Assembly: GCF_026162365.1 (NCBI RefSeq)
Contig: NZ_JAOANW010000005.1
Span: forward strand, 62,001 to 126,000
Length of the DNA stretch: 64,000 bases
Reading direction: 5' to 3'
From: Nitratireductor luteus
GTDB lineage: Bacteria; Pseudomonadota; Alphaproteobacteria; Rhizobiales; Rhizobiaceae
Shown: positions 1 to 64,000 of the stretch, one piece after another
Position numbering within the stretch: position 1 is the stretch's first letter
Layout of the letters: every line of letters begins with the position of its first letter
Made by a program: the position numbers and the translations under genes
The notes under the pieces: model-generated
Told to the model about the DNA's origin: nothing
The model's input: the letters and a program-made list of their open reading frames with translations, nothing else
Databases searched by the model: none

Positions 1-1299
1 GCAGCCGTGGGCTCGATGTCCGGGGGGCTCGACGAGATTTATAAGGAAGGACTGCGCATCCCGATCATGCGGCTCCATTCCGGTGGTGCGCTGCAGACCG
101 AGCTAATGGAGCTTCTGCTGCTCAACATGCGCCTGCCGGATGAGCGTCGCGGCGATCTCAATGCGCAAATCGCTGCTTGCCGGTTAGGCGTGCTGCGCCT
201 GAGCGAGATGATGGAAGAGCTGGGCGGCGACGTTCTGGTGCAGATATTCGATGAGATCGTCTCGCGCACCGAGATGCGGATGCGCACTGCGATCGCGACA
301 CTGCCCGACGGGGAGTACAGCTTCGAAGACGTGATGGATGACGATGGCTGCGGGACCGAGGACATCCGCATCGCGCTCAAGATCACCAAGTCGGGCGAAA
401 GCATCTGCTTCGATTTCGACGGCACCGATCCCCAGGTGCCGGGCAACTTCAACATGACCTGGAGCGCCACACAGGCGGCAGTCTGCTTCGCCTTGAAGGC
501 GCTGCTCGACCCCGAGGTCGCCAACAATCATGGTATCTTCGACGCCATCGAGATCAAGGCTCCGGCAGGCAGCTTCGTGAATTGCGTCTTCCCGGCAGCG
601 GTGGCGATGCGCGCCAACTCCTGCCAGCGGGTGGTTGATTGCGTGTTCGGCGCGCTGGCGGATGCGGTGCCGGAGCAGGTGGTCGCGGCCACCAATGGCG
701 CCAACACGAGTGCGGTCTTCGCCGGCACCGATCCGCGCACCGGGCAGGCATATGTCTATCTCGAAACGCTCGGCGGCGGCATGGGCGCGCGGGCGACCCA
801 TGACGGCAAGGACGCGGTGCAGGTGAACATCACAAACACCTCGAACCTGCCGGTGGAAGCGATTGAGCTGGAATATCCGCTGCGGGTCGAGGAATACGCG
901 CTGGTGGCCGATACCAGCGGCGCCGGCAAGTATCGCGGCGGTCTGGGGATGCGCCGGGTGATCCGGCCCGTGGACCACGTCTGCGAATTCAACGGCGTCG
1001 GCGAGCGCTTTCGTCACAAACCATGGGGGCTGTTCGGCGGGCGCGACGGGGCGACCGGCCGCTTCTTCCTGCGAGGCGACGACGGGGCCGAGATGAAACT
1101 TGCGCCCAAAGCCAGCCGCGTGCGCCTAGCCCCCGATTTTGCCGCGGTCATGGAGACCCCCGGTGCCGGTGGCTACGGCGACCCGGCAGAGCGGTCGCGC
1201 TGCGACTACGAGGCTGATCTTGCCTCCGGCAAATTCAGCGAAAGCTACCTTGCCGAGAACTACCCGCAATTTGCCGCGCCGAAGCGCGCTGCGGGCTGA
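1..1299 (+). CDS. hyuB: Hydantoinase/oxoprolinase family subunit B, 5'-truncated by window edge
   Basis: The reading frame is open from base 1, so the true start lies upstream; 432 residues are visible against roughly 520-600 for the family. HyuB-type subunits pair with HyuA in ATP-dependent opening of hydantoin, oxoproline or N-methylhydantoin rings. Family hallmarks visible are an EIYKEGLRIP segment near the start, a GGGMGARATHDGKD stretch at about residue 258 and a C-terminal PGAGGYGDP motif. The stop lies 78 bases before a TRAP binding protein on the same strand, suggesting a shared operon with import of the ring substrate or its product. The exact substrate cannot be read from sequence. 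Confidence 0.88.
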   Translation, partial: AAVGSMSGGLDEIYKEGLRIPIMRLHSGGALQTELMELLLLNMRLPDERRGDLNAQIAACRLGVLRLSEMMEELGGDVLVQIFDEIVSRTEMRMRTAIATLPDGEYSFEDVMDDDGCGTEDIRIALKITKSGESICFDFDGTDPQVPGNFNMTWSATQAAVCFALKALLDPEVANNHGIFDAIEIKAPAGSFVNCVFPAAVAMRANSCQRVVDCVFGALADAVPEQVVAATNGANTSAVFAGTDPRTGQAYVYLETLGGGMGARATHDGKDAVQVNITNTSNLPVEAIELEYPLRVEEYALVADTSGAGKYRGGLGMRRVIRPVDHVCEFNGVGERFRHKPWGLFGGRDGATGRFFLRGDDGAEMKLAPKASRVRLAPDFAAVMETPGAGGYGDPAERSRCDYEADLASGKFSESYLAENYPQFAAPKRAAG

Positions 1300-1377
1300 C
1301 CCCCGGGTTTCGGCGGCATAGACACAAAAGGGCGACCGCCGGCACCCTCACAATCCGATCTAGAGGGAGACTTCAAA

Positions 1378-2373
1378 ATGACCATCACGACCAGAATCAT
1401 CGCGCTTGCCGCCGGCCTTACTGCGCTTGCCGGCCATGCCAACGCCCAGCAGATCCGCTGGGACATGGCAACCGAATATGGGGAGAAGACCATGCTCGGC
1501 CAGACCCAGAAGGTCTTTTCGGAGAAGGTCGAAGAGCTGAGCGGCGGCGAGATCGACATCACCAACCATTTCGGCGGCTCCATCGGCTACGGCTCGCTCG
1601 AACAATTCGATGCAGTGGGTGACGGGCTTCTGCCCATCGCGAGCACCTCGGTTGGACAGGTGGCCGGGATCGAGCCGATCTTCCTGCTGCCCTCGCTGCC
1701 CTTCCTGGCTGCCGACACCGATGCATCATACACGCTCTGGAAAGTGGCGCGCCCGGCTTACGAGGCTGCCTTCGAGCGCAACAACCAGGTCCTGCTTTTC
1801 GGGGTGCCTTTCACGCCCGCAGGGATCTGGGCGAAAATGCCGGTCACGTCTCTGGATGATCTCGACAACCTCACCGTCCGCGCCTGGGACGCCTCGGGCA
1901 CTCGGACGCTGAAGGAAGCGGGCGCCAATGCCGTGCAGCTTGGTTGGGGCGACGTGGTTCCGCAGCTCGCAGCCGGCGGGATCGACGCGGTTCTGACCTC
2001 CGCCGACGGCGGTGCCAGCGCCAACTTCTGGGAGTTTCTCAACAACTTCACGGCCATCAACTACTCGCAATCGGTCAACATGATCCACGTGAACCGCGAC
2101 GAGTGGGATGCGCTGAGCGAGGAACAGCGGGCCTGGGTCCTGGAAGCGGCCGAGTTTGCCGAAATGCAGGGCTGGGAGAAACTGCGCACCCGCATCGACG
2201 AACTCTACGCGGAGATGGAAGATCAGGGCATGACCATCACCAAGGAGATTTCGCCGGAGTTCGCGACCGAACTGCGCGCGGCGGGCGAGGTGGTGTATGC
2301 CGATTGGCTCGAGACGGTCGGCGCGGAAGGGCAGGAGGTGCTTGACGCCTATGCCAAGGCCACGGCGGAGTAA
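1378..2373 (+). CDS. dctP: TRAP transporter solute-binding protein (DctP family), transporter 1
   Basis: A 331-residue periplasmic binding protein that delivers an organic acid to the DctQM membrane complex. Residues 1-23 form a signal peptide ending in the ANA cleavage motif before QQ. An LTVRAWD segment near residue 165 carries the arginine that in this family usually grips the ligand carboxylate. The start is supported by an AGAGGGAGA ribosome-binding site. It is followed by a GC hairpin and then dctQ and dctM. The ligand is unknown; the neighbouring hyuB and PLP dehydratase suggest an amino-acid-derived acid, which is inference. Confidence 0.93.
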   Translation: MTITTRIIALAAGLTALAGHANAQQIRWDMATEYGEKTMLGQTQKVFSEKVEELSGGEIDITNHFGGSIGYGSLEQFDAVGDGLLPIASTSVGQVAGIEPIFLLPSLPFLAADTDASYTLWKVARPAYEAAFERNNQVLLFGVPFTPAGIWAKMPVTSLDDLDNLTVRAWDASGTRTLKEAGANAVQLGWGDVVPQLAAGGIDAVLTSADGGASANFWEFLNNFTAINYSQSVNMIHVNRDEWDALSEEQRAWVLEAAEFAEMQGWEKLRTRIDELYAEMEDQGMTITKEISPEFATELRAAGEVVYADWLETVGAEGQEVLDAYAKATAE

Positions 2374-2384
2374 TCCGCGACTCC

Positions 2385-2415
2385 CCCGGGCGGTGCGCTC
2401 CCCAAGCCGCCCGGG
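2385..2415 (+). promoter_or_regulatory. Intercistronic GC hairpin after dctP (transporter 1)
   Basis: Perfect 9-bp arms CCCGGGCGG (2385-2393) and CCGCCCGGG (2407-2415) with a 13-base loop lie between dctP and dctQ. No T-tract follows directly, so it looks more like a 3'-stabilising or partial-termination hairpin that keeps binding-protein mRNA in excess than a full terminator. Confidence 0.55.
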
Positions 2416-2448
2416 ATCCCGAGGCTCTTTTCATAACAGGAGCGCCGA

Positions 2449-2964
2449 ATGTTCCAACGGATCGAAACCCTAGTCGAGCGACTTGCGGCATTCGGACGAC
2501 TGATCGCGCAAGCGCTGATCGTCTACATGATGCTGCACATCCTGCTTGAGATTGTGCTGCGCGTCTTCTTCAAGACCTCCACCTATTCAATGAACGAATT
2601 CGTCGGATACGCCCTGGCGGGAATGGTGTTCTTCGGTCTCGCCGAGACCTTCTACCAGCGCCGTCACGTCCGCGTGAGCCTGCTGATAGGCGCGCTGCAG
2701 CCCCCCGCCCAGAAAGCCCTCGACCTTTTCTGCCTTGTTGCTACGGGTCTGGTCATGTCGGGTCTGACCTATATCGTTTGGATAATCTTCAAACGCGATC
2801 TGGAGCGCGGATCGGTCAGCCCCTCGATCATCGCGGTCCCGACCTGGATCATCGATCTGGTGATCCTCACCGGTCTGGTTCTTTTTTTGTTGCAGCTGAT
2901 CGTGACCACGATCCGCACGGCGATCTCGGGCATGAAGCCCGACGCCTACCCGCTCGAGGGCTAA
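2449..2964 (+). CDS. dctQ: TRAP transporter small permease (DctQ family), transporter 1
   Basis: A 171-residue inner-membrane protein with about four hydrophobic segments (around residues 20-38, 50-66, 90-110 and 132-152), the usual size and topology of DctQ. It pairs with DctM to drive sodium-coupled uptake of the DctP ligand. An AGGAGCGCCGA sequence precedes the ATG. It ends four bases before dctM begins, indicating translational coupling. No unusual feature was seen. Confidence 0.92.
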   Translation: MFQRIETLVERLAAFGRLIAQALIVYMMLHILLEIVLRVFFKTSTYSMNEFVGYALAGMVFFGLAETFYQRRHVRVSLLIGALQPPAQKALDLFCLVATGLVMSGLTYIVWIIFKRDLERGSVSPSIIAVPTWIIDLVILTGLVLFLLQLIVTTIRTAISGMKPDAYPLEG

Positions 2965-2968
2965 GCCC

Positions 2969-4273
2969 ATGGATCCGATCCTCATTGCCCTCATCACACT
3001 GGGCCTTGTCGTGTTATTTCTTGGCGCAGGCATCTGGGTCTTTGCCGGGCTGCTGCTGGTGAGTTGCAGCTCCCTCTATTTCCTGCTCGACATGGATCCA
3101 ATGCGCATCGGGCGGATCATGGGAACGCTGGTCATGCGCAGCGCGACCTCGGCAGACGTCGCGGCCATCCCGCTCTTTGTCTGGATGGGAGAGCTGCTGC
3201 TGCGCACCGATGTCTCGCGCCGGATGTTCGAGGGGCTGTCTCCCATCGTACACCATCTTCCGGGCCGGCTCTTTCACACCAACGTCTTGGGTTCGGCGCT
3301 GTTCGCGGCGATCTGCGGCTCGAGCGCCGCCACCACGGCGACGGTGGGCAAGATCACGGCGCACGAGCTCGACCGGCGGGGTTATGACCGCGCGCTCAAT
3401 TTCGGTTCACTGGCCGGGGCGGGAAGTTTCGGCCTGCTGATCCCGCCATCGGTCGTCTTGATCGTCTACGGGGTACTGGCAGAAGTCTCGATCTCGCGGC
3501 TGTTCCTTGCCGGAGTGGTCCCAGGTCTGCTGATCGCAGGATTGTTCTCGGCCTGGATCGCGCTGCGCTGCACGCTCGACCGCAGTCTGGCGCCTTCGGA
3601 GGATGCGCCCTCGGGAATGCGCGACATCCTGCGCGGTATCTGGCTGCTGCTTCCGGTTCTGGTTCTGGTGCTCATGGTGCTGGGTTCGATCTATACCGGC
3701 CTTGCCACGCCCTCCGAGGCGGGTGCCGTCGGCGCCGGCGCCACGCTGTTTCTGACGCTGGTCACGCGTCAACTCAGCTGGGCGGTGATCCGCGACAGCC
3801 TGAGCGCGGCCGTCCACACCAGTTGCATGATCGTCGCAATCCTGATCACCGCGTCCTTCCTATCGACCGCGATGGCATATCTGCACGTGCCCCAGCAGGT
3901 GGCCGACTATATCGCGCATCTCGATCTCTCTCCCTACGAGCTGGTCGCGGTGTTGGCGGTGTTCTTCATTCTGTTGGGCATGTTCCTCGAGGGCATATCG
4001 ATCACCGTAATGTCGCTGCCGATCACACTGCCGCTGATCACCGCTGCAGGTTTCGACCCGATCTGGTTCGGCATCTTTCTCGTGATCATGACCGAGCTCG
4101 CGCAGATCACGCCGCCTGTGGGCTTCAATCTGTTCATCCTGCAGAACCTGACCGACGTCTCGATCCTGAAGGTCGCGGTCTACGCGGTGCCGTTCTTCCT
4201 CCTCATGTGCCTTGCTGCGGCGATACTGACGATCTGGCCCGGTATCGTGCTGTGGCTGCCATCTTTCCTGTGA
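2969..4273 (+). CDS. dctM: TRAP transporter large permease (DctM family), transporter 1
   Basis: A 434-residue polytopic membrane protein of typical DctM length, with hydrophobic segments throughout. Family segments include GSSAATTATVGKI near residue 115, LLIPPSVVLIVYG near 157 and a C-terminal ELAQITPPVGFNLFILQ segment near 370 that belongs to the second half of the transport domain. It forms the translocation channel with the preceding dctQ product. A PLP-dependent dehydratase follows 22 bases later in the same direction, probably the first step for the imported compound. Confidence 0.94.
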   Translation: MDPILIALITLGLVVLFLGAGIWVFAGLLLVSCSSLYFLLDMDPMRIGRIMGTLVMRSATSADVAAIPLFVWMGELLLRTDVSRRMFEGLSPIVHHLPGRLFHTNVLGSALFAAICGSSAATTATVGKITAHELDRRGYDRALNFGSLAGAGSFGLLIPPSVVLIVYGVLAEVSISRLFLAGVVPGLLIAGLFSAWIALRCTLDRSLAPSEDAPSGMRDILRGIWLLLPVLVLVLMVLGSIYTGLATPSEAGAVGAGATLFLTLVTRQLSWAVIRDSLSAAVHTSCMIVAILITASFLSTAMAYLHVPQQVADYIAHLDLSPYELVAVLAVFFILLGMFLEGISITVMSLPITLPLITAAGFDPIWFGIFLVIMTELAQITPPVGFNLFILQNLTDVSILKVAVYAVPFFLLMCLAAAILTIWPGIVLWLPSFL

Positions 4274-4295
4274 CCTTTCGCGAAAGCCCTGCCCA

Positions 4296-5273
4296 ATGAT
4301 AGATCTTTCCGACATTGAAGCCGCATGCGAACGCCTTCGTGGCCACGCGGTCCTGACACCGCTTCTGGAACTGCCTGCGCTGAACGAGATGGCCGGCGGG
4401 CGGGTACTGCTAAAGGCCGAACCTTTGCAGCGCACCGGGTCATTCAAGTTCCGCGGCGCCTACAATCGCATCTCCAAGATGTCCTCCGAGGAGCGCGCGT
4501 GCGGGGTCGTTGCCTTTTCGGCGGGAAATCATGCGCAGGGGGTGGCCGCTGCCGCGAAGGCTTTCGGCATGTCGGCGACAATCGTGATGCCGACCGACGC
4601 TCCCGTCATCAAGCTGCGCAACACTCGGCGGTTGGGAGCAAGGGTGGTCACCTATGACCGGCTGCGTGACGACCGGGAGGCGATCGCAGATGCGGTCCGG
4701 GCCGAGAGCGGCGCCATCCTGATCCCGCCCTATGACGACGAAGACGTCATGGCGGGGCAGGGAACGGCAGGGATCGAGATTGCGGAGCAATGTGCGGCGC
4801 TCGGCGTGGTGCCGGACCTGCTGATCTGCCCTGCGGGTGGAGGTGGATTGCTGGCCGGGATCGCCACGGCGATGGCTTCATTGTCGCCCGCAACGGCGCT
4901 CTACGCCGCGGAGCCCGAAGGCTTCGACGACCTGCGCAGGTCGCTTCTGGCCGGCGAACGGGTCGTCAATGCCAAGGGTGGGTCATCGATCTGTGACGCC
5001 ATTCTCACGCTGACGCCGGGCGCGCTGACCTTCCCGATCCTGAAGGCACATCTGGCAGGCGGTCTGACGGTGAGCGACGCGCAGGTGATCACCGCCGTGA
5101 ACGCGCTTTTCGACGAGGCGAAACTCGTGGTCGAACCGGGGGCGGCGGTGGGACTCGCGGCGCTGTTGTCGGGCGAACTGCCATTGAAGGGGCGAAGCGC
5201 CGTGGTCGTGCTGAGCGGCGGCAACATGGATCGGTCCGTCTTTGCCAAGCTGATCGCCTCCGCCGAAGTGTAG
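4296..5273 (+). CDS. PLP-dependent threonine/serine dehydratase-type enzyme (fold type II)
   Basis: A 325-residue cytosolic enzyme of the threonine dehydratase/serine racemase family. The PLP lysine is K51 in GSFKFRGAYN; SAGNHAQGVA is the substrate loop, and the CPAGGGGLLAG phosphate-binding loop lies near residue 177. It has no C-terminal ACT domain, so it is the catabolic rather than the feedback-regulated biosynthetic type. Known family members deaminate L-threonine, L-serine or 3-hydroxyaspartate to a 2-oxoacid plus ammonia. Position after TRAP transporter 1 and before a GntR regulator suggests it processes the imported compound. Substrate not determined. Confidence 0.88.
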   Translation: MIDLSDIEAACERLRGHAVLTPLLELPALNEMAGGRVLLKAEPLQRTGSFKFRGAYNRISKMSSEERACGVVAFSAGNHAQGVAAAAKAFGMSATIVMPTDAPVIKLRNTRRLGARVVTYDRLRDDREAIADAVRAESGAILIPPYDDEDVMAGQGTAGIEIAEQCAALGVVPDLLICPAGGGGLLAGIATAMASLSPATALYAAEPEGFDDLRRSLLAGERVVNAKGGSSICDAILTLTPGALTFPILKAHLAGGLTVSDAQVITAVNALFDEAKLVVEPGAAVGLAALLSGELPLKGRSAVVVLSGGNMDRSVFAKLIASAEV

Positions 5274-5418
5274 CCAGGAGCGAATTGATGCGCGCCCTTC
5301 AGGCATATCCCTTGCCTTGCTTCGGTCGTTGCCCCTCCGCTTGCGACGCCCGCTTGAGTTCCGTCCGCCCCCTGTTTAGCCTGAGCGGGACACGGAAATG
5401 AAAAGGCACGGTATCACA

Positions 5419-6150
5419 ATGGTCGACAAGCGGGTGCGAGACGGAAGCAAGGTCTATTCGACAATCCGCGATGCGATCCTCCGGCTCGAACTGCGTCCGG
5501 GTTCGATAATCGACGAGGCGACGCTCTGCGACGCGATGAACGTGTCGCGCACGCCGGTGCGCGAAGCGATCATTCAGCTCATCGCCGATGACCTGATGAT
5601 TCGCGAGGGCCGCAGCGTGCGGGTTGCGCCGCTCGATTTCGACGAAATCCCCCGATTGGGCGAGGCGCTTCTGGTCTCCAGCCGGATGATCCACCGCCTG
5701 GCCGCGAGCAACTGCACTGCCACGCAGTTCATCAGGATCGAAGAGGCGATGAAGGCTTTCGAGAAAGGCATCGAGCTTGGCGACGGCATGGAGCGGTCCG
5801 AGCTGAACCTCTCGTTTCACCTCGCGATATCCCAGGCAGCGAACAACCGGTATTTTCAGCGCTTCTACGAGCATGCACTGATCGGTAACTTCCGGCTCGC
5901 CCGAGCGGCCTTTTCGCAGCACGAGGTGCGGATCCCGGGCAAGCCGCTGGATAAGGATACTCAGGCGCATCTTCAAGAGACCTGCCGCCAGCACCGCGCG
6001 ATGGTCGAGGCGATCCGCGACGGCGATCAGGATCGGTCCGAAGCGCTTGCCATCGAACATGAGACGTTGTCGCGCGGGCGGCTTCAGCGGCTGTTGTTCA
6101 GGCGTGTCTCCAAGGGTCCCAAACTGACCGTCGGAAGTATCGCGGAATAA
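5419..6150 (+). CDS. GntR-family regulator, FCD (FadR-type) subfamily
   Basis: The N-terminal winged helix (YSTIRDAILRLELRPGSIIDEATL, then VSRTPVREAI) is followed by an all-helical FCD domain with the usual ligand/metal region NLSFHLAISQAANN. About 243 residues if translation begins at ATG 5419; an in-frame ATG at 5398 would add seven residues. It closes the hyuB-TRAP-dehydratase block and most likely controls that operon in response to its substrate. No clear operator was found just upstream. The next gene (LysR) is on the opposite strand and ends immediately after it. Confidence 0.88.
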   Translation: MVDKRVRDGSKVYSTIRDAILRLELRPGSIIDEATLCDAMNVSRTPVREAIIQLIADDLMIREGRSVRVAPLDFDEIPRLGEALLVSSRMIHRLAASNCTATQFIRIEEAMKAFEKGIELGDGMERSELNLSFHLAISQAANNRYFQRFYEHALIGNFRLARAAFSQHEVRIPGKPLDKDTQAHLQETCRQHRAMVEAIRDGDQDRSEALAIEHETLSRGRLQRLLFRRVSKGPKLTVGSIAE

Positions 6151-6152
6151 GT

Positions 6153-7037
6153 TCAAGCTGTGTGCAGGGCGCCGGTGAGCCAGGCATGGAATTTGCGTGC
6201 AGAGGGTGAGACCGGACGCTGCGGGTTGAAGGTCACAACATGGACCAGCGAGGTGTCCGCCCCGTTCCCCGCCGGGGCCGAGAGCCGGCCTGAAGCGACC
6301 ACGGGGTCGGCATGGCTCGAGAAGGCCACGGTCAGCCCGCCGGAACCTGCGATAACCTCCAGTGCGGTCGCGGTGTTGTCGACCTTCACCGGGGCGAGTT
6401 TCGGGGTCAGTCGAGCCCCCATCGCCTTGGCCCAACGTTCCCAGAGCTGGTGTTTTCCCTGAATGTACACCAACCGTCGGGCGTTGACCCAGTCCGAAAG
6501 GTCGTCACCGGCGGCGTGCGGCGTCTCGTCGGGGCGGGCCACCAGAACCATGCGTTCACGTCCAAGCGGCGTCATGTCCGGCGTCAGTTGCACCTTGTCC
6601 ACCATGGCGATGCTGAGATCGGCCAGATCCACGTTCGGGTCGGTCCAGATCGTGCTGTTCAGCCGCACCTCGATTTCAGGGTGGCGCGCCTGGAAATCGT
6701 GCAGGTTTCTGGCCAGCCAGATCGAAGCGAAGGAGATCGGCGCCGAGACAGTCACCGTGCGCTGCACCCGCGCTCCGGTCAGCCCTTGCGTCGCCGCCTC
6801 GAGCACGTCAAGCGCCTCGGCTACACCTGGCCGATAGGCCTGGCCGACCTCGCTCAGTTCAAGTCCGTTGCGCAGCCGGTGGAACAACGGCCTCCCGAGA
6901 TGCTGTTCCAGGGCTCGCACCCGCTGGCTAATCGCCGATTGCGTGCAGTTCAGCTCTTCGGCGGCGCGGCTGAAACTGAGATGGCGGGCGGCAGCCTCGA
7001 AGGCCTGGAGATAGATCAGATGGGGCAGGACGCGCAT
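6153..7037 (-). CDS. LysR-family regulator, GcvA-like
   Basis: A 294-residue LysR regulator. The helix-turn-helix is at about residues 18-50 (AARHLSFSRAAEELNCTQSA followed by ISQRVRALE) and an effector-binding domain fills the rest. The opening, with PHLIYLQAFEAAARHLSFSRAAEEL, is typical of the GcvA branch that regulates glycine and one-carbon genes. It is transcribed divergently from the sox operon, whose first ATG lies 120 bases away, so it is the likely sox regulator. That role is inferred from context. Confidence 0.9.
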   Translation of the reverse strand: MRVLPHLIYLQAFEAAARHLSFSRAAEELNCTQSAISQRVRALEQHLGRPLFHRLRNGLELSEVGQAYRPGVAEALDVLEAATQGLTGARVQRTVTVSAPISFASIWLARNLHDFQARHPEIEVRLNSTIWTDPNVDLADLSIAMVDKVQLTPDMTPLGRERMVLVARPDETPHAAGDDLSDWVNARRLVYIQGKHQLWERWAKAMGARLTPKLAPVKVDNTATALEVIAGSGGLTVAFSSHADPVVASGRLSAPAGNGADTSLVHVVTFNPQRPVSPSARKFHAWLTGALHTA

Positions 7038-7156
7038 GAGTGATCCCGGATTTTGTTTTCAGGCTATTACGAAATCTGGGTCTGTGGGTAAAGTTCCATT
7101 GCTTGCGGGAGGCGAAACCAAAAGACCAGTGTGGGACAAGCGAACGAGGTATGCGA
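7038..7156. promoter_or_regulatory. Divergent LysR/sox promoter region
   Basis: The 119 bases between the divergent LysR and soxB starts must hold both promoters and the LysR binding site. No strong inverted repeat stands out. The GAGG at 7146-7149 is the ribosome-binding site for soxB and argues for the start at 7157 rather than for the longer open frame from 7040. Confidence 0.5.
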
Positions 7157-8398
7157 ATGCCATTGGAACTGTTGAAATACGGGCTGCGGCGGGGGCACAA
7201 GCCCTACGGCGACATCCCTCCCACGCCGGACCTGCGCCGCTCTTATGACGTAGTCATCATTGGCGGTGGCGGTCACGGTCTGGCCGCGGCCTATTACCTG
7301 TCGAACGTGCACGGCATCCGTAATGTGGCGGTGCTGGACAAGGGGTATCTCGCGGGCGGCAACACCGCGCGCAACACCACGACAGTGCGGTCGAACTACC
7401 TTACGCCGCCGTCCATCGCCTTCTATAAGGAGGGTGTCGAACTCTTCGAGACCATGTCTCAGGATCTCGGCTTCAACATCATGTTCTCGCAGCGCGGTCA
7501 ACTGACGCTGGCGCATTCCGACGGGGCCATGCGCAGCTTCCGGCTGCGGGCTGAGATGGGCAAGCACATGGGGACGCGGATCGAGGTGGTCGATGCCAAG
7601 ACCGTGCGCGAGATCTGCCCGCATGTGAATATGGATGAGGGCGGCGTCCATGAGGTGCTGGGCGGGCTCTGGCACGAGGACGGCGGCACTGCCCGCCACG
7701 ACGCCGTGGCCTGGGGCTATGCCAAGCGCGCGGCACAAAAGGGCGTCGAAATCCACCAGCGCACCGAAGTGACGGGCATGACCGTGCGCGACAATTGCGT
7801 GACCGAAGTTCATACCGACCGTGGCACCATCATCGCGGGCCAGGTGTTGCAGGCCGCGGGCGGTCTCAATGGGCGTATCGGCGAGATGGCAGGCATTCCG
7901 TTGCCCATCCGCTGCTTCCCGCTGCAGGCAATGGTGACGCAGCCGCTCAAGCCGTTCCTGGATATCCTGCTGTCGTCCTCGAACCTGCACACCTACCTGG
8001 TGCAATCGTCGCGCGGCGAAGTCGTGATCGGTGGCAGCACCGATCCCTATCAGCTGGCCTCGACCCGTTCGAGCCTGCCTCAGAAGGAGGCGCTCGCCAC
8101 CGGCGCGCTGCAGCTCATCCCTTTCCTGCACAACGTCAAGATCATGCGGCAATGGGCGGGCATCACCGACATCACCCCGGACTTCAGCCCGGTGATGGGG
8201 TCGACGCCGCTGACGAACTACTGGCTGGATGCCGGCTGGGGCACATGGGGCTTCAAGGCGACCGCCGTTGCAGGAAAGCGCATGGCAGAGACCATCGCCA
8301 CCGGCCGCGTGCCCGACATCCTGAAACCGTTCGCGCTGGATCGTTTCGAGCGATTCGCGCTGCTGAATGAGATGGGCGCCACGGCGGCGGGCCATTGA
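7157..8398 (+). CDS. soxB: Sarcosine oxidase subunit beta (FAD-dependent)
   Basis: A 413-residue flavoprotein of the DAO fold. The dinucleotide-binding motif VVIIGGGGHGLAAAYYL lies near residue 35 and is followed by GNTARNTTTVRSNYL, the region near the covalent-flavin site in heterotetrameric sarcosine oxidases. SoxB oxidises the N-methyl group of sarcosine-type substrates; SoxA and SoxG complete the holoenzyme and pass formaldehyde to tetrahydrofolate. The frame opens earlier, but GAGG just before 7157 and the MPLELLKYGLRRG opening favour this start. First gene of the soxBDAG operon. Because the partner SoxD is divergent, the substrate could be another N-methylated amino acid. Confidence 0.92.
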   Translation: MPLELLKYGLRRGHKPYGDIPPTPDLRRSYDVVIIGGGGHGLAAAYYLSNVHGIRNVAVLDKGYLAGGNTARNTTTVRSNYLTPPSIAFYKEGVELFETMSQDLGFNIMFSQRGQLTLAHSDGAMRSFRLRAEMGKHMGTRIEVVDAKTVREICPHVNMDEGGVHEVLGGLWHEDGGTARHDAVAWGYAKRAAQKGVEIHQRTEVTGMTVRDNCVTEVHTDRGTIIAGQVLQAAGGLNGRIGEMAGIPLPIRCFPLQAMVTQPLKPFLDILLSSSNLHTYLVQSSRGEVVIGGSTDPYQLASTRSSLPQKEALATGALQLIPFLHNVKIMRQWAGITDITPDFSPVMGSTPLTNYWLDAGWGTWGFKATAVAGKRMAETIATGRVPDILKPFALDRFERFALLNEMGATAAGH

Positions 8399-8407
8399 GG
8401 AGATGCC

Positions 8408-8677
8408 ATGAAAGTAATGACGTGCCCGGTGAACGGGCCTCGCAATATCGCTGAATTTCAATGGCTCGGACCGGTTCATGCCGATGGCGCGCCCGAGGGT
8501 CGCGAGCTGGTGAAACATCTTTTCTTCGCGCCCAATCCCATGGGCGTTCTCTGCGAATGGTGGCGGCATACTCCGTCGAACACGGTGTTCATAGCCGAAC
8601 GCCATCTGAACACCGATACGATCCTCCGCACCTACCTGAAAGGCGCAGAGGCCAATAACGCATCGGGTGCCGAATGA
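8408..8677 (+). CDS. soxD: Sarcosine oxidase subunit delta, divergent metal site
   Basis: An 89-residue protein in the soxD position between soxB and soxA, of normal SoxD length. Canonical SoxD begins with CPxCG and binds zinc through three cysteines and a histidine. Here the motif reads CPVNGPRN, so the second cysteine is absent. C6, C49 and nearby histidines (for example H53) remain. The remaining layout (AEFQWLG, FFAPNPMG, EWWRH) aligns with SoxD. Its last four bases overlap the start of soxA (ATGA). Either zinc binding is altered or this is a subfamily serving a different substrate. Confidence 0.82.
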   Translation: MKVMTCPVNGPRNIAEFQWLGPVHADGAPEGRELVKHLFFAPNPMGVLCEWWRHTPSNTVFIAERHLNTDTILRTYLKGAEANNASGAE

Positions 8678-11559
8678 CCGGCAGACTTGGCAGCGGCTGG
8701 GGAAGCCGCATCGACCGGAGCCGCCGCATTGGCTTCACCTTCGAGGGACGCCGGATCGAGGCGCATCCGGGTGACACCATCGCCAGCGCGCTTGCCGCGC
8801 AGGGTGAGTGGATCCTGTCGCGCTCGTTCAAGTACCACCGCCCGCGCGGCGTGCTGACAATGGCTGGGCAGGACGCCAACACGCTGGTGCAGATCGGGGA
8901 CGAACCCAATGTGCGGGCCGATCTGCGCCCAGTGACCGAGGGTATCGAGGTCACGCCTCTAAACGTCCGCGGCTCGCTTGCGCGAGACCGGGGCCGGGTG
9001 ATCGACCACCTCGGACGCTTCCTGCCGGTGGGATTCTACTATCGCACCTTCTTTTCGCCCGGCAGAGGCTCTTGGCAGAAATTCTGGGAACCGCTCATTC
9101 GCGGATCGGCCGGATTGGGCACGGTGAGCCTGGCTCCCGCACCGCGCCACTATGTGAAAGAGACGCGTCATTGCGACGTGATGGTCGTGGGTGCCGGACC
9201 TGCGGGCCTCTCGGCGGCGCTGACCGCGGCGCGAGCCGGGGCGCAGGTCATGCTGATCGAGCGCGAGCCCGAAATCGGCGGCGCGCTGACCTATGCGCGG
9301 TTCTCGGAGGAACGCTCCGAAGCAGAGAACCTTCTCGAGGATCTGTGCCCGCAGGTCAAAGCCGCGCCGGGTATCGAGGTCTTGCAGGATGCCGTATGCA
9401 ATGGCCGGTTCGATGACAACTGGATGCCGGTCATCCAGGGAGATCGATTCATCCGTGTCCGCGCCGCGGAACTGGTGATCGCCACGGGGGCGCATGAGCA
9501 ACCCGTGGTGTTCCGCAACAACGATCTACCCGGCATCATGCTGTCCTCGGCAGCGCAACGTCTGATGCGCCACTACGGGGTCAAGCCCGGCCGTCGCGCG
9601 GTGGTCTACGCCGGGCATAGAGACGGCTATCTCGCCGCGTTCGACCTTCAGGATGCGGGTGTCGAGGTCGCCGCCATTGTCGATCCGGAGTCCGAGGATG
9701 GGGACGGCTTTGCCCCCGAGCTTTCGCGACGCGGTCTGACTGTGCTTCGCGGCGCGGCCATCGCGGGTGCGACGGGCACCGCGCGCGGACTGCATCTGAA
9801 GGCGGTGGATATCCTTGAAGGCTCGGGGCATATCCGCACCGAAACCTGCGACCTGCTGGCGGTTGCTGGCGGCTATACGCCGGGTTACCAACTTGCGCTT
9901 CAGTCCGGTGCGAGGCTGTCGTCCGATACCGGAGGCACGACCTTCACCATCACCGGGCTGCCTGCACATGTGCACATCGCCGGGGCCACGGAAGGATTTT
10001 CGGACCTTGGGCGCGTTTTGCGCAGCGGCCAGGTGGCGGGCCAGCGCGCTGCGGTCGGGCTCGGACTGTCCGACGTTCCCGCCGAGCCCGTTGCGCCGGA
10101 AGAGGGATGGCGCCCCGCGCCACAGGTCGAATATCACTCGAAGGGCCGCGATTTCGTCGATTTCGACGAGGATCTACAAGCCAAGGACATCAAGAACGCG
10201 GTCGCCGACGGTTATCGCGAACTGGAACTGGTCAAACGCTATTCCACCGTGGGCATGGGCCCGTCGCAGGGGCGGCACTCGGCGCTCGCCACGGCACGGA
10301 TCGTGGCCGAAGAGACAGGCCGAACTCTTGCGGAGGTCGGCATCACGACCTCACGCCCGCCCTTCGGTCCGGAGAAGCTCGGCCTTCTGGCCGACACTAC
10401 GCCCGAACGGCACCGCCACACCCCGCTGCACGGCGAACATCTTGCTGCCGGGGCCCAGATGCAGCCGGTTGGCGCCTGGTGGCGGCCTTTCGTCTATCGT
10501 GGCGACGAGAGCGTCGAGGACGCCATCATTCGCGAGATCCGCATGGTGCGCGAGGCCGCGGGGATGCTGGATGTATCGACACTGGGCAAGCTGGAACTGC
10601 GCGGTGCGGATGCTGCGGCCTTCCTCGATCGCTTCTATACTATGGCTCACGCGAAACAGCCTGTGGGGCGGGTGCGCTACTGCCTCGCCCTGACCGAGAT
10701 GGGGTCGGTCATGGACGATGGCGTCGCCTTCCGCATGGCAGAGGATCATTTCTACGTCACCGCGACCACCGGCGCGGTGGAGCGGGTCTTCGCCGAGATG
10801 ATGCTGCAAAAGACGATCTGGGGCATGGACCTGGATATCCAGAACGTCACCCCCGCCTTCGGAGCGGTCAACCTCACCGGGCCGAATGCCCGGAAGGTGC
10901 TGGAGCATCTCGATGGCGACATCGACTTCTCCCGCGAAGGGTTCGCTTTCCTTGACGGCTGCGTGGGGACGCTCGAGGGCATTCCCGTTCGGGTCATGCG
11001 GATCGGCTTTACCGGCGAACTCAGCTACGAGCTGCATCTGCCGCAGTCCCGTGCCGTCACGCTCTGGCGGGCGTTGCTGGCGGCTGGCGAAGGTCTCGGG
11101 CTGCGGCCATACGGGCTCGAGGCGTCGCGCATCCTGCGGCTGGAGAAGGGCCACATCATCATTGGGCAGGATACCGACGCATTGACCACGCCGGACGAAC
11201 TGGCGATGGGGTGGGCGCTGTCGAAGAAGAAACCGTTCTACATCGGCAAATCCGCAGTCGAGATGCGGCGCGGGATCGGAAAGACCCGACAGCTCGTTGG
11301 CTTTACATTGCCCGACGATCTGGCAAGGGACATCGGGGAATCCGCCCTGGTCTTGCGCGGCGGTGAGCCGGTGGGGCAGGTGACTTCTTTCGGTCGCTCG
11401 CCCTCGGTCGATCGCTGGATCGGCCTGGCCCATGCGGCTCCCGAGGACGCCACGCCCGGAGCCACGCTGCGCCTTCGGTCCTTCACAGGTCGCAAGATCG
11501 AGGCTCAGGTGGTTGCACTTCCCTTCTATGACCCCGACAATGCACGCCAGGAGCTTTGA
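8674..11559 (+). CDS. soxA: Sarcosine oxidase subunit alpha
   Basis: A 961-residue protein with the full SoxA architecture. It has an N-terminal ferredoxin-like 2Fe-2S-derived fold (about 20-100, with FKYHRPRGVL), an NAD-binding pyridine-nucleotide-disulphide-type domain ([21 protein letters not shown] near residue 170), and a C-terminal GcvT-like folate-binding domain from about 580 to the end. In the heterotetramer it binds NAD and tetrahydrofolate and captures the C1 unit. It overlaps soxD by four bases and abuts soxG directly (TGA then ATG). Length is normal and no break is seen. Confidence 0.94.
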   Translation: MTGRLGSGWGSRIDRSRRIGFTFEGRRIEAHPGDTIASALAAQGEWILSRSFKYHRPRGVLTMAGQDANTLVQIGDEPNVRADLRPVTEGIEVTPLNVRGSLARDRGRVIDHLGRFLPVGFYYRTFFSPGRGSWQKFWEPLIRGSAGLGTVSLAPAPRHYVKETRHCDVMVVGAGPAGLSAALTAARAGAQVMLIEREPEIGGALTYARFSEERSEAENLLEDLCPQVKAAPGIEVLQDAVCNGRFDDNWMPVIQGDRFIRVRAAELVIATGAHEQPVVFRNNDLPGIMLSSAAQRLMRHYGVKPGRRAVVYAGHRDGYLAAFDLQDAGVEVAAIVDPESEDGDGFAPELSRRGLTVLRGAAIAGATGTARGLHLKAVDILEGSGHIRTETCDLLAVAGGYTPGYQLALQSGARLSSDTGGTTFTITGLPAHVHIAGATEGFSDLGRVLRSGQVAGQRAAVGLGLSDVPAEPVAPEEGWRPAPQVEYHSKGRDFVDFDEDLQAKDIKNAVADGYRELELVKRYSTVGMGPSQGRHSALATARIVAEETGRTLAEVGITTSRPPFGPEKLGLLADTTPERHRHTPLHGEHLAAGAQMQPVGAWWRPFVYRGDESVEDAIIREIRMVREAAGMLDVSTLGKLELRGADAAAFLDRFYTMAHAKQPVGRVRYCLALTEMGSVMDDGVAFRMAEDHFYVTATTGAVERVFAEMMLQKTIWGMDLDIQNVTPAFGAVNLTGPNARKVLEHLDGDIDFSREGFAFLDGCVGTLEGIPVRVMRIGFTGELSYELHLPQSRAVTLWRALLAAGEGLGLRPYGLEASRILRLEKGHIIIGQDTDALTTPDELAMGWALSKKKPFYIGKSAVEMRRGIGKTRQLVGFTLPDDLARDIGESALVLRGGEPVGQVTSFGRSPSVDRWIGLAHAAPEDATPGATLRLRSFTGRKIEAQVVALPFYDPDNARQEL

Positions 11560-12159
11560 ATGATCGCCAATCTCGCCGGCCCCCGCCAATGGCCGCTCGA
11601 CGGGCTGCCGGTGCGGTCGGGCCCCTCCGATGCCAGCGCCGACATGGTGCTCGACCTTTCGCGCCTTTCTCGCTTTGGCCTGCGCGGCACAGGCACGACG
11701 GCCTGGATGCGGGCGCATGGCGCCCCGCTGCCTGACACGCTGAATGATAGTGTCGAAGGCGATGACCTGATCGTTCTGCGGCTTGGCCGCGAGGAAGTGC
11801 TGGTTCTGCCTCGGACATTGACCGGGGGCGCCTCGGTTGATGCTCTGCGCGCGGCGTGGGACGCAACCGAGGGAGCGAAGGGTTACGACGCATATCGCGA
11901 TGAGGGATGGTGCTGGCTGCGCCTGACCGGTCCAGGCACGGCAGCGGCGCTGCCGCTGCTTACTGCGGCGGACACGCGAGACCATGCGTTTCCTGTCGGG
12001 TCGGTTCTGCAGACCCGGGCGATGCATCTCGACGCGGTTCTCCTGCGCGGACGCGAGGGACAGATCGACATCTTCTTCGACGTGGCCTCTTCGCACTATG
12101 CCAGGGACTTCCTTGCGGACGTTCTTCCGGGACGTCGGCTCGCCCGTATCGACATCTGA
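11560..12159 (+). CDS. soxG: Sarcosine oxidase subunit gamma
   Basis: A 199-residue GcvT-like protein of typical SoxG length, starting at the base after the soxA stop. The conserved RLTGPGTAAALPLLT segment and the C-terminal FFDVASSHYARDFLADVL match SoxG. It forms part of the alpha-beta-gamma-delta holoenzyme and contacts the folate/C1 channel region. It ends the contiguous sox set; an aspartate-dehydrogenase-like gene follows after 14 bases and is probably co-transcribed. Confidence 0.88.
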   Translation: MIANLAGPRQWPLDGLPVRSGPSDASADMVLDLSRLSRFGLRGTGTTAWMRAHGAPLPDTLNDSVEGDDLIVLRLGREEVLVLPRTLTGGASVDALRAAWDATEGAKGYDAYRDEGWCWLRLTGPGTAAALPLLTAADTRDHAFPVGSVLQTRAMHLDAVLLRGREGQIDIFFDVASSHYARDFLADVLPGRRLARIDI

Positions 12160-12173
12160 CAGGAGATCTTTCG

Positions 12174-12944
12174 ATGACTGCGATCAAGAAGGTCGGCGTG
12201 GTCGGCGCCGGCACCATCGGGCGGACGATCATCGAGGAGCTGCGCGGGATGCAGGGCGTCGAGATTGCCTTCGTGCTGGTGCGCGATGCGGCGGTGCACA
12301 CTGGACTTGGCCTGCCCGAGGGCTGCGTGGTCGATGACGAGGCCGAGGCGCTGAGCCGACCGGTCGATCTCATTGTCGAAGCTGCTATGCCGGATGTGGT
12401 GACGCGGTTGGCTCCGGCAGTTTTGGCCCTAGCGGACTTCTGCGCCTTCAGCAGCACCGCGCTTGCGGACCGTGCGACCGAAGCGGCCGTGCAAACGGCG
12501 GCGCAGGCCGGCGGGCGGCGGTTTTACGTGCCGCACGGCGCGATCCTGGGCCTCGATGGGCTTGGAGATGGCAACGGCCTTATCGAAAGTGTATCGATCA
12601 CCACGACGAAAAGCGGCAAGAGCCTCGGGGTGGATCCGGAAGCCGAAGGCGTGCTCTACGAGGGCCCCGTTCGTGAAGCCTGTCATCAATTCCCCCTCAA
12701 CGTGAACGTTCACGCCGCCGTCGCTTTGGCCGGGCTTGGCTTCGACAAGACGATCAGCCGGATCGTTGCGGTGCCGGGGCAGGTCGAGATGCAGCACCGG
12801 ATTGAAGTGACCGGGTCGGGGCTGGCTTGGGACCTGCGTGTCTCTTCGCGTTCTCTGGGCGGAGTGACGGGCGCCTATACGCCGCGCTCTGCGGCGGGCT
12901 CGGTTCGGCGCATCCTTGGCGGCGAAGGTATTGTCGTGGCCTGA
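12174..12944 (+). CDS. Aspartate-dehydrogenase-like protein (NadX/DUF108 family)
   Basis: A 256-residue NAD(P)-dependent enzyme. The N-terminal Rossmann motif VGVVGAGTIGRTIIEEL is followed by the family's active-site region (YVPHGAILGLDG near residue 120 and FPLNVNVHAAVALAGLGFD near residue 176, the asparagine/histidine-rich strand of L-aspartate dehydrogenases). Known members convert L-aspartate to oxaloacetate or iminoaspartate. AGGAGAT precedes ATG 12174. The open frame extends upstream inside soxG in another frame, but that part is not coding. Its place directly after soxBDAG suggests it deaminates the amino acid released by demethylation, which is inference. Confidence 0.85.
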   Translation: MTAIKKVGVVGAGTIGRTIIEELRGMQGVEIAFVLVRDAAVHTGLGLPEGCVVDDEAEALSRPVDLIVEAAMPDVVTRLAPAVLALADFCAFSSTALADRATEAAVQTAAQAGGRRFYVPHGAILGLDGLGDGNGLIESVSITTTKSGKSLGVDPEAEGVLYEGPVREACHQFPLNVNVHAAVALAGLGFDKTISRIVAVPGQVEMQHRIEVTGSGLAWDLRVSSRSLGGVTGAYTPRSAAGSVRRILGGEGIVVA

Positions 12945-13038
12945 TCAGGCCGTTCGGAGCATGAGTTGCGGCCATTGACGGAGCACTTCTCGATCGGAAC
13001 AGGCGCCGCGGAGAAACGCCGCGGGGCACAAGGAAGGC

Positions 13039-13803
13039 TCACTCTTCTCGCAGGATCACGCCCGAAGCCATGAAGCCGCCATCCACGTTCAGGATATGCC
13101 CGTTGATATAGGCCGCCTCGTCGCTGGCGAGGAATTGGATCGCCGAGGCGACCTCTTCCGGCTTGGCATAGCGCTTGGCGGGAATCTGGTCCTCCCAGAT
13201 GGCGCGATCCTTGGGGCCATGCACCTGCAGCACCATTGGAGTGTCGACCGGCACCGGCGCCACGGCATTGGCCGTGATGCCCGCGTCGCCCAGTTCGTTG
13301 GCCAACAGGCGGGTGAGCATGTCGACGCCACTCTTTGTGCAGGAATAGGCCCCGCGGCCGGTGTTGGCGATCTGGCCGTTGACCGAGCTGACGGTGACGA
13401 TCCGGCCCTTGCCCTTGGCCTTCATCTGGCGCCCGGCAATCTGGCAGCAATGGAAGGTCCCGGTGAGGTTCACATCGAGGATCTTCGCCCAGGTCTCGGG
13501 GTCGAAATCGAGGATCCGTCCGGTCTTCACGATGGCGGCGGAGGTCACGAGGATGTCGGTGCCCCCGGCCGCGGCGATATTCTCGAATGCCGCGTCAAGC
13601 TGCGCACGGTCTGTCACGTCCACCTGAACGGGGGTCACGTCGCCCAGCGGCGACAACCGCTTGATGGCCGTATCGAGCGAGTCCTGCGACCAGTCCATGA
13701 TGTAAACCTTGGCGCCCGCGCGAGCGAACCCTGCCGCAGCAGCTTCGCCGATACCACCGGCACCGCCGGTGATGACCGCGATTTTTTCGGTAAAGTCGTA
13801 CAT
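13039..13803 (-). CDS. Short-chain dehydrogenase/reductase (classical SDR)
   Basis: A 254-residue NAD(P)-dependent oxidoreductase. TGGAGGIGEAAAAGFARAG is the cofactor loop near residue 13. The catalytic set is present, with VTVSSVNG and AYSCTKSG (Tyr-x3-Lys), followed by NAVAPVPVDTP. It is the last gene of a six-gene minus-strand operon (dctPQM, DHDPS-family lyase, FAD-linked dehydrogenase, SDR) and probably oxidises a hydroxy intermediate of that pathway. A strong hairpin separates it from the preceding dehydrogenase gene. The alcohol substrate is unknown. Confidence 0.9.
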   Translation of the reverse strand: MYDFTEKIAVITGGAGGIGEAAAAGFARAGAKVYIMDWSQDSLDTAIKRLSPLGDVTPVQVDVTDRAQLDAAFENIAAAGGTDILVTSAAIVKTGRILDFDPETWAKILDVNLTGTFHCCQIAGRQMKAKGKGRIVTVSSVNGQIANTGRGAYSCTKSGVDMLTRLLANELGDAGITANAVAPVPVDTPMVLQVHGPKDRAIWEDQIPAKRYAKPEEVASAIQFLASDEAAYINGHILNVDGGFMASGVILREE

Positions 13804-13824
13804 GTCTTCTCTCTTCGGTTCGGA

Positions 13825-13852
13825 CTGAGGCCGCGCGGTTGCGCGGCCTCAG
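13825..13852 (-). promoter_or_regulatory. Intercistronic hairpin between FAD dehydrogenase and SDR
   Basis: Perfect 12-bp arms CTGAGGCCGCGC (13825-13836) and GCGCGGCCTCAG (13841-13852) with a GGTT loop. It overlaps the dehydrogenase stop codon. There is no T-run in the direction of transcription, so it more likely sets relative mRNA levels than ends transcription. Confidence 0.5.
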
Positions 13853-15288
13853 GCGTTCTTGCCAAGCAGGATGCCCGGCGACATGATGCCCTTCGGATCA
13901 ACCGCCGCCTTTATCGCGCGCATGAGCGCGATCTCGGCAGCGGGCTGGCGCAGTACCATCTCGTCCACGAGCTTGCGACCAATGCCATGTTCGGCGCTGA
14001 AGGAGCCATCCAGTTCGGCGATGATGTCGTGGACACGCTCGAACATGCGATGCGTCAGATCATCGAGATCGGTGATCTTCGGCCGGTCCTCGTTCAGGGT
14101 CATCACGATCAGATGCGCGTTGCCGTCACCGAGGTGGCAGACGATCAGCGGCACCGCCCAGGGCGCGAGGTCCAGCGCGGCGGGGATCGCCCGCTCGATG
14201 AACTCGGGCACCGATTTCACCCGCAGGGAGGCATCGAAGACGATGCCGTGGCCCGCCTTCTTGTTGGTCTCGGAGAAGGAGTGTCGCCATTTCCACAGCT
14301 CTTCGCTCTCACGCAGGTTCTGGCAGACCACCGCGTCGGTAATTGTGCCATCCTCGAACATGGCGGCAAGGCAATCCTGCAGGGTATCGCGCAGGACTTC
14401 CTCGTTCTCCGTGTCGCCCAATTCGATAAGCACCATCCACTCCGGCACTTCGGCCATCGGGAAGCGGAGACCCGGCACATGTTCCAACGTGAGAGAGACT
14501 TCGTTGCCCGAGACCAGCTCGCAGGCCATGAGCCGCGTGTCGAACCTGTCGCGGACCCCTCGAAATACCTCGGTCGCCTGGGCGGGAGAGGGGACGCTGA
14601 CGAGTGCATCGGCCCGTGCGGTCATCTTCGTGTGAAGTTGCAGAGCCGCTGCGGTGACAATACCGAGAGTGCCCTCGCCACCGATGAAGAGGTGTTTCCA
14701 GTCGAAGCCCCGATTGTCCTTCTTCAGCCCGCTCAGCCGAGAGATCACGGACCCGTCGGGCAGCACGACCTCGAGCCCGACCACGAGGTCGCGCATCGGC
14801 CCGTAGCGCACGGCTGAGACGCCACCGGAGTTCGTGGAAATCAACCCGCCGATCTGCGCCGTGCCCTCGGACCCGAGATGCATGGGGAAGATGCGGTCGT
14901 GCTTCTCGGCGATCTCGTGCAGGTTGGCGAGAACGAGACCAGTCTCGACGATGGCGAGATTGCCGATCGGGTCGACATCGCGCACCGCGTTGAGGCGCCG
15001 GGTCGACAGGAGGATATCTCCTCCTGCCTTGCCGGGCACCGAGCCGCCACAGAGGCTGGTGTTGCCCCCCTGCACGTAGAGCGGAAGGCCCTGCCGGGAG
15101 CAATAAGACACGACCTTCGAAACCTCGTCGGTGCTGGCGGGCATCACGACGCATTGCGCCGTGCCCGTGGACCGGCCACGCCAGTCCGTTAGATAGCCCG
15201 CCATATCATCGCCGGTCAGGATCCCCTTGGGGCCGACGATCTCCCGCAGAGCGGCGACCGTGCTGTCCGGCGCTGTCGTCTCAGGCAT
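13849..15288 (-). CDS. FAD-linked 2-hydroxyacid dehydrogenase (GlcD / D-lactate / D-2-hydroxyglutarate type)
   Basis: A 479-residue flavoenzyme with an N-terminal FAD_binding_4 domain (VQGGNTSLCGGSVP and HLGSEGTAQIGGLISTNSGG) and a C-terminal FAD-oxidase domain (CHLGDGNAHLIVM, then SFSAEHGIGRKLV near residue 435). Members oxidise D-lactate, glycolate or D-2-hydroxyglutarate and pass electrons to quinone or ETF. ATG 15288 overlaps the stop of the upstream lyase gene by eight bases, which fixes the start; the longer open frame upstream lies inside that gene. A DHDPS-type aldolase could supply its substrate, a plausible but unproven link. Confidence 0.9.
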   Translation of the reverse strand: MPETTAPDSTVAALREIVGPKGILTGDDMAGYLTDWRGRSTGTAQCVVMPASTDEVSKVVSYCSRQGLPLYVQGGNTSLCGGSVPGKAGGDILLSTRRLNAVRDVDPIGNLAIVETGLVLANLHEIAEKHDRIFPMHLGSEGTAQIGGLISTNSGGVSAVRYGPMRDLVVGLEVVLPDGSVISRLSGLKKDNRGFDWKHLFIGGEGTLGIVTAAALQLHTKMTARADALVSVPSPAQATEVFRGVRDRFDTRLMACELVSGNEVSLTLEHVPGLRFPMAEVPEWMVLIELGDTENEEVLRDTLQDCLAAMFEDGTITDAVVCQNLRESEELWKWRHSFSETNKKAGHGIVFDASLRVKSVPEFIERAIPAALDLAPWAVPLIVCHLGDGNAHLIVMTLNEDRPKITDLDDLTHRMFERVHDIIAELDGSFSAEHGIGRKLVDEMVLRQPAAEIALMRAIKAAVDPKGIMSPGILLGKNA

Positions 15289-16192
15289 ATTCCTCGACGC
15301 CCCAATCGACGTTGAACTGCTCGACCAACGCGGTAATTGCCTTGACGGTCGCTTCGCTCGGCGGTTGCAGCGGCAGACGGCCCTGACCGCAGTCAATGCC
15401 GATCAGCTTCATGCCGACCTTGAGCGGCACAGGGTTTGGCTCCATGAAGCAGGTGTTGATCATCGGGCGTGCCAGTTCCATGTGCTTGACCAACTCGGGG
15501 GTCTTGCCGGCCTTGCCGAGTTCCAGCGCGTAGTTCCAGAAGCGCGGGAACAGGTTGGCCGCCGCGAGAACGGCACCGCGCGCGCCCAGCGCCGCCTGGT
15601 AGGTCATCAGCCCTTCCTGGCCGCCCAACAGACAGAAGTTCTCGTTGGTCAGCTCGGCAAGGTGCGCGCAGCGCGTCAAGTCGGTGTCCGAGAACTTCAT
15701 GCCGATGATCACGCCTTCTTCGGCAAGCTTCGCCATGTGATCGACGCCGATCTTCACGCCCGTGCGGCCCGGGATCTCATAGAACACCACAGGCATGTCG
15801 ATCTCATCGCGGAACCGGCGGACGTAGTCGGCCATGCCCTGATCGTGCCCGGTGGCATAGAACGGCAGGATCAGCATCACGGCATCGGCACCGGCGGCCT
15901 TGGCGTCCTTTGCGACCTCCATGTTGTCGGCGTAGCCCGGCGAGAGCAGACCGGCGATGACCGGGCCCCGACCCTTGGCTGCTGCGACCGAAACTTCGAC
16001 GACTTTCCGGCGCTCTTCATTCGAGAGCATGGTGTATTCACCGGTGCCGCCGATCGGCAGGATGCCCTTGGCGCCGCCCGCGAAGACGTGGTCCACGATG
16101 CGCGGGATCATGTCATAGTTCACATCGCCCGACGCCGTGAAGGGCGTGACGGTGGCGGGGAGCATGCCCGCGATGTCTTTTGCGGTAGTCAT
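15281..16192 (-). CDS. Dihydrodipicolinate synthase / N-acetylneuraminate lyase family protein
   Basis: A 303-residue class I aldolase-fold enzyme. It carries PIGGTGEYTML, the catalytic tyrosine Y138 in VFYEIPGRTG and the Schiff-base lysine K166 in IIGMKFSDTD. Family members cleave, condense or dehydrate 2-oxoacids with pyruvate or a substrate carbonyl bound to the lysine. Its location within a TRAP and dehydrogenase operon, away from lysine biosynthesis, points to a catabolic lyase or dehydratase. It starts 12 bases after dctM ends and overlaps the next gene by eight bases. Specific reaction unknown. Confidence 0.9.
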   Translation of the reverse strand: MTTAKDIAGMLPATVTPFTASGDVNYDMIPRIVDHVFAGGAKGILPIGGTGEYTMLSNEERRKVVEVSVAAAKGRGPVIAGLLSPGYADNMEVAKDAKAAGADAVMLILPFYATGHDQGMADYVRRFRDEIDMPVVFYEIPGRTGVKIGVDHMAKLAEEGVIIGMKFSDTDLTRCAHLAELTNENFCLLGGQEGLMTYQAALGARGAVLAAANLFPRFWNYALELGKAGKTPELVKHMELARPMINTCFMEPNPVPLKVGMKLIGIDCGQGRLPLQPPSEATVKAITALVEQFNVDWGVEEYA

Positions 16193-16204
16193 GGGTGCGG
16201 TTCC

Positions 16205-17509
16205 TCAGTTGATGAAGCCGAAAAGGCGGGGGAGGGTGAGGGAAATGGCTGGGATGTAGGTGACCAGCATCAGGACGACGAGCGAAGCGCCGAGCATCGG
16301 CAGGCTCGCCTTGATGATGCGCCCCAGTGGTACGCCGCTGACGGCAGAGCCCAGGTACAATGCCATTCCGTATGGTGGTGTGAGCAGTCCGATCATGACG
16401 TTCATCGTCATGATGACGCCGAAGTGGATGGGGCTCACCCCGAGCGCTGCGAGGATGGGGGTGAAGAGCGGCGCGAAGAGCAGCATCTGCACCGAGTCCG
16501 AGATCCAGAGCCCGTTGATCAGGAAGAAGAGGTTGATCGCGAGCAGGATGACCCAGGGAGCAATGTCCTGTCCGACGATGACGCTCTCGAGCATGTCGGG
16601 CAGGCGCTCGTTGGCCATGATCCAGCTGATGACGGTCGCGAAACCGATGATGAGATAGATCGAGGCCGTGACGCGCGCCGAACGATCCAGGATGGCCCAG
16701 AGCACCTTGAGCGACAGGTTGCGATAAGCAAGCACGCCGACCAGTAACGCGTAGGCGACGGCGACGGCTGCAGCCTCGGTGGCGGTGAAGATGCCCGAGA
16801 CAATCCCGCCGATGATGATGACCGGCATGAAGAGCGACCAGAAGGCATCGAGTAAGATGCGCATCACCAAGGCGACCGATAGGTCGCGGATCGGGTTGAC
16901 GGGGAAGTTCTTGATCCGCGCCATGATGAAGACAACGGTCATGAGTCCGCAGCCCAGCAGCATGCCCGGTACGGCACCGGCCAGGAACAGCGCGGCGACC
17001 GAGGTGTTGGTGAGGCTCGAGAACATGATGAGCGGGATCGAGGGCGGAATGATCGGCCCCTGGATCGCCGAACTCACGGTGAGAGCGGCAGAGAAGTCGC
17101 GGTCGTAACCGTCCTTCTTCATCATCTCGATTTCGACCGGGCCGAGCGCTGCGATATCGGCCATGGCCGATCCGGACACGCCGCCGAAGAGCATCGAGCC
17201 GACCACGTTCACATAGGCCAGACCTCCGCGCAGTCGGCCGACCAGCAGCCGCGAGAACCCCAGGAGGCGCTCGGTCATGTTGGTCGCCGACATGATCTCG
17301 CCGGCTATGACGAATAGCGGGATCGATAACCAGATGAAGACATCCATGCCGGTGAAGAACTTGTGCACGACGACCGAGAGCATCGAGCTCATGTTCGGTT
17401 CGACGAAGAAATAAGCGATGCCGGCAACGCCGATGGCGAAGATGACGGGGCTTCCGAGCAACAACAGCAACAGCAGGATCCCGATGATGGCAAGGAGAGA
17501 GATGCTCAT
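16205..17509 (-). CDS. dctM: TRAP transporter large permease (DctM family), transporter 2
   Basis: A 434-residue integral membrane protein of standard DctM length. Recognisable segments are MLFGGVSGSAMADIAALG near residue 105, the IQGPIIPPSIPLIMFS helix near 149 and MIGLLTPPYGMALYLGSAV near 375. It forms the channel of a sodium-dependent TRAP system. It overlaps the upstream dctQ gene by four bases (ATGA). Downstream are the lyase, dehydrogenase and SDR of the same operon. Confidence 0.94.
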   Translation of the reverse strand: MSISLLAIIGILLLLLLLGSPVIFAIGVAGIAYFFVEPNMSSMLSVVVHKFFTGMDVFIWLSIPLFVIAGEIMSATNMTERLLGFSRLLVGRLRGGLAYVNVVGSMLFGGVSGSAMADIAALGPVEIEMMKKDGYDRDFSAALTVSSAIQGPIIPPSIPLIMFSSLTNTSVAALFLAGAVPGMLLGCGLMTVVFIMARIKNFPVNPIRDLSVALVMRILLDAFWSLFMPVIIIGGIVSGIFTATEAAAVAVAYALLVGVLAYRNLSLKVLWAILDRSARVTASIYLIIGFATVISWIMANERLPDMLESVIVGQDIAPWVILLAINLFFLINGLWISDSVQMLLFAPLFTPILAALGVSPIHFGVIMTMNVMIGLLTPPYGMALYLGSAVSGVPLGRIIKASLPMLGASLVVLMLVTYIPAISLTLPRLFGFIN

Positions 17510-18024
17510 TCCGCGGTCTCCTGGAGTTCGGCGATATGGGGGGTGACCGCGGTTCCGGTCAGGAACTCGCGAATGGTCACTGCGATCAACTGAAGCACGA
17601 CGAGCGCACAGCCGACGGGGATGGCGAGGTAGGGCCAGAACCAGGAGATCTGAAGCGCCGCAGTGGTACGGCGCCAGGCGAAATCTGCCTGCAGCCAGCC
17701 GTGGTAGGCCATCAGCGTGAACATGGCGACCATCACGATGCGGAAAAGCGCGTTGCGCCAGACCAGCAGCCGTTCCGGCCAGAGATTGTCGAGGAAGTCG
17801 ACGCGCACGAGTTCATCGTAGCGCACGAGTTGCGAAGCGGTCAGCATCACGACCCAGATCATCAGGTAGCGCGAGGCTTCCTCGGGCCAGGGCAGCGAGT
17901 AGTTGAAGCCGAAGCGGAGGGCTACCTGGGTGACAAGGAAGACGGCGACGGTGATGAGCAGGATGCGCGCTACCGTCGACGCGAGCCACCCGACGGCGTC
18001 CGCGCATTTCAGGATCAGGGTCAT
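17506..18024 (-). CDS. dctQ: TRAP transporter small permease (DctQ family), transporter 2
   Basis: A 172-residue membrane protein with four hydrophobic stretches (about residues 15-33, 48-64, 85-103 and 128-148) and the PWPEEASRYLMIW segment common in DctQ. The start at 18024 is chosen because the reading frame upstream runs through the hairpin and into dctP in a non-coding frame; GGAAG sits at a suitable distance. Overlaps dctM by four bases. Confidence 0.92.
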   Translation of the reverse strand: MTLILKCADAVGWLASTVARILLITVAVFLVTQVALRFGFNYSLPWPEEASRYLMIWVVMLTASQLVRYDELVRVDFLDNLWPERLLVWRNALFRIVMVAMFTLMAYHGWLQADFAWRRTTAALQISWFWPYLAIPVGCALVVLQLIAVTIREFLTGTAVTPHIAELQETAE

Positions 18025-18042
18025 GTCATGATCTTCCGGTGG

Positions 18043-18075
18043 GCTGTCCTGCCCCGGAGACCGGGGCAGGACAGC
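18043..18075 (-). promoter_or_regulatory. Intercistronic GC hairpin after dctP (transporter 2)
   Basis: Perfect 15-bp arms GCTGTCCTGCCCCGG (18043-18057) and CCGGGGCAGGACAGC (18061-18075) around a 3-base AGA loop, lying between dctP (upstream on the minus strand) and dctQ. A very stable stem in the same relative place as in the other transporter operons here. Confidence 0.65.
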
Positions 18076-18100
18076 AGATTTGGGAAACTGCGGGGAAGGA

Positions 18101-19150
18101 TCAGTTGGCCGCGGTCTCCGCACGAACATCCGCGATTGCGGCGTCGAGCTTGTCGAACCATTTCTGGTCAACGGTTTCCGCCAGAAGCTCACGTACGGGA
18201 TCGCGCGTCGCATCCACGAATTGCTGGAACTCGTCCGGCGTCGGCTGATAGATCTCGACACCCGCCTCAGCGATCCGCTTGAGGTCTTGCGACTCCTTGG
18301 CCTTCACGATGCCGAGGAAGGCCAACTTGGCTTCACGTACGGCGGCGTTCAGCGCTGCTTTGTCCCCGTCGGAAAGGCTCTGGTAGAAATCCTCGTTCAC
18401 CGCGACAAGTGCCACGTTCAGCAGGTGCTTATCGAGCGTATAGTATTTCTGCACTTCCTGCAGGTTGGCCAGCAGGAGCACGTAGGGCGCGTTTTCCTGC
18501 CCGTCAGCTACACCGGTCTGCAGCGCGTTGTAGAGCTCGGCCCAGGCGATGGGCGTTGCGGAGGCGCCAAGCGACTCCACGATCTTCAGGTGGATCGGAA
18601 TGGGCTGGACCCGGATCTTTTGACCGACCATGTCGGCGGGCGAATGGATAGGGGCCTTGGAGCTGGAGAAGTTGCGGAAGGCCGAGGGCAGGTAGGCCAG
18701 GATGCGGACTCCGGACTCTTCTGCGGCGGCGTCGGACAGCTCCTGCCCGAACGGCCCGTCAAGCACCTGGCGCGCCTCGTCGGTGCTGCTGAAGGTGTAG
18801 GGCATATCGAGGATCTGGATCGATGGAAAGAAGCTGGCGAGCTGGCCGCTGGCAATGCTGGTGGCCATCTGGACCACGCCCCGGGCGGTCTGTTCGGTGA
18901 TGGACTCGGTATCGCCCAACTGTTTGTTGGGGAACACCTGCAGCGCATACCGATCGTTGGTCCCGGTCGCGAGCTCGGAGCCCAGCACCTGGGTTAGCGC
19001 CCAGTAGGGGTTCTCGAGCAGGTCGCCTTCGGCTTCGGCATGGGCCAGCTTGATGACCTCTTGTGCCCGGGCAGCGTGGGGTGTGAGCGCCAGCGTTGCC
19101 GTCATGGTGATCACACCGAGACCCCAGCGGGCCATTTCAAAAATGTTCAT
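18101..19150 (-). CDS. dctP: TRAP transporter solute-binding protein (DctP family), transporter 2
   Basis: A 349-residue periplasmic binding protein. The signal peptide runs to about residue 30 and ends AARA before QEVIKLAHAEAEGD. KIRVQPIPIHLKIVESLGA carries the usual ligand-binding arginine, and IAWAELYNALQTGVADGQEN is the classic DctP motif. The start at 19150 is favoured because upstream in-frame residues are unlike a leader peptide. First gene of a six-gene catabolic operon; an inverted repeat and TTGACA element lie about 120-150 bases upstream. Confidence 0.93.
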   Translation of the reverse strand: MNIFEMARWGLGVITMTATLALTPHAARAQEVIKLAHAEAEGDLLENPYWALTQVLGSELATGTNDRYALQVFPNKQLGDTESITEQTARGVVQMATSIASGQLASFFPSIQILDMPYTFSSTDEARQVLDGPFGQELSDAAAEESGVRILAYLPSAFRNFSSSKAPIHSPADMVGQKIRVQPIPIHLKIVESLGASATPIAWAELYNALQTGVADGQENAPYVLLLANLQEVQKYYTLDKHLLNVALVAVNEDFYQSLSDGDKAALNAAVREAKLAFLGIVKAKESQDLKRIAEAGVEIYQPTPDEFQQFVDATRDPVRELLAETVDQKWFDKLDAAIADVRAETAAN

Positions 19151-19267
19151 GTACGTTCCCCTCGTTGGACAGTTGCGCAAATTCGGCGCGGAAGTCGTGA
19201 TTGGGCTTTGCACCCTGTTGTTCTTGATATCGCCAGGCGCGGACGCCCGGAGCATTCCTGTTCTGCA

Positions 19268-19301
19268 TTAGTATCCAAATAGGATACTGTACTTGTGTCA
19301 A
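19268..19301 (-). promoter_or_regulatory. Promoter with inverted-repeat operator for the TRAP-2 operon
   Basis: A minus-strand TTGACA (-35, 19301-19296) is followed by an inverted repeat AGTATCC (19270-19276) and GGATACT (19282-19288) with a 5-base AAATA spacer. The repeat covers the spacer and the expected -10 position, the layout of a repressor site. No regulator gene is immediately adjacent; a GntR-type protein elsewhere would fit the symmetry. The -10 itself is weak and cannot be fixed. Confidence 0.55.
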
Positions 19302-19393
19302 GAATTTTCCGCATCGCCGTGAGCTCTTTGTCGCGATTTGTCGAAACTGCCTTCCATCGGATCACCGTTGACCGACCCGTTTGCAACCGTGCC

Positions 19394-20284
19394 TTACCCC
19401 ATCCGTTCGGATGCGAAGCTTCCAGGGCTCGCCGGGAAGACTACGGTTTTGTTTCCGTTCAGGAAAACGCGACGATGGATATGGGCATGCACCGCCCGCG
19501 CAAGCACCTGGCACTCCACGTCCCGCCCGAGACTGACATAGTCTTCGGCGCTCTGTGCATGGGTGACACGGACGATGTCCTGCTCGATGATCGGGCCCTC
19601 GTCGAGATCGGCGGTCACGTAGTGCGAGGTTGCCCCGATCAGCTTCACGCCGCGCTCGAAGGCCTGCTTGTAGGGGTTCGCTCCCTTGAAGGAAGGCAGG
19701 AACGAGTGGTGGATGTTGATGATCCGGCCCGACATCTTCTGGCACATCTCGTCCGACAGGATCTGCATGTAGCGCGCCAGGACGATCAGTTCGGCGCCGG
19801 CCTCCTCGACCACGCGCATGATAGCTCCCTCGGCCTGCGGCTTGTTTTCCTTGGTCACCTTGATGCAGTGGAACGGGATGTCGTGGTTCACCACGAGCTT
19901 CTGGTAGTCCATGTGGTTCGAAACCACCGCCACGATCTCGATTGGCAGCGCGCCGATGCGAGACCGGTAAAGCAGGTCGTTCAGGCAGTGACCGAAGCGC
20001 GACACCATCACCACGACCTTCATTTTCTTGGCGCCGTCGTGGAAATCGTATTCCATCCCGAAGGACTTGGCCACTTCCGGGAACCCGGTACGCAGGTCCT
20101 CCAATTTTGCCCCGGCCTCGCTGTCGAAGCGCACGCGCATGAAGAAATTGCCGGTTTCGAGATCGTCGAACTGAGCGCTGTCCGTGATGTTACAACCCTG
20201 CTCTGCAAGGTATCCCGAGATGGCCGCGACGATGCCGCGCGTCGAGCGGCATTGAACGGTAAGATATGGATCAGGCATACGCAT
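19394..20284 (-). CDS. purU: Formyltetrahydrofolate deformylase
   Basis: A 296-residue enzyme that hydrolyses 10-formyl-tetrahydrofolate to formate and tetrahydrofolate. It has an N-terminal ACT domain (about 1-85; VQCRSTRGIVAAISGYLAEQ) and a C-terminal formyltransferase-like hydrolase domain. Catalytic-region motifs are NIHHSFLPSFKGANPYKQAF and GATSHYVTADLDEGPIIEQD, with the terminal FLNGNKTVVF typical of PurU. purU commonly accompanies sarcosine oxidase genes, where it recycles folate loaded with C1 units, matching soxBDAG 8 kb away. It begins three bases after the aminotransferase stop, so the two are one operon. Confidence 0.94.
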   Translation of the reverse strand: MRMPDPYLTVQCRSTRGIVAAISGYLAEQGCNITDSAQFDDLETGNFFMRVRFDSEAGAKLEDLRTGFPEVAKSFGMEYDFHDGAKKMKVVVMVSRFGHCLNDLLYRSRIGALPIEIVAVVSNHMDYQKLVVNHDIPFHCIKVTKENKPQAEGAIMRVVEEAGAELIVLARYMQILSDEMCQKMSGRIINIHHSFLPSFKGANPYKQAFERGVKLIGATSHYVTADLDEGPIIEQDIVRVTHAQSAEDYVSLGRDVECQVLARAVHAHIHRRVFLNGNKTVVFPASPGSFASERMG

Positions 20285-20287
20285 GGT

Positions 20288-21502
20288 TCAGGCCCGGTAG
20301 CGCTCGACCAGCGCGGCGATCCGCTCGACCGCAGCGACGGAGGCTGCATGATCCTGCGAGAAATTCAGCCGAACGCTGCGGGCGGTATGCGGGCTGAACT
20401 CTGTTCCCGGGGTTACCGTCACCCCGGCCTGTTCGCGCAGGGCCCTCACGAAATCGGCCGGCGAAATGGACAGATCGGGCAGGCGCGGAAAGAGGTAGCT
20501 GCCGGCGCCAGGCAAACGCACTGTACAATCCTCGATACCCCGGAAGAGTGCGACCAGGTCGTCGCGGATCGCCTGATGAGCGGCAATGCGGTCGCGCATC
20601 CAAACATCGGGTTCCTTGAACCAAGTCTTCAGCACGGCTTGCGAGTACCCAGCGGCCCGAAGCGACACGATGGCCTGAAGCTTTTCCATCCGCTCAATCA
20701 CCGAGGGTGCACCAAAGGCGACACCTAGCCTGTAACCGCTGAGCGATTCCGTCTTAGACGGCCCCATGATCGTCACCACATTGTCTGCCTGCATCGCAGG
20801 CTGGGCTCGCAGATGCGTATAGACGCTGCCCTCGTAGAGCAGACGAGAATAGAGCTGATCGACGATCACCGTCGCGCCATACTGAGCCGAGAGATCCGCA
20901 ATGCCCGCGATCTCACGTGGGGAATAGACGACACCGCAGGGGTTGTTGGGGTTGGAGAACAGAAACACCTTCGCGCCTGACCGGAAGGCGTCTTCGAGCT
21001 GGTCCAGATCCAGGCCCGCACCGTGTTCGGTGTTCGAGTAGTTCATCTGCACGGGCAGCATTTCACCCTCGAAAAACTCCACGAGCTTGCGGTTGGCGAA
21101 GTAGTCCGGCTGCACGATGGCGACCTTGTCGCCCGCAGCAACGGTGGCTGCCACCGCGAGGAAAAGCGCACCCTGCGTGCCAGGCGTCACGATGAGCTCT
21201 TCGGAGGCATCGACCGGCGCCCCGGTGAAAGCTGCCAGTCGCTCGGCCAGCGGCTCGCGGATCGCGGCGGCGCCCCGATACTCGGTATAGGCCTGAGCGC
21301 CGCCCGCTTCCACACCGGCCGCAAATGTTTCGAAGGCACCGGGAGTTGGCTCATGCGCATCGACATCGCCATGCGAGAAATCCACCGGCCGTCCTGGAAG
21401 CGGTTGGCCGATCATCCAACTGCCCTTCGAGGCGCTCAATCTCACCTCTTGTCCGGGAGCGTTGTCGGTCGCCAATCGTTCGAATTTGCTCTGTACAGTC
21501 AT
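20288..21502 (-). CDS. PLP-dependent aminotransferase, class I/II
   Basis: A 404-residue fold-type I aminotransferase. PGTQGALFLAVAATV near residue 107, FSNPNNPCGVVYSP near 183 and the PLP lysine in GPSKTESLSGYRLG near 250 are all present, with the substrate-carboxylate arginine probably in ARSVRLNFSQ near the C-terminus. It transfers an amino group between an amino acid and a 2-oxoacid. It precedes purU in a two-gene operon and is divergent from a LysR gene, hinting at a role in one-carbon or glycine-type amino-acid turnover. Donor and acceptor unknown. Confidence 0.88.
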   Translation of the reverse strand: MTVQSKFERLATDNAPGQEVRLSASKGSWMIGQPLPGRPVDFSHGDVDAHEPTPGAFETFAAGVEAGGAQAYTEYRGAAAIREPLAERLAAFTGAPVDASEELIVTPGTQGALFLAVAATVAAGDKVAIVQPDYFANRKLVEFFEGEMLPVQMNYSNTEHGAGLDLDQLEDAFRSGAKVFLFSNPNNPCGVVYSPREIAGIADLSAQYGATVIVDQLYSRLLYEGSVYTHLRAQPAMQADNVVTIMGPSKTESLSGYRLGVAFGAPSVIERMEKLQAIVSLRAAGYSQAVLKTWFKEPDVWMRDRIAAHQAIRDDLVALFRGIEDCTVRLPGAGSYLFPRLPDLSISPADFVRALREQAGVTVTPGTEFSPHTARSVRLNFSQDHAASVAAVERIAALVERYRA

Positions 21503-21590
21503 GGATACGCCTTCTCAGTGTCACGTAAGTTGTCGGCGAGGGTAAAGGCGACATGACAGATAAGTAAAACTGGCGTTTATAAATTTAGAT

Positions 21591-21605
21591 GATAGAAAAT
21601 CTATC
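21591..21605. promoter_or_regulatory. Inverted repeat at the start of the LysR gene
   Basis: GATAGA and TCTATC with a 3-base AAA centre lie three bases before the LysR ATG at 21609, inside an AT-rich divergent promoter region (21570-21608). A plausible autoregulatory site. No Shine-Dalgarno sequence is evident, so the LysR transcript may have a very short leader. Confidence 0.4.
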
Positions 21606-21608
21606 TTT

Positions 21609-22478
21609 ATGGACACACGTTTTCTCGAGACCTTCATCATCGTGGCAGAGTGCGGCTCGATCGCCGAGGCAGCGCGACGCCTTAACGTCACACCAGCCGC
21701 GCTGGCGCAGCGATTGCGCGTGCTGGAGGACGACCTTGGACATGCGCTTGTCGAGCGCGCCGGGCGCACAGTGCAGCCCACAGAAGAAGGCCGCGCCATT
21801 CTAGACAGCGCGCGAGCGCTTGTGCAGAACGCCCGCGATCTACGCGCCATTGCCTCGCGCGGCGTGCCTGCCGGTCAGTTGCGGCTGGGTGCGACGGCAA
21901 CGGCAATGACCGGTATCCTTCCCGGCGCAATCGCGGAGCTAAGCACGCAACATCCGCAGATCGAATACCACGTGCGGCCCGGATCCTCCATCGATCTCTA
22001 CCATGCGCTCGTCGAAGGTGAGCTTGACGCCGCCCTGCTTGTCGGCCCGAAGTTCGCCCTGCCCAAGATGCTGACATGGCGGACGATCCGCGACGAACCT
22101 CTCGTGCTGCTCGCGTCCGAAGGCGTGGACACGACATCACTGCCGCGGCTTTTTGCTGAGCAGCGTTTCATCCGTTACGATCGGAACCAGTGGGGCGGGC
22201 AGATCGTCGATACATATCTACGCGAAAACGGATTCCAAGTGCGCGAATGGCTGGAGCTAGACGCGCTAGACGCCATCGCGGCGATGGTGGACCGAGGCCT
22301 TGGCATCTCGGTCGTGCCGGATTGGGGACCGCCCTGGCCAGAAACCCTGCGGTTGAGAAAGCACCTGCTCGCAAATGGCAAGAGTCGGCAGACAGGTGTG
22401 CTCTGGCGCCGATCGGGCGCGCGGTTGCCCGCTGTGCGTGCATTCGTCGACGCTTGCATGAAAGGGCGCGGCGCCTGA
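21609..22478 (+). CDS. LysR-family regulator
   Basis: A 289-residue LysR regulator with the N-terminal helix-turn-helix (IIVAECGSIAEAARRLNVTP followed by AALAQRLRVLEDDLG) and a periplasmic-binding-like effector domain. It diverges from the aminotransferase-purU operon across about 106 bases and is the natural candidate to control it. The region downstream holds a long non-coding stretch before TRAP transporter 3, so it might also act there. The effector cannot be inferred. Confidence 0.9.
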   Translation: MDTRFLETFIIVAECGSIAEAARRLNVTPAALAQRLRVLEDDLGHALVERAGRTVQPTEEGRAILDSARALVQNARDLRAIASRGVPAGQLRLGATATAMTGILPGAIAELSTQHPQIEYHVRPGSSIDLYHALVEGELDAALLVGPKFALPKMLTWRTIRDEPLVLLASEGVDTTSLPRLFAEQRFIRYDRNQWGGQIVDTYLRENGFQVREWLELDALDAIAAMVDRGLGISVVPDWGPPWPETLRLRKHLLANGKSRQTGVLWRRSGARLPAVRAFVDACMKGRGA

Positions 22479-22967
22479 CCGAGACCGGCGGGATCGCAGG
22501 GAATCTGACCGAATGTTGATCGCCTCAACCCCATGAACTGGGCGGTGCGATTGACTGCGAACCCAGCGTGGTTCTTACCCTTGCCTAAAGTTCAGCTTGG
22601 TCAACGATCTTACGATCAGGAGAAGCCCCCATCCACTCGTCAGGCTTTGATCCCTGACTTGCATGTTGAAGAGTTGCTGGGCGGGTGTTCGCTACCATCT
22701 GCTTTCTGCGCCAGGTAACGTTTTGCGGTACTCGACATTCTATGAATGAACAATGCAAACGAATGCATGGTCGTATGTGGTCAAACTTGAGGATCAACTA
22801 CACTGGCAACTTTCATCTCTAAGTGCCGTTGCGGGGGAATGCATAAGGTCCACCTTATGCCTGAATGATGGACATTCTCGTTTGCGTGCCGCCGATCCTA
22901 TGATCAATGCTTGTCAGATCGGGCAGTCTAATATGCCCCAATAACATCCAGATCAAAGAGGGAACTC
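22479..22967 (+). other. Non-coding region upstream of TRAP transporter 3
   Basis: 489 bases with no supportable gene and lower GC than the surroundings. It contains the perfect inverted repeat at 22841-22860 and presumably the promoter of the dctPQM-lyase-aldehyde dehydrogenase-oxidase operon. GAGGGAA directly before 22968 is the dctP ribosome-binding site. Short open frames here have no recognisable similarity. Confidence 0.5.
22841..22860. promoter_or_regulatory. Perfect 9-bp inverted repeat, probable operator for TRAP-3 operon
   Basis: GCATAAGGT and ACCTTATGC flank a CC centre, 108 bases before the dctP start. The size and symmetry fit a dimeric regulator site. Neighbouring regulators are the LysR genes at 21609 and 30094; neither is proven to bind here. 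Confidence 0.5.
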
Positions 22968-23978
22968 ATGGTGAAACTATCCAAAATTTCCGCACTCTCG
23001 CTTGCTGCTGCGATTCTTATTCCGCTATCGGCGCAGGCCAGCGACAAGGAATACAAGCTCGTTCTGACCAGTGAAGCCGGCGATCGCGACTCCGTTCTTG
23101 GCAAGGCCATGCAGAACTGGGCCTCGATGATCGAGGAAAACTCGGACGGGCGCATCCGCGTGAACGTGTTTTATCAGGGCGAGCTGGGCGGTCAGCAGGA
23201 GCTGTTTGACCAACTCGTCAAGGGCAACGTCCACATGATGATCACCTGGCCACAGACTTCATACGACCAGCGGATCGGTGTGAACTACATCCCCTATCTC
23301 GTTCTGGGATGGGATGACGCGACGGAAGCGTTCGGCCAGGACGGCTGGGTGCGCGAGGTGCTCGATCCAATCTATCAGGATATTGGCCTCAAGTATTTCG
23401 GCCCGTTCCCGGAAGGCTTCGGTGGCATCGCCACCAAGGGCCGCTATGCCACCAGCTTTGAAGAGGCGCAGGGTCTGAAGGTACGGTCGCAACCGATCTT
23501 CCCGTTGCCGCAGACGATCCAGGCGATGGGCTTCCAGGCGGTGCCGATAGATTGGGCTGAAGTGTATACTTCGATCCAGACCGGCGTCGTGGATGGCGAT
23601 TCATCCAATGTCATCTACTGGGACTACGAATATTTCCGTGACCAGCTCGACTACTTCGTTCAGTCGTCGCACAACTTCTCGTCCTACTCACTTCTGATGA
23701 ACGGTGCGACCTGGGAAGAGATGGATGACGAAGACCGCGGGATCATCGAATCCGCAGCGATCACGGTGATGGACCAGCAGTTCAAGGACGCCAAGGCGGA
23801 AGACGACAAGTGGATCGCCGCGGCGCAGGAAGCCGGCATGGAATACATCGTTCCGACTCCCGAGCAGAAGGCTGCCTGGGTTGAGCGTGTCCGTGCCGAA
23901 GTCTGGCCGCAGGCGGAAGAGGCTCTGGGCACAGAAATCATGGATGTGGTGCGCGCCAACGCATCGGTCCCTGAATAA
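22968..23978 (+). CDS. dctP: TRAP transporter solute-binding protein (DctP family), transporter 3
   Basis: A 336-residue periplasmic binding protein. The signal peptide runs to about residue 24, ending SAQA before SDKEYKLVLTSEAGD. LKVRSQPIFPLPQTIQAMG holds the expected carboxylate-binding arginine, and VPIDWAEVYTSIQTGVVDGD is the family motif. A GAGGGAA ribosome-binding site supports the start. It heads an operon with a DHDPS-type lyase, an aldehyde dehydrogenase and an FAD oxidoreductase, suggesting uptake of an imino acid, betaine or sugar acid that is converted towards 2-oxoglutarate. Confidence 0.93.
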   Translation: MVKLSKISALSLAAAILIPLSAQASDKEYKLVLTSEAGDRDSVLGKAMQNWASMIEENSDGRIRVNVFYQGELGGQQELFDQLVKGNVHMMITWPQTSYDQRIGVNYIPYLVLGWDDATEAFGQDGWVREVLDPIYQDIGLKYFGPFPEGFGGIATKGRYATSFEEAQGLKVRSQPIFPLPQTIQAMGFQAVPIDWAEVYTSIQTGVVDGDSSNVIYWDYEYFRDQLDYFVQSSHNFSSYSLLMNGATWEEMDDEDRGIIESAAITVMDQQFKDAKAEDDKWIAAAQEAGMEYIVPTPEQKAAWVERVRAEVWPQAEEALGTEIMDVVRANASVPE

Positions 23979-24002
23979 GCCCGCGAAAAACTGTCTTGAC
24001 GG

Positions 24003-24073
24003 GCCGCGTTCTGCGCGGCTCGCCTCAGACCGCCGGAACGACTCCGGTGGTCCTGGCGAGTGCTCGGCACTCG
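24003..24073 (+). promoter_or_regulatory. Cluster of three hairpins after dctP (transporter 3)
   Basis: Three consecutive stems lie in the 230-base gap between dctP and dctQ: GCCGCG/CGCGGC (24003-24019), ACCGCCGGA/TCCGGTGGT (24029-24051, one G-T pair) and CGAGTGC/GCACTCG (24057-24073, TCG loop). No T-tract follows. The position matches the hairpins after the other binding-protein genes in this window. Confidence 0.5.
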
Positions 24074-24212
24074 TGGAAAGCCCCTGATTCAAAGGCAGAA
24101 AAGCCGAGATCGACCCCAGTTCATCTCACCGGCTGTCAACAATCGAGGCGGCAATCATTCTGGGACAGGTTGTGTGTAGCGCGGCCCGTCTTTGAAGCAG
24201 GGAGGCTTCACA

Positions 24213-24728
24213 ATGCAAATGCTGAAAACAGTCGATGCACTACTTGTGCGCGTTATCCATCCGATCTTGATCGTGATCGGGCTGGCCGTCGCGCTGATGC
24301 TGGTCGTCGGCATCCTTACGCGGGTGTTCGGGGCACCTGTATTCGGTCTCGAAGAGATCATGCTGCTAGCCGTCATGTGGTTCTACATGCTGGGCGCAGC
24401 GCTGGCATCGCGTGAACGCTCGCACCTGTCGGCCGACTTTGTGCGCGTTATTTCGAAAAACCCGAAAGTCTGGCGCGTTGCGGCCTTGTTTTCCACCGCG
24501 GTTTCGCTGGGTATCGCGGTGTTGTTCAGCACCTGGGCGTGGGCTCTGTTCTCCTTTGGTCTGGAGCGTGGCCAGTCCACGCCGGTCTTCGGGATTCCGT
24601 GGTGGACCTCGCAGTCCAGTCTCTTCTTCGCTTCGTTGCTGTTCATTGTCTATCTGGTGCGGGACCTGCTCCACGAGATCCGCGGCGAAGAATGGCAGTC
24701 GGGCGATCCTGCGGCAGAAGTGGAGTAA
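24213..24728 (+). CDS. dctQ: TRAP transporter small permease (DctQ family), transporter 3
   Basis: A 171-residue membrane protein with four hydrophobic segments (roughly 15-35, 50-65, 86-108, 128-147). GGAGG at 24201-24205 sets the start at ATG 24213; a TTG 21 bases upstream is in frame but badly placed. It ends six bases before dctM. Typical for the family. Confidence 0.92.
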   Translation: MQMLKTVDALLVRVIHPILIVIGLAVALMLVVGILTRVFGAPVFGLEEIMLLAVMWFYMLGAALASRERSHLSADFVRVISKNPKVWRVAALFSTAVSLGIAVLFSTWAWALFSFGLERGQSTPVFGIPWWTSQSSLFFASLLFIVYLVRDLLHEIRGEEWQSGDPAAEVE

Positions 24729-24734
24729 TCTGAA

Positions 24735-26033
24735 ATGGGTGCACTTATCGCAATCATCGCCGTCGTACTGCTGATGATGGTCGGGGTTCCAGTCGTATTT
24801 TCCTTCGCCGCCATGACGCTTATCCTGTCGATCGCCTATGATGTCGATATCTCGTCCTTGATGACCACGGGCTTCTGGTCGGTGAACTCGGTGATCCTGG
24901 TGGCGCTGCCACTTTTCGTGATGACCGGCTACCTGATGCAATCCGGCGGGATCGCCCGGCGCCTGGTAGAATTCGTCGAGGCACTGGTCGGGCGTTCGCG
25001 TGTCGGCATGGGCACCTCAATGGTCGTGACCTGCGGCATATTCGGTGCTATCTCAGGTACTGCCTCGGCCGCCGTGGCTTCCATCGGGTCCATCATGATC
25101 GACCCGATGGAGAAACACGGTTATGCGCGGGGGTATACGAGCGCGCTCCTGGGCGTTTCCTCGCTCCTGGGTCTGTTGATCCCGCCTTCGATTACCATGA
25201 TCCTCTATGCGGTCGTGACCCGACAATCGGTTGCAGCCTGCTTTCTGGCGACCGTCGGTCCGGGCATCTTGCTGATGATCGCGCTTGCGTTGTTCAACCG
25301 GCTGCATGTCAACCGGAAGCTGGGTGGGGATACCGAAAAAGCTCCGTGGGGGCAGCGCCTTTCTGAAACCGCTTCGACCGGCTGGCGGGCTATTCCCGCA
25401 CTAATGCTGCCGGTTGTTATCCTGGGCGGGATCTATGGGGGGTATGCCACGCCAACCGAGGCAGCGGCCATTTCCGTGGCCCTCGCCATTCCTATCGGTT
25501 TGTTTATCTACCGGGAACAGACCTTGCGAGGGATAGGCGAAGCGGTCATCCATGCCGCGACCACCACCGGCGTCATCATGATCATCCTTGTCTTCTCGTT
25601 CGTCGCCAGCCGGATTCTCACTCTCGAGCGCGTACCTCAGGAACTGACCGATCTCCTGCTTGGTACCTTTTCGAGCCCGATCCTCATTCTCTTGGTGGTG
25701 AACATCTTTCTGGTCGCCATGGGCATGATCATGGACGATGTCAGCGTGATCGCCATCATCAGCCCTCTGATGGTGCCAGTCATGGCCGAGATCGGCGTCG
25801 ACCCGATCCACTTTGCAGCGATCATCGGGACCAGCATTGTGATCGGGGCGAACAGCCCGCCGATGGCCCCAATCCTGTTCATGGCCTGTCGTGTCGGCAG
25901 GGTCGGGATGTCGGAAGTGATCACGCCCGCATTCTATTTCATGGCCTTGGCGGCATTTCCCGTAATGCTTGTCACGACCTATTGGTCGCCGCTGGCGCTG
26001 TTCCTGCCGCGGCTCCTTGGGTTCATGCCGTAG
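24735..26033 (+). CDS. dctM: TRAP transporter large permease (DctM family), transporter 3
   Basis: A 432-residue polytopic permease. GIFGAISGTASAAVASIGSI near residue 99, LLIPPSITMILYAVV near 151 and IVIGANSPPMAPILFMACRV near 370 are DctM signatures. It works with the preceding dctQ and dctP. A very GC-rich hairpin and about 100 non-coding bases separate it from the lyase gene, so the enzyme genes may be expressed at a different level from the transporter. Confidence 0.94.
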   Translation: MGALIAIIAVVLLMMVGVPVVFSFAAMTLILSIAYDVDISSLMTTGFWSVNSVILVALPLFVMTGYLMQSGGIARRLVEFVEALVGRSRVGMGTSMVVTCGIFGAISGTASAAVASIGSIMIDPMEKHGYARGYTSALLGVSSLLGLLIPPSITMILYAVVTRQSVAACFLATVGPGILLMIALALFNRLHVNRKLGGDTEKAPWGQRLSETASTGWRAIPALMLPVVILGGIYGGYATPTEAAAISVALAIPIGLFIYREQTLRGIGEAVIHAATTTGVIMIILVFSFVASRILTLERVPQELTDLLLGTFSSPILILLVVNIFLVAMGMIMDDVSVIAIISPLMVPVMAEIGVDPIHFAAIIGTSIVIGANSPPMAPILFMACRVGRVGMSEVITPAFYFMALAAFPVMLVTTYWSPLALFLPRLLGFMP

Positions 26034-26048
26034 AGGCAAGTTCAGTAT

Positions 26049-26073
26049 CGCGCGCCCGCGGCGCGGGCGCGCG
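26049..26073 (+). promoter_or_regulatory. Intra-operon perfect GC hairpin between dctM and lyase gene
   Basis: Arms CGCGCGCCCGC (26049-26059) and GCGGGCGCGCG (26063-26073) with a GGC loop make an 11-bp all-GC stem. CAGCTAAC follows rather than a T-run. Could be an attenuator, an mRNA-processing barrier, or a weak bidirectional terminator. Confidence 0.5.
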
Positions 26074-26141
26074 CAGCTAACACCGGGAGGCGATGAGCGC
26101 GCTCCCGGGCTCCGACACAACATGGCGAATGGAAGTACGCA

Positions 26142-27059
26142 ATGGCATTCAGGTTCACGCTTGAAGGGATCTACACACCTGTCGTAACGCCGTTCGACAA
26201 TGACGGCGCCTTCGATCTCGACGCGCTGGCCGATGTGGTCGATCATCTGGTCGAGAAGGGCGTCCACGGGATAATTTCTGGAGGATCGACCGCCGAGAAT
26301 TATTCCCAGACCGTCGAAGAGCGGCTTGAGCTGGCTCGCTTTATCAAGGACCGGCTGGCTGGTCGCTTGCCGTTGATCGTCGGCACGGGCGCCATGCGGA
26401 CGCCCGACTCTGTCGCGCTTGCCCAAGGTGCGCGCGAAATGGAAGCCGATGCCATCCTGCTAGGAACGCCCCCTTACTCAGTCCCGACCGAACGCGAGAA
26501 TGCGCTGAATGCACTCGCCATTGATCGCGCCGCGGACCTGCCGATCATCCTTTACAACTATCCCGGCCGCATGGGTGTGCATATGGGCGAGGAGTTCCTC
26601 GACCGCGTCTGCCGGTCGCGCAATGTCATCGGGATCAAGGAAAGCTCGGGCGATATCAACCGGGTTCACCTGCTTGCCCGCGATTACCCGCATATCCAGA
26701 TGTCCTGCGGCATGGACGACCAGGCGCTGGAATTCTTCGCCTGGGGCGCGCGCAGCTGGATCTGCGCAGGCTCCAATTTCCTGCCTGAGGAGCATGTCTT
26801 CCTCTACGAGACCTGTGCCGTGCATGGCGATTTCGCCAAGGGGCGTCGGATCATGTCCGCCATGATGCCGCTGATGCGTGTGTTGGAGCAGGGCGGCAAG
26901 TTTATCCAGTGTGTGAAGCACGGAACAGAGGGGGCAGGCCTGCGGGCGGGGCCGATGCGCCCTCCGCTGCGCGGCCTCAACAAGGATGACAAGCGCGAAC
27001 TCGAGCAGGTCATCCGGACCCTCAAAACCACCATTGCGGCCATCAAGGCGGAGAACTGA
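26142..27059 (+). CDS. Dihydrodipicolinate synthase family deaminase/dehydratase, possible HypD/LhpC type
   Basis: A 305-residue class I aldolase-fold enzyme. It has TPVVTPFDNDG near the start, IISGGSTAENYSQT, the tyrosine Y138 in LYNYPGRMG and the Schiff-base lysine K166 in VIGIKESSGD. The gene is followed after three bases by an aldehyde dehydrogenase. In known pathways this pairing makes 2-oxoglutarate semialdehyde, then 2-oxoglutarate, from pyrroline-4-hydroxy-2-carboxylate (hydroxyproline) or from deoxy-sugar acids. The nearby proline-racemase, ornithine-cyclodeaminase-like and N-demethylase-like genes favour the hydroxyproline reading, but this is inference. Confidence 0.85.
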   Translation: MAFRFTLEGIYTPVVTPFDNDGAFDLDALADVVDHLVEKGVHGIISGGSTAENYSQTVEERLELARFIKDRLAGRLPLIVGTGAMRTPDSVALAQGAREMEADAILLGTPPYSVPTERENALNALAIDRAADLPIILYNYPGRMGVHMGEEFLDRVCRSRNVIGIKESSGDINRVHLLARDYPHIQMSCGMDDQALEFFAWGARSWICAGSNFLPEEHVFLYETCAVHGDFAKGRRIMSAMMPLMRVLEQGGKFIQCVKHGTEGAGLRAGPMRPPLRGLNKDDKRELEQVIRTLKTTIAAIKAEN

Positions 27060-27062
27060 TCC

Positions 27063-28571
27063 ATGAGCGAGCTCCTGACCCGCGAAGAATACGAGGCTAT
27101 TGCAGCCAACCTGACCCTGCCGGTGAACGCGTTCATCGATGGCAGCTTCCGTCCGGCGAAATCCGGCAAGACCTTCGAGGCCGTGAACCCGGCGACCGGT
27201 GTGAAGCTTGCGGATGTGGCGGCCTGCGATGCGCAGGACGTGGATTTCGCCGTTTCCAAGGCGCGCGAAGCGTTTGACGATGGCCGCTGGTCAAAACTGC
27301 ATCCCTCCGAACGCAAGGAAGTGCTGATTCGGCTTTGCAAGCTGATGACCCGCAACCGCCACGAGCTGGCGGTGATGGAAAGCCTCGACAGCGGCAAGAC
27401 GATCTACGATTGCGAGACCGTAGACGTGCCCGAGACCATCCACTGCATCAAGTGGCATGCGGAACTGATCGACAAGATCTATGATCAGGTGGCCCCCGCT
27501 TCGGACAATCATATCGCAATGGTCGTGCGCGAACCTGTCGGCGTTGTCGGGCTTGTCCTGCCGTGGAATTTCCCGCTTCTGATGATGGCCTGGAAGATCG
27601 GACCGGCATTGGCCGCAGGATGCTCGCTGGTGATCAAGCCTGCAGGAGAAACCAGCCTCACCGCTCTTCGGATTGCCGAACTGGCCCATGAGGCGGGCGT
27701 CCCCGCGGGCGTACTGAACATCGTGACCGGCAGCGGCTCTGCCGTGGGCGAGCCCTTGGGCAAGCACCCGGATGTGGACATGGTGTCCTTCACCGGCTCA
27801 ACGGCGACGGGACGGCGGTTCCTGCATTATTCGGCGGACAGCAACCTCAAAGAAGTCGTGCTGGAGATGGGGGGCAAAAACCCCTGCATTGTGATGGACG
27901 ATGCGGAATATCTCGACACCGTGGCCGAACATGTGGTCAACGGCGCTTTCTGGAATATGGGCGAAAACTGCTCTGCCGCAGCGCGTCTGATTGTCCACAA
28001 GGACATCAAGGACGATCTTCTGGAGCGTGTGAAGACCGCCGCCCGGCAATGGAATGTCGGCTCGCCGCTGGATCCCTCCGTGCGGGTCGGCGCGCTGGTT
28101 TCCAAGACGCATTTCGACAAGGTCTGCAGCTATCTCGCGCTGGCCAAGAAAAGCCAGATCATCCTGGGTGGAAAGGATATCGATGGCGCCTTCGTGGAGC
28201 CCACGATCGTTGACGTGGGCGGCAATGACGACACGCTGGCCCGCGAAGAAATCTTCGGCCCGATCCTGTCGGTCATCACGGTGTCGAGCTTTGACGAAGC
28301 CATAACGGTGGCCAATGACACAGAGTACGGCTTGGCGGCCTCGATCTTTACCGCCAACGCGCGCCGGGCGATCCGCGGGGCGCGTGCGCTTCGCGCCGGA
28401 ACCGTGACTGTCAACAGCTTTGGCGAAGGCGATATCACGACGCCCTTCGGCGGTTACAAGCAGTCCGGGTTCGGCGGGCGCGACAACTCGATCCATGCCC
28501 ACGACCAGTACACCCAGCTCAAGACCATCTGGATCGACCTTAGCGATCCTTCGGATTCCGAGGTGGAATAA
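27063..28571 (+). CDS. NAD(P)-dependent aldehyde dehydrogenase, possibly 2-oxoglutarate semialdehyde dehydrogenase
   Basis: A 502-residue complete ALDH with PWNFPLLM, the catalytic glutamate E268 in LEMGGKNP and the nucleophile C303 in GENCSA. The C-terminal PFGGYKQSGFGGRDNS motif is intact. It oxidises an aldehyde to the acid. Coupling to the upstream DHDPS-family enzyme suggests the substrate is an oxo-semialdehyde. Its stop codon (TAA) overlaps an ATG that opens a 25-codon remnant frame, so another coupled gene once followed it. Confidence 0.92.
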   Translation: MSELLTREEYEAIAANLTLPVNAFIDGSFRPAKSGKTFEAVNPATGVKLADVAACDAQDVDFAVSKAREAFDDGRWSKLHPSERKEVLIRLCKLMTRNRHELAVMESLDSGKTIYDCETVDVPETIHCIKWHAELIDKIYDQVAPASDNHIAMVVREPVGVVGLVLPWNFPLLMMAWKIGPALAAGCSLVIKPAGETSLTALRIAELAHEAGVPAGVLNIVTGSGSAVGEPLGKHPDVDMVSFTGSTATGRRFLHYSADSNLKEVVLEMGGKNPCIVMDDAEYLDTVAEHVVNGAFWNMGENCSAAARLIVHKDIKDDLLERVKTAARQWNVGSPLDPSVRVGALVSKTHFDKVCSYLALAKKSQIILGGKDIDGAFVEPTIVDVGGNDDTLAREEIFGPILSVITVSSFDEAITVANDTEYGLAASIFTANARRAIRGARALRAGTVTVNSFGEGDITTPFGGYKQSGFGGRDNSIHAHDQYTQLKTIWIDLSDPSDSEVE

Positions 28572-28648
28572 TGGCGCGGATCGGTTTCCTCGGGGCCGGC
28601 CTCGACCGATTTCGGGGCAAACATCAACAGTCGCCGAAAGATCAATAA
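28571..28648 (+). pseudogene. 25-codon remnant resembling the N-terminus of an NAD-binding hydroxyacid dehydrogenase
   Basis: An ATG overlaps the aldehyde dehydrogenase stop (TAATG) and the frame reads MARIGFLGAGL, then 14 unremarkable residues and a TAA that overlaps the next gene's ATG (again TAATG). MxxIGFLGxGL is the opening beta-strand and glycine loop of 3-hydroxyisobutyrate dehydrogenase-type proteins. The most economical reading is a deletion that removed almost all of such a gene and left its coupled start. A functional small peptide is possible but less likely. Confidence 0.5.
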
Positions 28649-29994
28649 TGCAACGCGAATACGTCGCGAGGAGGTTGCCCGCATTCGCTGGACGGGCAGC
28701 CTGGAACGCAATTCTTGGCACCATGCCCCCGGCCGAGCCCCTACAAGGCGACGTCACAGCCGACTTTACAGTGATTGGCGCCGGCTTTGCAGGATTGTCC
28801 GCGGCGCGGCGTCTTGCTCAGTTGAATCCCGGGGCAAAAATTATCGTCCTCGACGCTACCCGCGTCGGCGAGGGGGGCACCGGGCGCAATTCCGGGTTCA
28901 TGATCGACCTGCCCCACAACCTGGCTTCGGAAAATTACGCCGGTGCGAATGAGGGCCTGGATAGAAGCCTGATTTCTCTGAACCGGATGGCAATCGAGTT
29001 CGCACGTGAGGCGGTGCAGGAATATGGGATCGATGCCAATTATTTCGATCCGGCAGGCAAGATCAACGGCGCCGCGACGGAGAACGGCCACGCGCAGAAC
29101 AAATCTTATGGCGCTCATCTGCAGGAACTGGGCGAGCGCTATGAGATGTTGGACGAACAGGCGATGTTCGACGTGACGGGCAGCCGATACTATTGGTCGG
29201 GGCTCTATACGCCGGGGACCGTCATGCTCCAGCCTGCCGGTTATGTCCGGGGTTTGGCTCAGGGCCTGTCCCCTGATGTGGCGATCCATGAAGAGAGCCC
29301 GGTTACCGCCTTTTGCAGACAGGGGGCAAGCTGGCGTGTTGAAACTTCCGGTGGAGCTGTTTCGACCGACAAGATAATCCTCGCCAATAACGGACACATC
29401 GAGAGTTTCGGCATCTCGCGCGGTCGCCTCATGCACATTTTCCTCTTCGCCAGTATGACCGAGGAGTTGAGTGGAGACGCGCTCCGCCGCCTCGGCGGGC
29501 AACCGAGGTGGGGAATCACGCCATCAGATCCGATGGGAACGACGGTTCGCCGGGTCGACACGGGGCAGGGCGGCAATCGAATTACCGTTCGGACCTGCGC
29601 CGAATTCTGCCCTGACATGGAAAGCACCGAGTACAAGATGCGTCGCGCAGCGAAGATCATGCGCAGAAAACTCGATGGACGCTTCCCGCAACTCCGTGAC
29701 GTCAGGATGGAATACATTTGGTCGGGCCCCTTGTGCTTGTCTCGGAACGACGTATCCGTGACGGGTGAGATCGACAACGGCGTCTATGCTGCCTGTTGCC
29801 AGAACGGCCTGGGAACAACTCGTGGGATGCTGACTGGAATCGCCGCAGCGGAACATGCCAGCGGGAAAAGCTCCGTCATCACGGAGTTCTTTGAGCGACA
29901 AGCGAAACCGTCGCTTCTCCCGCCTGCTTCGTTGGCGAAGTTGGGCGCGACGGCATATCTGAACTGGAAAGGATGGCGGGCAAGACACGAATGA
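28648..29994 (+). CDS. FAD-dependent amino-acid/amine oxidoreductase (DAO family)
   Basis: A 448-residue flavoprotein. The FAD motif FTVIGAGFAGLSAARRL lies near residue 36, followed by GEGGTGRNSGFMIDLPHN. The C-terminal part ends with CQNGLGTTRGMLTGIAAAEH, the second flavin-contact region. Related proteins oxidise D-amino acids, N-methyl amino acids or gamma-glutamylputrescine. It begins within the TAATG overlap of the remnant frame; no strong Shine-Dalgarno exists, consistent with coupling. Beside a DHDPS-type deaminase and ALDH it could be the cis-4-hydroxy-D-proline oxidase step, an inference not supported by a unique motif. Confidence 0.85.
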   Translation: MQREYVARRLPAFAGRAAWNAILGTMPPAEPLQGDVTADFTVIGAGFAGLSAARRLAQLNPGAKIIVLDATRVGEGGTGRNSGFMIDLPHNLASENYAGANEGLDRSLISLNRMAIEFAREAVQEYGIDANYFDPAGKINGAATENGHAQNKSYGAHLQELGERYEMLDEQAMFDVTGSRYYWSGLYTPGTVMLQPAGYVRGLAQGLSPDVAIHEESPVTAFCRQGASWRVETSGGAVSTDKIILANNGHIESFGISRGRLMHIFLFASMTEELSGDALRRLGGQPRWGITPSDPMGTTVRRVDTGQGGNRITVRTCAEFCPDMESTEYKMRRAAKIMRRKLDGRFPQLRDVRMEYIWSGPLCLSRNDVSVTGEIDNGVYAACCQNGLGTTRGMLTGIAAAEHASGKSSVITEFFERQAKPSLLPPASLAKLGATAYLNWKGWRARHE

Positions 29995-30093
29995 CGCAAT
30001 CAACTGCCGTTCGTTGCGACATCGTAGCAGAAGTTGCGTTTGGCGGCAGTTCAGACGTGCTTGTGCATACAGCAAGAATGCTTAGTCTAGGGC

Positions 30094-31056
30094 ATGCTGC
30101 CCAAACGCCGATATCTTCCGTCGCTCGGATCGTTCGCCACTTTTGAAGTGGCGGCGAAGCATCTGAGTTTCACCATGGCCGCGACTGAACTCAATGTGAC
30201 GCAGGCGGCAATCAGCCAGCAGATCCGGGGGCTGGAAAAGGCCCTTGGCGTCTCGCTTTTCCTACGCAAGCACAACAGCCTGGAACTGACGTCCGAGGGC
30301 GCAAGCCTGCTGAGGGCCGTTAGTCAGGGGCTCGACAACATTTGCGATGGCATTGGGGCGATCCTTGCGCCGCCCGACATTCCAGTAATTACCTGCTCGG
30401 GCACCAACGCGGCCGTCGCTTGCTGGCTGAAGCCGTTTGTCGACCGGTTTCGGGCTGACAATCCAGACGTGAGGTTCGTGCTGTTGGCCTCGGACGAGGA
30501 CGATGCACTGCGGAACTTCGACGAGGTCGATATCTCGATAATTTGCGGTAACGAGCGCTGTGACGTGGGTGAAAGGCTGTATTATCTTTTCCCCGAAACC
30601 GCCGAGCCAATGTGCAGTCCTGAATATTTGAGAATGTACGGCCCGTTCGAGGATCCGAGCAGCCTCGAGCATGCACATTTGCTCGACTTGCATCGCACAC
30701 ATTGGTCTGCCGACGCCATCGGCTGGCACCCAGTAACCTGGGGGGACTGGTGTCGAGCAACAGGTGTCGCAATCTCTCTTCCCATGCCTTCCCTGATCAC
30801 CAACAACTATCCATTGCTGCTGAACGCCGCTGTAAATGGCGAGGGGGTTATTCTCGGCTGGCATCACCTTGCCAAAGCGCACCTCAAGGCGGGGACATTG
30901 TGCCGTCTCTTTGACAAGCCCCTTCAGGTGGATCGCGGCTTCTACCTCAAGCTGAACGCCGCATCGCTGGACAAATCCCATGTCCTTCAGTTTATAGATT
31001 TCATATTGGATGGTCTTGTGGGCGCGACGGAAGATGAGCGCTTGGGCGCTCTCTAA
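30094..31056 (+). CDS. LysR-family regulator, GcvA-like
   Basis: A 320-residue LysR protein: LPSLGSFATFEVAAKHLSFT, followed by MAATELNVTQAAISQQIRGLE, marks the GcvA-type helix-turn-helix, and an effector domain follows. It lies in the same direction 99 bases after the FAD oxidoreductase and probably regulates the TRAP-3 catabolic operon, or the convergent racemase gene. A small hairpin at 31097-31119 may terminate it. The protein is somewhat less GC-rich in codon use than its neighbours. Confidence 0.88.
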   Translation: MLPKRRYLPSLGSFATFEVAAKHLSFTMAATELNVTQAAISQQIRGLEKALGVSLFLRKHNSLELTSEGASLLRAVSQGLDNICDGIGAILAPPDIPVITCSGTNAAVACWLKPFVDRFRADNPDVRFVLLASDEDDALRNFDEVDISIICGNERCDVGERLYYLFPETAEPMCSPEYLRMYGPFEDPSSLEHAHLLDLHRTHWSADAIGWHPVTWGDWCRATGVAISLPMPSLITNNYPLLLNAAVNGEGVILGWHHLAKAHLKAGTLCRLFDKPLQVDRGFYLKLNAASLDKSHVLQFIDFILDGLVGATEDERLGAL

Positions 31057-31096
31057 GCAGTAGGCGCGGGCAGAATCGCTAAAACACTTGCCGTTG

Positions 31097-31119
31097 AGAT
31101 GCCCCGGCCTGAGGCATCT
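31097..31119 (+). terminator. Putative terminator hairpin downstream of LysR gene
   Basis: AGATGCC (31097-31103) and GGCATCT (31113-31119) form a 7-bp stem with a 9-base GC-rich loop, followed by TTA. It sits about 40 bases after the LysR stop. Weak T-tract, so confidence is moderate. Confidence 0.4.
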
Positions 31120-31281
31120 TAGAGCCCAACCGAAAACTCGGTCGGGTCGGTCTGGCGGGTCTTTTCGGCTCTCGGAAGCGCTGCGGATTTGCCAATATTC
31201 CCGATATTGGCTGCATCCACCCCACATCCGAGAACCAAAAATCTCGCCAGCCCTCAATCGCCATTTTCGGTTGGGCTCTTA
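31119..31281. mobile_element. 157-bp MITE-like hairpin element with 15-bp terminal inverted repeats and TTA duplication
   Basis: GAGCCCAACCGAAAA (31122-31136) is exactly inverted at 31264-31278, and TTA occurs directly outside both ends (31119-31121 and 31279-31281). The interior is also self-complementary: GCCAATAT/ATATTGGC (31191-31211) at the centre with a TCCCG loop, and flanking stretches such as CTGGCGGGT..TCTCGG opposite CCGAGA..CTCGCCAG. Thus nearly the whole element can fold as one long imperfect hairpin. It encodes no protein. Length, inverted repeats and 3-bp duplication fit a miniature transposable element mobilised by an IS5-type transposase. It lies between convergent genes and could also act as a bidirectional terminator. 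Confidence 0.75.
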
Positions 31282-31362
31282 GCGGATAGACGTGCCTTTT
31301 CTGTCGATGCAGCCGACAAGACTCCACTGTTTCGCCTTCTCGTCTGTTTGCCTCCATTTACG

Positions 31363-32391
31363 TCAACGAGCGCCCCACGTGTCGGAAAGCCTGTATCCTT
31401 CCGGCCAGGGGTCGGACGGATCGAGCATGTGCTGGTGGATGCCGGTGATCCAGCCGCGGCCGGATATCTCTGGGTGGATGGCCGGGCGGTCGGCAACGGT
31501 CGTTTCGCCAAGGATCCGGCCGGAGAAGGTCGACCCGATGAGCGAGCGGGTCTTGAGGCGGTCCCCCGTCTTCATCAGGCCGCGCGCGTGCAACACTGCC
31601 ATACGTGCTGAAAGGGCCGTGCCGGTAGGAGAGCGGTCAACCTTCCCTGGCTGGATGGCGACGGCGGCGCCAGCCTCAAGGCCTTGCGGTCCTTCCGAAA
31701 CGGCTCCGGCAAAGAGGCAAAAGGAAAAATGCCGCCAGTCGGGGTTCTCCGGATGCTCGAAGCGCAATTGTGCGTTCGCGGCGTTCGTGATCCTTACGCC
31801 GAGCCTGGCGATGTCATGCGCCTCGCTCTCGTTCAGCGAGAACCCCATCGCCGCAGCGTCGACGATCACGAAGCTGTCGCCACCATAGGCGGTGTCGACG
31901 GACAGCGAGCCGAGGCCTTCGACCTCGAGCGGCTCGTCAAGGCGGGAGGCGAAAGAGGGCACGTTCTGGACAAAGATGCGCTCGGCTTTTCCGTTGCTGC
32001 ATTCCGCCCGCACACGGACGAGGCCTCCCGGCGCTTCGAGTACCAGATGTGTTTCGGGTTCCGTCATTGGAACGAGGCCGGCGTCAAGCAGCACGGTCGA
32101 AACGCAGATGGAATTGGAGCCGGACATTGGCGGCGTATCCTCCGGCTCCATGATGATCCACGCCGCCTGTGCCTCCGGGTGCTTGGGGGGCACCAGCAGG
32201 TTCACATGCCGGAAGACGCCGCCGCGCGGTTCGTTCAGGACAAAATTTCGGAGAGTCCCGTCCTGCGCAATCCATCGGCTCTGCTCCCAGATCGTGTCAC
32301 CCGGGGGAGGCAGGACACCACCGACGATCACATCGCCGACCTCGCCCTCGGCATGGGCGGAAATCACGTGAATGGTTTTGGATGAACGCAT
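31363..32391 (-). CDS. Proline racemase family protein (hydroxyproline epimerase/dehydratase-like) without catalytic cysteines
   Basis: A 342-residue protein with the proline racemase/4-hydroxyproline epimerase fold. The first catalytic position, normally Cys in MCGH (Ser or Thr in some subgroups), is S90 in MSGSNSIC. The second, normally Cys in DRSPCGTG, is T256 in DRSPTGTA. Cys/Cys enzymes epimerise proline or hydroxyproline, and Thr/Cys enzymes dehydrate trans-3-hydroxy-L-proline; a Ser/Thr pair implies different chemistry. It follows the N-demethylase-like gene on the minus strand with one base between them, and an ornithine-cyclodeaminase-family gene lies nearby, as in pyrroline-2-carboxylate pathways. 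Confidence 0.85.
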
Positions 32392-32392
32392 G

Positions 32393-34429
32393 TCAGATCG
32401 CCTTCGTCAGCCGCAGGGCGTCGAAAATCGCGGCATGGGTGTTGCGGGCGGCCACGGCATCGCCGATGCGGAAGAGCTGATAGGCGCCGTCGCGGTTGTT
32501 GACAACCTTCTGCCGGCGGCCGTCGATGAACGCCTCGTAGTCCACCTCGCCACGGTTCGTGGAACCGGGGCGTAGGTCGAAATAGATATCGTCCAGCGGC
32601 CGGGTCCCATGGTTGACGACAACCTGATCCACCCTTCTTTCGCGGGTCACGCCGCTATAATCGCTGCCGATCGTGGCCAGTAGCTCATTGCCGTCGCGGC
32701 GTATGGCGTCGAGCTTCCAGGTCACGGTAAAGGTCACGTCCTGCTTCTGGAGTTCGCGCATCGACGGCGTGAGCGACATGGCCATGACCTCGGGTGCGAA
32801 GCTGCGGTCGCGGGTCATGATCTCGACCCTGGCGCCTGTTCCGGCGATCTTCTCGGCCGCCTGGAGCGCGGCATAGTCACCCGCGTCGTCGTAGATCAGT
32901 ACGTTCCGCCCTGGCCGGGCATCGCCGGACAGGATGTCCCATGACGAAACGACCAAATCGCCGCCTTCCTGCAGCACGTCGGTATGGGGAAGACCTCCGG
33001 TCGCCACGATAACGACGTCCGGCTTGTCGGCCAGAACCGTCTCGTCGTCGGCGAAGCTGTTGAAGTGGAAGGTCACGCCCATCCGCTCGCATTCCTCGAA
33101 GCGCCACTGGATGATCTGCATCATCTCTGCGCGGCGTTCCGTTTGCGCGGTCAAGCGAATCTGCCCTCCGAGGTCGTTCGCGGCCTCGTGGACGATCACC
33201 TCGTGTCCGCGCTCGGCGGCGACGCGCGCCGCCTCCAACCCGGCGGGCCCGGCGCCCACAATGACAACACGGCGCTTCTCTTCCGCTTTTGCCACCTCGT
33301 GCGGCTGTTCCAGCTCGCGCCCCGTGGCTGGGTTGTGCAGGCAAAACGCCATGCCGCCCTGATAGATCCGGTCCAGACAGTAATTTGCGCCGACGCAGGG
33401 CCTGATGCGGTGTTCCTCGCCGCGCATGATCTTAGCGACAATATGCGGGTCGGCCATATGCGCGCGGGTCATGCCGACTATGTCGAGCTTGCCGCTGGCG
33501 ATCGCGTGGCGGGCCGTCGCGACGTCCTGAATCTTGGCAGCATGAAAAGTGGGGAAGTTGGTCGTGGCGCGGATCTCTCCTGCGAAATCCAGATGCGGCG
33601 CGCTGCGCATCCCCTGGACCGGAATGACATCGGTCAAGCCCGCATCGGTGTCGATATGCCCTTTCACGACATTGAGGAAGTCGACCATCCCGCAGTCCTT
33701 CAGCCGACGCGAGATGGCTAGCCCGTCTTCCTTGGTCAAACCGCCCGGCAGATCCTCGTCGCCCGTGTAGCGGATGCCGACGATGAAATCCGGCCCCACC
33801 CGCTGGCGAATGGACTTCAGCGTGTCGAAGGTGAAACGCAGGCGGTTGTCGAGGTCGCCGCCATAGGGTGCGTCGAGCTCGTTCGTCAGAGGCGACCAGA
33901 ACTGATCCATCAGGTGGCCGTAGGCCTGAAGCTCAATTCCGTCGACGCCCGCCTCCTTCATGCGCTCGGCGGCATCCGCATAGTCCTCGATGATGCGGGC
34001 GATGTCCCAGTCTTCGGCCCGTTTCGGAAAGGCCCGATGTGCGGCCTCACGCTCGTGGCTAGCCGAGACGACGGGCAGCCAGTCAGCCTTGTCCCAGCGG
34101 GTGCGCCGGCCGAGATGCGTGAGCTGGATCATGACCGCGCAACCATGCTCATGACACTCTTCGGTCAGCTGTCTCATCCAGCCGACGACCTCGTCCTTCC
34201 AGGCCAGAATATTGTTGAACACAGGCGGACTGTCACGCGCGACCGAGGCGGAGCCTGCGGTCATCGTCAGCGCCACACCGGCCCGTGCCCTCTCCACATG
34301 ATAGGCGCGGTACCGTTCCTTGGGCATGCCGTCCTCGGGATAGGCTGGCTCATGGCTGGTGATCATCAGCCGGTTCTTCAGCCTCAGATGCTTTAGTTGA
34401 TAGGGCTGCAGAAGGGGGTCATGCGACAT
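32393..34429 (-). CDS. FMN/FAD N-demethylase-like oxidoreductase (trimethylamine/dimethylglycine dehydrogenase family)
   Basis: A 678-residue protein with an N-terminal Old Yellow Enzyme TIM barrel (about 1-340), an Fe-S region, and C-terminal NAD/FAD-type domains ([21 protein letters not shown] near residue 393). Relatives include trimethylamine dehydrogenase, 2,4-dienoyl-CoA reductase and alphaproteobacterial N-methylproline/dimethylglycine demethylases. The cluster motif has C345, C351 and C363, but the second ligand position is A348. The start at 34429 is chosen by homology ([15 protein letters not shown]); the frame stays open upstream. Transcribed divergently from a TetR gene and directly ahead of the racemase-family gene. 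Confidence 0.88.
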
Positions 34430-34443
34430 GGTTCGTCTCCCAA

Positions 34444-34510
34444 ACACATGGGATAATTCCACGAAATGTGCATTAGTGTCAATTTGAAGTTCACATGTGT
34501 ATATTTTATT
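34444..34510. promoter_or_regulatory. Divergent promoter between demethylase-like and TetR genes with CACAT/ATGTG half-sites
   Basis: On the minus strand TTGACA (34482-34477) and AATTAT (34458-34453) are 18 bases apart, a good sigma-70-type promoter for the demethylase operon. Half-sites CACAT (34445-34449), ATGTG (34466-34470) and the palindrome CACATGTG (34492-34499) surround it, which fits binding by the adjacent TetR-type protein. Both the promoter and the sites are pattern matches only. Confidence 0.5.
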
Positions 34511-34544
34511 GTCGGTTCGACGATCTGCTGGTATGTTTCCGCCG

Positions 34545-35225
34545 ATGGACAAGAGAAGCGAAATCGCTGGGGAAACCGAAAAGCCGTCTGGTTGGCGCGG
34601 GTCGCGCGAAATCTGGCTGCAGGCCGCGAAGCGGGCGCTCCTCGACAACGGCCTCGATGCCGTGAAAATCCAGCCGCTGGCAAACAGCCTGAAAATTTCG
34701 CGCACCAGCTTCTATTGGTTTTTCAAGGACAGGAATGCTCTGCTCGATGCTCTTCTCGAAGAGTGGGAGACGAAGAATACCGGTGCATTCGTGACCGCCT
34801 GCGAATCCTATGCCGAGACAACTACGGAAGCCGTGTTAAACCTCATCACAGTGTTTCATGATGAAGAGGTGTTCGAGCCGCAATTGGATTTTGCCATACG
34901 TGGTTGGGCCCACCAGTCTGACTCCGTGATGGCGCGCGTCAACGCAGCGGATGAGCGCCGCCTCGCCGCGATACGAGAGATGTTCGTCAGGTTTGGTTTC
35001 GCCAGTGACGATGCCGACGTCCGTGCGCGCACGGTCTATCTCGTCCAGATTGGTTACATCTCGATGCAGGTGCAGGAAAGCGTTGCCACGCGGATGTCGC
35101 GTGTTCAGCGATATGTCGAGATCTACACGGGTCGGCCGCCGATCCAGAGCGAAGTGGACCGTTTCCACTCACGACTAAACTTCAGGCCGCATGAAACGGA
35201 TGCAAGCCTGCATCCGGTAGCCTAA
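34545..35225 (+). CDS. TetR-family regulator
   Basis: About 226 residues from ATG 34545 (a start at 34533 would add four). The N-terminal helix-turn-helix is REIWLQAAKRALLDNGLDAV, then SLKISRTSFYWFFKDRNALL, with the usual YxxFxxK-like end of the DNA-binding domain. The rest is the helical ligand domain. It is divergent from the demethylase/racemase-family operon and upstream of the ornithine-cyclodeaminase-like gene, so it probably represses one or both until substrate binds. Confidence 0.85.
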   Translation: MDKRSEIAGETEKPSGWRGSREIWLQAAKRALLDNGLDAVKIQPLANSLKISRTSFYWFFKDRNALLDALLEEWETKNTGAFVTACESYAETTTEAVLNLITVFHDEEVFEPQLDFAIRGWAHQSDSVMARVNAADERRLAAIREMFVRFGFASDDADVRARTVYLVQIGYISMQVQESVATRMSRVQRYVEIYTGRPPIQSEVDRFHSRLNFRPHETDASLHPVA

Positions 35226-35264
35226 GCCCCCGCCGTTCGACCCCCTTTTTTGAAGGAAACGCCA

Positions 35265-36197
35265 TTGCACGCCAAACTGATCACATATGACGAAACGATC
35301 AGCAATCTGTCCTGGACGGAGGCGGTCGAGGCATTGAGAGTTGGACATCTACGGCCGAAAGCCCAAGTCGCGGACATTTTTCTCGGTCCGGCCAATGCCA
35401 CGCTGCTCAGCCGTGGCGCCTTCATCGATGGGCTTGGCTATGGGGTGAAATCGGTGAGCGTGTTCGACCAGAACCCAGCCCACGGATTGCCGACCATTCA
35501 GGGCGCGATGTTCGTTTTTGAACCGCAACATGGCCGGTTGGATGCGATCATCGACAGCCGTCTTGTAACCGAGTTTAAGACTGCGGCGGATTCCGTTCTG
35601 GGAGCGCGCTTTCTTGCCCGGCCAGACAGCAAGAATCTTCTGATCGTGGGCGCCGGAACGGTCGCCCGGAGTCTCGTCAAAGCCTATTGGGCGCTTTTCC
35701 CGGGGCTGGAACGAGTATCCATCTGGGCGCGGCGGGCGGAACAGTCCACGGCTCTGGCACGCGAGTTTGAGGGCGAACCCTTCTCGGTCGCTGCCATTTC
35801 CGATCTGGCGACGGCTGTCACCGAGGCAGATATCATTACCAGCGCCACCATGGCGCGTGAACCGGTCCTTCGGGGCGCCTGGATCAAGCCAGGGACACAT
35901 GTGGACTTGATTGGCGCCTACAAGACTGACATGCGGGAGGCCGATGACGCTTTGATCTCGAGCGGATCGCTGTTTGTGGATAGCCGTGAGACCACGATCG
36001 ACCATATTGGCGAGTTGACGACTCCCATTGCAAGCGGCGTCATTGCCGCAGGCGCGGTCATGGGGGACCTCTACGACCTGGTCCATGGCAAGACGAGCGG
36101 ACGTCGTTCGGATAACGAGATCACCGTCTACAAGAACGGTGGAGGAGCGCATCTGGATTTGATGATCGCGCACTACATTTCCGAGAAAGCTGTTTAG
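35265..36197 (+). CDS. Ornithine cyclodeaminase/mu-crystallin family protein, possible pyrroline-2-carboxylate reductase
   Basis: About 310 residues. The Rossmann segment LLIVGAGTVARSLVKAYWAL lies near residue 128, with the family's N-terminal substrate half before it and a C-terminal SGRRSDNEITVYKNGGGAHLD motif. AAGGAAA precedes the TTG at 35265, which is probably the start; an in-frame TTG at 35250 overlaps that sequence. Members cyclise ornithine to proline or reduce delta1-pyrroline-2-carboxylate to proline. Beside a proline-racemase/trans-3-hydroxyproline-dehydratase-family protein the reductase role is attractive. Same direction as the TetR gene, 39 bases downstream. Confidence 0.85.
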   Translation: MHAKLITYDETISNLSWTEAVEALRVGHLRPKAQVADIFLGPANATLLSRGAFIDGLGYGVKSVSVFDQNPAHGLPTIQGAMFVFEPQHGRLDAIIDSRLVTEFKTAADSVLGARFLARPDSKNLLIVGAGTVARSLVKAYWALFPGLERVSIWARRAEQSTALAREFEGEPFSVAAISDLATAVTEADIITSATMAREPVLRGAWIKPGTHVDLIGAYKTDMREADDALISSGSLFVDSRETTIDHIGELTTPIASGVIAAGAVMGDLYDLVHGKTSGRRSDNEITVYKNGGGAHLDLMIAHYISEKAV

Positions 36198-36215
36198 GCC
36201 GCTCGCTTCTTCCTT

Positions 36216-37502
36216 TCAAAGGCGCTCGAGCAGTGCTGCGATGTCGAGGAGGTACATCTGCCGGCTGCCTTCATGCACCGAATCGATGCAGACGGCCCGA
36301 TTGTCCCGGCTCCAGCGTGGGTGCAGGTCGCAGCGGTTGTGCTTGCCCAGATCCGCGGGAGTGTAGAAGGTATCCAGATCGTAGCGCACCTCCTTCTCGC
36401 AGTCGAAGAGGAACAGCGTGCGTTCGTTCGTCTCGGCGTCGGGATAAGTGTCGGACAGCATCCAGCGCCCGTTCCGGCCATAGGTCATGTGCCCGTTTTC
36501 CGTGAGGATGCCGTTTCCCACAACGCGCACGTCGCCCGTCCGGTCGTTGTAGAGTTGGTAGTGAATTTCGCCTTCATGCGGCCCCCAGACGATGACCTCA
36601 TCGTCTGACTTCCAGAGGGGGTGGGAAATCTGCCACTCTGATTTCTCGTAGTCGAAGGTGCCGTGGGCACTCGGGTCGAAATCCTTCTCAAGCTGGGGCA
36701 GGGGATGGTCCGTGTCTTCCAGCAGGCGCAGGCCGGTGCCATCACCATTGATGGTGAACAGCCGATGCAGGTAGCAGAACTCGTCGTCCGGCCGCTCTGT
36801 CCAGCGATGGATGAACAGGAAGCGGGTGCCGGAGGGGTTCACCTCCATATGGGTGATCCAGTGCATCGCCTTGTCCATGGAAGGCACACGCTCGAATTCG
36901 AAGAGGCGGCGCAGGGAACATATGAGCTCGGTCTTGCCGGTTTCGATTTCCATGCGCCAGATGCCATCATCGTCCGGGGCGAGCGGCAGGTCGGGTTCGG
37001 CATGCGTGGCCGGATAGCCGATGGTGCGGTGCGTCTTGATGAAACGCGAATAGTTGATCGCCAGGGCAAAGCGGCCATCGGGCGCCATGATGTAGATGGG
37101 CGCGGGGAGATCGCGGCTTTCGCCGGTCGCAGGATCCACCACCCGTGAGCGGAAATCGGGATAGATGTTGTCCGGCCCCGGCGCTGTCGTTGCGCGGGTA
37201 TTGTAGATGACTTGGCCCGTATCGCCCAGCCACTGCAATTGACAGCCCATCTGCCAGTTCCAGGCGGTGGTTTCGCCAAGCTGGTGCCAGCGGTCGCCGT
37301 CGGTGAGATCGAAAAAGCCTACCTCCGCCACTTCACGGCCAGTCAGGTCGCCGGTGAAAAGCGGCGTGCGGTTGCCCAGAAGCCGGGCGTCGCCGGGACC
37401 GAAATTGGTCTTGTTGTAGTAGCCGAAAAAGCTGTGGAGGCTGCGGTCGCCCACGCGACGGATCGGCACCTCGTTGGATACGTCGATGATCTTGTCAGTC
37501 AT
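36216..37502 (-). CDS. Beta-propeller protein related to oligogalacturonide lyase
   Basis: A 428-residue protein without signal peptide, built of repeated WD/TolB-like blades. Histidine-bearing segments WITHMEVNPSG, QISHPLWKSDD and HNRCDLHPRWSRDNRAVCID resemble the metal and catalytic histidines of oligogalacturonate lyases (Ogl). Known Ogl enzymes beta-eliminate unsaturated digalacturonate in the cytosol. No other pectin gene is present, and an aminotransferase and an SDR lie directly upstream in the same operon, so the substrate may be a different acidic sugar or amino-acid derivative. Family assignment is fair, function open. Confidence 0.65.
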   Translation of the reverse strand: MTDKIIDVSNEVPIRRVGDRSLHSFFGYYNKTNFGPGDARLLGNRTPLFTGDLTGREVAEVGFFDLTDGDRWHQLGETTAWNWQMGCQLQWLGDTGQVIYNTRATTAPGPDNIYPDFRSRVVDPATGESRDLPAPIYIMAPDGRFALAINYSRFIKTHRTIGYPATHAEPDLPLAPDDDGIWRMEIETGKTELICSLRRLFEFERVPSMDKAMHWITHMEVNPSGTRFLFIHRWTERPDDEFCYLHRLFTINGDGTGLRLLEDTDHPLPQLEKDFDPSAHGTFDYEKSEWQISHPLWKSDDEVIVWGPHEGEIHYQLYNDRTGDVRVVGNGILTENGHMTYGRNGRWMLSDTYPDAETNERTLFLFDCEKEVRYDLDTFYTPADLGKHNRCDLHPRWSRDNRAVCIDSVHEGSRQMYLLDIAALLERL

Positions 37503-37531
37503 TTGGCTGTTCCTGTGTGGAGGCGCGGCAC

Positions 37532-38725
37532 TCAGGCGAGAGCGGCCAGGAATCGGTGCATCCGCGTCATGGCGGTTTCGATGATGTCTTCCGAGGTGGC
37601 GAAAGACATGCGGAAGAAGCCCGGCTGCAGGAAAGCGGCACCGGGAATCGCGGCGATCTCCGCATATTCAAGCAGCGCTTCGCAGAAACTCACATCGTCT
37701 GTGATGATCATGCCGTCGATGGACTTGCCGTAGGTGGCCCGAATGTCCGCGAATATGTAGAAGGCACCCTGCGGCGGGATATAGCGCAGATAGGGCATCC
37801 GGCCGAGCCGCGCCGTGATTAGATTCTTTCGCTTCTGGTACTGCGCGGCCATCGCGTCGATCTGGTCCTGCCCGTTTCGCAGGCCGCTGAGCGCGGCCCA
37901 TTGGGCGATTGAGTTGGGGCCGGACGTGTTGTGCCCCTGAAGCATGGTCATCCGTTTAATCAGTTCCGCCGGCCCGATGGCGAAGCCGATGCGCCAGCCG
38001 GTCATGGCGAGGCTTTTAGATGCGCCGTTGATGTGCAGCATCCGGTCCCGCGCCGCGGGGTAGAAATTCAGTGGATTGCGGTATGTAAGCCCGTCGAAGA
38101 CGATCCGTTCATAGATTTCGTCGTTGATGATCGTCAGGTCGTGCTCGATCGCGAGTTCGCAAAGACCGACCACGAGGTCGTCACTATAGATGCGGCCGGA
38201 AGGATTGTTGGGCGCATTGAGCATGATTATTCGCGTGCGGTCGGTGATCGCCGCGCGGATATCGTCGAGCGAGAAGTCGAGCGTCTGCGGGTCGGTTTCG
38301 ATGATCACCGGCTTGGCGTCGCAAAAGCGAACCTGCTCGACATAGCTCACAAAGGCCGGGGCGATTATGATCGCCTCGTCACCGGGGTTGAGCAGGGCGG
38401 CGCAGGCTTCGAAGAGCAAGGGCTTGCCCCCTGCGCCGATCATCACCTCCCGCGCCTCGTAATCCAGGTTGAACCGGGTTTTGTAATAGCGCGCAACCTC
38501 CTCCCGCAGTTCCAGCAGGCCTGCGGCGGGAGTATAGAAGGTATGGCCCGCGTCCAGCGCCTGGCGGGCGGCGTCCATCACTGCGGATGGCGAAACGAAG
38601 TCGGGCTCGCCGGTGGAAAGCGAAATGATGTCGCGGCCCTGCCGTCGCAGGTCAGCCGCTTTCTCGGATACCACACGGGTGGCGGCAGGCTGCAGGCGAG
38701 TCAGCCGGTCTGAAATTCGCACGAT
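37532..38725 (-). CDS. PLP-dependent aminotransferase, class I (aspartate aminotransferase-like)
   Basis: About 397 residues of the AspC/alpha-aminotransferase branch. ISLSTGEPDFVSP near residue 35, MLNAPNNPSGRIYSDD near 165 and the PLP lysine in HINGASKSLAMTGWRIGFA near 235 are all present. Translation probably starts at the GTG encoding VRISDRLTRLQPAATRVV; six more residues are possible (frame open to 38743). It sits between the SDR (upstream) and the beta-propeller gene, 29 bases from the latter. Substrate unknown. Confidence 0.88.
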   Translation of the reverse strand: MVRISDRLTRLQPAATRVVSEKAADLRRQGRDIISLSTGEPDFVSPSAVMDAARQALDAGHTFYTPAAGLLELREEVARYYKTRFNLDYEAREVMIGAGGKPLLFEACAALLNPGDEAIIIAPAFVSYVEQVRFCDAKPVIIETDPQTLDFSLDDIRAAITDRTRIIMLNAPNNPSGRIYSDDLVVGLCELAIEHDLTIINDEIYERIVFDGLTYRNPLNFYPAARDRMLHINGASKSLAMTGWRIGFAIGPAELIKRMTMLQGHNTSGPNSIAQWAALSGLRNGQDQIDAMAAQYQKRKNLITARLGRMPYLRYIPPQGAFYIFADIRATYGKSIDGMIITDDVSFCEALLEYAEIAAIPGAAFLQPGFFRMSFATSEDIIETAMTRMHRFLAALA

Positions 38726-38747
38726 GCTCTGTCCTTTCCTCACCGCA

Positions 38748-39488
38748 TCACGTGGCCTGACCGCCGTTGACGCCGATCATTTGGCCGTTGACGAACCGGC
38801 TGGCGGGTGATGCGAGGAAGGTGACCGCCGCGGCCACGTCTTCCGGATCGCCCATGAAGCCTGCGGGGATCGACGCCAGCTTTTTCGGGTCCGTTCCGTC
38901 TCGTCCCTCGGTCAGGGTCTGGCCCGGGGAAACCGCGTTGGCAGTGATGCCGTGCGGCCCGAACTCTGTGGCGAGCGCCTTGGTCAGACCCCATATCCCG
39001 TGCTTTGCGGCAGAGATCGGCGCACCTTCGAAGTAGCCCTTGATCGCCTTCATTCCGGTCATGCTGATGATCCGGCCCCAGCCCTTGTCCACCATGCCGG
39101 GCAGGAAGGCCTGCATGGTCCGGAAGGCGGCGGTAAGGCTTGTGTCGACGACGGAATGCCAGTCGCTCTCGTCCATTTCCAGGAACGGCTTGTGCGGCCG
39201 GATGGCTGCATTATTCACGAGGATGTCTATCGTGCCGAACCGGTCGAGCGCCGCCTTCGACATGGCCGCGATATCCTCCGCTCGGCCCATGTCCCCCATG
39301 ACGATCAGGCTTTCGGTGCCCTGCGCGTGAACCAGCCCGGCAGTATCCTCACAGGCTTGGCGGTTGCTCGTGCCGTTGATCACCACATTGGCCCCGAGGC
39401 CTGCAAGCTGCACGGCGACGGCGCGCCCGATGTTTCTTCCCGATCCGGAGATGAAGGCGGTTTTGCCCGCGAGCGGTCTGTCGGTCAT
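38748..39488 (-). CDS. Atypical short-chain dehydrogenase/reductase lacking the catalytic Tyr
   Basis: A 246-residue SDR fold: TAFISGSGRNIGRAVAVQLAG (cofactor loop), DILVNNAAIRP and the C-terminal NAVSPGQTLTEG and FVNGQMIGVNGGQ are normal. The active site is not. Aligned to Ser-x12-Tyr-x3-Lys, the tyrosine position is I158 in GAPISAAKHG and the serine position is about G145, while K162 is kept. Such changes remove the usual proton relay, so it may reduce a special substrate, use another residue (Y152 is close), or be non-catalytic. First gene of the minus operon facing the 39649-39680 operator. Confidence 0.82.
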   Translation of the reverse strand: MTDRPLAGKTAFISGSGRNIGRAVAVQLAGLGANVVINGTSNRQACEDTAGLVHAQGTESLIVMGDMGRAEDIAAMSKAALDRFGTIDILVNNAAIRPHKPFLEMDESDWHSVVDTSLTAAFRTMQAFLPGMVDKGWGRIISMTGMKAIKGYFEGAPISAAKHGIWGLTKALATEFGPHGITANAVSPGQTLTEGRDGTDPKKLASIPAGFMGDPEDVAAAVTFLASPASRFVNGQMIGVNGGQAT

Positions 39489-39648
39489 GCCACGTCCTAT
39501 TCTGTTGTCTCTGGCCAGCCACGTTCCGCACGCGCAGCCGTGGCGCGCGCACACGCCGCCCTCACGCCGCGCAATCCTGGCGCGGTGACTGCAGAGATCC
39601 GGGACGTGAAAGGTCCTCCTAACCCAGGAAGATGGAGTGGACCGGAAA

Positions 39649-39680
39649 GATTGTCAACAGAGTGAAAACTGTTGACAATC
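39649..39680. promoter_or_regulatory. Operator palindrome with outward -35 elements, between SDR operon and GntR-tct operon
   Basis: Perfect 12-bp arms GATTGTCAACAG (39649-39660) and CTGTTGACAATC (39669-39680) with an 8-base spacer. Each arm contains TTGACA reading outwards: plus strand at 39672-39677, minus strand at 39657-39652. One symmetric site can therefore overlap the -35 boxes of both divergent promoters. The same TGTCAACAG/CTGTTGACA half-sites recur at 45402-45425. FCD-type GntR proteins bind sites of this kind, and the adjacent GntR is the obvious candidate. Confidence 0.75.
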
Positions 39681-39707
39681 CGAAAATGAGACGTTCTTTT
39701 AGCGGGC

Positions 39708-40382
39708 ATGGAAATCTCGAACGACACCCAGGCCTTGGTTTCTGCACGCCGCGAGAGGTCGCTGACCACCATTGTGCGTGACAGGCTCGAACAGATGATC
39801 CTCCAGGGCGAGCTGGGGGCGGGCACGCGCCTTAACGAGCAGGCGCTGTCAAAGGTGCTTGGCGTCAGCCGCGGTCCGATCCGCGAGGCTGCGCGCCTGC
39901 TGGAGCGCGATGGGCTTGTCGCTTCGGTCGCCAACCAGGGCGCCTTCGTGCGGCAGCTGTCGATCGAGGAGGCGCTCGAACTCTACGATCTGCGCGCGGT
40001 CATTGCGGGCTATGCCTGTGCCCAGCTCGCTGAACGGGCGAGCGCCGTGGAAAAGCGTGAGATGCGCGAGATGGTGGAAGAGATGGACCGCTGCATCACG
40101 ACAGAGGAAGAGGCCCGCTACTTCGAACTCAACCTCGCCTTTCATGACCGCATCGCGGAACTGTCGGGGGGGAGGCGCACCCTGGAGCTGTATACCTCAC
40201 TGGGGAAGGAAGTGCGGCTGCTGCGGCGGCGGGTATTGCGGGGAACGGATTCATTGCGCTTCTCGAACGAAGAGCACAAGCAGATCGTCGCGGCAATCGA
40301 AGACGGCGATGCTCCGGCTGCCCGCCAGGCGGCCGAACAGCATCACATCAATGGAAAACGGCGCTGGCTCGATACGCTCTAG
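39708..40382 (+). CDS. GntR-family regulator, FCD subfamily (tct operon)
   Basis: A 224-residue regulator: winged helix LTTIVRDRLEQMILQGELGA with LGVSRGPIREAARLLER, then an FCD domain (NLAFHDRIAELSGGRRTLEL). It is the first gene after the operator and leads into tctCBA. If TTGACA at 39672 is the -35, the start of transcription would fall almost on the ATG, implying a leaderless or very short-leader message. It resembles the GntR gene at 44650 in domain layout and motif spelling (SRGPIREA), so the two may share operators. Confidence 0.9.
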   Translation: MEISNDTQALVSARRERSLTTIVRDRLEQMILQGELGAGTRLNEQALSKVLGVSRGPIREAARLLERDGLVASVANQGAFVRQLSIEEALELYDLRAVIAGYACAQLAERASAVEKREMREMVEEMDRCITTEEEARYFELNLAFHDRIAELSGGRRTLELYTSLGKEVRLLRRRVLRGTDSLRFSNEEHKQIVAAIEDGDAPAARQAAEQHHINGKRRWLDTL

Positions 40383-40473
40383 GCCTGTTGTCGAACCATC
40401 GTGTGTCCGGTTTCGGCCGGGTGGACGAATTGGAGAAGGCGGGGAGAGGACCGCGCACAAATGGGAGGAAAGC

Positions 40474-41460
40474 ATGAAACTTATCAGCACGCTTATTGGA
40501 ACGGGCCTGCGTGGGACCGGATTGGCCGCCGGTTGCGTTCTCGGTCTCATCGCCGGCAGTCAGGCGCTGGCGCAGGATTATCCTAGCAAGGATCTCGATT
40601 GGACGATCGCCTTCGGGCCGGGCGGCGGAAACGACATCATGGCCCGCACCCTGATCGATATCATCCAGAAATACGACCTGTATGGGCAGGATATCAGGGC
40701 GGAAAACCGGGCCGGCGGCAGCGGCGCGGTCGGCTGGGGCTACGTGTATTCCAAGGCTGGCAGTGGGTACGACATTACCACCACCTCGGGCAGCCTCATA
40801 ACCACGCCTTTGCAGGCCGACACTCCGTGGAAGGCTTCCGATTTCGTACCGCTGGCATTGCTGGCGACCGATGACCTCGCCATCATGGTGAGCGGCAATT
40901 CCGAATGGGACACCATCGAGGAGTTTATCGAATCCGCAAAGGAGACGCCGCCGACACTCGCTGGCACTGGCACCGTGAACGTGGACTTCATCGTGCCTAC
41001 GCTTTTCGCGGAAAAGGCGGGTTTCGAGTTCGAATACGTGTCGTTCAACTCGATGGCCGACATGCAGACCGCGCTGCTCTCGGGAGCCGTCGATGCCATG
41101 GTCGGCAATCCGGGCGAAATCGTCGGCCTCGTGGAGTCCGGCGACATGAAGGCACTGATCTACAGCGGCGAGACCACCCCGCCGGCGCTCGGCGATGTCC
41201 CGACCATGGATGAGAAGGGCTGGGGCGTTGGGGTGTCCATGCCGCGCGGCCTGATCCTCGCCCCCGATGCGCCGCAGGAGGCGGTCGACTTCTGGCGCGC
41301 TACGGTCGAGAAGATCGTGGAGACCCCGGAATGGGAAAAGTATATCGAAACGAATCTCCTGACCGAGAACATCAAGTATGGCGATGACTTCGGGATCTTC
41401 TTGAAGAATGCCCAGGATGGGTTCGAAAAGGTGTTGCGCGCGCAGGGCGCAATCAAGTGA
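40474..41460 (+). CDS. tctC: Tripartite tricarboxylate transporter substrate-binding protein (TctC family)
   Basis: A 328-residue periplasmic protein. The signal peptide runs to about residue 33 (LALAQ), and is followed by DLDWTIAFGPGGGNDIMART, the carboxylate-binding beta-strand-to-turn motif of TctC proteins. GGGAGGAAAG precedes ATG 40474, fixing the start inside a longer open frame that runs through the GntR gene. It delivers a carboxylate (citrate-like compounds in known systems) to TctAB. A GC hairpin follows it before tctB. Confidence 0.92.
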   Translation: MKLISTLIGTGLRGTGLAAGCVLGLIAGSQALAQDYPSKDLDWTIAFGPGGGNDIMARTLIDIIQKYDLYGQDIRAENRAGGSGAVGWGYVYSKAGSGYDITTTSGSLITTPLQADTPWKASDFVPLALLATDDLAIMVSGNSEWDTIEEFIESAKETPPTLAGTGTVNVDFIVPTLFAEKAGFEFEYVSFNSMADMQTALLSGAVDAMVGNPGEIVGLVESGDMKALIYSGETTPPALGDVPTMDEKGWGVGVSMPRGLILAPDAPQEAVDFWRATVEKIVETPEWEKYIETNLLTENIKYGDDFGIFLKNAQDGFEKVLRAQGAIK

Positions 41461-41474
41461 AGCAGACCTGACAG

Positions 41475-41508
41475 GGGGGCGCCGGACGAATCCCGTCCGG
41501 CGGCCCCC
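41475..41508 (+). promoter_or_regulatory. Intercistronic GC hairpin after tctC
   Basis: CGCCGGACG (41480-41488) pairs with CGTCCGGCG (41494-41502), extended by GGGGG/CCCCC around a one-base bulge, loop AATCC. It lies between tctC and the tctB ribosome-binding site. Same placement as the hairpins after the dctP and aapJ genes in this window. Confidence 0.6.
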
Positions 41509-41520
41509 GTGGAGCCTGAT

Positions 41521-41973
41521 ATGCGTATCATCTTCTTCGTCGTGATCCTCGCTGCGGGGCTCATGTATTCCTATGTGGCTTTCACAAACCTGGACTTTCT
41601 GACGACGACCGGACGGCTGGGGCCGGGGTTCTTCCCCCGGGGCATCGGGGTCTTGATGGTGGTCTTCACTCTCTGGAGCATGACCGCCGAATTGCAGCCA
41701 AGTGCGGCTGAGGGACGCTCCGACGCCGGCGGTTCCGCCGGCCAGGTGGCGCTAATAATGGGTTTTGGCTTGGCTTATGTGCTGTCGCTGGGCTTGGTCG
41801 GCGGTATTCCGGCCACGGTAATCTTCCTTTTTATCACCTTGTCGGTGCTCAACCGGAATCGTCTTCTACAGAACGGGCTGGTCGCCTTGCTGGTGCCTGC
41901 CGCGATCTATGTGCTCTTCGACAGGCTGCTGAACGCCGCGATACCCGAGGGCGTACTACCGCTCCCCTTCTGA
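41521..41973 (+). CDS. tctB: Tripartite tricarboxylate transporter small membrane protein (TctB family)
   Basis: A 150-residue protein with about four hydrophobic segments, usual for TctB. GGAG six bases before the ATG sets the start at 41521. GRLGPGFFPRGIGVLMVV is the conserved TctB loop. It forms the small membrane subunit with TctA. Confidence 0.9.
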   Translation: MRIIFFVVILAAGLMYSYVAFTNLDFLTTTGRLGPGFFPRGIGVLMVVFTLWSMTAELQPSAAEGRSDAGGSAGQVALIMGFGLAYVLSLGLVGGIPATVIFLFITLSVLNRNRLLQNGLVALLVPAAIYVLFDRLLNAAIPEGVLPLPF

Positions 41974-42022
41974 AACGATCCGGGCGCCGGTGCGCAACCC
42001 GATATACTGGAGCTCTCCCTTT

Positions 42023-43570
42023 ATGGATCTTTTTTCTGACCTTTGGATGGGATTGTCCGTCGCGATCAGCCCCCTCAATCTGCTGTATCTGCTGATTGGT
42101 GCGATGGTGGGTATGATCGTTGGCATCATTCCCGGCTTCGGCCCTTCGGCCGGTCTGGCGATCCTCCTGCCCGTCACCTTTGGAATGGACCCGATCGGAG
42201 CCGTGATGATGCTCGCCGCGATCTATTACGGGGCGATGTATGGCGGGACGATCACGTCGATCCTGCTGAACACACCGGGCGAATCCGCGACAGTCGCCAG
42301 TACATTTGACGGCTATCCGTTGGCCCAGAACGGCCGGGCCGGTCCCGCGCTGGTGATGCAGGCGGTCGCCTCATTTACGGGGGGTACCGTGGGCGTCATC
42401 CTGATCACCCTTTTGGCTCCGGCATTTTCCCACGTCGCCCGCAACTTCGGCCCGCCGGAGTATTTCCTGCTGGCGCTTCTGGGGATGCTGACCCTGATCG
42501 TTATGATCGGAGAGAATTGGAAGCTCGGAGTGCTCTCCGCCCTTGTCGGTTTCGCGCTCGGCACCGTCGGTGTGGACCTCGAAACGGGCCAGAGCCGCTA
42601 TACATTCGGCTTCGCGGAACTGATCGGCGGCATTCACTTCATTCCGATTGCCATCGGCCTCTTCGGTTTGGGCGAGCTCTACTTTGCCTTCCATCAGGGT
42701 CTTCATCGCATCGGTTCCGGCTCTATCGCGCCGTACGATCGGAAAAAGGGCTTCTGGCCCGACCTAGCCGACTGGGCAGACACGAAGTTCACGCTGGTGC
42801 GCGGATCCATCCTGGGCTTCGTGGTGGGTGTGATCCCCGGCGCAGGGGCGACCATCGCCTCGCTCATGGCTTATTCCTTCGAGCGCTCCTTCTCAAAGCG
42901 TCCGAAAAACTTCGGCAAGGGCGAGATGGCGGGTCTCGTGGCGCCGGAAGCTGCGAACAACGCCGCTTCCTCCGGCGCGATGATCCCGCTTTTGACGCTG
43001 GGGATTCCCGGCTCGGCCTCCACCGCGGTTCTCCTGGCAGCCTTTCTTCTTTGGGGAATGCGTCCGGGGCCGCTCTTCATGGAGCAGAATCCGGAATTTG
43101 CCTGGGGGCTGATCGCCTCGATGTATCTCGGCAACATGGCGCTCCTGGCGCTCAATATCTTCGCGATCCCGCTCTTCGTGCAGATCATCCGGGTGCCATA
43201 CCGGATCCTCGCGCCCATCGTCTTGGTCATCTGCACGCTCGGGACATTTAGCGTCTCCAGCTCGATGATCGAGGTCTACCTGATGTTCACCGCCGGGATC
43301 GTTGGCTTCTTTATGCGGCTCTACGGCTTCTCACCCGCAGCGCTGGTACTGGGGCTGGTACTGGGGCCGTTGGCGGAGGAGGCGCTGCGTCAGACGCTGA
43401 CCATATCGCGCGGATCCTTCTGGATCTTCTTGGAACGCAATGGGTCGATCGGGATCATCGTGACTACGGCGGTCCTGCTTGTCGTCCTGCCGCTTATGCA
43501 ACGCATTGGGCGTAGAGCAGGCGCCTCGAAGCAGGGCAGTGTCAGCGAGGCTGAGGATGCAGGGGTCTGA
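42023..43570 (+). CDS. tctA: Tripartite tricarboxylate transporter large permease (TctA family)
   Basis: A 515-residue polytopic permease of normal TctA length. The signatures GMIVGIIPGFGPSAGLAILLP near residue 28 and GFVVGVIPGAGATIASLMAY near residue 270 are the paired GxxPGxG motifs of the family, and NTPGESATVASTFDGYP lies near residue 82. It is the transport channel for the TctC ligand. It overlaps the start of the next dehydrogenase gene by 14 bases, suggesting coupled translation. Confidence 0.94.
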   Translation: MDLFSDLWMGLSVAISPLNLLYLLIGAMVGMIVGIIPGFGPSAGLAILLPVTFGMDPIGAVMMLAAIYYGAMYGGTITSILLNTPGESATVASTFDGYPLAQNGRAGPALVMQAVASFTGGTVGVILITLLAPAFSHVARNFGPPEYFLLALLGMLTLIVMIGENWKLGVLSALVGFALGTVGVDLETGQSRYTFGFAELIGGIHFIPIAIGLFGLGELYFAFHQGLHRIGSGSIAPYDRKKGFWPDLADWADTKFTLVRGSILGFVVGVIPGAGATIASLMAYSFERSFSKRPKNFGKGEMAGLVAPEAANNAASSGAMIPLLTLGIPGSASTAVLLAAFLLWGMRPGPLFMEQNPEFAWGLIASMYLGNMALLALNIFAIPLFVQIIRVPYRILAPIVLVICTLGTFSVSSSMIEVYLMFTAGIVGFFMRLYGFSPAALVLGLVLGPLAEEALRQTLTISRGSFWIFLERNGSIGIIVTTAVLLVVLPLMQRIGRRAGASKQGSVSEAEDAGV

Positions 43571-44618
43571 GGTCCGGATCCCTCAAGGCGCGCTGGAGGG
43601 CTTGGCCGCCCGTGCCTTCTCCGCCCTCGGTGTGCCCGATGTGGAGGCGGAGCAGGCGGCAGCGATACTCGTGCTGGCGGAGATGATGGGGATCTCCACA
43701 CACGGTATCGCCCGCGTCGCTACGTATGGGGAACGACTTAAGTCAGGCGGAATAGACGCACGGGCCCGAATCGAAAGCACGAGGGTTGCGCCGGCGCTTG
43801 TCCAATTGGAGGGCGGCAACGGCCTGGGGCCGGCGGTTGGCGCGCGAGCACTCGCCACCGCAATGGATTCTGCGTTGGAGACCGGGGTGGGCGTGACGCT
43901 TTGCAGGGGTTCCAATCATTTCGGAGCCGTGGCGCCCTACTGTTGGCAGGCTTGCGAGGCCGGGTTCGCCGTGATTGCAATGTCGAACACGACACCGATG
44001 ATCGCACCCACCGGCGGGCGGACTCCTGCCTTGGGGAACAATCCGATCGGGTTCGGTTTTCCCGGACCGGAAGGGCGGCATTTCATCTTCGATATGGCCA
44101 TCTCCGTCGCCGCCCGTTCCCATATCCGCCGTGCCGCGGAAGCGGGTGAGCCGATACCGGATGGCTGGGCGACGGATTCCGAGGGCCGGCCGACGCGGGA
44201 TGCGGCTGCTGCGATGCGCGGGATGCTCCACGGGATCGGAGGGCACAAGGGCTACGGTCTCGCCCTCGCGGTCGACATGCTGGCTGGGGTTCTGTCCGGG
44301 GCGGCTTTTCTTACGGACGTAGCCGATCTGGCGCGTGAGCCGGAGGCTTCCCAGAATCTTGGGCAGGCCTTTATCCTGATCGACGTATCGCGCTTGCTGG
44401 ATGCGGCGGAGCTTGCCGCACGGATGGACGGCGCCAGGGATATGCTCACCTCTGTGCCGCCTGTCGATCCGGATAGTCCCGTGCGTCTTCCCGGCGACAG
44501 GGCACTGGCGCGGATGCGTCGAGCGCGGACCGAGGGCATCGCGGTGCCCGACCGGATCCTCGACGATTTGCGGGCGCTCGCATGTGGCAAAGAGGAGACG
44601 CCAAAACCGCTGGATTGA
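43557..44618 (+). CDS. Ldh_2-family malate/L-lactate (sulfolactate/ureidoglycolate)-type dehydrogenase
   Basis: A 353-residue NAD(P)-dependent dehydrogenase of the type that is not a Rossmann-fold LDH. Motifs are ILVLAEMMGISTHGIARVATY near residue 41 (catalytic histidine in STHG), CRGSNHFGAVAPYC near 120 and GHKGYGLALAVDMLAGVLSG near 230. Members oxidise malate, L-lactate, 3-sulfolactate, ureidoglycolate or 2,3-diketo-sugar acids. ATG 43557, with GAGG next to it, lies inside the end of tctA. Following a tricarboxylate transporter it probably oxidises a 2-hydroxy-dicarboxylate or tricarboxylate. Confidence 0.9.
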   Translation: MQGSEVRIPQGALEGLAARAFSALGVPDVEAEQAAAILVLAEMMGISTHGIARVATYGERLKSGGIDARARIESTRVAPALVQLEGGNGLGPAVGARALATAMDSALETGVGVTLCRGSNHFGAVAPYCWQACEAGFAVIAMSNTTPMIAPTGGRTPALGNNPIGFGFPGPEGRHFIFDMAISVAARSHIRRAAEAGEPIPDGWATDSEGRPTRDAAAAMRGMLHGIGGHKGYGLALAVDMLAGVLSGAAFLTDVADLAREPEASQNLGQAFILIDVSRLLDAAELAARMDGARDMLTSVPPVDPDSPVRLPGDRALARMRRARTEGIAVPDRILDDLRALACGKEETPKPLD

Positions 44619-44649
44619 CCTTCTCGGAAGTCCGGTTAAAACCGATGCG

Positions 44650-45333
44650 ATGAGGCAGTCCAACGACCCTTACGCCGGACTATCCAGCGATACGATACGC
44701 CCGATCCAGACCTTGAGCCGGATCGCTTTGGAGGCGATCGAGCGCCTCATTGCCGATGGGTCGCTCAAGTCCGGTGATCGGGTCAACGAAAGTCAGCTCG
44801 CGGAGATCCTCGGCATCAGCCGAGGCCCCATCCGAGAAGCCGTTCACAGTCTGGAACAGATGGGGCTTCTTGTCAGCGTCACGAACAAGGGCATGTTCGT
44901 CCGGGCGCTCAGCCTGGAAGAGGCGCAGCACCTGTATGAACTCCGCTCGGCCCTCGCTGGGCTGGCCGGTCGGCTGATCGCCGTCCGTGGGACCGAGGAG
45001 GATATCTCTCCCCTTGTCGCTCTCGTCGACGAGATGGATGTCGCGGTGTCGAAGGACGACGCCGAAACCTACTTCCGGCTGAACCTTGATTTTCACGAAA
45101 AGCTGATCGGCGCGGCCGGTAATCCAGCGCTTCAAACGACCTACCAACGTATCGTAAAACAGCTTTTGCTGATGCGGCGCCGTGGACTGGTGCAGGCCCA
45201 CAACATCCGTATTTCGAATGAAGAGCACCGTGTGATCGTTGACGCGCTACGCATGCGCGACGCCGATGCAGCCGAAACGGCCATGCGCATCCACGTGGAG
45301 AACGGTTTCAAGCGGATTGCTGACGCAGACTGA
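44650..45333 (+). CDS. GntR-family regulator, FCD subfamily (second in tct cluster)
   Basis: A 227-residue regulator with winged helix ALEAIERLIADGSLKSGDRV then LGISRGPIREAVHSLEQ, followed by an FCD domain (NLDFHEKLIGAAGNPALQTT). ATG 44650 is chosen over a longer open frame that runs back through the dehydrogenase gene. It ends the tctCBA operon and sits 68 bases before a 24-base palindrome that controls the next operon. Together with the GntR at 39708 it forms a likely regulator pair for the TGTCAACAG regulon. Confidence 0.88.
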   Translation: MRQSNDPYAGLSSDTIRPIQTLSRIALEAIERLIADGSLKSGDRVNESQLAEILGISRGPIREAVHSLEQMGLLVSVTNKGMFVRALSLEEAQHLYELRSALAGLAGRLIAVRGTEEDISPLVALVDEMDVAVSKDDAETYFRLNLDFHEKLIGAAGNPALQTTYQRIVKQLLLMRRRGLVQAHNIRISNEEHRVIVDALRMRDADAAETAMRIHVENGFKRIADAD

Positions 45334-45401
45334 TCGCTGCAAGGTGGGCTGCCGTGGAAGGCGTTGTGATCTACTGTACGGAGCAGTGGGTGCTTGAGAA
45401 T

Positions 45402-45447
45402 CTGTCAACAGTTAACTGTTGACAGTTAGGGATGGACTCATCATTAT
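45402..45447 (+). promoter_or_regulatory. 24-bp perfect operator palindrome plus promoter for the AbrB-PrpD-LigJ operon
   Basis: CTGTCAACAG TTAA CTGTTGACAG (45402-45425) is fully symmetric. It repeats the half-sites of the 39649-39680 operator, with a 4-base rather than 8-base centre. TTGACA at 45419-45424 and CATTAT at 45442-45447 are 17 bases apart, a good promoter whose -35 lies inside the operator. Strong evidence for repression by a GntR protein of the adjacent cluster. Confidence 0.75.
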
Positions 45448-45547
45448 GAAGTCCTAATGGACCTCCCTACATGATGCTGCCTCTAGTACCAGCTCCTGCC
45501 TGTCGCCTCTTCGCGCGAATGCCTTGTTGCCGCACGGAGCGGCGCTG

Positions 45548-46621
45548 ATGATTGCCACCTTGCGTGACAAGCCGGGGACGTACGGTTTCGCCGTCATCCT
45601 GGTGCCAGCTGCAATCGGTGGAGCGATCTGGTCCGCATCGGGTTTGCCTCTGGGTTGGCTGATGGGGGCCGCGCTCGTCACCGGGGCCTATGCAATGATC
45701 GGTCGTCCGGTCGCTGTCCCGAAGCTGCCGCATCGTGCAGGGCTGGTCATGATTGGCTCAGGGGTCGGGCTGGTCCTGACGCCGGAAATCGCCGCCCGCA
45801 TGACAATGTGGGCGCCAATGATGTTGCTGGCCGCAGGGCTGGGCATTGCGATGGCTGCGCTCTGCGCTCCGCTGCTGGCTCGCGCGGGACGGGTAAGCGT
45901 TGCGACGGCCTATTTCTCCTTGCTGCCTGGCGGCATCATTGAAATGGCGCGTGTGGGGGAGGACTTTGGCGCCGACCGCACGACGATCGCCGCACTGCAT
46001 ACGGTGCGCCTGGGGCTCGTGGTGGGGTTGCTGCCGCTGGCGCTACTCAGTTTCTTGCCCCATGACGACCCGGCGACCATTGCTGGAACGTCGACCGCCG
46101 GCGCGCTGCAGATGGCCGGGGCGTTGGCTGTCGGAGCCCTCGGTGGCTGGATCGGCTCGAAAATCGGGCTGCCTGCAGCCTGGCTGCTGGGGGCTGTAGT
46201 CGCCGTGGGCGCGGTCGCTGCGACCGGCGCCATCGGCGGGCAGTTGCACCCTGTGCTGGTGATATTGGCACAGATCATCGTGGGGCTGGCGCTTGGCGCG
46301 CGCTTCGAGCGCCGACGGCTGACTTCGATTCCGCGAGCGATGGCGGCCGGCCTGGCGACGCTGGCGCTCATCATGGTCGCGATGGCGGCCTTTGCCGCGC
46401 TGGCAGGAGTGCTGATGCCGCAAGATCTGCCTTCGCTGATCCTCGCTTTTTCCATCGGCGGCATGGCCGAAATGGTTCTGACCGCCAAGGTGCTGCATCA
46501 GGATATAGCGCTCGTTGCCGCTTTTCAGACGGTGCGCGGAGTGACTGTCAACGCGGTGGCTGGTGCCGTCTGGCAACGGCTCGGTCGCAAGTTTTTCAAG
46601 ACTGACATGAGAGGAGACTGA
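45548..46621 (+). CDS. AbrB-family membrane protein (ammonia monooxygenase-type permease), copy 1
   Basis: About 357 residues with ten or so hydrophobic helices in two similar halves; glycine-rich segments such as GGAIWSASGLPLGWLMGAAL and GGWIGSKIGLPAAWLLGAVV mark the internal duplication. Despite the family name it has no DNA-binding domain; it is a presumed transporter or permease. GGAG before ATG 45548 supports the start; a TTG at 45524 is also in frame. First gene of a three-gene operon with a PrpD protein and a LigJ-like hydratase, so possibly an uptake or efflux route for the organic acid they process. Confidence 0.85.
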   Translation: MIATLRDKPGTYGFAVILVPAAIGGAIWSASGLPLGWLMGAALVTGAYAMIGRPVAVPKLPHRAGLVMIGSGVGLVLTPEIAARMTMWAPMMLLAAGLGIAMAALCAPLLARAGRVSVATAYFSLLPGGIIEMARVGEDFGADRTTIAALHTVRLGLVVGLLPLALLSFLPHDDPATIAGTSTAGALQMAGALAVGALGGWIGSKIGLPAAWLLGAVVAVGAVAATGAIGGQLHPVLVILAQIIVGLALGARFERRRLTSIPRAMAAGLATLALIMVAMAAFAALAGVLMPQDLPSLILAFSIGGMAEMVLTAKVLHQDIALVAAFQTVRGVTVNAVAGAVWQRLGRKFFKTDMRGD

Positions 46622-46625
46622 ACCG

Positions 46626-48053
46626 GTGTCTGCCCAGAACAACGCTTATGCCGAAATGCCGGGGAATACGCAGGTCACGGAGGATACCGCCCGCTTCATT
46701 GAAACGGTAACTTTCCATGACATTCCCGAGGAAGCGATCCGCATCGGCAAGCGCTGCATGATCGACGCCTTCGGGCTCTACGTCGCCGGGTCGGAAGAGC
46801 AATCGGTCCGGATACTTGCCGACGAGGCGCGGGAGTTCGGCGGGCGCGAAGATGCCCGACTTCTCGGCGACGCGCGAATGGTTCCCGCGCCCATAGCCGC
46901 ACGGGTTCTCGGAACCGCGGGCCACGCCCATGACTGGGACGACAGCCAGGTGAGCCACGATCCCGCTCATATCTATGGGCTTTTGACCCATCCCACGATC
47001 CCGCCGCTTACAGCAGCGCTGGTCATGGCACAGAAGATGAAGCCCGTTTCGGGCCGCGACTTCATGCTGGCCTTCCTCACTGGGTTTGAGGTCGAGTGCA
47101 AGATCTCCGAATGGATGCGCCCAAGACATTACATGCAGGGAATGCATTCCAGCGGCACCGTGGGCCATTTTGGCGCCTACGCGGCGGCGGCCAAGCTGTT
47201 GGGGCTAACTGGCGAAAAGCTGCGCGCTGGCCTTGGGATCGCGGCCAGTTTCGCCGCCGGCATCCGCTGCAACTTCGGCACGATGACGAAACCGCTTCAC
47301 GTCGGCCGCGCGGCCGAAAATGGTGTGACCGCCGCGCTGCTGGCGGCGCGAGGCTACACTGCGGATCCGGAGGCGCTCGATGGTCCATGGGGCTTCATGG
47401 CCGTGCAGGGCGGCGGCGCCAGCCATGAGAAACTCTCGCAGGGTTTCGGGAAGACCTGGACCATCGTAGAGCCGGGCGTATCGATCAAACCCTATCCCTG
47501 CGGCGTGCTGACCCATCCGACAATCGACCTGATGCTGCGGCTGGTGACGGAGGCCGACCTCGCCCCTGAGGATATCGAAGCCGTGATCGTCCATGCCGGG
47601 ACCAACATCCTGAAGCCGATCCGTTACCCCATCGCGAAAAACCACCTGCAAGCCAAATTCTCGCTTCCCGCCGCTCTCGCGATGGTCGCCCTCGAGCGGA
47701 AAGCAGGAAAACGCGAGTTCTCCGATGCATTCGTCGGCGGCGCGGCGATGCAGGATATGCAGCGCCGCATCTCCACCGAGTTCGATCCGGAAATCGAAGC
47801 CAAGGGTTTCGACAAGATGCGCTCGCGCATCACGATCCGCATGAAATCGGGCGGCGAGGTCGCAGGCTGGGCCGACGAGCGTTACCGTGGCGGACCCGAG
47901 AACCCGCTGACAGACGAGGAAGTCGAGGCCAAGCTGCGCTCCTGCTGCGAAGGCGTGCTTGACGAGGCGGGTCAGGACAAGCTGATCGCGCGGACCTGGG
48001 CCGTGCTCGACATGGACGACGCCGGCGCGATCGCTGACCTGCTCCAAGCTTGA
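46626..48053 (+). CDS. MmgE/PrpD family protein
   Basis: A 475-residue protein with the all-helical plus lid architecture of 2-methylcitrate dehydratase and cis-aconitate decarboxylase. Family marks are HAHDWDDSQVSHDPAHI near residue 98 and GTMTKPLHVGRAAENGVTAALLAARG near 218, then the C-terminal lid domain. Members dehydrate or decarboxylate citrate-like tricarboxylates. GTG start five bases after the AbrB stop, with GAGGAGA ahead. Together with the tct transporter and the LigJ-like hydratase it suggests handling of a branched tricarboxylic acid. Confidence 0.9.
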   Translation: MSAQNNAYAEMPGNTQVTEDTARFIETVTFHDIPEEAIRIGKRCMIDAFGLYVAGSEEQSVRILADEAREFGGREDARLLGDARMVPAPIAARVLGTAGHAHDWDDSQVSHDPAHIYGLLTHPTIPPLTAALVMAQKMKPVSGRDFMLAFLTGFEVECKISEWMRPRHYMQGMHSSGTVGHFGAYAAAAKLLGLTGEKLRAGLGIAASFAAGIRCNFGTMTKPLHVGRAAENGVTAALLAARGYTADPEALDGPWGFMAVQGGGASHEKLSQGFGKTWTIVEPGVSIKPYPCGVLTHPTIDLMLRLVTEADLAPEDIEAVIVHAGTNILKPIRYPIAKNHLQAKFSLPAALAMVALERKAGKREFSDAFVGGAAMQDMQRRISTEFDPEIEAKGFDKMRSRITIRMKSGGEVAGWADERYRGGPENPLTDEEVEAKLRSCCEGVLDEAGQDKLIARTWAVLDMDDAGAIADLLQA

Positions 48054-48076
48054 TCAACCACCCCGGGGAGGAAGCA

Positions 48077-49090
48077 ATGATCATCGATTGTCACGGGCAT
48101 TACACCACCGCGCCCGGCCAGCTTGTCGCCTGGCGCAACACCCAGATCGATGCGAAAGGGGACCGCTCGCGCATGGCCCAGCCCGACGGGCCGGTGATCT
48201 CCGACGACGTGATACGCGAGAGTCTCCTCGGAGCGCAAATCCGGACCCAGCAGGAAAGGGGGATCGACCTCACAATCTTTTCCCCACGCGCCGCGGCCAT
48301 GGGGCAGCACATCGGCGATGAAGCTATGTCGCAGCAGTGGAGCCGGATCTGCAACGACCTGATCCGACGGGTCTGCGACCTCTTTCCGGATCATTTCGCG
48401 CCGGTCTGCCAACTGCCCCAGTCGCCCGGCTGCAAGCCGGAAGGCGTCGTGCCGGAACTGCGTCGCTGCGTGGAGGAGATGGGGTTCGTCGGATGCAATC
48501 TTAACCCTGACCCTGCAGGCGGCTATTGGACCGATCCGCCGATGACCGACCCGTGGTGGTTTCCCCTCTACGAGGTGCTGGAGGATCTCGACGTGCCCGC
48601 TATGATCCACGTCAGCGGGTCCTGCAACCCAAACTTCCAATACAGCGGCGCCCACTACATTAATGCCGACACATCGGTCTTCATGCAGATCCTCGACAGC
48701 GATCTCTTCGAGCGCTTTCCTCGGCTGAAGTTCATCATCCCGCATGGTGGCGGGGCGGTGCCTTTCCACTGGGGACGTTATCGCGGCCTCGCGATGGACC
48801 GTGGCCGCAAGGAGCCGGGGCAGATGATGGGGCAGAACATGTTCTTCGATACGTGCGTCTACCACCAGCCGGGCATCAACCTGATGACCGAGGTCGTGCC
48901 GGTGGACAACGTACATTTCGCTTCCGAAACATATGGGGCCGTGCGGGCGGTCGATCCGGAAACCGGCCACCAGTTCGATGGCACGAAACGCTATATCGAA
49001 GCGAGCCCGCACCTTACCGATGCGGATCGCGAGAAGATCTTCGAAGGCAACGCCCGGCGGGTCTTCACCTGGCTGAAACTGCCGGCCTGA
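48077..49090 (+). CDS. Amidohydrolase-family hydratase, 4-oxalomesaconate hydratase (LigJ)-like
   Basis: A 337-residue TIM-barrel metal enzyme. The start IIDCHGHYTTAPGQLVAWRN has the metal ligands H6 and H8. Further motifs are NLNPDPAGGYWTDPPMTDPWWF, MIHVSGSCNPNFQYSGAHYI, KFIIPHGGGAVPFHWGRYRG, ASETYGAVRAVD and a final EGNARRVFTWL. This order and spelling closely follow LigJ, which hydrates 4-oxalomesaconate in the protocatechuate 4,5-cleavage pathway. No ring-cleavage genes are present here, so it may act on a related unsaturated tricarboxylate. GGGGAGGAAG before ATG 48077 fixes the start. Confidence 0.85.
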   Translation: MIIDCHGHYTTAPGQLVAWRNTQIDAKGDRSRMAQPDGPVISDDVIRESLLGAQIRTQQERGIDLTIFSPRAAAMGQHIGDEAMSQQWSRICNDLIRRVCDLFPDHFAPVCQLPQSPGCKPEGVVPELRRCVEEMGFVGCNLNPDPAGGYWTDPPMTDPWWFPLYEVLEDLDVPAMIHVSGSCNPNFQYSGAHYINADTSVFMQILDSDLFERFPRLKFIIPHGGGAVPFHWGRYRGLAMDRGRKEPGQMMGQNMFFDTCVYHQPGINLMTEVVPVDNVHFASETYGAVRAVDPETGHQFDGTKRYIEASPHLTDADREKIFEGNARRVFTWLKLPA

Positions 49091-49093
49091 CCT

Positions 49094-50065
49094 TCAGCCG
49101 AGCGCTCCGGGATTGATCAGGTTGATCGGTGCGCCTTTGCAAAAGGCGTCCACCTGTTGATAGATGTCGCTGAACTGCATATCGAGTTCGTCCTCCGTGA
49201 CGAACCCGATATGCGGTGTGGGGATGATGTTGGGATGGGCGATCTGCGGGTCTTTGGGGTCGGTTACCGGTTCACCGCGGAATACATCGACAGCAGCGCG
49301 GCCCGGCCGCCCCGCATCGAGAGCGGCGATCAGCGCGCCATTCTCCACCAGACCCGCTCGCGCGGTATTGATGAAAAGCGCGTCGGGCCGCATCCGCGCA
49401 AGGTCGGCACGCGTCACGATCCCGCGTGTTTCCGGGGTCAGGCGCAGATGGGCCGATACGATGTCCGGTTCGGAGAAGAAGGTCTCACGGCTCTTCGCCA
49501 CCGTCTCTCCATCCGCGCTTGCGCGTGCGCGACCGTCCTCGGACGCCCACCACACGACCTCCATTCCGAACGAGCGGGCAAAGCCCGCCACGGCGCGCGC
49601 AATCCGTCCGTACCCATATAGCCCCAGGGTCCGACCGCGCAGGCTGCGCCCGAAACCCGCCTGCCAGTGGCCGGCGCGAACGGAGGCGATCTGCTCCGGC
49701 AGGTTCCGCATTGCCGCGAGCATCAGGGCAAACGTCAGTTCCGCCGCACCGATGGAGAAGCTGTCCGAATGCAAGTTGGTGCAAAAGGCGATTCCGCGTT
49801 TGGTCAGCGCTGGCACATCGACATGCGGATATGTGCCCCGCATTGACACGAGCCGCAGGTCCGGGAGCTTTTCGATAAGGCTTTCGGTAATAGCTGTCCG
49901 GTCTCGAAACAACACCAGGGCCTCCGCGTCCTCGACGCGGCGGGCCAGCGTCTCCTCGTCAGGGGCGCGGTCCGTCCAGACCGTTACATCGTGGTCGGCA
50001 AGCATGCCGAAACTGGGGAGATGGCGCAATGTGTCGTGATAGTCGTCGAGGATATGGACCTTCAT
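49094..50065 (-). CDS. D-2-hydroxyacid dehydrogenase (NAD-dependent)
   Basis: A 323-residue enzyme of the phosphoglycerate/glyoxylate reductase family. The Rossmann loop is LGLYGYGRIARAVAGFARSFG near residue 148. Catalytic residues sit in INTARAGLVENGALI (Arg), DVFRGEPV (Glu) and IIPTPHIGF (His). The start at 50065 overlaps the AbrB stop by four bases (ATGA); the frame remains open far upstream but is non-coding there. It interconverts a 2-oxoacid and a D-2-hydroxyacid. It is convergent with the LigJ-like gene, leaving only three bases between stops. Confidence 0.9.
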   Translation of the reverse strand: MKVHILDDYHDTLRHLPSFGMLADHDVTVWTDRAPDEETLARRVEDAEALVLFRDRTAITESLIEKLPDLRLVSMRGTYPHVDVPALTKRGIAFCTNLHSDSFSIGAAELTFALMLAAMRNLPEQIASVRAGHWQAGFGRSLRGRTLGLYGYGRIARAVAGFARSFGMEVVWWASEDGRARASADGETVAKSRETFFSEPDIVSAHLRLTPETRGIVTRADLARMRPDALFINTARAGLVENGALIAALDAGRPGRAAVDVFRGEPVTDPKDPQIAHPNIIPTPHIGFVTEDELDMQFSDIYQQVDAFCKGAPINLINPGALG

Positions 50066-51168
50066 TCTCTGTCTCCCCGTTTGGCGGCGGCGTATTTTGA
50101 CAATCCGATCATCGCGCCTATCAAGGGGGCTCCTGCGATAACCAACAGCACGCGCAGCAGATGGTGGACCACAACAAAGCCAAGGTCCGCACCGGTAACG
50201 ATGGCCAATACGGTCATTTCGGCTTGGCCTCCCGGCGCGAAGGCGAGGAAGCCTTCCAGCGGATTCGCAAACCCGAGATGCACCACGATCCCGGTCACGA
50301 TCAGCGCCAGTACGGCCAGGATCGCGACGTAGAAGGTCCCCGCCAGCACGTCGCGGCGGATCTCGTGCAGGGTCACGCCGACATAGCCTACGCCGATCCC
50401 CATCCCGATAAAGAACTGCGCCGCCTGGATCGCCACGGCGGGAGGGCGCGCGTGAATCAGGCCGGTAAGCGACAGCGCGCCGGCAAGGATCAGCGGCCCG
50501 ATGATCGTCGCTCCGAAGAGCCCAACACGCTCCCCTCCCTTCCAGCCGACAATTGCCGCGGCAAACATCAGCGCCAACTCGATCACCGGAACTTCCGCCA
50601 CCGGGGCCCCCGTGGGCTGATCCAGCGGCGCGCCGAATCCGGTCGAGATGATCAAAGGTGCGATGGTCACGATCAGCAGGATCCGCGTCGCATGGATGAG
50701 CGACAGCGCCCGCAGGTTCGCGCCGGCCGCCTGTCCAAAAGCGATCATGTCCTGCAGGCCGCCCGGCATCGCGGAGTAATAGGAGGTGGCTAGGTCGTAT
50801 TTCAGCAACCGGTGAAAATACGGAATTCCCACTACGCCGATTACTGCGACGTAGAGCGGGATGAAGGCGATGGAGCCCATCATCTGCGGCAGCCGGGCCA
50901 CGACCTCCGGCGTTAGAGATGCACCGACAGCCACGCCCAGCACTGTCCTTGACAGTTTCGATGCAACCGGCAGGGTTGAAAGCGGCACGCGGATGAGCGC
51001 CGCAACGAGGCAGGCTGTCATGGCGCCGAACAGAAAGGGCAGGGGCAGATCGAGCGACCAGAAAAGTGTCGCACCAATTGCAGCCAAAGCAAGCGTCAGC
51101 AGCCGGTGGAGATGCTTTGCTCGGGATGATGAGGACACAGCAGCCTTGGAGGTGGTATCTTGACCCAT
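50062..51168 (-). CDS. AbrB-family membrane protein, copy 2
   Basis: A 368-residue polytopic membrane protein paralogous in layout to the one at 45548. It has glycine/proline-rich helices FWSLDLPLPFLFGAMTACLV and YYSAMPGGLQDMIAFGQAAG (matching YFSLLPGGIIEMARVGEDFG in copy 1) and a second half ending in APGGQAEMTVLAIVTGADLG. A presumed permease, not a transcription factor. It precedes and overlaps the D-2-hydroxyacid dehydrogenase gene and is divergent from a GntR gene across 50 bases. Confidence 0.85.
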   Translation of the reverse strand: MGQDTTSKAAVSSSSRAKHLHRLLTLALAAIGATLFWSLDLPLPFLFGAMTACLVAALIRVPLSTLPVASKLSRTVLGVAVGASLTPEVVARLPQMMGSIAFIPLYVAVIGVVGIPYFHRLLKYDLATSYYSAMPGGLQDMIAFGQAAGANLRALSLIHATRILLIVTIAPLIISTGFGAPLDQPTGAPVAEVPVIELALMFAAAIVGWKGGERVGLFGATIIGPLILAGALSLTGLIHARPPAVAIQAAQFFIGMGIGVGYVGVTLHEIRRDVLAGTFYVAILAVLALIVTGIVVHLGFANPLEGFLAFAPGGQAEMTVLAIVTGADLGFVVVHHLLRVLLVIAGAPLIGAMIGLSKYAAAKRGDRE

Positions 51169-51217
51169 TGTATCCCAACGTATACTTCTGAATTCTCACT
51201 GGATGCAAGCGGTAACA
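51169..51217. promoter_or_regulatory. Divergent promoter/operator between AbrB copy 2 and GntR
   Basis: The short gap contains TTGTATCCCAACGTATAC (about 51168-51185), with GTAT elements repeated eight bases apart (51170-51173 and 51180-51183), the second within the palindrome GTATAC (51180-51185). The spacing resembles GntR-type sites. It is close to both start codons, so a bound protein would affect both genes. Confidence 0.4.
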
Positions 51218-51919
51218 ATGGGCGCAGCCAATCGGAATAAAGGGGCCGGAGAAGAACTGCAGGGGCAAGGCGCCGCCACGCAGCTTCTTGAGGACATTCG
51301 TTCCGGCCGGCTTCTGCCGGGCGCGCGCCTCCGCGAAATGGAGATCGCCACACGGCTCGGCATCAGCCGAACACCCGTGCGTGAAGCGATCCGGCGACTG
51401 GAGGCCGATGGGCTGGTCTCCTATCTGCCGCGCGTCGGCGCCGTCGTGCGGCAACTCAGCTATCCCGAGGTCATGGAACTCTATGAAATGCGTTGGGTGC
51501 TCGAAGGCACCGCAGCACGCTTGGCTGCTCGTGGCGCCTCCGGAGTAGAGATCGAGGAATTGGCAGCGATCAATGTGGACATGATCCGCGAAGGGCAGTC
51601 CCCGCAGGAACTGGTCGCGCTCAATCGCCAGTTCCACAACACGCTTATTGCCGCAGCCCGCAACCGTTACCTGGTCCGTTCGGTCCGCACGATCGAAACC
51701 ACACTGCTGATTCTCGGACCGACGACGATGGAAGACCCGTCCCGCGCCCGCGCAGCGGTAGAAGAACATCAAGCCGTGGTCGAGGCGCTGCGCATCCGGG
51801 ACGAAGCCGCCGCCGAGGCGATGATGCGCGCCCATATCGAAAGCGCACAGCGCACCAGGCTGCGGCAACTCAGGAGCCACGGTCGATTGATGGAAGCCGA
51901 CGGTCCCGATTACGTGTGA
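51218..51919 (+). CDS. GntR-family regulator, FCD subfamily
   Basis: About 233 residues from ATG 51218 (an ATG at 51203 is in frame). Winged helix ATQLLEDIRSGRLLPGARLRE, then LGISRTPVREAIRRLEADG, followed by an FCD domain (ALNRQFHNTLIAAARNRYLVR). It diverges from the AbrB/hydroxyacid dehydrogenase operon and precedes a DUF1932 dehydrogenase, and probably regulates both directions. Confidence 0.9.
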   Translation: MGAANRNKGAGEELQGQGAATQLLEDIRSGRLLPGARLREMEIATRLGISRTPVREAIRRLEADGLVSYLPRVGAVVRQLSYPEVMELYEMRWVLEGTAARLAARGASGVEIEELAAINVDMIREGQSPQELVALNRQFHNTLIAAARNRYLVRSVRTIETTLLILGPTTMEDPSRARAAVEEHQAVVEALRIRDEAAAEAMMRAHIESAQRTRLRQLRSHGRLMEADGPDYV

Positions 51920-51963
51920 CGGAGCGCGCAGTGCCCCGGCCTGCCGGAAAAAAGGAGGACAGG

Positions 51964-52839
51964 ATGAGGATTGCGTTCATCGGCTTCGGCGAGGCCGCTC
52001 GCGCTTTCTGCGACTCGCTGCGGGAGGCGGGACACACGTTTCGCTTTTTCGCCTACGACGTCGTCGACATGGCAGAGATGCGGGAGGCGATGGCCGTGCG
52101 CGACGTGCGCCATGCAAGCTCGGCAGGGGACGCTGTCGGCGATGTCGACTGGATCATCAGTGCCGTGACCGCCGACCAGAGCCTCGCGGCTGCCGTGTCG
52201 GTCACGCCATATCTTGTGCAGGGGCAAGTCTTCATCGATATCAATTCTGTCTCGCCGGACCGAAAGGCAGAGACAGCAGAACGGATCGAAGGGCAGGGCG
52301 CATCCTATCTCGACATGGCCGTCATGGCACCGGTCCATCCCAGGGGCCACGCCACGCCCACCCTGATCGCCGGCACATGCGCCGCCGCGCTTGCGCCGGA
52401 GCTGTCCAGGCTTGGCTTTGCAACTGACATCGTCGGTGAGCGAGCCGGGGAGGCCACGGCCGTGAAGATGGTGCGTTCACTCTTCGTCAAAGGACTGGAG
52501 GCCATCACCGTCGAATGTGCGCTCGCGGCTGCCGCGTCCGGTGTCTACGACAGGGTCATCGGCTCATTGGAAAGCAGCTATCCGCAATTCGACTGGACGG
52601 AGCATATCGCCTACGTATGCGAACGGACCTTGAACCATGGCAAGCGCCGCGCCGCTGAAATGCTCGAAAGCGCGGCCACATTGGATGCGCTCGGCCTGAA
52701 TGGCGGGCTGGCGCGGGAGATCGCTGAGGTTCAGGACAGGATGGGCGCGCTGCCAGCCGCCCGCCGGCCCGAGGGAGACATCCGCACCGCGCTGCGCGAG
52801 ACGGCCTCCTTGCGGGGCGCGAAGCTCAAGGGCAGATGA
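51964..52839 (+). CDS. NAD(P)-binding dehydrogenase with C-terminal DUF1932 domain
   Basis: A 291-residue protein of the beta-hydroxyacid/6-phosphogluconate dehydrogenase superfamily. The N-terminal Rossmann motif is MRIAFIGFGEAARAFCDSLR; VMAPVHPRGHATPTLIAGTC replaces the usual VSGG loop region. The C-terminal half (VKMVRSLFVKGLEAITVECALAAA onward, lysine in VKM) is a DUF1932 helical domain. AAAAAGGAGGAC gives a strong ribosome-binding site for ATG 51964. It likely oxidises a 3-hydroxyacid, possibly a product of the neighbouring hydratase or 2-hydroxyacid enzymes; unproven. Confidence 0.87.
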   Translation: MRIAFIGFGEAARAFCDSLREAGHTFRFFAYDVVDMAEMREAMAVRDVRHASSAGDAVGDVDWIISAVTADQSLAAAVSVTPYLVQGQVFIDINSVSPDRKAETAERIEGQGASYLDMAVMAPVHPRGHATPTLIAGTCAAALAPELSRLGFATDIVGERAGEATAVKMVRSLFVKGLEAITVECALAAAASGVYDRVIGSLESSYPQFDWTEHIAYVCERTLNHGKRRAAEMLESAATLDALGLNGGLAREIAEVQDRMGALPAARRPEGDIRTALRETASLRGAKLKGR

Positions 52840-52900
52840 TGGAAGGCGAGGGGCGAACCTGGCGCTTGCCGCAAGACTGCACCTTCGTGCAGGCTCTGGG

Positions 52901-53070
52901 CTAGCCGTCTCCCGGCTCAATATTTCCCAGTGCACGCATGGCCGGTATGCTGGCGATAACTGCAAGAAACACCAATCCCGTAGCAAAAGGCACGGGGAGG
53001 GTAAGACCCACATGGTCGAAGATCCAGCCTGTGCCCAGCGCTCCCAGTGCCGGGCTGCCTCGCGAGATAA
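52901..53070 (-). pseudogene. C-terminal remnant of an MFS transporter truncated by an IS element
   Basis: Reading on the minus strand from the IS boundary at 53070, a frame of about 55 codons gives SRGSPALGALGTGWIFDHVG, then a hydrophobic helix (LPVPFATGLVFLAVIASIPA) and ends GNIEPGDG-stop. This is the last membrane segment of an MFS permease of the EntS/MFS_3 type. The rest is missing and the frame runs into IS sequence. The gene is dead. Confidence 0.6.
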
Positions 53071-53956
53071 TGGTCTGCCCCCTGAAAAGTGGTCCTCCCT
53101 GAAGTAGGCTATTGAGCCGTTGGAGAGGACGTTGGAATGCCCCAGAAGGGCCGGGCCGATAAAGAGGCATTGACTGCCGACATCGTCCGGCTGGCTTCTC
53201 GCTACGGCCGCTATGGCTATCGCCGCATCACGGCGATGCTGAGGTCCGAAGGCTGGACGGTGAACGCCAAGCGTGTCGAACGGATCTGGCGGCGGGAGGG
53301 GCTGAAGGTTCCCCAGAAGCAACCGAAGAAGAGCCGACTTTGGCTGAATGACGGATCGTGCGTCCGGCTTCGACCGGAACGTCCCAACCACGTCTGGTCC
53401 TACGACTTTGTCGAGGGACGAACCCACAATGGCAGAAGGTTCCGCATGCTCAACATCATCGACGAGTTCACCCGGGAGTGTCTGGCGATCAGGGTCGATC
53501 GCAAGCTCAACTCGAGCGATGTCATCGACGTCCTGTCGGACCTGTTCATCCTGCGCGGTGTTCCCGGCCACATTCGCTCGGACAACGGTCCGGAGTTCAT
53601 CGCAAAGGCTGTGCGGGAGTGGATCGTCGCTGTCGGTGCCAGGACCGCCTTCATCGAGCCGGGCAGTCCGTGGGAGAATGGCTACTGCGAGAGCTTCAAC
53701 TCGAAGCTTCGCGACGAGTTGCTCAACGGTGAGATCTTCTACAGCCTCGCCGAGGCCAGGATCATCATCGAGGCCTGGCGCTGCTACTACAACACCGAGC
53801 GACCCCACTCATCGCTGGGTTACAAACCGCCTGCGCCGGAGGCAATGATATGGCCGTCCAGGCGATCCGGGTCGGCACCTTCATCTGCCAACGCAATGGC
53901 AGCCAAGCCGATCATGCATTAAGACTAAAACCGGACCACCTCATCGGGGCAGACCA
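53071..53956 (+). mobile_element. IS3-family insertion sequence with internal deletion
   Basis: Left inverted repeat TGGTCTGCCCCCTGAAAAG, continuing TGGTCC (53071-53095), matches inversely GGACCACCTCATCGGGGC, continuing AGACCA (53933-53956), with mismatches. At 886 bp the element is shorter than the usual 1.2-1.3 kb of its group because the first transposase frame (orfA) is almost absent. No target duplication: TAA precedes and AGA follows. It joins a broken MFS gene on the left to an IS5-type remnant on the right, so the flanks have been rearranged since insertion. Confidence 0.85.
53137..53922 (+). CDS. IS3-family transposase, OrfB core fused to OrfA start codons
   Basis: A 261-residue integrase-type transposase. 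The DDE residues are in HVWSYDFVEG (D), GHIRSDNGPEF (D) and PWENGYCESFN (E), and the N-terminal YGRYGYRRITAMLRSEGWTV is the OrfB HTH_21-like region. The frame opens with MPQK, the usual opening of OrfA in relatives, and at residue 5 switches to GRADKEALT, a mid-OrfB sequence. An in-frame deletion of the intervening part explains this. The product lacks the OrfA DNA-binding domain and the frameshift window, so autonomous transposition is doubtful. Confidence 0.85.
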   Translation: MPQKGRADKEALTADIVRLASRYGRYGYRRITAMLRSEGWTVNAKRVERIWRREGLKVPQKQPKKSRLWLNDGSCVRLRPERPNHVWSYDFVEGRTHNGRRFRMLNIIDEFTRECLAIRVDRKLNSSDVIDVLSDLFILRGVPGHIRSDNGPEFIAKAVREWIVAVGARTAFIEPGSPWENGYCESFNSKLRDELLNGEIFYSLAEARIIIEAWRCYYNTERPHSSLGYKPPAPEAMIWPSRRSGSAPSSANAMAAKPIMH

Positions 53957-53957
53957 A

Positions 53958-54308
53958 GACACCATCGGCGCCGAGATCGCGCGCCTCCTCACCGACGCCG
54001 GCTATCGCGGCCACAACGCGCCGCAAAGCCACAGATTCAGGGTATTCACCGCCGGCCAGAAGCGCCGCGTGACGCCGGCAATCAAACGCCAGATGCGACG
54101 ACGATCCGCAGTCGAGCCGGTGATCGGCCATATCAAGAGCGAACACAGGATGGGCCGCAACTACCTCGCCCATGCAAAGGGCGATGCGGTCAACGCGATC
54201 CTGGCCGCCGCGGGCTACAACTTCTCCCTCCTGCTCAGGTGGCTGAAGGATTTTTTGTCGTTCTTGATCGCTGTGCTTCAATTCCGGCCGAAACAAGCCA
54301 CCGCTTAG
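53958..54308 (+). pseudogene. C-terminal remnant of an IS5-family transposase
   Basis: From codon D37 of a frame that begins inside the IS3 element, about 116 codons read DTIGAEIARLLTDAGYRGHN, then RRRSAVEPVIGHIKSEHRMG and GYNFSLLLRWLKDFL, the C-terminal third of an IS5-type DDE transposase (the E of the triad is in SAVEPVIGHIK). The N-terminal two-thirds are missing. The sequence TTAGAGCCC just at its stop resembles the ends of the 31119-31281 hairpin element, a hint of shared ancestry but only nine bases. Confidence 0.8.
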
Positions 54309-54417
54309 AGCCCGGATTGTTCACGATCGACTTGTTATGAAGTGTAACAACGGCCACGGCGATTGGTTTCCGTTCCGACATGCAACGCAGGCGCTACGCC
54401 AGGACGAATAATGTGGG

Positions 54418-54432
54418 GCCTCGAAGCGAGGC
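54418..54432 (-). terminator. Putative terminator for the aminotransferase-aap operon
   Basis: GCCTCG (54418-54423) and CGAGGC (54427-54432) with an AAG loop lie nine bases beyond the stop of the last minus-strand gene at 54441. The arms are GC-rich; the following minus-strand bases (CCCCACATTATT) are only weakly T-rich. Moderate support. Confidence 0.4.
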
Positions 54433-54440
54433 GGGCCGAT

Positions 54441-55367
54441 TTACAAGCCGGATCGCGTATTGGCCTCCAGCAGATTCTTGTACAAGGCCCTGATGCGCCG
54501 GGTGATGGTGCAGCTACCGTCGCCGATGGATTTGCCGTCGATCTCGGCGACCGGGGTCTGGGCGCCGAAGGTTCCGGTGAGAAACGCTTCGTCGGCGCCG
54601 TAGGCTTCGTAGAGCGAGAAATTCTTCTCCCGTACCGGGATATCGTTTTCACGGCACAGCTCGATCACCTTGGCCCGCGTCACGCCGTTCATGCAGTAAT
54701 CGCCGGTCGAGGTCCAAACTTCGCCCTTGCGGACGATGAAGAAATTGCAGGCGTTGGTGGTGTTGACGAAGCCATGCGGGTCGAGCATCAGCGCCTCGTC
54801 GGCGCCGGCCTGTTCGGCCTGCAGGCAGGCGATGACGCAGTTGAGCTTGGAATGGCTGTTGAATTTGGCATCCTGGCTCATCGGCAGGCCGCGCACCTGG
54901 GGGACGGTTGCCAGCCTTATGCCGCGCGACTGCAACTCGGTAACGGGCCTTGAATGCTCCATGATGATGACGAGGGTCGGGCCCGAGCGGCTGAGCGAGG
55001 GGTGCTGGAACGGTTTGACCTTGACGCCGCGGGTCAGCATCAGCCGGCAATGCACGTCGTGGGTCATGTCATTGGCCGCAGCCGTGCGGGTCAGGGCATC
55101 GAGGATGCCGACCCGGTCCATGCCGACATCGATCGACACGGCTTTGCAGGATGCAAAGAAGCGGTCCATGTGCTCGTCGAAGAACGCCCATTTGCCGTTG
55201 TGGAGTCGCATCCCCTCCCACATGCCGTCGCCCAGCATGAAGCCGCTGTCGTAGACAGAGACCTTGGCCGCGTCGCGGTGAACGATGTCGCCGTTGACGT
55301 AGATCCGGATGTCCCGGTTGCGTTCGTCTTCGGCCGAATCGTGGGTGGTGTGGCTGGTCTGGTTCAT
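54441..55367 (-). CDS. Class IV PLP aminotransferase (branched-chain / D-amino-acid type)
   Basis: A 308-residue fold-type IV aminotransferase. YVNGDIVHRDAAKVSVYDSG with FMLGDGMWEGMRLHNG is the N-terminal signature. The PLP lysine is in FNSHSKLNCVIACLQA near residue 165, and DEALMLDPHGFVNTTNACNFFIV near 190 is the conserved second motif. Known members use branched-chain or D-amino acids, or lyse aminodeoxychorismate. The start MNQTSHTTHD is at 55367; the open frame upstream is not coding. Last gene of the aap operon, probably removing the amino group of the imported amino acid. Confidence 0.88.
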   Translation of the reverse strand: MNQTSHTTHDSAEDERNRDIRIYVNGDIVHRDAAKVSVYDSGFMLGDGMWEGMRLHNGKWAFFDEHMDRFFASCKAVSIDVGMDRVGILDALTRTAAANDMTHDVHCRLMLTRGVKVKPFQHPSLSRSGPTLVIIMEHSRPVTELQSRGIRLATVPQVRGLPMSQDAKFNSHSKLNCVIACLQAEQAGADEALMLDPHGFVNTTNACNFFIVRKGEVWTSTGDYCMNGVTRAKVIELCRENDIPVREKNFSLYEAYGADEAFLTGTFGAQTPVAEIDGKSIGDGSCTITRRIRALYKNLLEANTRSGL

Positions 55368-55419
55368 CTCGGTCCGGTTCCATCTGGTTGGGATCGGGAA
55401 TCCGCGGTAGCGTGGACGG

Positions 55420-56163
55420 TCAGGAGTGGATCGCCCCGATGAAGTCCCGCGTGATCGGATGCTGGGGATTGGTGAAAATCTGGTCCGGCGTGCCTTCCTC
55501 GACAATCCGGCCTTCGGCCATCAGGATGACCCGGTCGGCCACCGCGCGGGCGAACCCCATCTCGTGGGTGACGCAGACGATGGTCATGTCCGCCCTGGCC
55601 AGATCCTGGATCACGTCGAGCACCTCGGAGATCATTTCCGGGTCGAGCGCCGATGTGGGTTCGTCGAAGAGCATGATTTCGGGCTTCAGGCACAGGGCGC
55701 GGGCCAACGCCACCCGTTGCTGCTGGCCGCCCGAGATCTGGTCGGGGTATTTTCCCGCATGGGTCTCGACATGCATCGCGGTGAGCTGCGCCATCGCCTC
55801 GAGCCTCGCGGCACCACGCTCGCGTCCAAGCGCGCGGATTTGTGGCAACACGCAGTTTTCGAGCACGGTCATGTGTGGAAACAGGTTGAAGTTCTGAAAC
55901 ACCATGCCCACCCGCTTGCGCACTCGATCAAGGATCTGGGTGTTGTCGCCCACCTGCAGGCCGAGCACTTCGACCACGCCGGATGAATAGGCTTCAAGGC
56001 CGTTGATGCAACGGATCAGCGTCGACTTTCCGGAACCCGATGGGCCGCAGATCACCAGCGTCTCGCCTTGCCGCACACCCAGATCGATATCGCGCAGGGC
56101 GTGGTAGTCGCCGAAATGCTTGTTGAGCGCCCGGATGGTGATTGCCGCATCAGTCATGGCCAA
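55420..56163 (-). CDS. aapP: Amino-acid ABC transporter ATP-binding protein (AapP/GlnQ type)
   Basis: A 247-residue ATPase with Walker [20 protein letters not shown], signature [17 protein letters not shown], Walker [15 protein letters not shown] and the switch histidine in [14 protein letters not shown]. This is the polar amino-acid branch. It energises uptake through AapQ and AapM. The start at 56163 overlaps aapM by 14 bases; [11 protein letters not shown] at 56157 is an alternative start. Confidence 0.94.
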
Positions 56164-57253
56164 GCCTCATGCGCTGCTCAAGCCAGGCGCCGTATCGTGA
56201 CAGGCCGAAGACGAAGACGAAATAGATCAGCGCCAGGAAGACATACACCTCGACATACTGATTGCCCCATTCGCCGTTGCCGATAGCGGCATTGCCCGAG
56301 GCCATGACCTCGAAGAAGCCGATGATGGTGACGATCGAGGTTTCCTTGAAGGTGATCACCGCCTGGTTGATGGTCGAGGGCAGTGTGTTGCGGAAGGCCT
56401 GCGGCAACAGGATGTCGATCACCCGCGACCAATAGGGCATCCCGAGGGCGACGGCGGCTTCGCCCTGTCCGTTCGGGATCGACTGCAGGCCGGCGCGGAT
56501 GATCTCCGCCTGATAGGCTGCGAAGAAGATTGCGAAAGCGACAACCACACGCATCAGTTTGTTGCCCGCAAGTGCGTCCGGGAGCAGCAGAGGCACGACG
56601 ACGGCGGCGGCAAAGAGCAGAGCCAGCAGCGGCAGAGACCGGACGATGTCGATGAAGAAGCCGAACGACTTCGCAATCACCGGCAGGCTCGAGCGCCGCG
56701 CCAGCGCGAACAGCACCGCCAGCGGCATGCCGATGACAACCACGCCGGAAAAGATGAAAAGGGTGAGCGACAGTCCGCCCCATTGTTCCGAGGTGACGAG
56801 CGGCAGGCCGGCAAAGCCGCCGCGCATCAGCAGCACGAAGATGCCGAAGCCGGCGATCCAGAGGGCAGGCAGACGCTTGAATGACCAGAAGGCGGGCAGG
56901 CACGACAGCGCGATGGTGACGATGATCGCCAGGCAGGCGAGTGTCGACCGCCATTGTTCGTCGAAGGGATAAAGGCCGAAGAGGATCAACCGGCCGCGGC
57001 TTTCGATCACCGCCCAGCAGGCGCCTGCCTCACGGGTGCACAGGTCGCGGTTCTCGACCCGCCAGATCGCATCGATCACGGTCCATTGTAGAAGCGCCTG
57101 GAGCACCCAGACGATCAGTACGGCAAAGAGTACGGAGAAGACCGCATCGTACCATGTGGCGAAGAAGTGCTTTCGAAGCCAGGCCGCGGGACCGGACCGG
57201 ATCACCGGTGGTGCCATGGCGCCGATGAGCGTATCAGGCATCGTCTCGGCCAT
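56150..57253 (-). CDS. aapM: General amino-acid ABC transporter permease (AapM type)
   Basis: A 367-residue membrane protein. The N-terminal half has the extended AapM layout with a periplasmic loop carrying [20 protein letters not shown]. The C-terminal half is the transport permease domain with the EAA motif [20 protein letters not shown] near residue 276. It pairs with AapQ. It starts one base before the aapQ stop region, effectively abutting it (57253/57255). Confidence 0.93.
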
Positions 57254-57254
57254 C

Positions 57255-58388
57255 TCAGCTCCTGCCCTTGATCTTGATGTGGTCGTTGATCCGGTTCATC
57301 GCAAAGCTGATCGAATAGTTTATCAGGATGAAGCCGGCCATCAGCAGGGCCAGCAGCTCCAGTGTCTGGCCGGTCTGGTTGATCGAGGTCGAGACGATGG
57401 CGAAGTAATCCGGATAGCCGATGGCGATGCCCACCGTGGTGGCCTTCATCAGCCAGACATACTGGTTGGTCAGTGACGGCAGCATGGCGCGAATGGCCAG
57501 CGGAATGCGGATGAGCCGGTTGACCTGGAAACCGGTAAGTCCGAGCGCCGTGCCGGCCTCCAGTTTGCCGCGGTCGACCGAGAGCAAACCGCCGCGGATG
57601 ATTTCGCAGATATAGGCCGCTCCGAACAGCACGAGTCCAATCAGCAGGGCCGCGAATTCGGGTTTGAGTGTGATGCCTCCGACGAATCTTAGACCCTTGA
57701 GTTCGGGGACCGACCACAACGGCTCGCCAATCTCGCGGAAGCTCAACAAAAGCGCGGCAAAGAAGGTTGCGAGCAGAACGCCCGCCAGGGACCAGCGCAG
57801 CATGGCGCCGGTGCGTCTGGCTGGTATCCACAGGGCGAATCCGGTCATCAAGACCGCAGCCAGCAGAATCAGCAGATCCGCGCCGGACAGGGTGGCGGAG
57901 GGAAACATCAGCCCGCGGTTGGAGAGGACCACCACGCCAAGCCTGATTGCCTCGCGCGGACTCGGCAGATGGGTGAGCAGCGCGTACCAGAAGAAAACCT
58001 GCAGAATGACCGGCACGTTGCGGAACACCTCGACATAGGTGGTGCCGACAAGTTTCATCAGCGTGTTGCTGGACACCCGGAAGAGCGCCAGAACCAGCCC
58101 GAGCAGCGTTGCCAGCAGCAGCGTCAGGAATCCGACCAGCATGGTGTTGAGCAAGCCCGCCCAAAGCACCCAGGCATAGGTCGAACCTGCGGTCACCGGG
58201 ATAACGGCAAAATTGACAGGCCAGCCGGTCGTCCGCTCGAGGAAGGAAAACCCGGTTGCAATCCCCTGCGCCGCGATGTTGCGATGCCCGACAAGGATCG
58301 CCGACAGGACCACGAGACCGACGCAGACGATAAATCCCGACTGGAAAGCCAGGCGGCGAAATTTCTGCGATGCCAGGAGCCGAGTCAT
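57255..58388 (-). CDS. aapQ: General amino-acid ABC transporter permease (AapQ type)
   Basis: A 377-residue permease with about eight hydrophobic segments. GFSFLERTTGWPVNFAVIPV near residue 46 and YVEVFRNVPVILQVFFWYAL near 120 are typical of AapQ/BztB, and the EAA loop is GKLEAGTALGLTGFQVNRLI near 267. The start MTRLLASQKFRRLAFQ at 58388 is preferred over a longer open frame that reaches into aapJ. Lies after the aapJ hairpin. Confidence 0.93.
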   Translation of the reverse strand: MTRLLASQKFRRLAFQSGFIVCVGLVVLSAILVGHRNIAAQGIATGFSFLERTTGWPVNFAVIPVTAGSTYAWVLWAGLLNTMLVGFLTLLLATLLGLVLALFRVSSNTLMKLVGTTYVEVFRNVPVILQVFFWYALLTHLPSPREAIRLGVVVLSNRGLMFPSATLSGADLLILLAAVLMTGFALWIPARRTGAMLRWSLAGVLLATFFAALLLSFREIGEPLWSVPELKGLRFVGGITLKPEFAALLIGLVLFGAAYICEIIRGGLLSVDRGKLEAGTALGLTGFQVNRLIRIPLAIRAMLPSLTNQYVWLMKATTVGIAIGYPDYFAIVSTSINQTGQTLELLALLMAGFILINYSISFAMNRINDHIKIKGRS

Positions 58389-58411
58389 GAGTGTGATCCC
58401 CGCAGGTGGTT

Positions 58412-58435
58412 TTGGGCCGTCGCGGGGCGGCCCAA
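58412..58435 (-). promoter_or_regulatory. Intercistronic hairpin after aapJ
   Basis: TTGGGCCG (58412-58419) and CGGCCCAA (58428-58435) form an 8-bp stem with an 8-base loop, in the 56-base gap between aapJ and aapQ. Same place as in the TRAP and tct operons. Confidence 0.55.
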
Positions 58436-58444
58436 GATGTCTTG

Positions 58445-59479
58445 TCAGTCGAGAACCAGCGGGTAGAGCAAGCCGCCCTGGTTCCAAAGGTTGTTGAGCC
58501 CTCGCGGCAGCTTGTAGCGCGAACCATCTCCGACGGTGCGGTCGTAGATCTCGCCGTAATTGCCCACGGCCTTGATCACGTTGTAGGCAAAGTCGTCGCT
58601 GATGCCGAGGCGGGTGCCGACGCCCGGGGTCACACCCAGCAGGCGGGCGATGGTGGGCGAGGGCGGATTGGCCTTGATCTCGTCGACATTGGCCTGGGTG
58701 ATGCCGCTCTCCTCGGCCATCAGCAGAGCGCTGACGGTCCAGTTGATCACGTCGAGCAGGTCGTCCTCGCCCTGACGGACGACGATGCCTTCGGGTTCGA
58801 GCGCAAGCACGTCGCCGAGGATCTGGTAGGCCTCGGGATCCGGCGCTTCCACCCGCGTGGCCGAGAGGAACGGACCGAAGCCAGCTATGGCGTCGCAGCG
58901 TCCGGCGTAAAGGGCGGATCGCAGTTCCTCGCCCTTCTCGAAGGCAAGCGATTCATACTGGATGCCCTTGGACGCCATGTAGTCGGTGAGCACGCGCTCG
59001 ACGGTGGTGCCGGCATTGACGCAGAAGACGCCACCTTCCAGGTCGGCGATGCCGGTTGCGCCGAGCTCCTTCTTCGCCATCACGTAGAACGGACCGATGA
59101 AATAGGGCCGCGAATATTGCAGGCCCAGTTCGGTGTCGCGTGTCTGGGTCCAGCCGGTCACCTTGACGATGACGTCGACGTCGCCCGACTGCAGCGCCGG
59201 GAAGCGTTGCGCCCAGCTCACAGGAATGACCTGCAGCTTGTTGGGGCTGCCTAGAATGGCCGTAGCCAGCGCCTTGCAGAATTCGATGTCGAAACCCTGC
59301 CATGCGCCGGCGGCATCGACCTCGGCGAAGCCGAGATAGCTGCCGTTATGGCCGGTACACAAAAGGCTGTCGCGCGTGATGATGGTGTCGAGCAGACCCT
59401 GGCCCTGGGCCTGGGCCGTGCTGGCGCCGGTGAGCGCGACGAGTGCCGCGGTGGCCAGTCCGATGAATGTGTTTTTCAT
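58445..59479 (-). CDS. aapJ: General amino-acid ABC transporter substrate-binding protein (AapJ type)
   Basis: A 344-residue periplasmic protein. The signal peptide runs to about residue 24 (ASTAQAQ). LLCTGHNGSYLGFAEVDAAG, then WQGFDIEFCKALATAILG, is the classic AapJ/BztA amino-acid-binding opening, followed by GDVDVIVKVTGWTQTRDTEL. Relatives bind a wide range of L-amino acids. In this operon it follows an enolase-superfamily gene and a GntR regulator, which suggests a dedicated rather than general substrate. Confidence 0.94.
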   Translation of the reverse strand: MKNTFIGLATAALVALTGASTAQAQGQGLLDTIITRDSLLCTGHNGSYLGFAEVDAAGAWQGFDIEFCKALATAILGSPNKLQVIPVSWAQRFPALQSGDVDVIVKVTGWTQTRDTELGLQYSRPYFIGPFYVMAKKELGATGIADLEGGVFCVNAGTTVERVLTDYMASKGIQYESLAFEKGEELRSALYAGRCDAIAGFGPFLSATRVEAPDPEAYQILGDVLALEPEGIVVRQGEDDLLDVINWTVSALLMAEESGITQANVDEIKANPPSPTIARLLGVTPGVGTRLGISDDFAYNVIKAVGNYGEIYDRTVGDGSRYKLPRGLNNLWNQGGLLYPLVLD

Positions 59480-59506
59480 GCGTATCTCCGATCTCTGGTG
59501 AGGTTG

Positions 59507-60664
59507 TTATTCAGCCGCTTCTTGCGGTCCGTTGACCGACACCGGGCTGTTGAATGAGAAGGCCGCGCTGACGTCGGCGTGGCGCAATGTGATGCCCAGA
59601 CCGGGCCGGTCGGGAAGGGCGAAGAGGTCGCCCGGCCGGCGGACGAGGTTGAGGTCGTCGAAAAAAACCCGGTGAACCGTGTGCTTTTCGACATGGGCAA
59701 TGGCGTCGTCGGCGGCGGCCAGATGGCATGCCGCCATCAGGGCCACGGCGGAGGACGAGACTTCAAGCGAGAGGCGCGTTTCGGTGCCGGCGACGAGACG
59801 GCCGAGTTCCAGCACCCGGCTTATGCCGCCGCAGGCCACGGGCGCCGTCTGCAGAAACGCAACCCGCGCCTCCTCGACAAGCTGGCGGTGCAGTTCGTCG
59901 CGATACTCGGCTTCCGTCGCCATCACCGCGATGCCGGCGCGCGACAGGGCCGCCATGCCAGCTATGTCGCAGGCCTTGGTGGGTGATTGGAAGGCTTCGA
60001 TCCGCTCGACCGGCAGCATGTCGAAAAGCCGTTGCGCCTCGTCGCTGGTGTAGCTGTAGACACCGTCGATGATCAGCCTGGCATCCTCCGACAATGCGGC
60101 CAGCACGGACTTGACGCGGGCGACATCGGCTTCGATGGACAGCGCCCCGACCTTCATTTTGGACAGCCGGAACCCTTCGCGCGCCATACCGGACATCTCG
60201 TCGGTCAGATCTGCGGTGGTCTTGTCCTGGCCATAGAGGCCGCCGCTGCAATAGAGCGGCGCCACACCGCGTCCGTGCTGGTTGATCCGGGCCCAGAGCG
60301 GCCGGCTGGCCTGCTGGGCGCGCAGGTCCCACATGGCGATATCGATTCCCGACAGAGCGGTGGCCAGAATGCCGTGCCGTGCCGTCAGTGTCGCGCGCCG
60401 CGTCAGCGCTTCGGCGACTACCGCAAAGTCGTCAAGTCCGAGGCCGATGTAATGCGGCACCACCTCCGTGCGCAGATACGCAATCAGGGCGTCGGGCGCG
60501 GCGTCGAAGCACCAGCATTCGCCCAGCCCTACCCTTCCATCGCAGGTCTCTATCTCGACGAAGACGGCGTATTTCCTGGTCCAGCGGATCGCCGGATTCC
60601 AGACCTTTCCGCCAAGGTCGTTGCAGTGCGAGGAAACACTGATGCGGGAGACGCGCGAGCTCAA
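59507..60664 (-). CDS. Enolase-superfamily (mandelate racemase/muconate lactonising-like) protein with altered active site
   Basis: A 385-residue protein with the enolase-superfamily capping domain and barrel. The general-base motif K169-x-K171 (LSKMKVGA) and the three metal-ligand positions D200, E223 and E251 are present. The His-Asp dyad of the mandelate racemase group is not: the aspartate position reads QTAPVACGG, and the usual PHGWGSA strand reads SLEVSSSAV, placing E301 where histidine stands. A Lys-based epimerase or dehydratase is possible. The context of an amino-acid ABC transporter suggests racemisation or dehydration of an amino-acid derivative. Overlaps the GntR gene by four bases. 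Confidence 0.83.
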   Translation of the reverse strand: MSSRVSRISVSSHCNDLGGKVWNPAIRWTRKYAVFVEIETCDGRVGLGECWCFDAAPDALIAYLRTEVVPHYIGLGLDDFAVVAEALTRRATLTARHGILATALSGIDIAMWDLRAQQASRPLWARINQHGRGVAPLYCSGGLYGQDKTTADLTDEMSGMAREGFRLSKMKVGALSIEADVARVKSVLAALSEDARLIIDGVYSYTSDEAQRLFDMLPVERIEAFQSPTKACDIAGMAALSRAGIAVMATEAEYRDELHRQLVEEARVAFLQTAPVACGGISRVLELGRLVAGTETRLSLEVSSSAVALMAACHLAAADDAIAHVEKHTVHRVFFDDLNLVRRPGDLFALPDRPGLGITLRHADVSAAFSFNSPVSVNGPQEAAE

Positions 60665-61398
60665 GCGACCGTCTCCTTCGTGCCGGCGGGTGGCGTGCCG
60701 ATGTCGAAGCTATCGTCGGGCGCGTAGCGCAGCGCCGTCAGGAAACGATCGTGAAACTGCATGGTGTGGGCGTGCGCAATGGCATCGGCGGCGGCCACAT
60801 CACGGGCTTCGATGATGTCGACGAAGTCGTGGTGTTGATCGCGCAGCACCGACTTGCGGTTTTCGGTGTCGAGGTAGTGCACGTGGATGTGCAGCAGACG
60901 GCGCGCTTCCGACAGCAGCTCCCGATACTGCCGCAGCACATAGGGATTGCCTCCCGCCTCGCCGATGGCGACGTGGAAGGCATAATTGGCTTGCAGGATC
61001 TGCAGCGAGTACTCGTCGTCGATGGCGTCGTTGAAGGCGTTGGCCAGCGCGCGCAGACGGATGATGTCGGCCGCTGTCCGGTGCATGGCCGCAAGCCGCG
61101 TCGCGTGGCGCTGCTGGATATCGAGCGCCGCGATGAAGGCGCCGAAGCCGCGGATGTCGACCGGCGCAACAATGGTTGAGCGATTGGGCAGCGTTTCGAC
61201 CAGCCGTTCTGCCAACAGCCGGTTCAGGGCCTCCCGGACCGGCGAGCGAGACACCGAAAAACGGTTGGAGAGGATGGTTTCGTCAAGCGGCGAGCCTGGC
61301 TCCAGCGTCAGGGTCAGGATCTCGTCGCGCAACACCGCATAGATCTCCGCGGCCGCGGAGCCCCGCTGATAGGTTGATTTCGGCTTCTCGATTGCCAT
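60661..61398 (-). CDS. GntR-family regulator, FCD subfamily (aap operon)
   Basis: About 245 residues from ATG 61398 (MAIEKPKSTYQRG); ten more in-frame residues are possible. Winged helix AEIYAVLRDEILTLTLEPGS then FSVSRSPVREALNRLLAERL, followed by an FCD domain (LQANYAFHVAIGEAGGNPYV). First gene of a seven-gene minus-strand operon, overlapping the enolase-superfamily gene by ATGA. CTGTAGACAG and related repeats upstream (61438-61469) are its likely autoregulatory sites. Confidence 0.9.
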   Translation of the reverse strand: MAIEKPKSTYQRGSAAAEIYAVLRDEILTLTLEPGSPLDETILSNRFSVSRSPVREALNRLLAERLVETLPNRSTIVAPVDIRGFGAFIAALDIQQRHATRLAAMHRTAADIIRLRALANAFNDAIDDEYSLQILQANYAFHVAIGEAGGNPYVLRQYRELLSEARRLLHIHVHYLDTENRKSVLRDQHHDFVDIIEARDVAAADAIAHAHTMQFHDRFLTALRYAPDDSFDIGTPPAGTKETVA

Positions 61399-61437
61399 TT
61401 CAACTCGCTTTCCGCAGGGCCGTGTCACGTCGATAGT

Positions 61438-61469
61438 TTGTCTGCACCCTGTAGACAGATTGTACGCAA
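61438..61469. promoter_or_regulatory. GntR operator/promoter for the aap operon
   Basis: TTGTCTGCA (61438-61446), the palindrome CTGTAGACAG (61449-61458) and TTGTACGCAA (61460-61469) are packed together. A minus-strand TACAAT (61464-61459) is a good -10 for the GntR gene. CTGT-NN-ACAG is the same pattern as the half-sites at 39649 and 45402. The -35 is ambiguous (TTGACC or TGTTGA). Confidence 0.55.
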
Positions 61470-61697
61470 GAATTCAAAGGGTCAACAAGAATCTCGGCTG
61501 AATGGTTTTGAGGGTTTGCCCGCTGCTAGGTGTTTGATCCCATGGTTTGATGGTCCGCGTCCTGGCCTGTGCTTCCCCCGACCGCCCGCATCAACCGCTT
61601 AATTGGTCGAACATGCGCCAAAGGGCCGGGTCGGGTGGAGAGCGGAAGTTGATGGGCAGAGCGTCGAGTGACGGCACTGCAGGACGAAGTTGCCTTT

Positions 61698-61726
61698 TTG
61701 ATCACAGGGCTCAGGACTTGTAGATT
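61698..61726 (+). promoter_or_regulatory. Candidate promoter of the DUF3500 operon
   Basis: TTGATC (61698-61703) and TAGATT (61721-61726) are 17 bases apart, about 100 bases before the DUF3500 start. The rest of the 61429-61826 gap, apart from the GntR operator, shows nothing recognisable. Confidence 0.35.
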
Positions 61727-61826
61727 GCTGGGGATCGAATCAATGCTAGGTTGCTGACACGCGCCGTCGTCGTGCAACAGAACTCGGGCCGATCGGCGCG
61801 TGAGGCATTTCAGGAAGGAGAACGAC

Positions 61827-62924
61827 ATGAAGCGACGCTTTTACGGTGTTGCTGGACTTGCGGTTGTCGTGGCGGCGGCGGGTGTCTTGTTGCTCAGATA
61901 CGGGCCGCTCGCGGCGCAGGAACCCAGCCTGCAGACTCCGCCGGTGGATATCGCCATCAAGGAAAGCTTTGATGTGCCGGCTGCCGATGCAAAGACCCTG
62001 TCCATCGTCAAAGCCGCGGATGCGTTCCTCAACAGGTTGGACGAAGAACAGAGAAAGGCCGCGGTCTACCCCTTCACCGACAACACCCAACGCTCCAACT
62101 GGTCCAACTTTCCGGACGGCCCCGTTCAGCGTGGCGGCGTAAGGCGCGGCGATCTCTCCGACGAGCAGAACGCCGCCCTTGACGCCCTTCTCGGCGAGAT
62201 CCTGAGCGAGGATGGCGTGCGCAACATCGCCTATCAGCTGGCGGCGGAGGACATGCTGGACAGCGGTATTGGCGGCCCCAATTTCGGCAGCGACTTCTAC
62301 TATGCCTCCTTGCTGGGCGAACCTTCGGTATCCGAGCCGTGGATGCTTCAATTCGGCGGCCATCACCTTGCAGTCAACGCCACGGTCTTCGGATCGGAGA
62401 TTTCCTTCTCGCCGATGCTGACGGGTGGAGAGCCGCTGAACATCACCTATGAAGGACAAGCCGTCTATGTCACGGAGGCGGAGACCGCGGCCGCGCAAGC
62501 CCTTATGGACGCCCTTACGGCCGGCCAGAAGGAAGTGGCCATCATTGGCGACCAGCCGATCAACCTTCTGCTTGGCCCCGGTGAATTCGGCACTGTGCTC
62601 GCACCGGAGGGGATCAGGGGCAGCGACCTGAGCGATGAGCAGAAGCGGCTGCTTCTGGACGTCATCGACGCACGGCTCGGTTTCATGAACGACAACGATT
62701 TTGCCGCAAAGATGGAGACGGTCCGTAGCGAGATGGACGACACCTATTTTGGCTGGTGGGGACCGGTCGGGACCCTGGGCGCAGCCTATTTCCGCGTCAC
62801 GACGCCCTCGCTGGTCATGGAATACGCACCGCAAGACATGGACGGCGACCCCACCGATCACGCGCATAACATGTACCGCGACCCCAAAAACGACTACGGC
62901 GTGGCATGGATCGGATCCGATTGA
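61827..62924 (+). CDS. Secreted DUF3500-family protein
   Basis: A 365-residue protein with an N-terminal hydrophobic signal/anchor (about 6-24, ending PLAAQ). The mature part has two DLSDEQ segments (near residues 107 and 265), SNWSNFPDGPVQRGGVRRGD, a WMLQFGGHHLAVNATVFG region near 170 and a late WWGPVGTLGAAYFRVTTPS. These match the DUF3500 family, whose function is not known. AGGAAGGAGA precedes ATG 61827. Its stop overlaps the next gene's ATG (TGATG), so the pair is translationally coupled and probably works together in the periplasm. Confidence 0.8.
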   Translation: MKRRFYGVAGLAVVVAAAGVLLLRYGPLAAQEPSLQTPPVDIAIKESFDVPAADAKTLSIVKAADAFLNRLDEEQRKAAVYPFTDNTQRSNWSNFPDGPVQRGGVRRGDLSDEQNAALDALLGEILSEDGVRNIAYQLAAEDMLDSGIGGPNFGSDFYYASLLGEPSVSEPWMLQFGGHHLAVNATVFGSEISFSPMLTGGEPLNITYEGQAVYVTEAETAAAQALMDALTAGQKEVAIIGDQPINLLLGPGEFGTVLAPEGIRGSDLSDEQKRLLLDVIDARLGFMNDNDFAAKMETVRSEMDDTYFGWWGPVGTLGAAYFRVTTPSLVMEYAPQDMDGDPTDHAHNMYRDPKNDYGVAWIGSD

Positions 62925-63460
62925 TGCGCGGAGTTTTCATCGCGGCGCTTGTTGTGCTTCCCGTTGCAGCGGCTGCGCACCCGCACAGCTATACCGACCA
63001 GCAGGTGCAGCTTTCCGTCGGCCTCGAAGTCGCTGACGTGACCCTCGTCGTCGTTCCGTCGGCGGGAGATGGCGCCGCCATATTCTCCCATATCGATCTC
63101 GACGGAGATGGCGCAGTTTCGGACGAGGAAGCGCAGGCCTTTGGCGCCGATGTCCTTGCGACCACGGAACTGACGGTCGACGGGCGGGCATTCGCCTTGA
63201 CGGACGCTGCCGTTGCTGTCCCGAGCGCCGAAGAGGCCGCAGAAGGTATGGGCGCGTTCGTCGTCAAGGCATCGACCCCAATCAGCCTGTCTGAGGCCAA
63301 AGCGCATCGAGTGGATTTCGGCATCAGCTACGGGGCGTTCTCCCACGACTGGTTCGTCCAGCCGTTCTTCCATCCCGACCTGGTCGAGAAGACGTCCTCG
63401 CGCTCGGTGGATCGGACGGAGGCGGACGGCAAGGTTGTCATTCGTTTCAACGGTCCCTGA
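62924..63460 (+). CDS. Small secreted protein with HPH N-terminus and EF-hand-like loop
   Basis: A 178-residue protein beginning MRGVFIAALVVLPVAAAAHP, a signal peptide cut just before HPHSY. A mature HPH start and the later DLDGDGAVSDEEA calcium-type loop (near residue 65) resemble DUF1007-type proteins that accompany nickel/cobalt/zinc transporters, though overall similarity is uncertain. The histidines and acidic loop suggest metal binding. An ATG at 62906 is in frame, but the TGATG overlap favours 62924. Companion of the DUF3500 protein. Confidence 0.7.
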   Translation: MRGVFIAALVVLPVAAAAHPHSYTDQQVQLSVGLEVADVTLVVVPSAGDGAAIFSHIDLDGDGAVSDEEAQAFGADVLATTELTVDGRAFALTDAAVAVPSAEEAAEGMGAFVVKASTPISLSEAKAHRVDFGISYGAFSHDWFVQPFFHPDLVEKTSSRSVDRTEADGKVVIRFNGP

Positions 63461-64000
63461 ACTTCAGACCGTTGAGCGTGTCGGAATGGCGAGAGCAGCC
63501 AACCCCGTTCCTGAAGCGAGGTTTGCATAGGAAGCGGTCATTGACTCATCGCAGGATGATCGACTGCAACGGGTCGACTAGTGACCTTGGTTGCTTTCGC
63601 TGCATAGGTCAGGGTGGCGCGCGAGGTATCACACAGGAACCGCCAGCGAATGTCGGTATCGGTGGTTGCGAGCCCCCGCAACCACTTTCGTCATAAATCA
63701 CTGAAAATACAAGTATAACAACGGCTTAGCTGTCCCTGTGTCGGGAGGGGCGTCGGCGGCCTGCCGACATGGGCCTAGGCTGAGAGGGTGGCTTGCTGCT
63801 CTTCATGTAGCAAAGTACCAGAGGACCGCAGGCTCCACGATCGACTACACATTCTTCGACAGCGGAAGCGCGAAGGTCTGGGACACTTGAAGATTGGACC
63901 CGGGACACCTGCGACGGAGCGCCCATGGGCTCGAGTGATGGCGGATATTCCATCGGGACGCGTGCGCAAGTCTACGTCGACTACCGCTTCTACATAGGGG
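63461..64000. other. Terminal 540 bases without recognisable gene
   Basis: Only short open frames with no family resemblance are present on either strand, and base composition drops around 63690-63720. A hairpin lies at 63662-63685. The region could be a decayed gene, an IS edge, or the start of a gene continuing past the window; nothing supports a choice. Confidence 0.4.
63662..63685 (+). terminator. Putative terminator hairpin downstream of the DUF3500 operon
   Basis: GTGGTTGCG (63662-63670) and CGCAACCAC (63677-63685) form a perfect 9-bp stem with a 6-base loop, followed by TTTCGT. It lies about 200 bases after the last gene, so the link to the operon is loose. Confidence 0.4.

Follow-up and report, generated by a model that had tools for sequence, protein, structure and literature searches.

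The genes and sequence features of the locus, which lies in a 64,000-nucleotide stretch of DNA (the window), are summarized in Table 1. A leftward operon led by an SDR oxidoreductase gene faces a rightward series consisting of gntR1, the tctCBA genes for a tripartite tricarboxylate transporter, an Ldh-family dehydrogenase gene and gntR2, behind which abrB, prpD and a ligJ-like gene follow. The beta-propeller-like protein of the leftward operon, which may be oligogalacturonate lyase-like, has an 82.5% identical relative in Pacificitalea. The original prediction, made from the bare sequence, had placed one inverted repeat (site 1) between the SDR-aminotransferase-beta-propeller-like operon and gntR-tctCBA, and a palindrome (site 2) ahead of the AbrB-PrpD-LigJ genes; the gene assignment confirmed this arrangement and further located the Ldh-family gene and the second gntR gene between tctA and site 2. 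Judging from the PrpD, LigJ-like and Ldh-family enzymes, the encoded functions suggest a di- or tricarboxylic acid as the substrate. Outside the cluster, a third FCD-type GntR gene (51203-51919; helix SRTPVREA, by eye) points away from another AbrB-like gene (50062-51168, minus strand), the second in the window, and from a D-2-hydroxyacid dehydrogenase gene; a Thioclava relative of that dehydrogenase (58%) sits downstream of prpD. Just past the cluster, an IS3-type transposase-like frame (53137-53922) was recognized by eye.

Table 1. Genes, operator sites and predicted promoters of the cluster
Feature	Coordinates	Strand	Remarks
Beta-propeller-like protein	36216..37502	-	0 Pfam families
Class I/II aminotransferase	37532..38743	-	Pfam PF00155
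SDR oxidoreductase, leading gene of leftward operon	38748..39491	-	Pfam PF13561
SDR operon promoter, predicted	39629..39657	-	TTGACA 39652-39657, 17 bp, CATCTT 39629-39634
Site 1	39649..39680	.	Inverted repeat, 12-bp arms; two NTGTNNACAN boxes, 39651-39660 and 39669-39678
gntR1 promoter, predicted	39672..39700	+	TTGACA 39672-39677, 17 bp, weak TCTTTT 39695-39700
gntR1, FCD-GntR regulator, 224 aa	39708..40382	+	Pfam PF00392, PF07729
tctC (40474-41460), tctB (41521-41973), tctA (42023-43570)	40474..43570	+	Pfam PF03401, PF07331, PF01970
Ldh-family dehydrogenase (malate/L-sulfolactate/ureidoglycolate-type)	43560..44618	+	
gntR2, FCD-GntR regulator, 227 aa	44650..45333	+	Pfam PF00392, PF07729
Site 2	45402..45425	.	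24-bp palindrome; two CTGTYRACAG boxes, 45402-45411 and 45416-45425
abrB-prpD-ligJ promoter, predicted	45419..45447	+	TTGACA 45419-45424, 17 bp, CATTAT 45442-45447
AbrB-family protein, probable membrane permease	45548..46621	+	PF05145
MmgE/PrpD-family enzyme	46626..48053	+	Nearest solved structures: IDS-epimerase, cis-aconitate decarboxylase
4-oxalomesaconate hydratase (LigJ)-like amidohydrolase	48077..49090	+	445 bits to 2gwg; Pfam PF04909

As originally described, site 1 (GATTGTCAACAG-AGTGAAAA-CTGTTGACAATC) consists of perfect 12-bp arms around an 8-base centre, and site 2 (CTGTCAACAGTTAACTGTTGACAG) is a perfect 24-bp palindrome with a 4-base centre; the TGTCAACAG/CTGTTGACA arms are common to both, while the outer bases differ. 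Each site contains two 10-bp boxes, the centres of which are 18 bp apart in site 1 and 14 bp apart in site 2. These sequences are rare. TGTCAACAG occurs five times in the window: four copies lie in the two sites and the fifth, at 28409, within a coding frame. Over 100 shuffles of the window, the mean count was 0.31 and none exceeded 2. Perfect inverted repeats with arms of at least 12 bp and loops of at most 12 bases number five in the window, the two sites among them, compared with one in 2 of 20 shuffled windows and none in the other 18. No perfect inverted repeat in the window is stronger than that at 18043-18075, which has 15-bp G+C-rich arms and a 3-base loop and is possibly a terminator. 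A terminator reading of site 2 appears unlikely, no T-run being present after its palindrome.

The genome scan for an N4-8 pair that accompanied the original prediction was also carried out. Throughout the whole genome (4,916,682 bases), the pattern TGTCAACAGN{0,12}CTGTTGACA matched sites 1 and 2 only, and the N4 and N8 pair patterns each recovered their own site alone, even when up to three mismatches were allowed. These pair scans of the 4.92 Mb, by which a wider regulon was sought, yielded no additional pair; one further scan, which likewise added no pair, was not exhaustive, missing site 1 with its differing outer bases. The window also holds 13 lone TGTNNACA words, when the four within the two sites are included. 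Among these, CTGTCAACAA at 24133-24142 is intergenic and follows a TRAP-like DctP gene among genes of a TRAP-like transporter, and CTGTAGACAG at 61449-61458 lies outside the cluster.

The form of the boxes was compared with known operators of the family. According to Suvorova 2015 (PMC4494728), the short palindromes recognized by FCD-GntR dimers are built around a GT-N2/3-AC core. The FadR-subfamily consensus TKGT/ACMA with a 2-nt gap, given there for GntR, HpxS, HypR, MdcY, PrpR and UxuR, is similar to CTGTYRACAG. Atu1419 of Agrobacterium fabrum, a VanR-group FCD-GntR repressor that ranks third by sequence among the solved relatives (E 1.2e-22, profile search), was crystallized on the 10-mer ATGTATACAT with one dimer per 10-mer (PMC7797058); this operator shares its TGT-N2-ACA skeleton with CTGTYRACAG, whereas the outer and central bases are A..AT..T in Atu1419 and C..YR..G here. 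On the basis of the published core and of the one dimer bound per 10-mer, the 10-bp CTGTYRACAG (general form NTGTNNACAN) is most simply read as the whole site for one FCD-GntR dimer. The CTGT-NN-ACAG pseudo-palindrome of the original prediction was thus upheld, but its designation as a half-site of one palindrome was not; the sites are better described as two complete dimer boxes, and the reading of the box as a single half-site was rejected in view of lone CTGTTGACAG-type boxes at related GntR genes. The two boxes of each site, mirrored with a CA centre followed by a TG centre, would then take two dimers side by side, and it would be chiefly the central CA/TG, together with the flanking bases, that makes the sites look mirrored.

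Both GntR1 and GntR2 scored above the cut-offs of PF00392 and PF07729, as FCD-type GntR proteins do, and in the alignment both keep the residues Glu34, Arg45 and Arg49, which contact DNA in Atu1419, as well as its metal ligands Asn137, His141, His192 and His214, while Thr46 is replaced by Gly (PMC7797058). As with the sites and predicted promoters here, Atu1419 has operators that overlap the promoter of the regulator gene itself and that of a catabolic operon, and two operators lie in a divergent region; the distance between them is 190 bp in Atu1419 against 14-18 bp here, and Atu1419 acts as a single regulator where two GntR proteins are encoded here. GntR1 and GntR2 are 40% identical, and their recognition helices (GVSRGPIREA and GISRGPIREA) differ across ten residues solely by V/I. 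Since they fall in different parts of the GntR tree, the deep forks of which are weakly supported (28/100), they are regarded as old paralogues rather than products of recent duplication.

To what extent the box recurs at other GntR genes was assessed with 30 representative homologues (70% identity clusters), the window's two genes included; 5 of 35 clusters had been left out as belonging to other phyla or Lachnospiraceae or as unusable. TGTNNACA was found within 200 bp upstream of 15 of the 30 genes, against a mean of 0.64 and a maximum of 3 in 300 shuffles; on the downstream side, 7 genes had it inside the first 200 bp (shuffle mean 0.57, maximum 4). When the window's two genes were set aside, the upstream count was 14/28. 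Among the 64 palindromes of the 3+2+3 form, TGTNNACA ranked first upstream, and it also topped the 3-base-arm palindromes with gaps of 0-6 when these were ranked by the excess of upstream over downstream counts (34 and 35 regions). CTGTYRACAG thus combines the GT-N2-AC core with recurrence at related regulator genes, as FCD-type GntR operators do. The remaining 15 genes, including the window's gntR2, lack TGTNNACA in the 200 bp upstream. Within the tree's gntR2 group, the deep support for which is weak, a TGTYRACA-type box lies just downstream of the gene in 6 of 7 rows, the seventh being a long-branch Pelagibius of unsure placement. This box precedes tctC in Thioclava (L098), G279 (L124) and G477 (L126), PrpD in Pacificitalea (L097) and G208 (L141), and AbrB in the window. 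Thioclava nitratireducens has TTGTTGACAG ahead of the gntR2-like gene and CTGTTGACAG between that gene and tctC, and G279 has AACTGTTGACAGTT at both places. A mirrored CA/TG box pair with centres 20 bp apart lies ahead of prpD (61% identical) in Phyllobacterium zundukense. The relatives in the gntR2 group may carry further GntR genes elsewhere in the genome.

Conservation of the paired sites was examined in 394 genomes sampled from the family, of which 8, three of them Chelativorans, contain TGTCAACA-N4..16-TGTTGACA. In the Chelativorans trio (the window's genome, C. alearense and C. salis), both sites occur at orthologous places with the same spacings of 18 and 14 bp; the boxes of site 1 are identical and site 2 matches at 24/24 positions in the two other species. 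Eight genomes of the genus were sampled, and it is these three that also hold a GntR1 orthologue; the other 5 have neither the TGTCAACA/TGTTGACA pair nor a GntR homologue above 39% identity at E 1e-30. A plasmid of Pacificitalea manganoxidans (Rhodobacterales) has a cluster that is almost the same except that AbrB is absent (GntR1 81%, GntR2 68% and PrpD 87% identical). Its site 1 retains the boxes at 16/16 positions with the same spacing, between flanks that match at only 21/58 and 11/27, and its site 2 is altered to GTGTCAACAG-N8-CTGTGAACAG, two boxes with centres 18 bp apart, as compared by eye and by scan because MAFFT misaligned that site. The sites are therefore present at orthologous operons, where their absence would have spoken against the original prediction.

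Among the five non-orthologous family genomes with the paired motif, a GntR gene adjoins the motif in two (L003, L006) and not in three. At L003:819-849 and L006:1501-1521, the TGTCAACA/TGTTGACA pair lies between divergent FCD-like GntR and transporter genes; the recognition helices of these GntR proteins differ from GxSRGPIREA. A wider contig scan reached mostly Lachnospiraceae GntR proteins (30-36% identity) and found no convincing box pair. Beta-propeller relatives beside tct genes (L135, L137, L139 and L140), the GntR neighbours of which are more distant (29-32%), have no box between those genes, so it is Chelativorans and Pacificitalea alone that place the SDR operon in the regulon.

TTGACA is the -35 consensus of sigma-70 promoters. 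Such hexamers, reading outwards, had been noted in the arms of site 1 and are indeed present; a further outward TTGACA, with CATTAT 17 bp beyond, lies in the right arm of site 2. Three promoters, for the SDR operon, gntR1 and abrB-prpD-ligJ, were predicted from these -35/-10 pairs (Table 1). The SDR arrangement TTGACA-N17-CATCTT is also found in C. salis and C. alearense, with CATTCT in Pacificitalea, and the -10-like hexamer of abrB is CATTAT in C. salis and CATTGT in C. alearense. Of the 15 representative GntR genes that have an upstream box, 7 show TGTNNACA beginning 36-39 bp before the start codon, a spacing seen at 39672-39708 and in L079, L104, L107, L112, L016 and L014. A box with TTGACA at this distance from the ATG would set transcription off at or beside that codon, so leaderless, self-repressed gntR mRNAs are predicted; the gntR1 transcript would start at or beside the ATG at 39708.

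That the arms are conserved as -35 hexamers alone, with no repressor needed, would account for the TTGACA in each box, for the -10-like hexamer 17 bp off at 3 of the 4 box edges and for the recurrent distance to the start codon (7/15 genes), but we consider it highly improbable. In the three Chelativorans no recognizable -10 goes with the left box of site 2, yet this box is kept at 10/10 positions beside 29 bases that match at 6/29 in C. alearense and 24/29 in C. salis; neither the symmetric outer C...G nor the paired layout is a feature of promoters; and in Pacificitalea the CTGTGAACAG box of site 2 stands between a -35-like TTGACG and a -10-like CATTAC, so that conservation of the box goes beyond that of the -35. 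It is barely conceivable that the boxes serve a regulator other than an FCD-GntR protein, since an upstream box accompanies half of the related GntR genes (15 of 30) and the CTGTYRACAG form fits published FCD operators, even though three of the five unrelated family matches to the paired motif have no GntR gene beside them and, by eye, a MarR-like and a TetR-like gene adjoin the L007 and L009 matches, one each.

The division of labour between the two proteins deserves more weight. In this alternative, a single GntR protein would bind both sites, or site 1 would belong to GntR1 and site 2 to GntR2, the likeness of the boxes reflecting common ancestry. Separate ownership would suit the position of gntR1 directly after site 1 and of a box directly after gntR2-like genes (6/7 group rows), the different pair spacing of the two sites in Chelativorans (18 against 14 bp), and the diverged effector domains of proteins 40% identical overall. 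We nevertheless regard this alternative as unlikely, given that the 8-mer boxes are the same, that the recognition helices are only V/I apart within GxSRGPIREA, and that both Pacificitalea sites have the 18-bp spacing. Since boxes and recognition helices agree, both GntR proteins likely cross-bind sites 1 and 2.

We thus consider it probable that GntR1 and GntR2 repress three promoters via a common paired-box operator type, as predicted by comparison of the sequences. The boxes of site 1 would carry the -35 hexamers of back-to-back promoters, for the SDR operon to the left and for gntR1-tctCBA-ldh-gntR2 to the right, and the right box of site 2 would carry that of abrB-prpD-ligJ. Without substrate, GntR1 and/or GntR2 would sit on the boxes and keep RNA polymerase from the three promoters, their own included; binding of the imported acid, or of an intermediate, to the FCD domain would free the repressors from the boxes. 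The allotment of each protein to each site, the box common to both and the inducer belong to this proposed scheme. Comparative genomics, namely boxes kept across genera while flanks diverge and a box beside gntR, tct and prpD elsewhere, makes a common local regulon under a GntR-type operator a well-supported prediction; in this respect the original prediction stood, but in place of its single GntR control, two GntR proteins would act on paired complete operators.

In the available portion of Suvorova 2015 (PMC4494728), divergons with double sites have paired sites at a roughly constant distance, read as cooperative control of both operons. Site 1 is divergon-like in that a regulator gene belongs to divergent operons with paired sites, and its 18-bp spacing is constant in the few genomes concerned, three Chelativorans and Pacificitalea; CTGTYRACAG with a tct-prpD module is not named in that portion. 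Within the open-access literature searched, no paper joined CTGTYRACAG or the tct/prpD gene set with GntR. Corynebacterium glutamicum likewise has two paralogous GntR regulators for one gene set, but its GntR1 and GntR2 are described as functionally redundant gluconate regulators (PMC2230225), unlike the pair here, whose 40% identity and diverged effector domains make distinct inducers possible. In an extended form, two FCD repressors, only distantly related and each with an inducer of its own, would share one double operator, and tetramers, if formed as in Atu1419, would bridge sites 1 and 2 (~5.7 kb) and loop the tct operon; we hold this quite unlikely, and if true, the uptake and breakdown genes would open on a combined signal only.

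The paired switch common to these two neighbouring clusters, for uptake and breakdown of an organic acid, is a clear case of gene control of an ordinary bacterial kind. PrpD relatives elsewhere accompany gntR2-like genes and boxes, and beta-propeller relatives occur without the box; based on this difference, the cluster appears to combine a PrpD-gntR2 module with a tct-SDR-beta-propeller module, both using a single type of box. Such a joining of two modules under one operator type would offer a testable case of catabolic cluster assembly. More broadly, CTGTYRACAG would be the operator for a widespread, uncharacterized group of FCD-GntR proteins beside Tct transporters and MmgE/PrpD enzymes, and the motif would allow regulons, and then substrates, to be predicted in other genomes.
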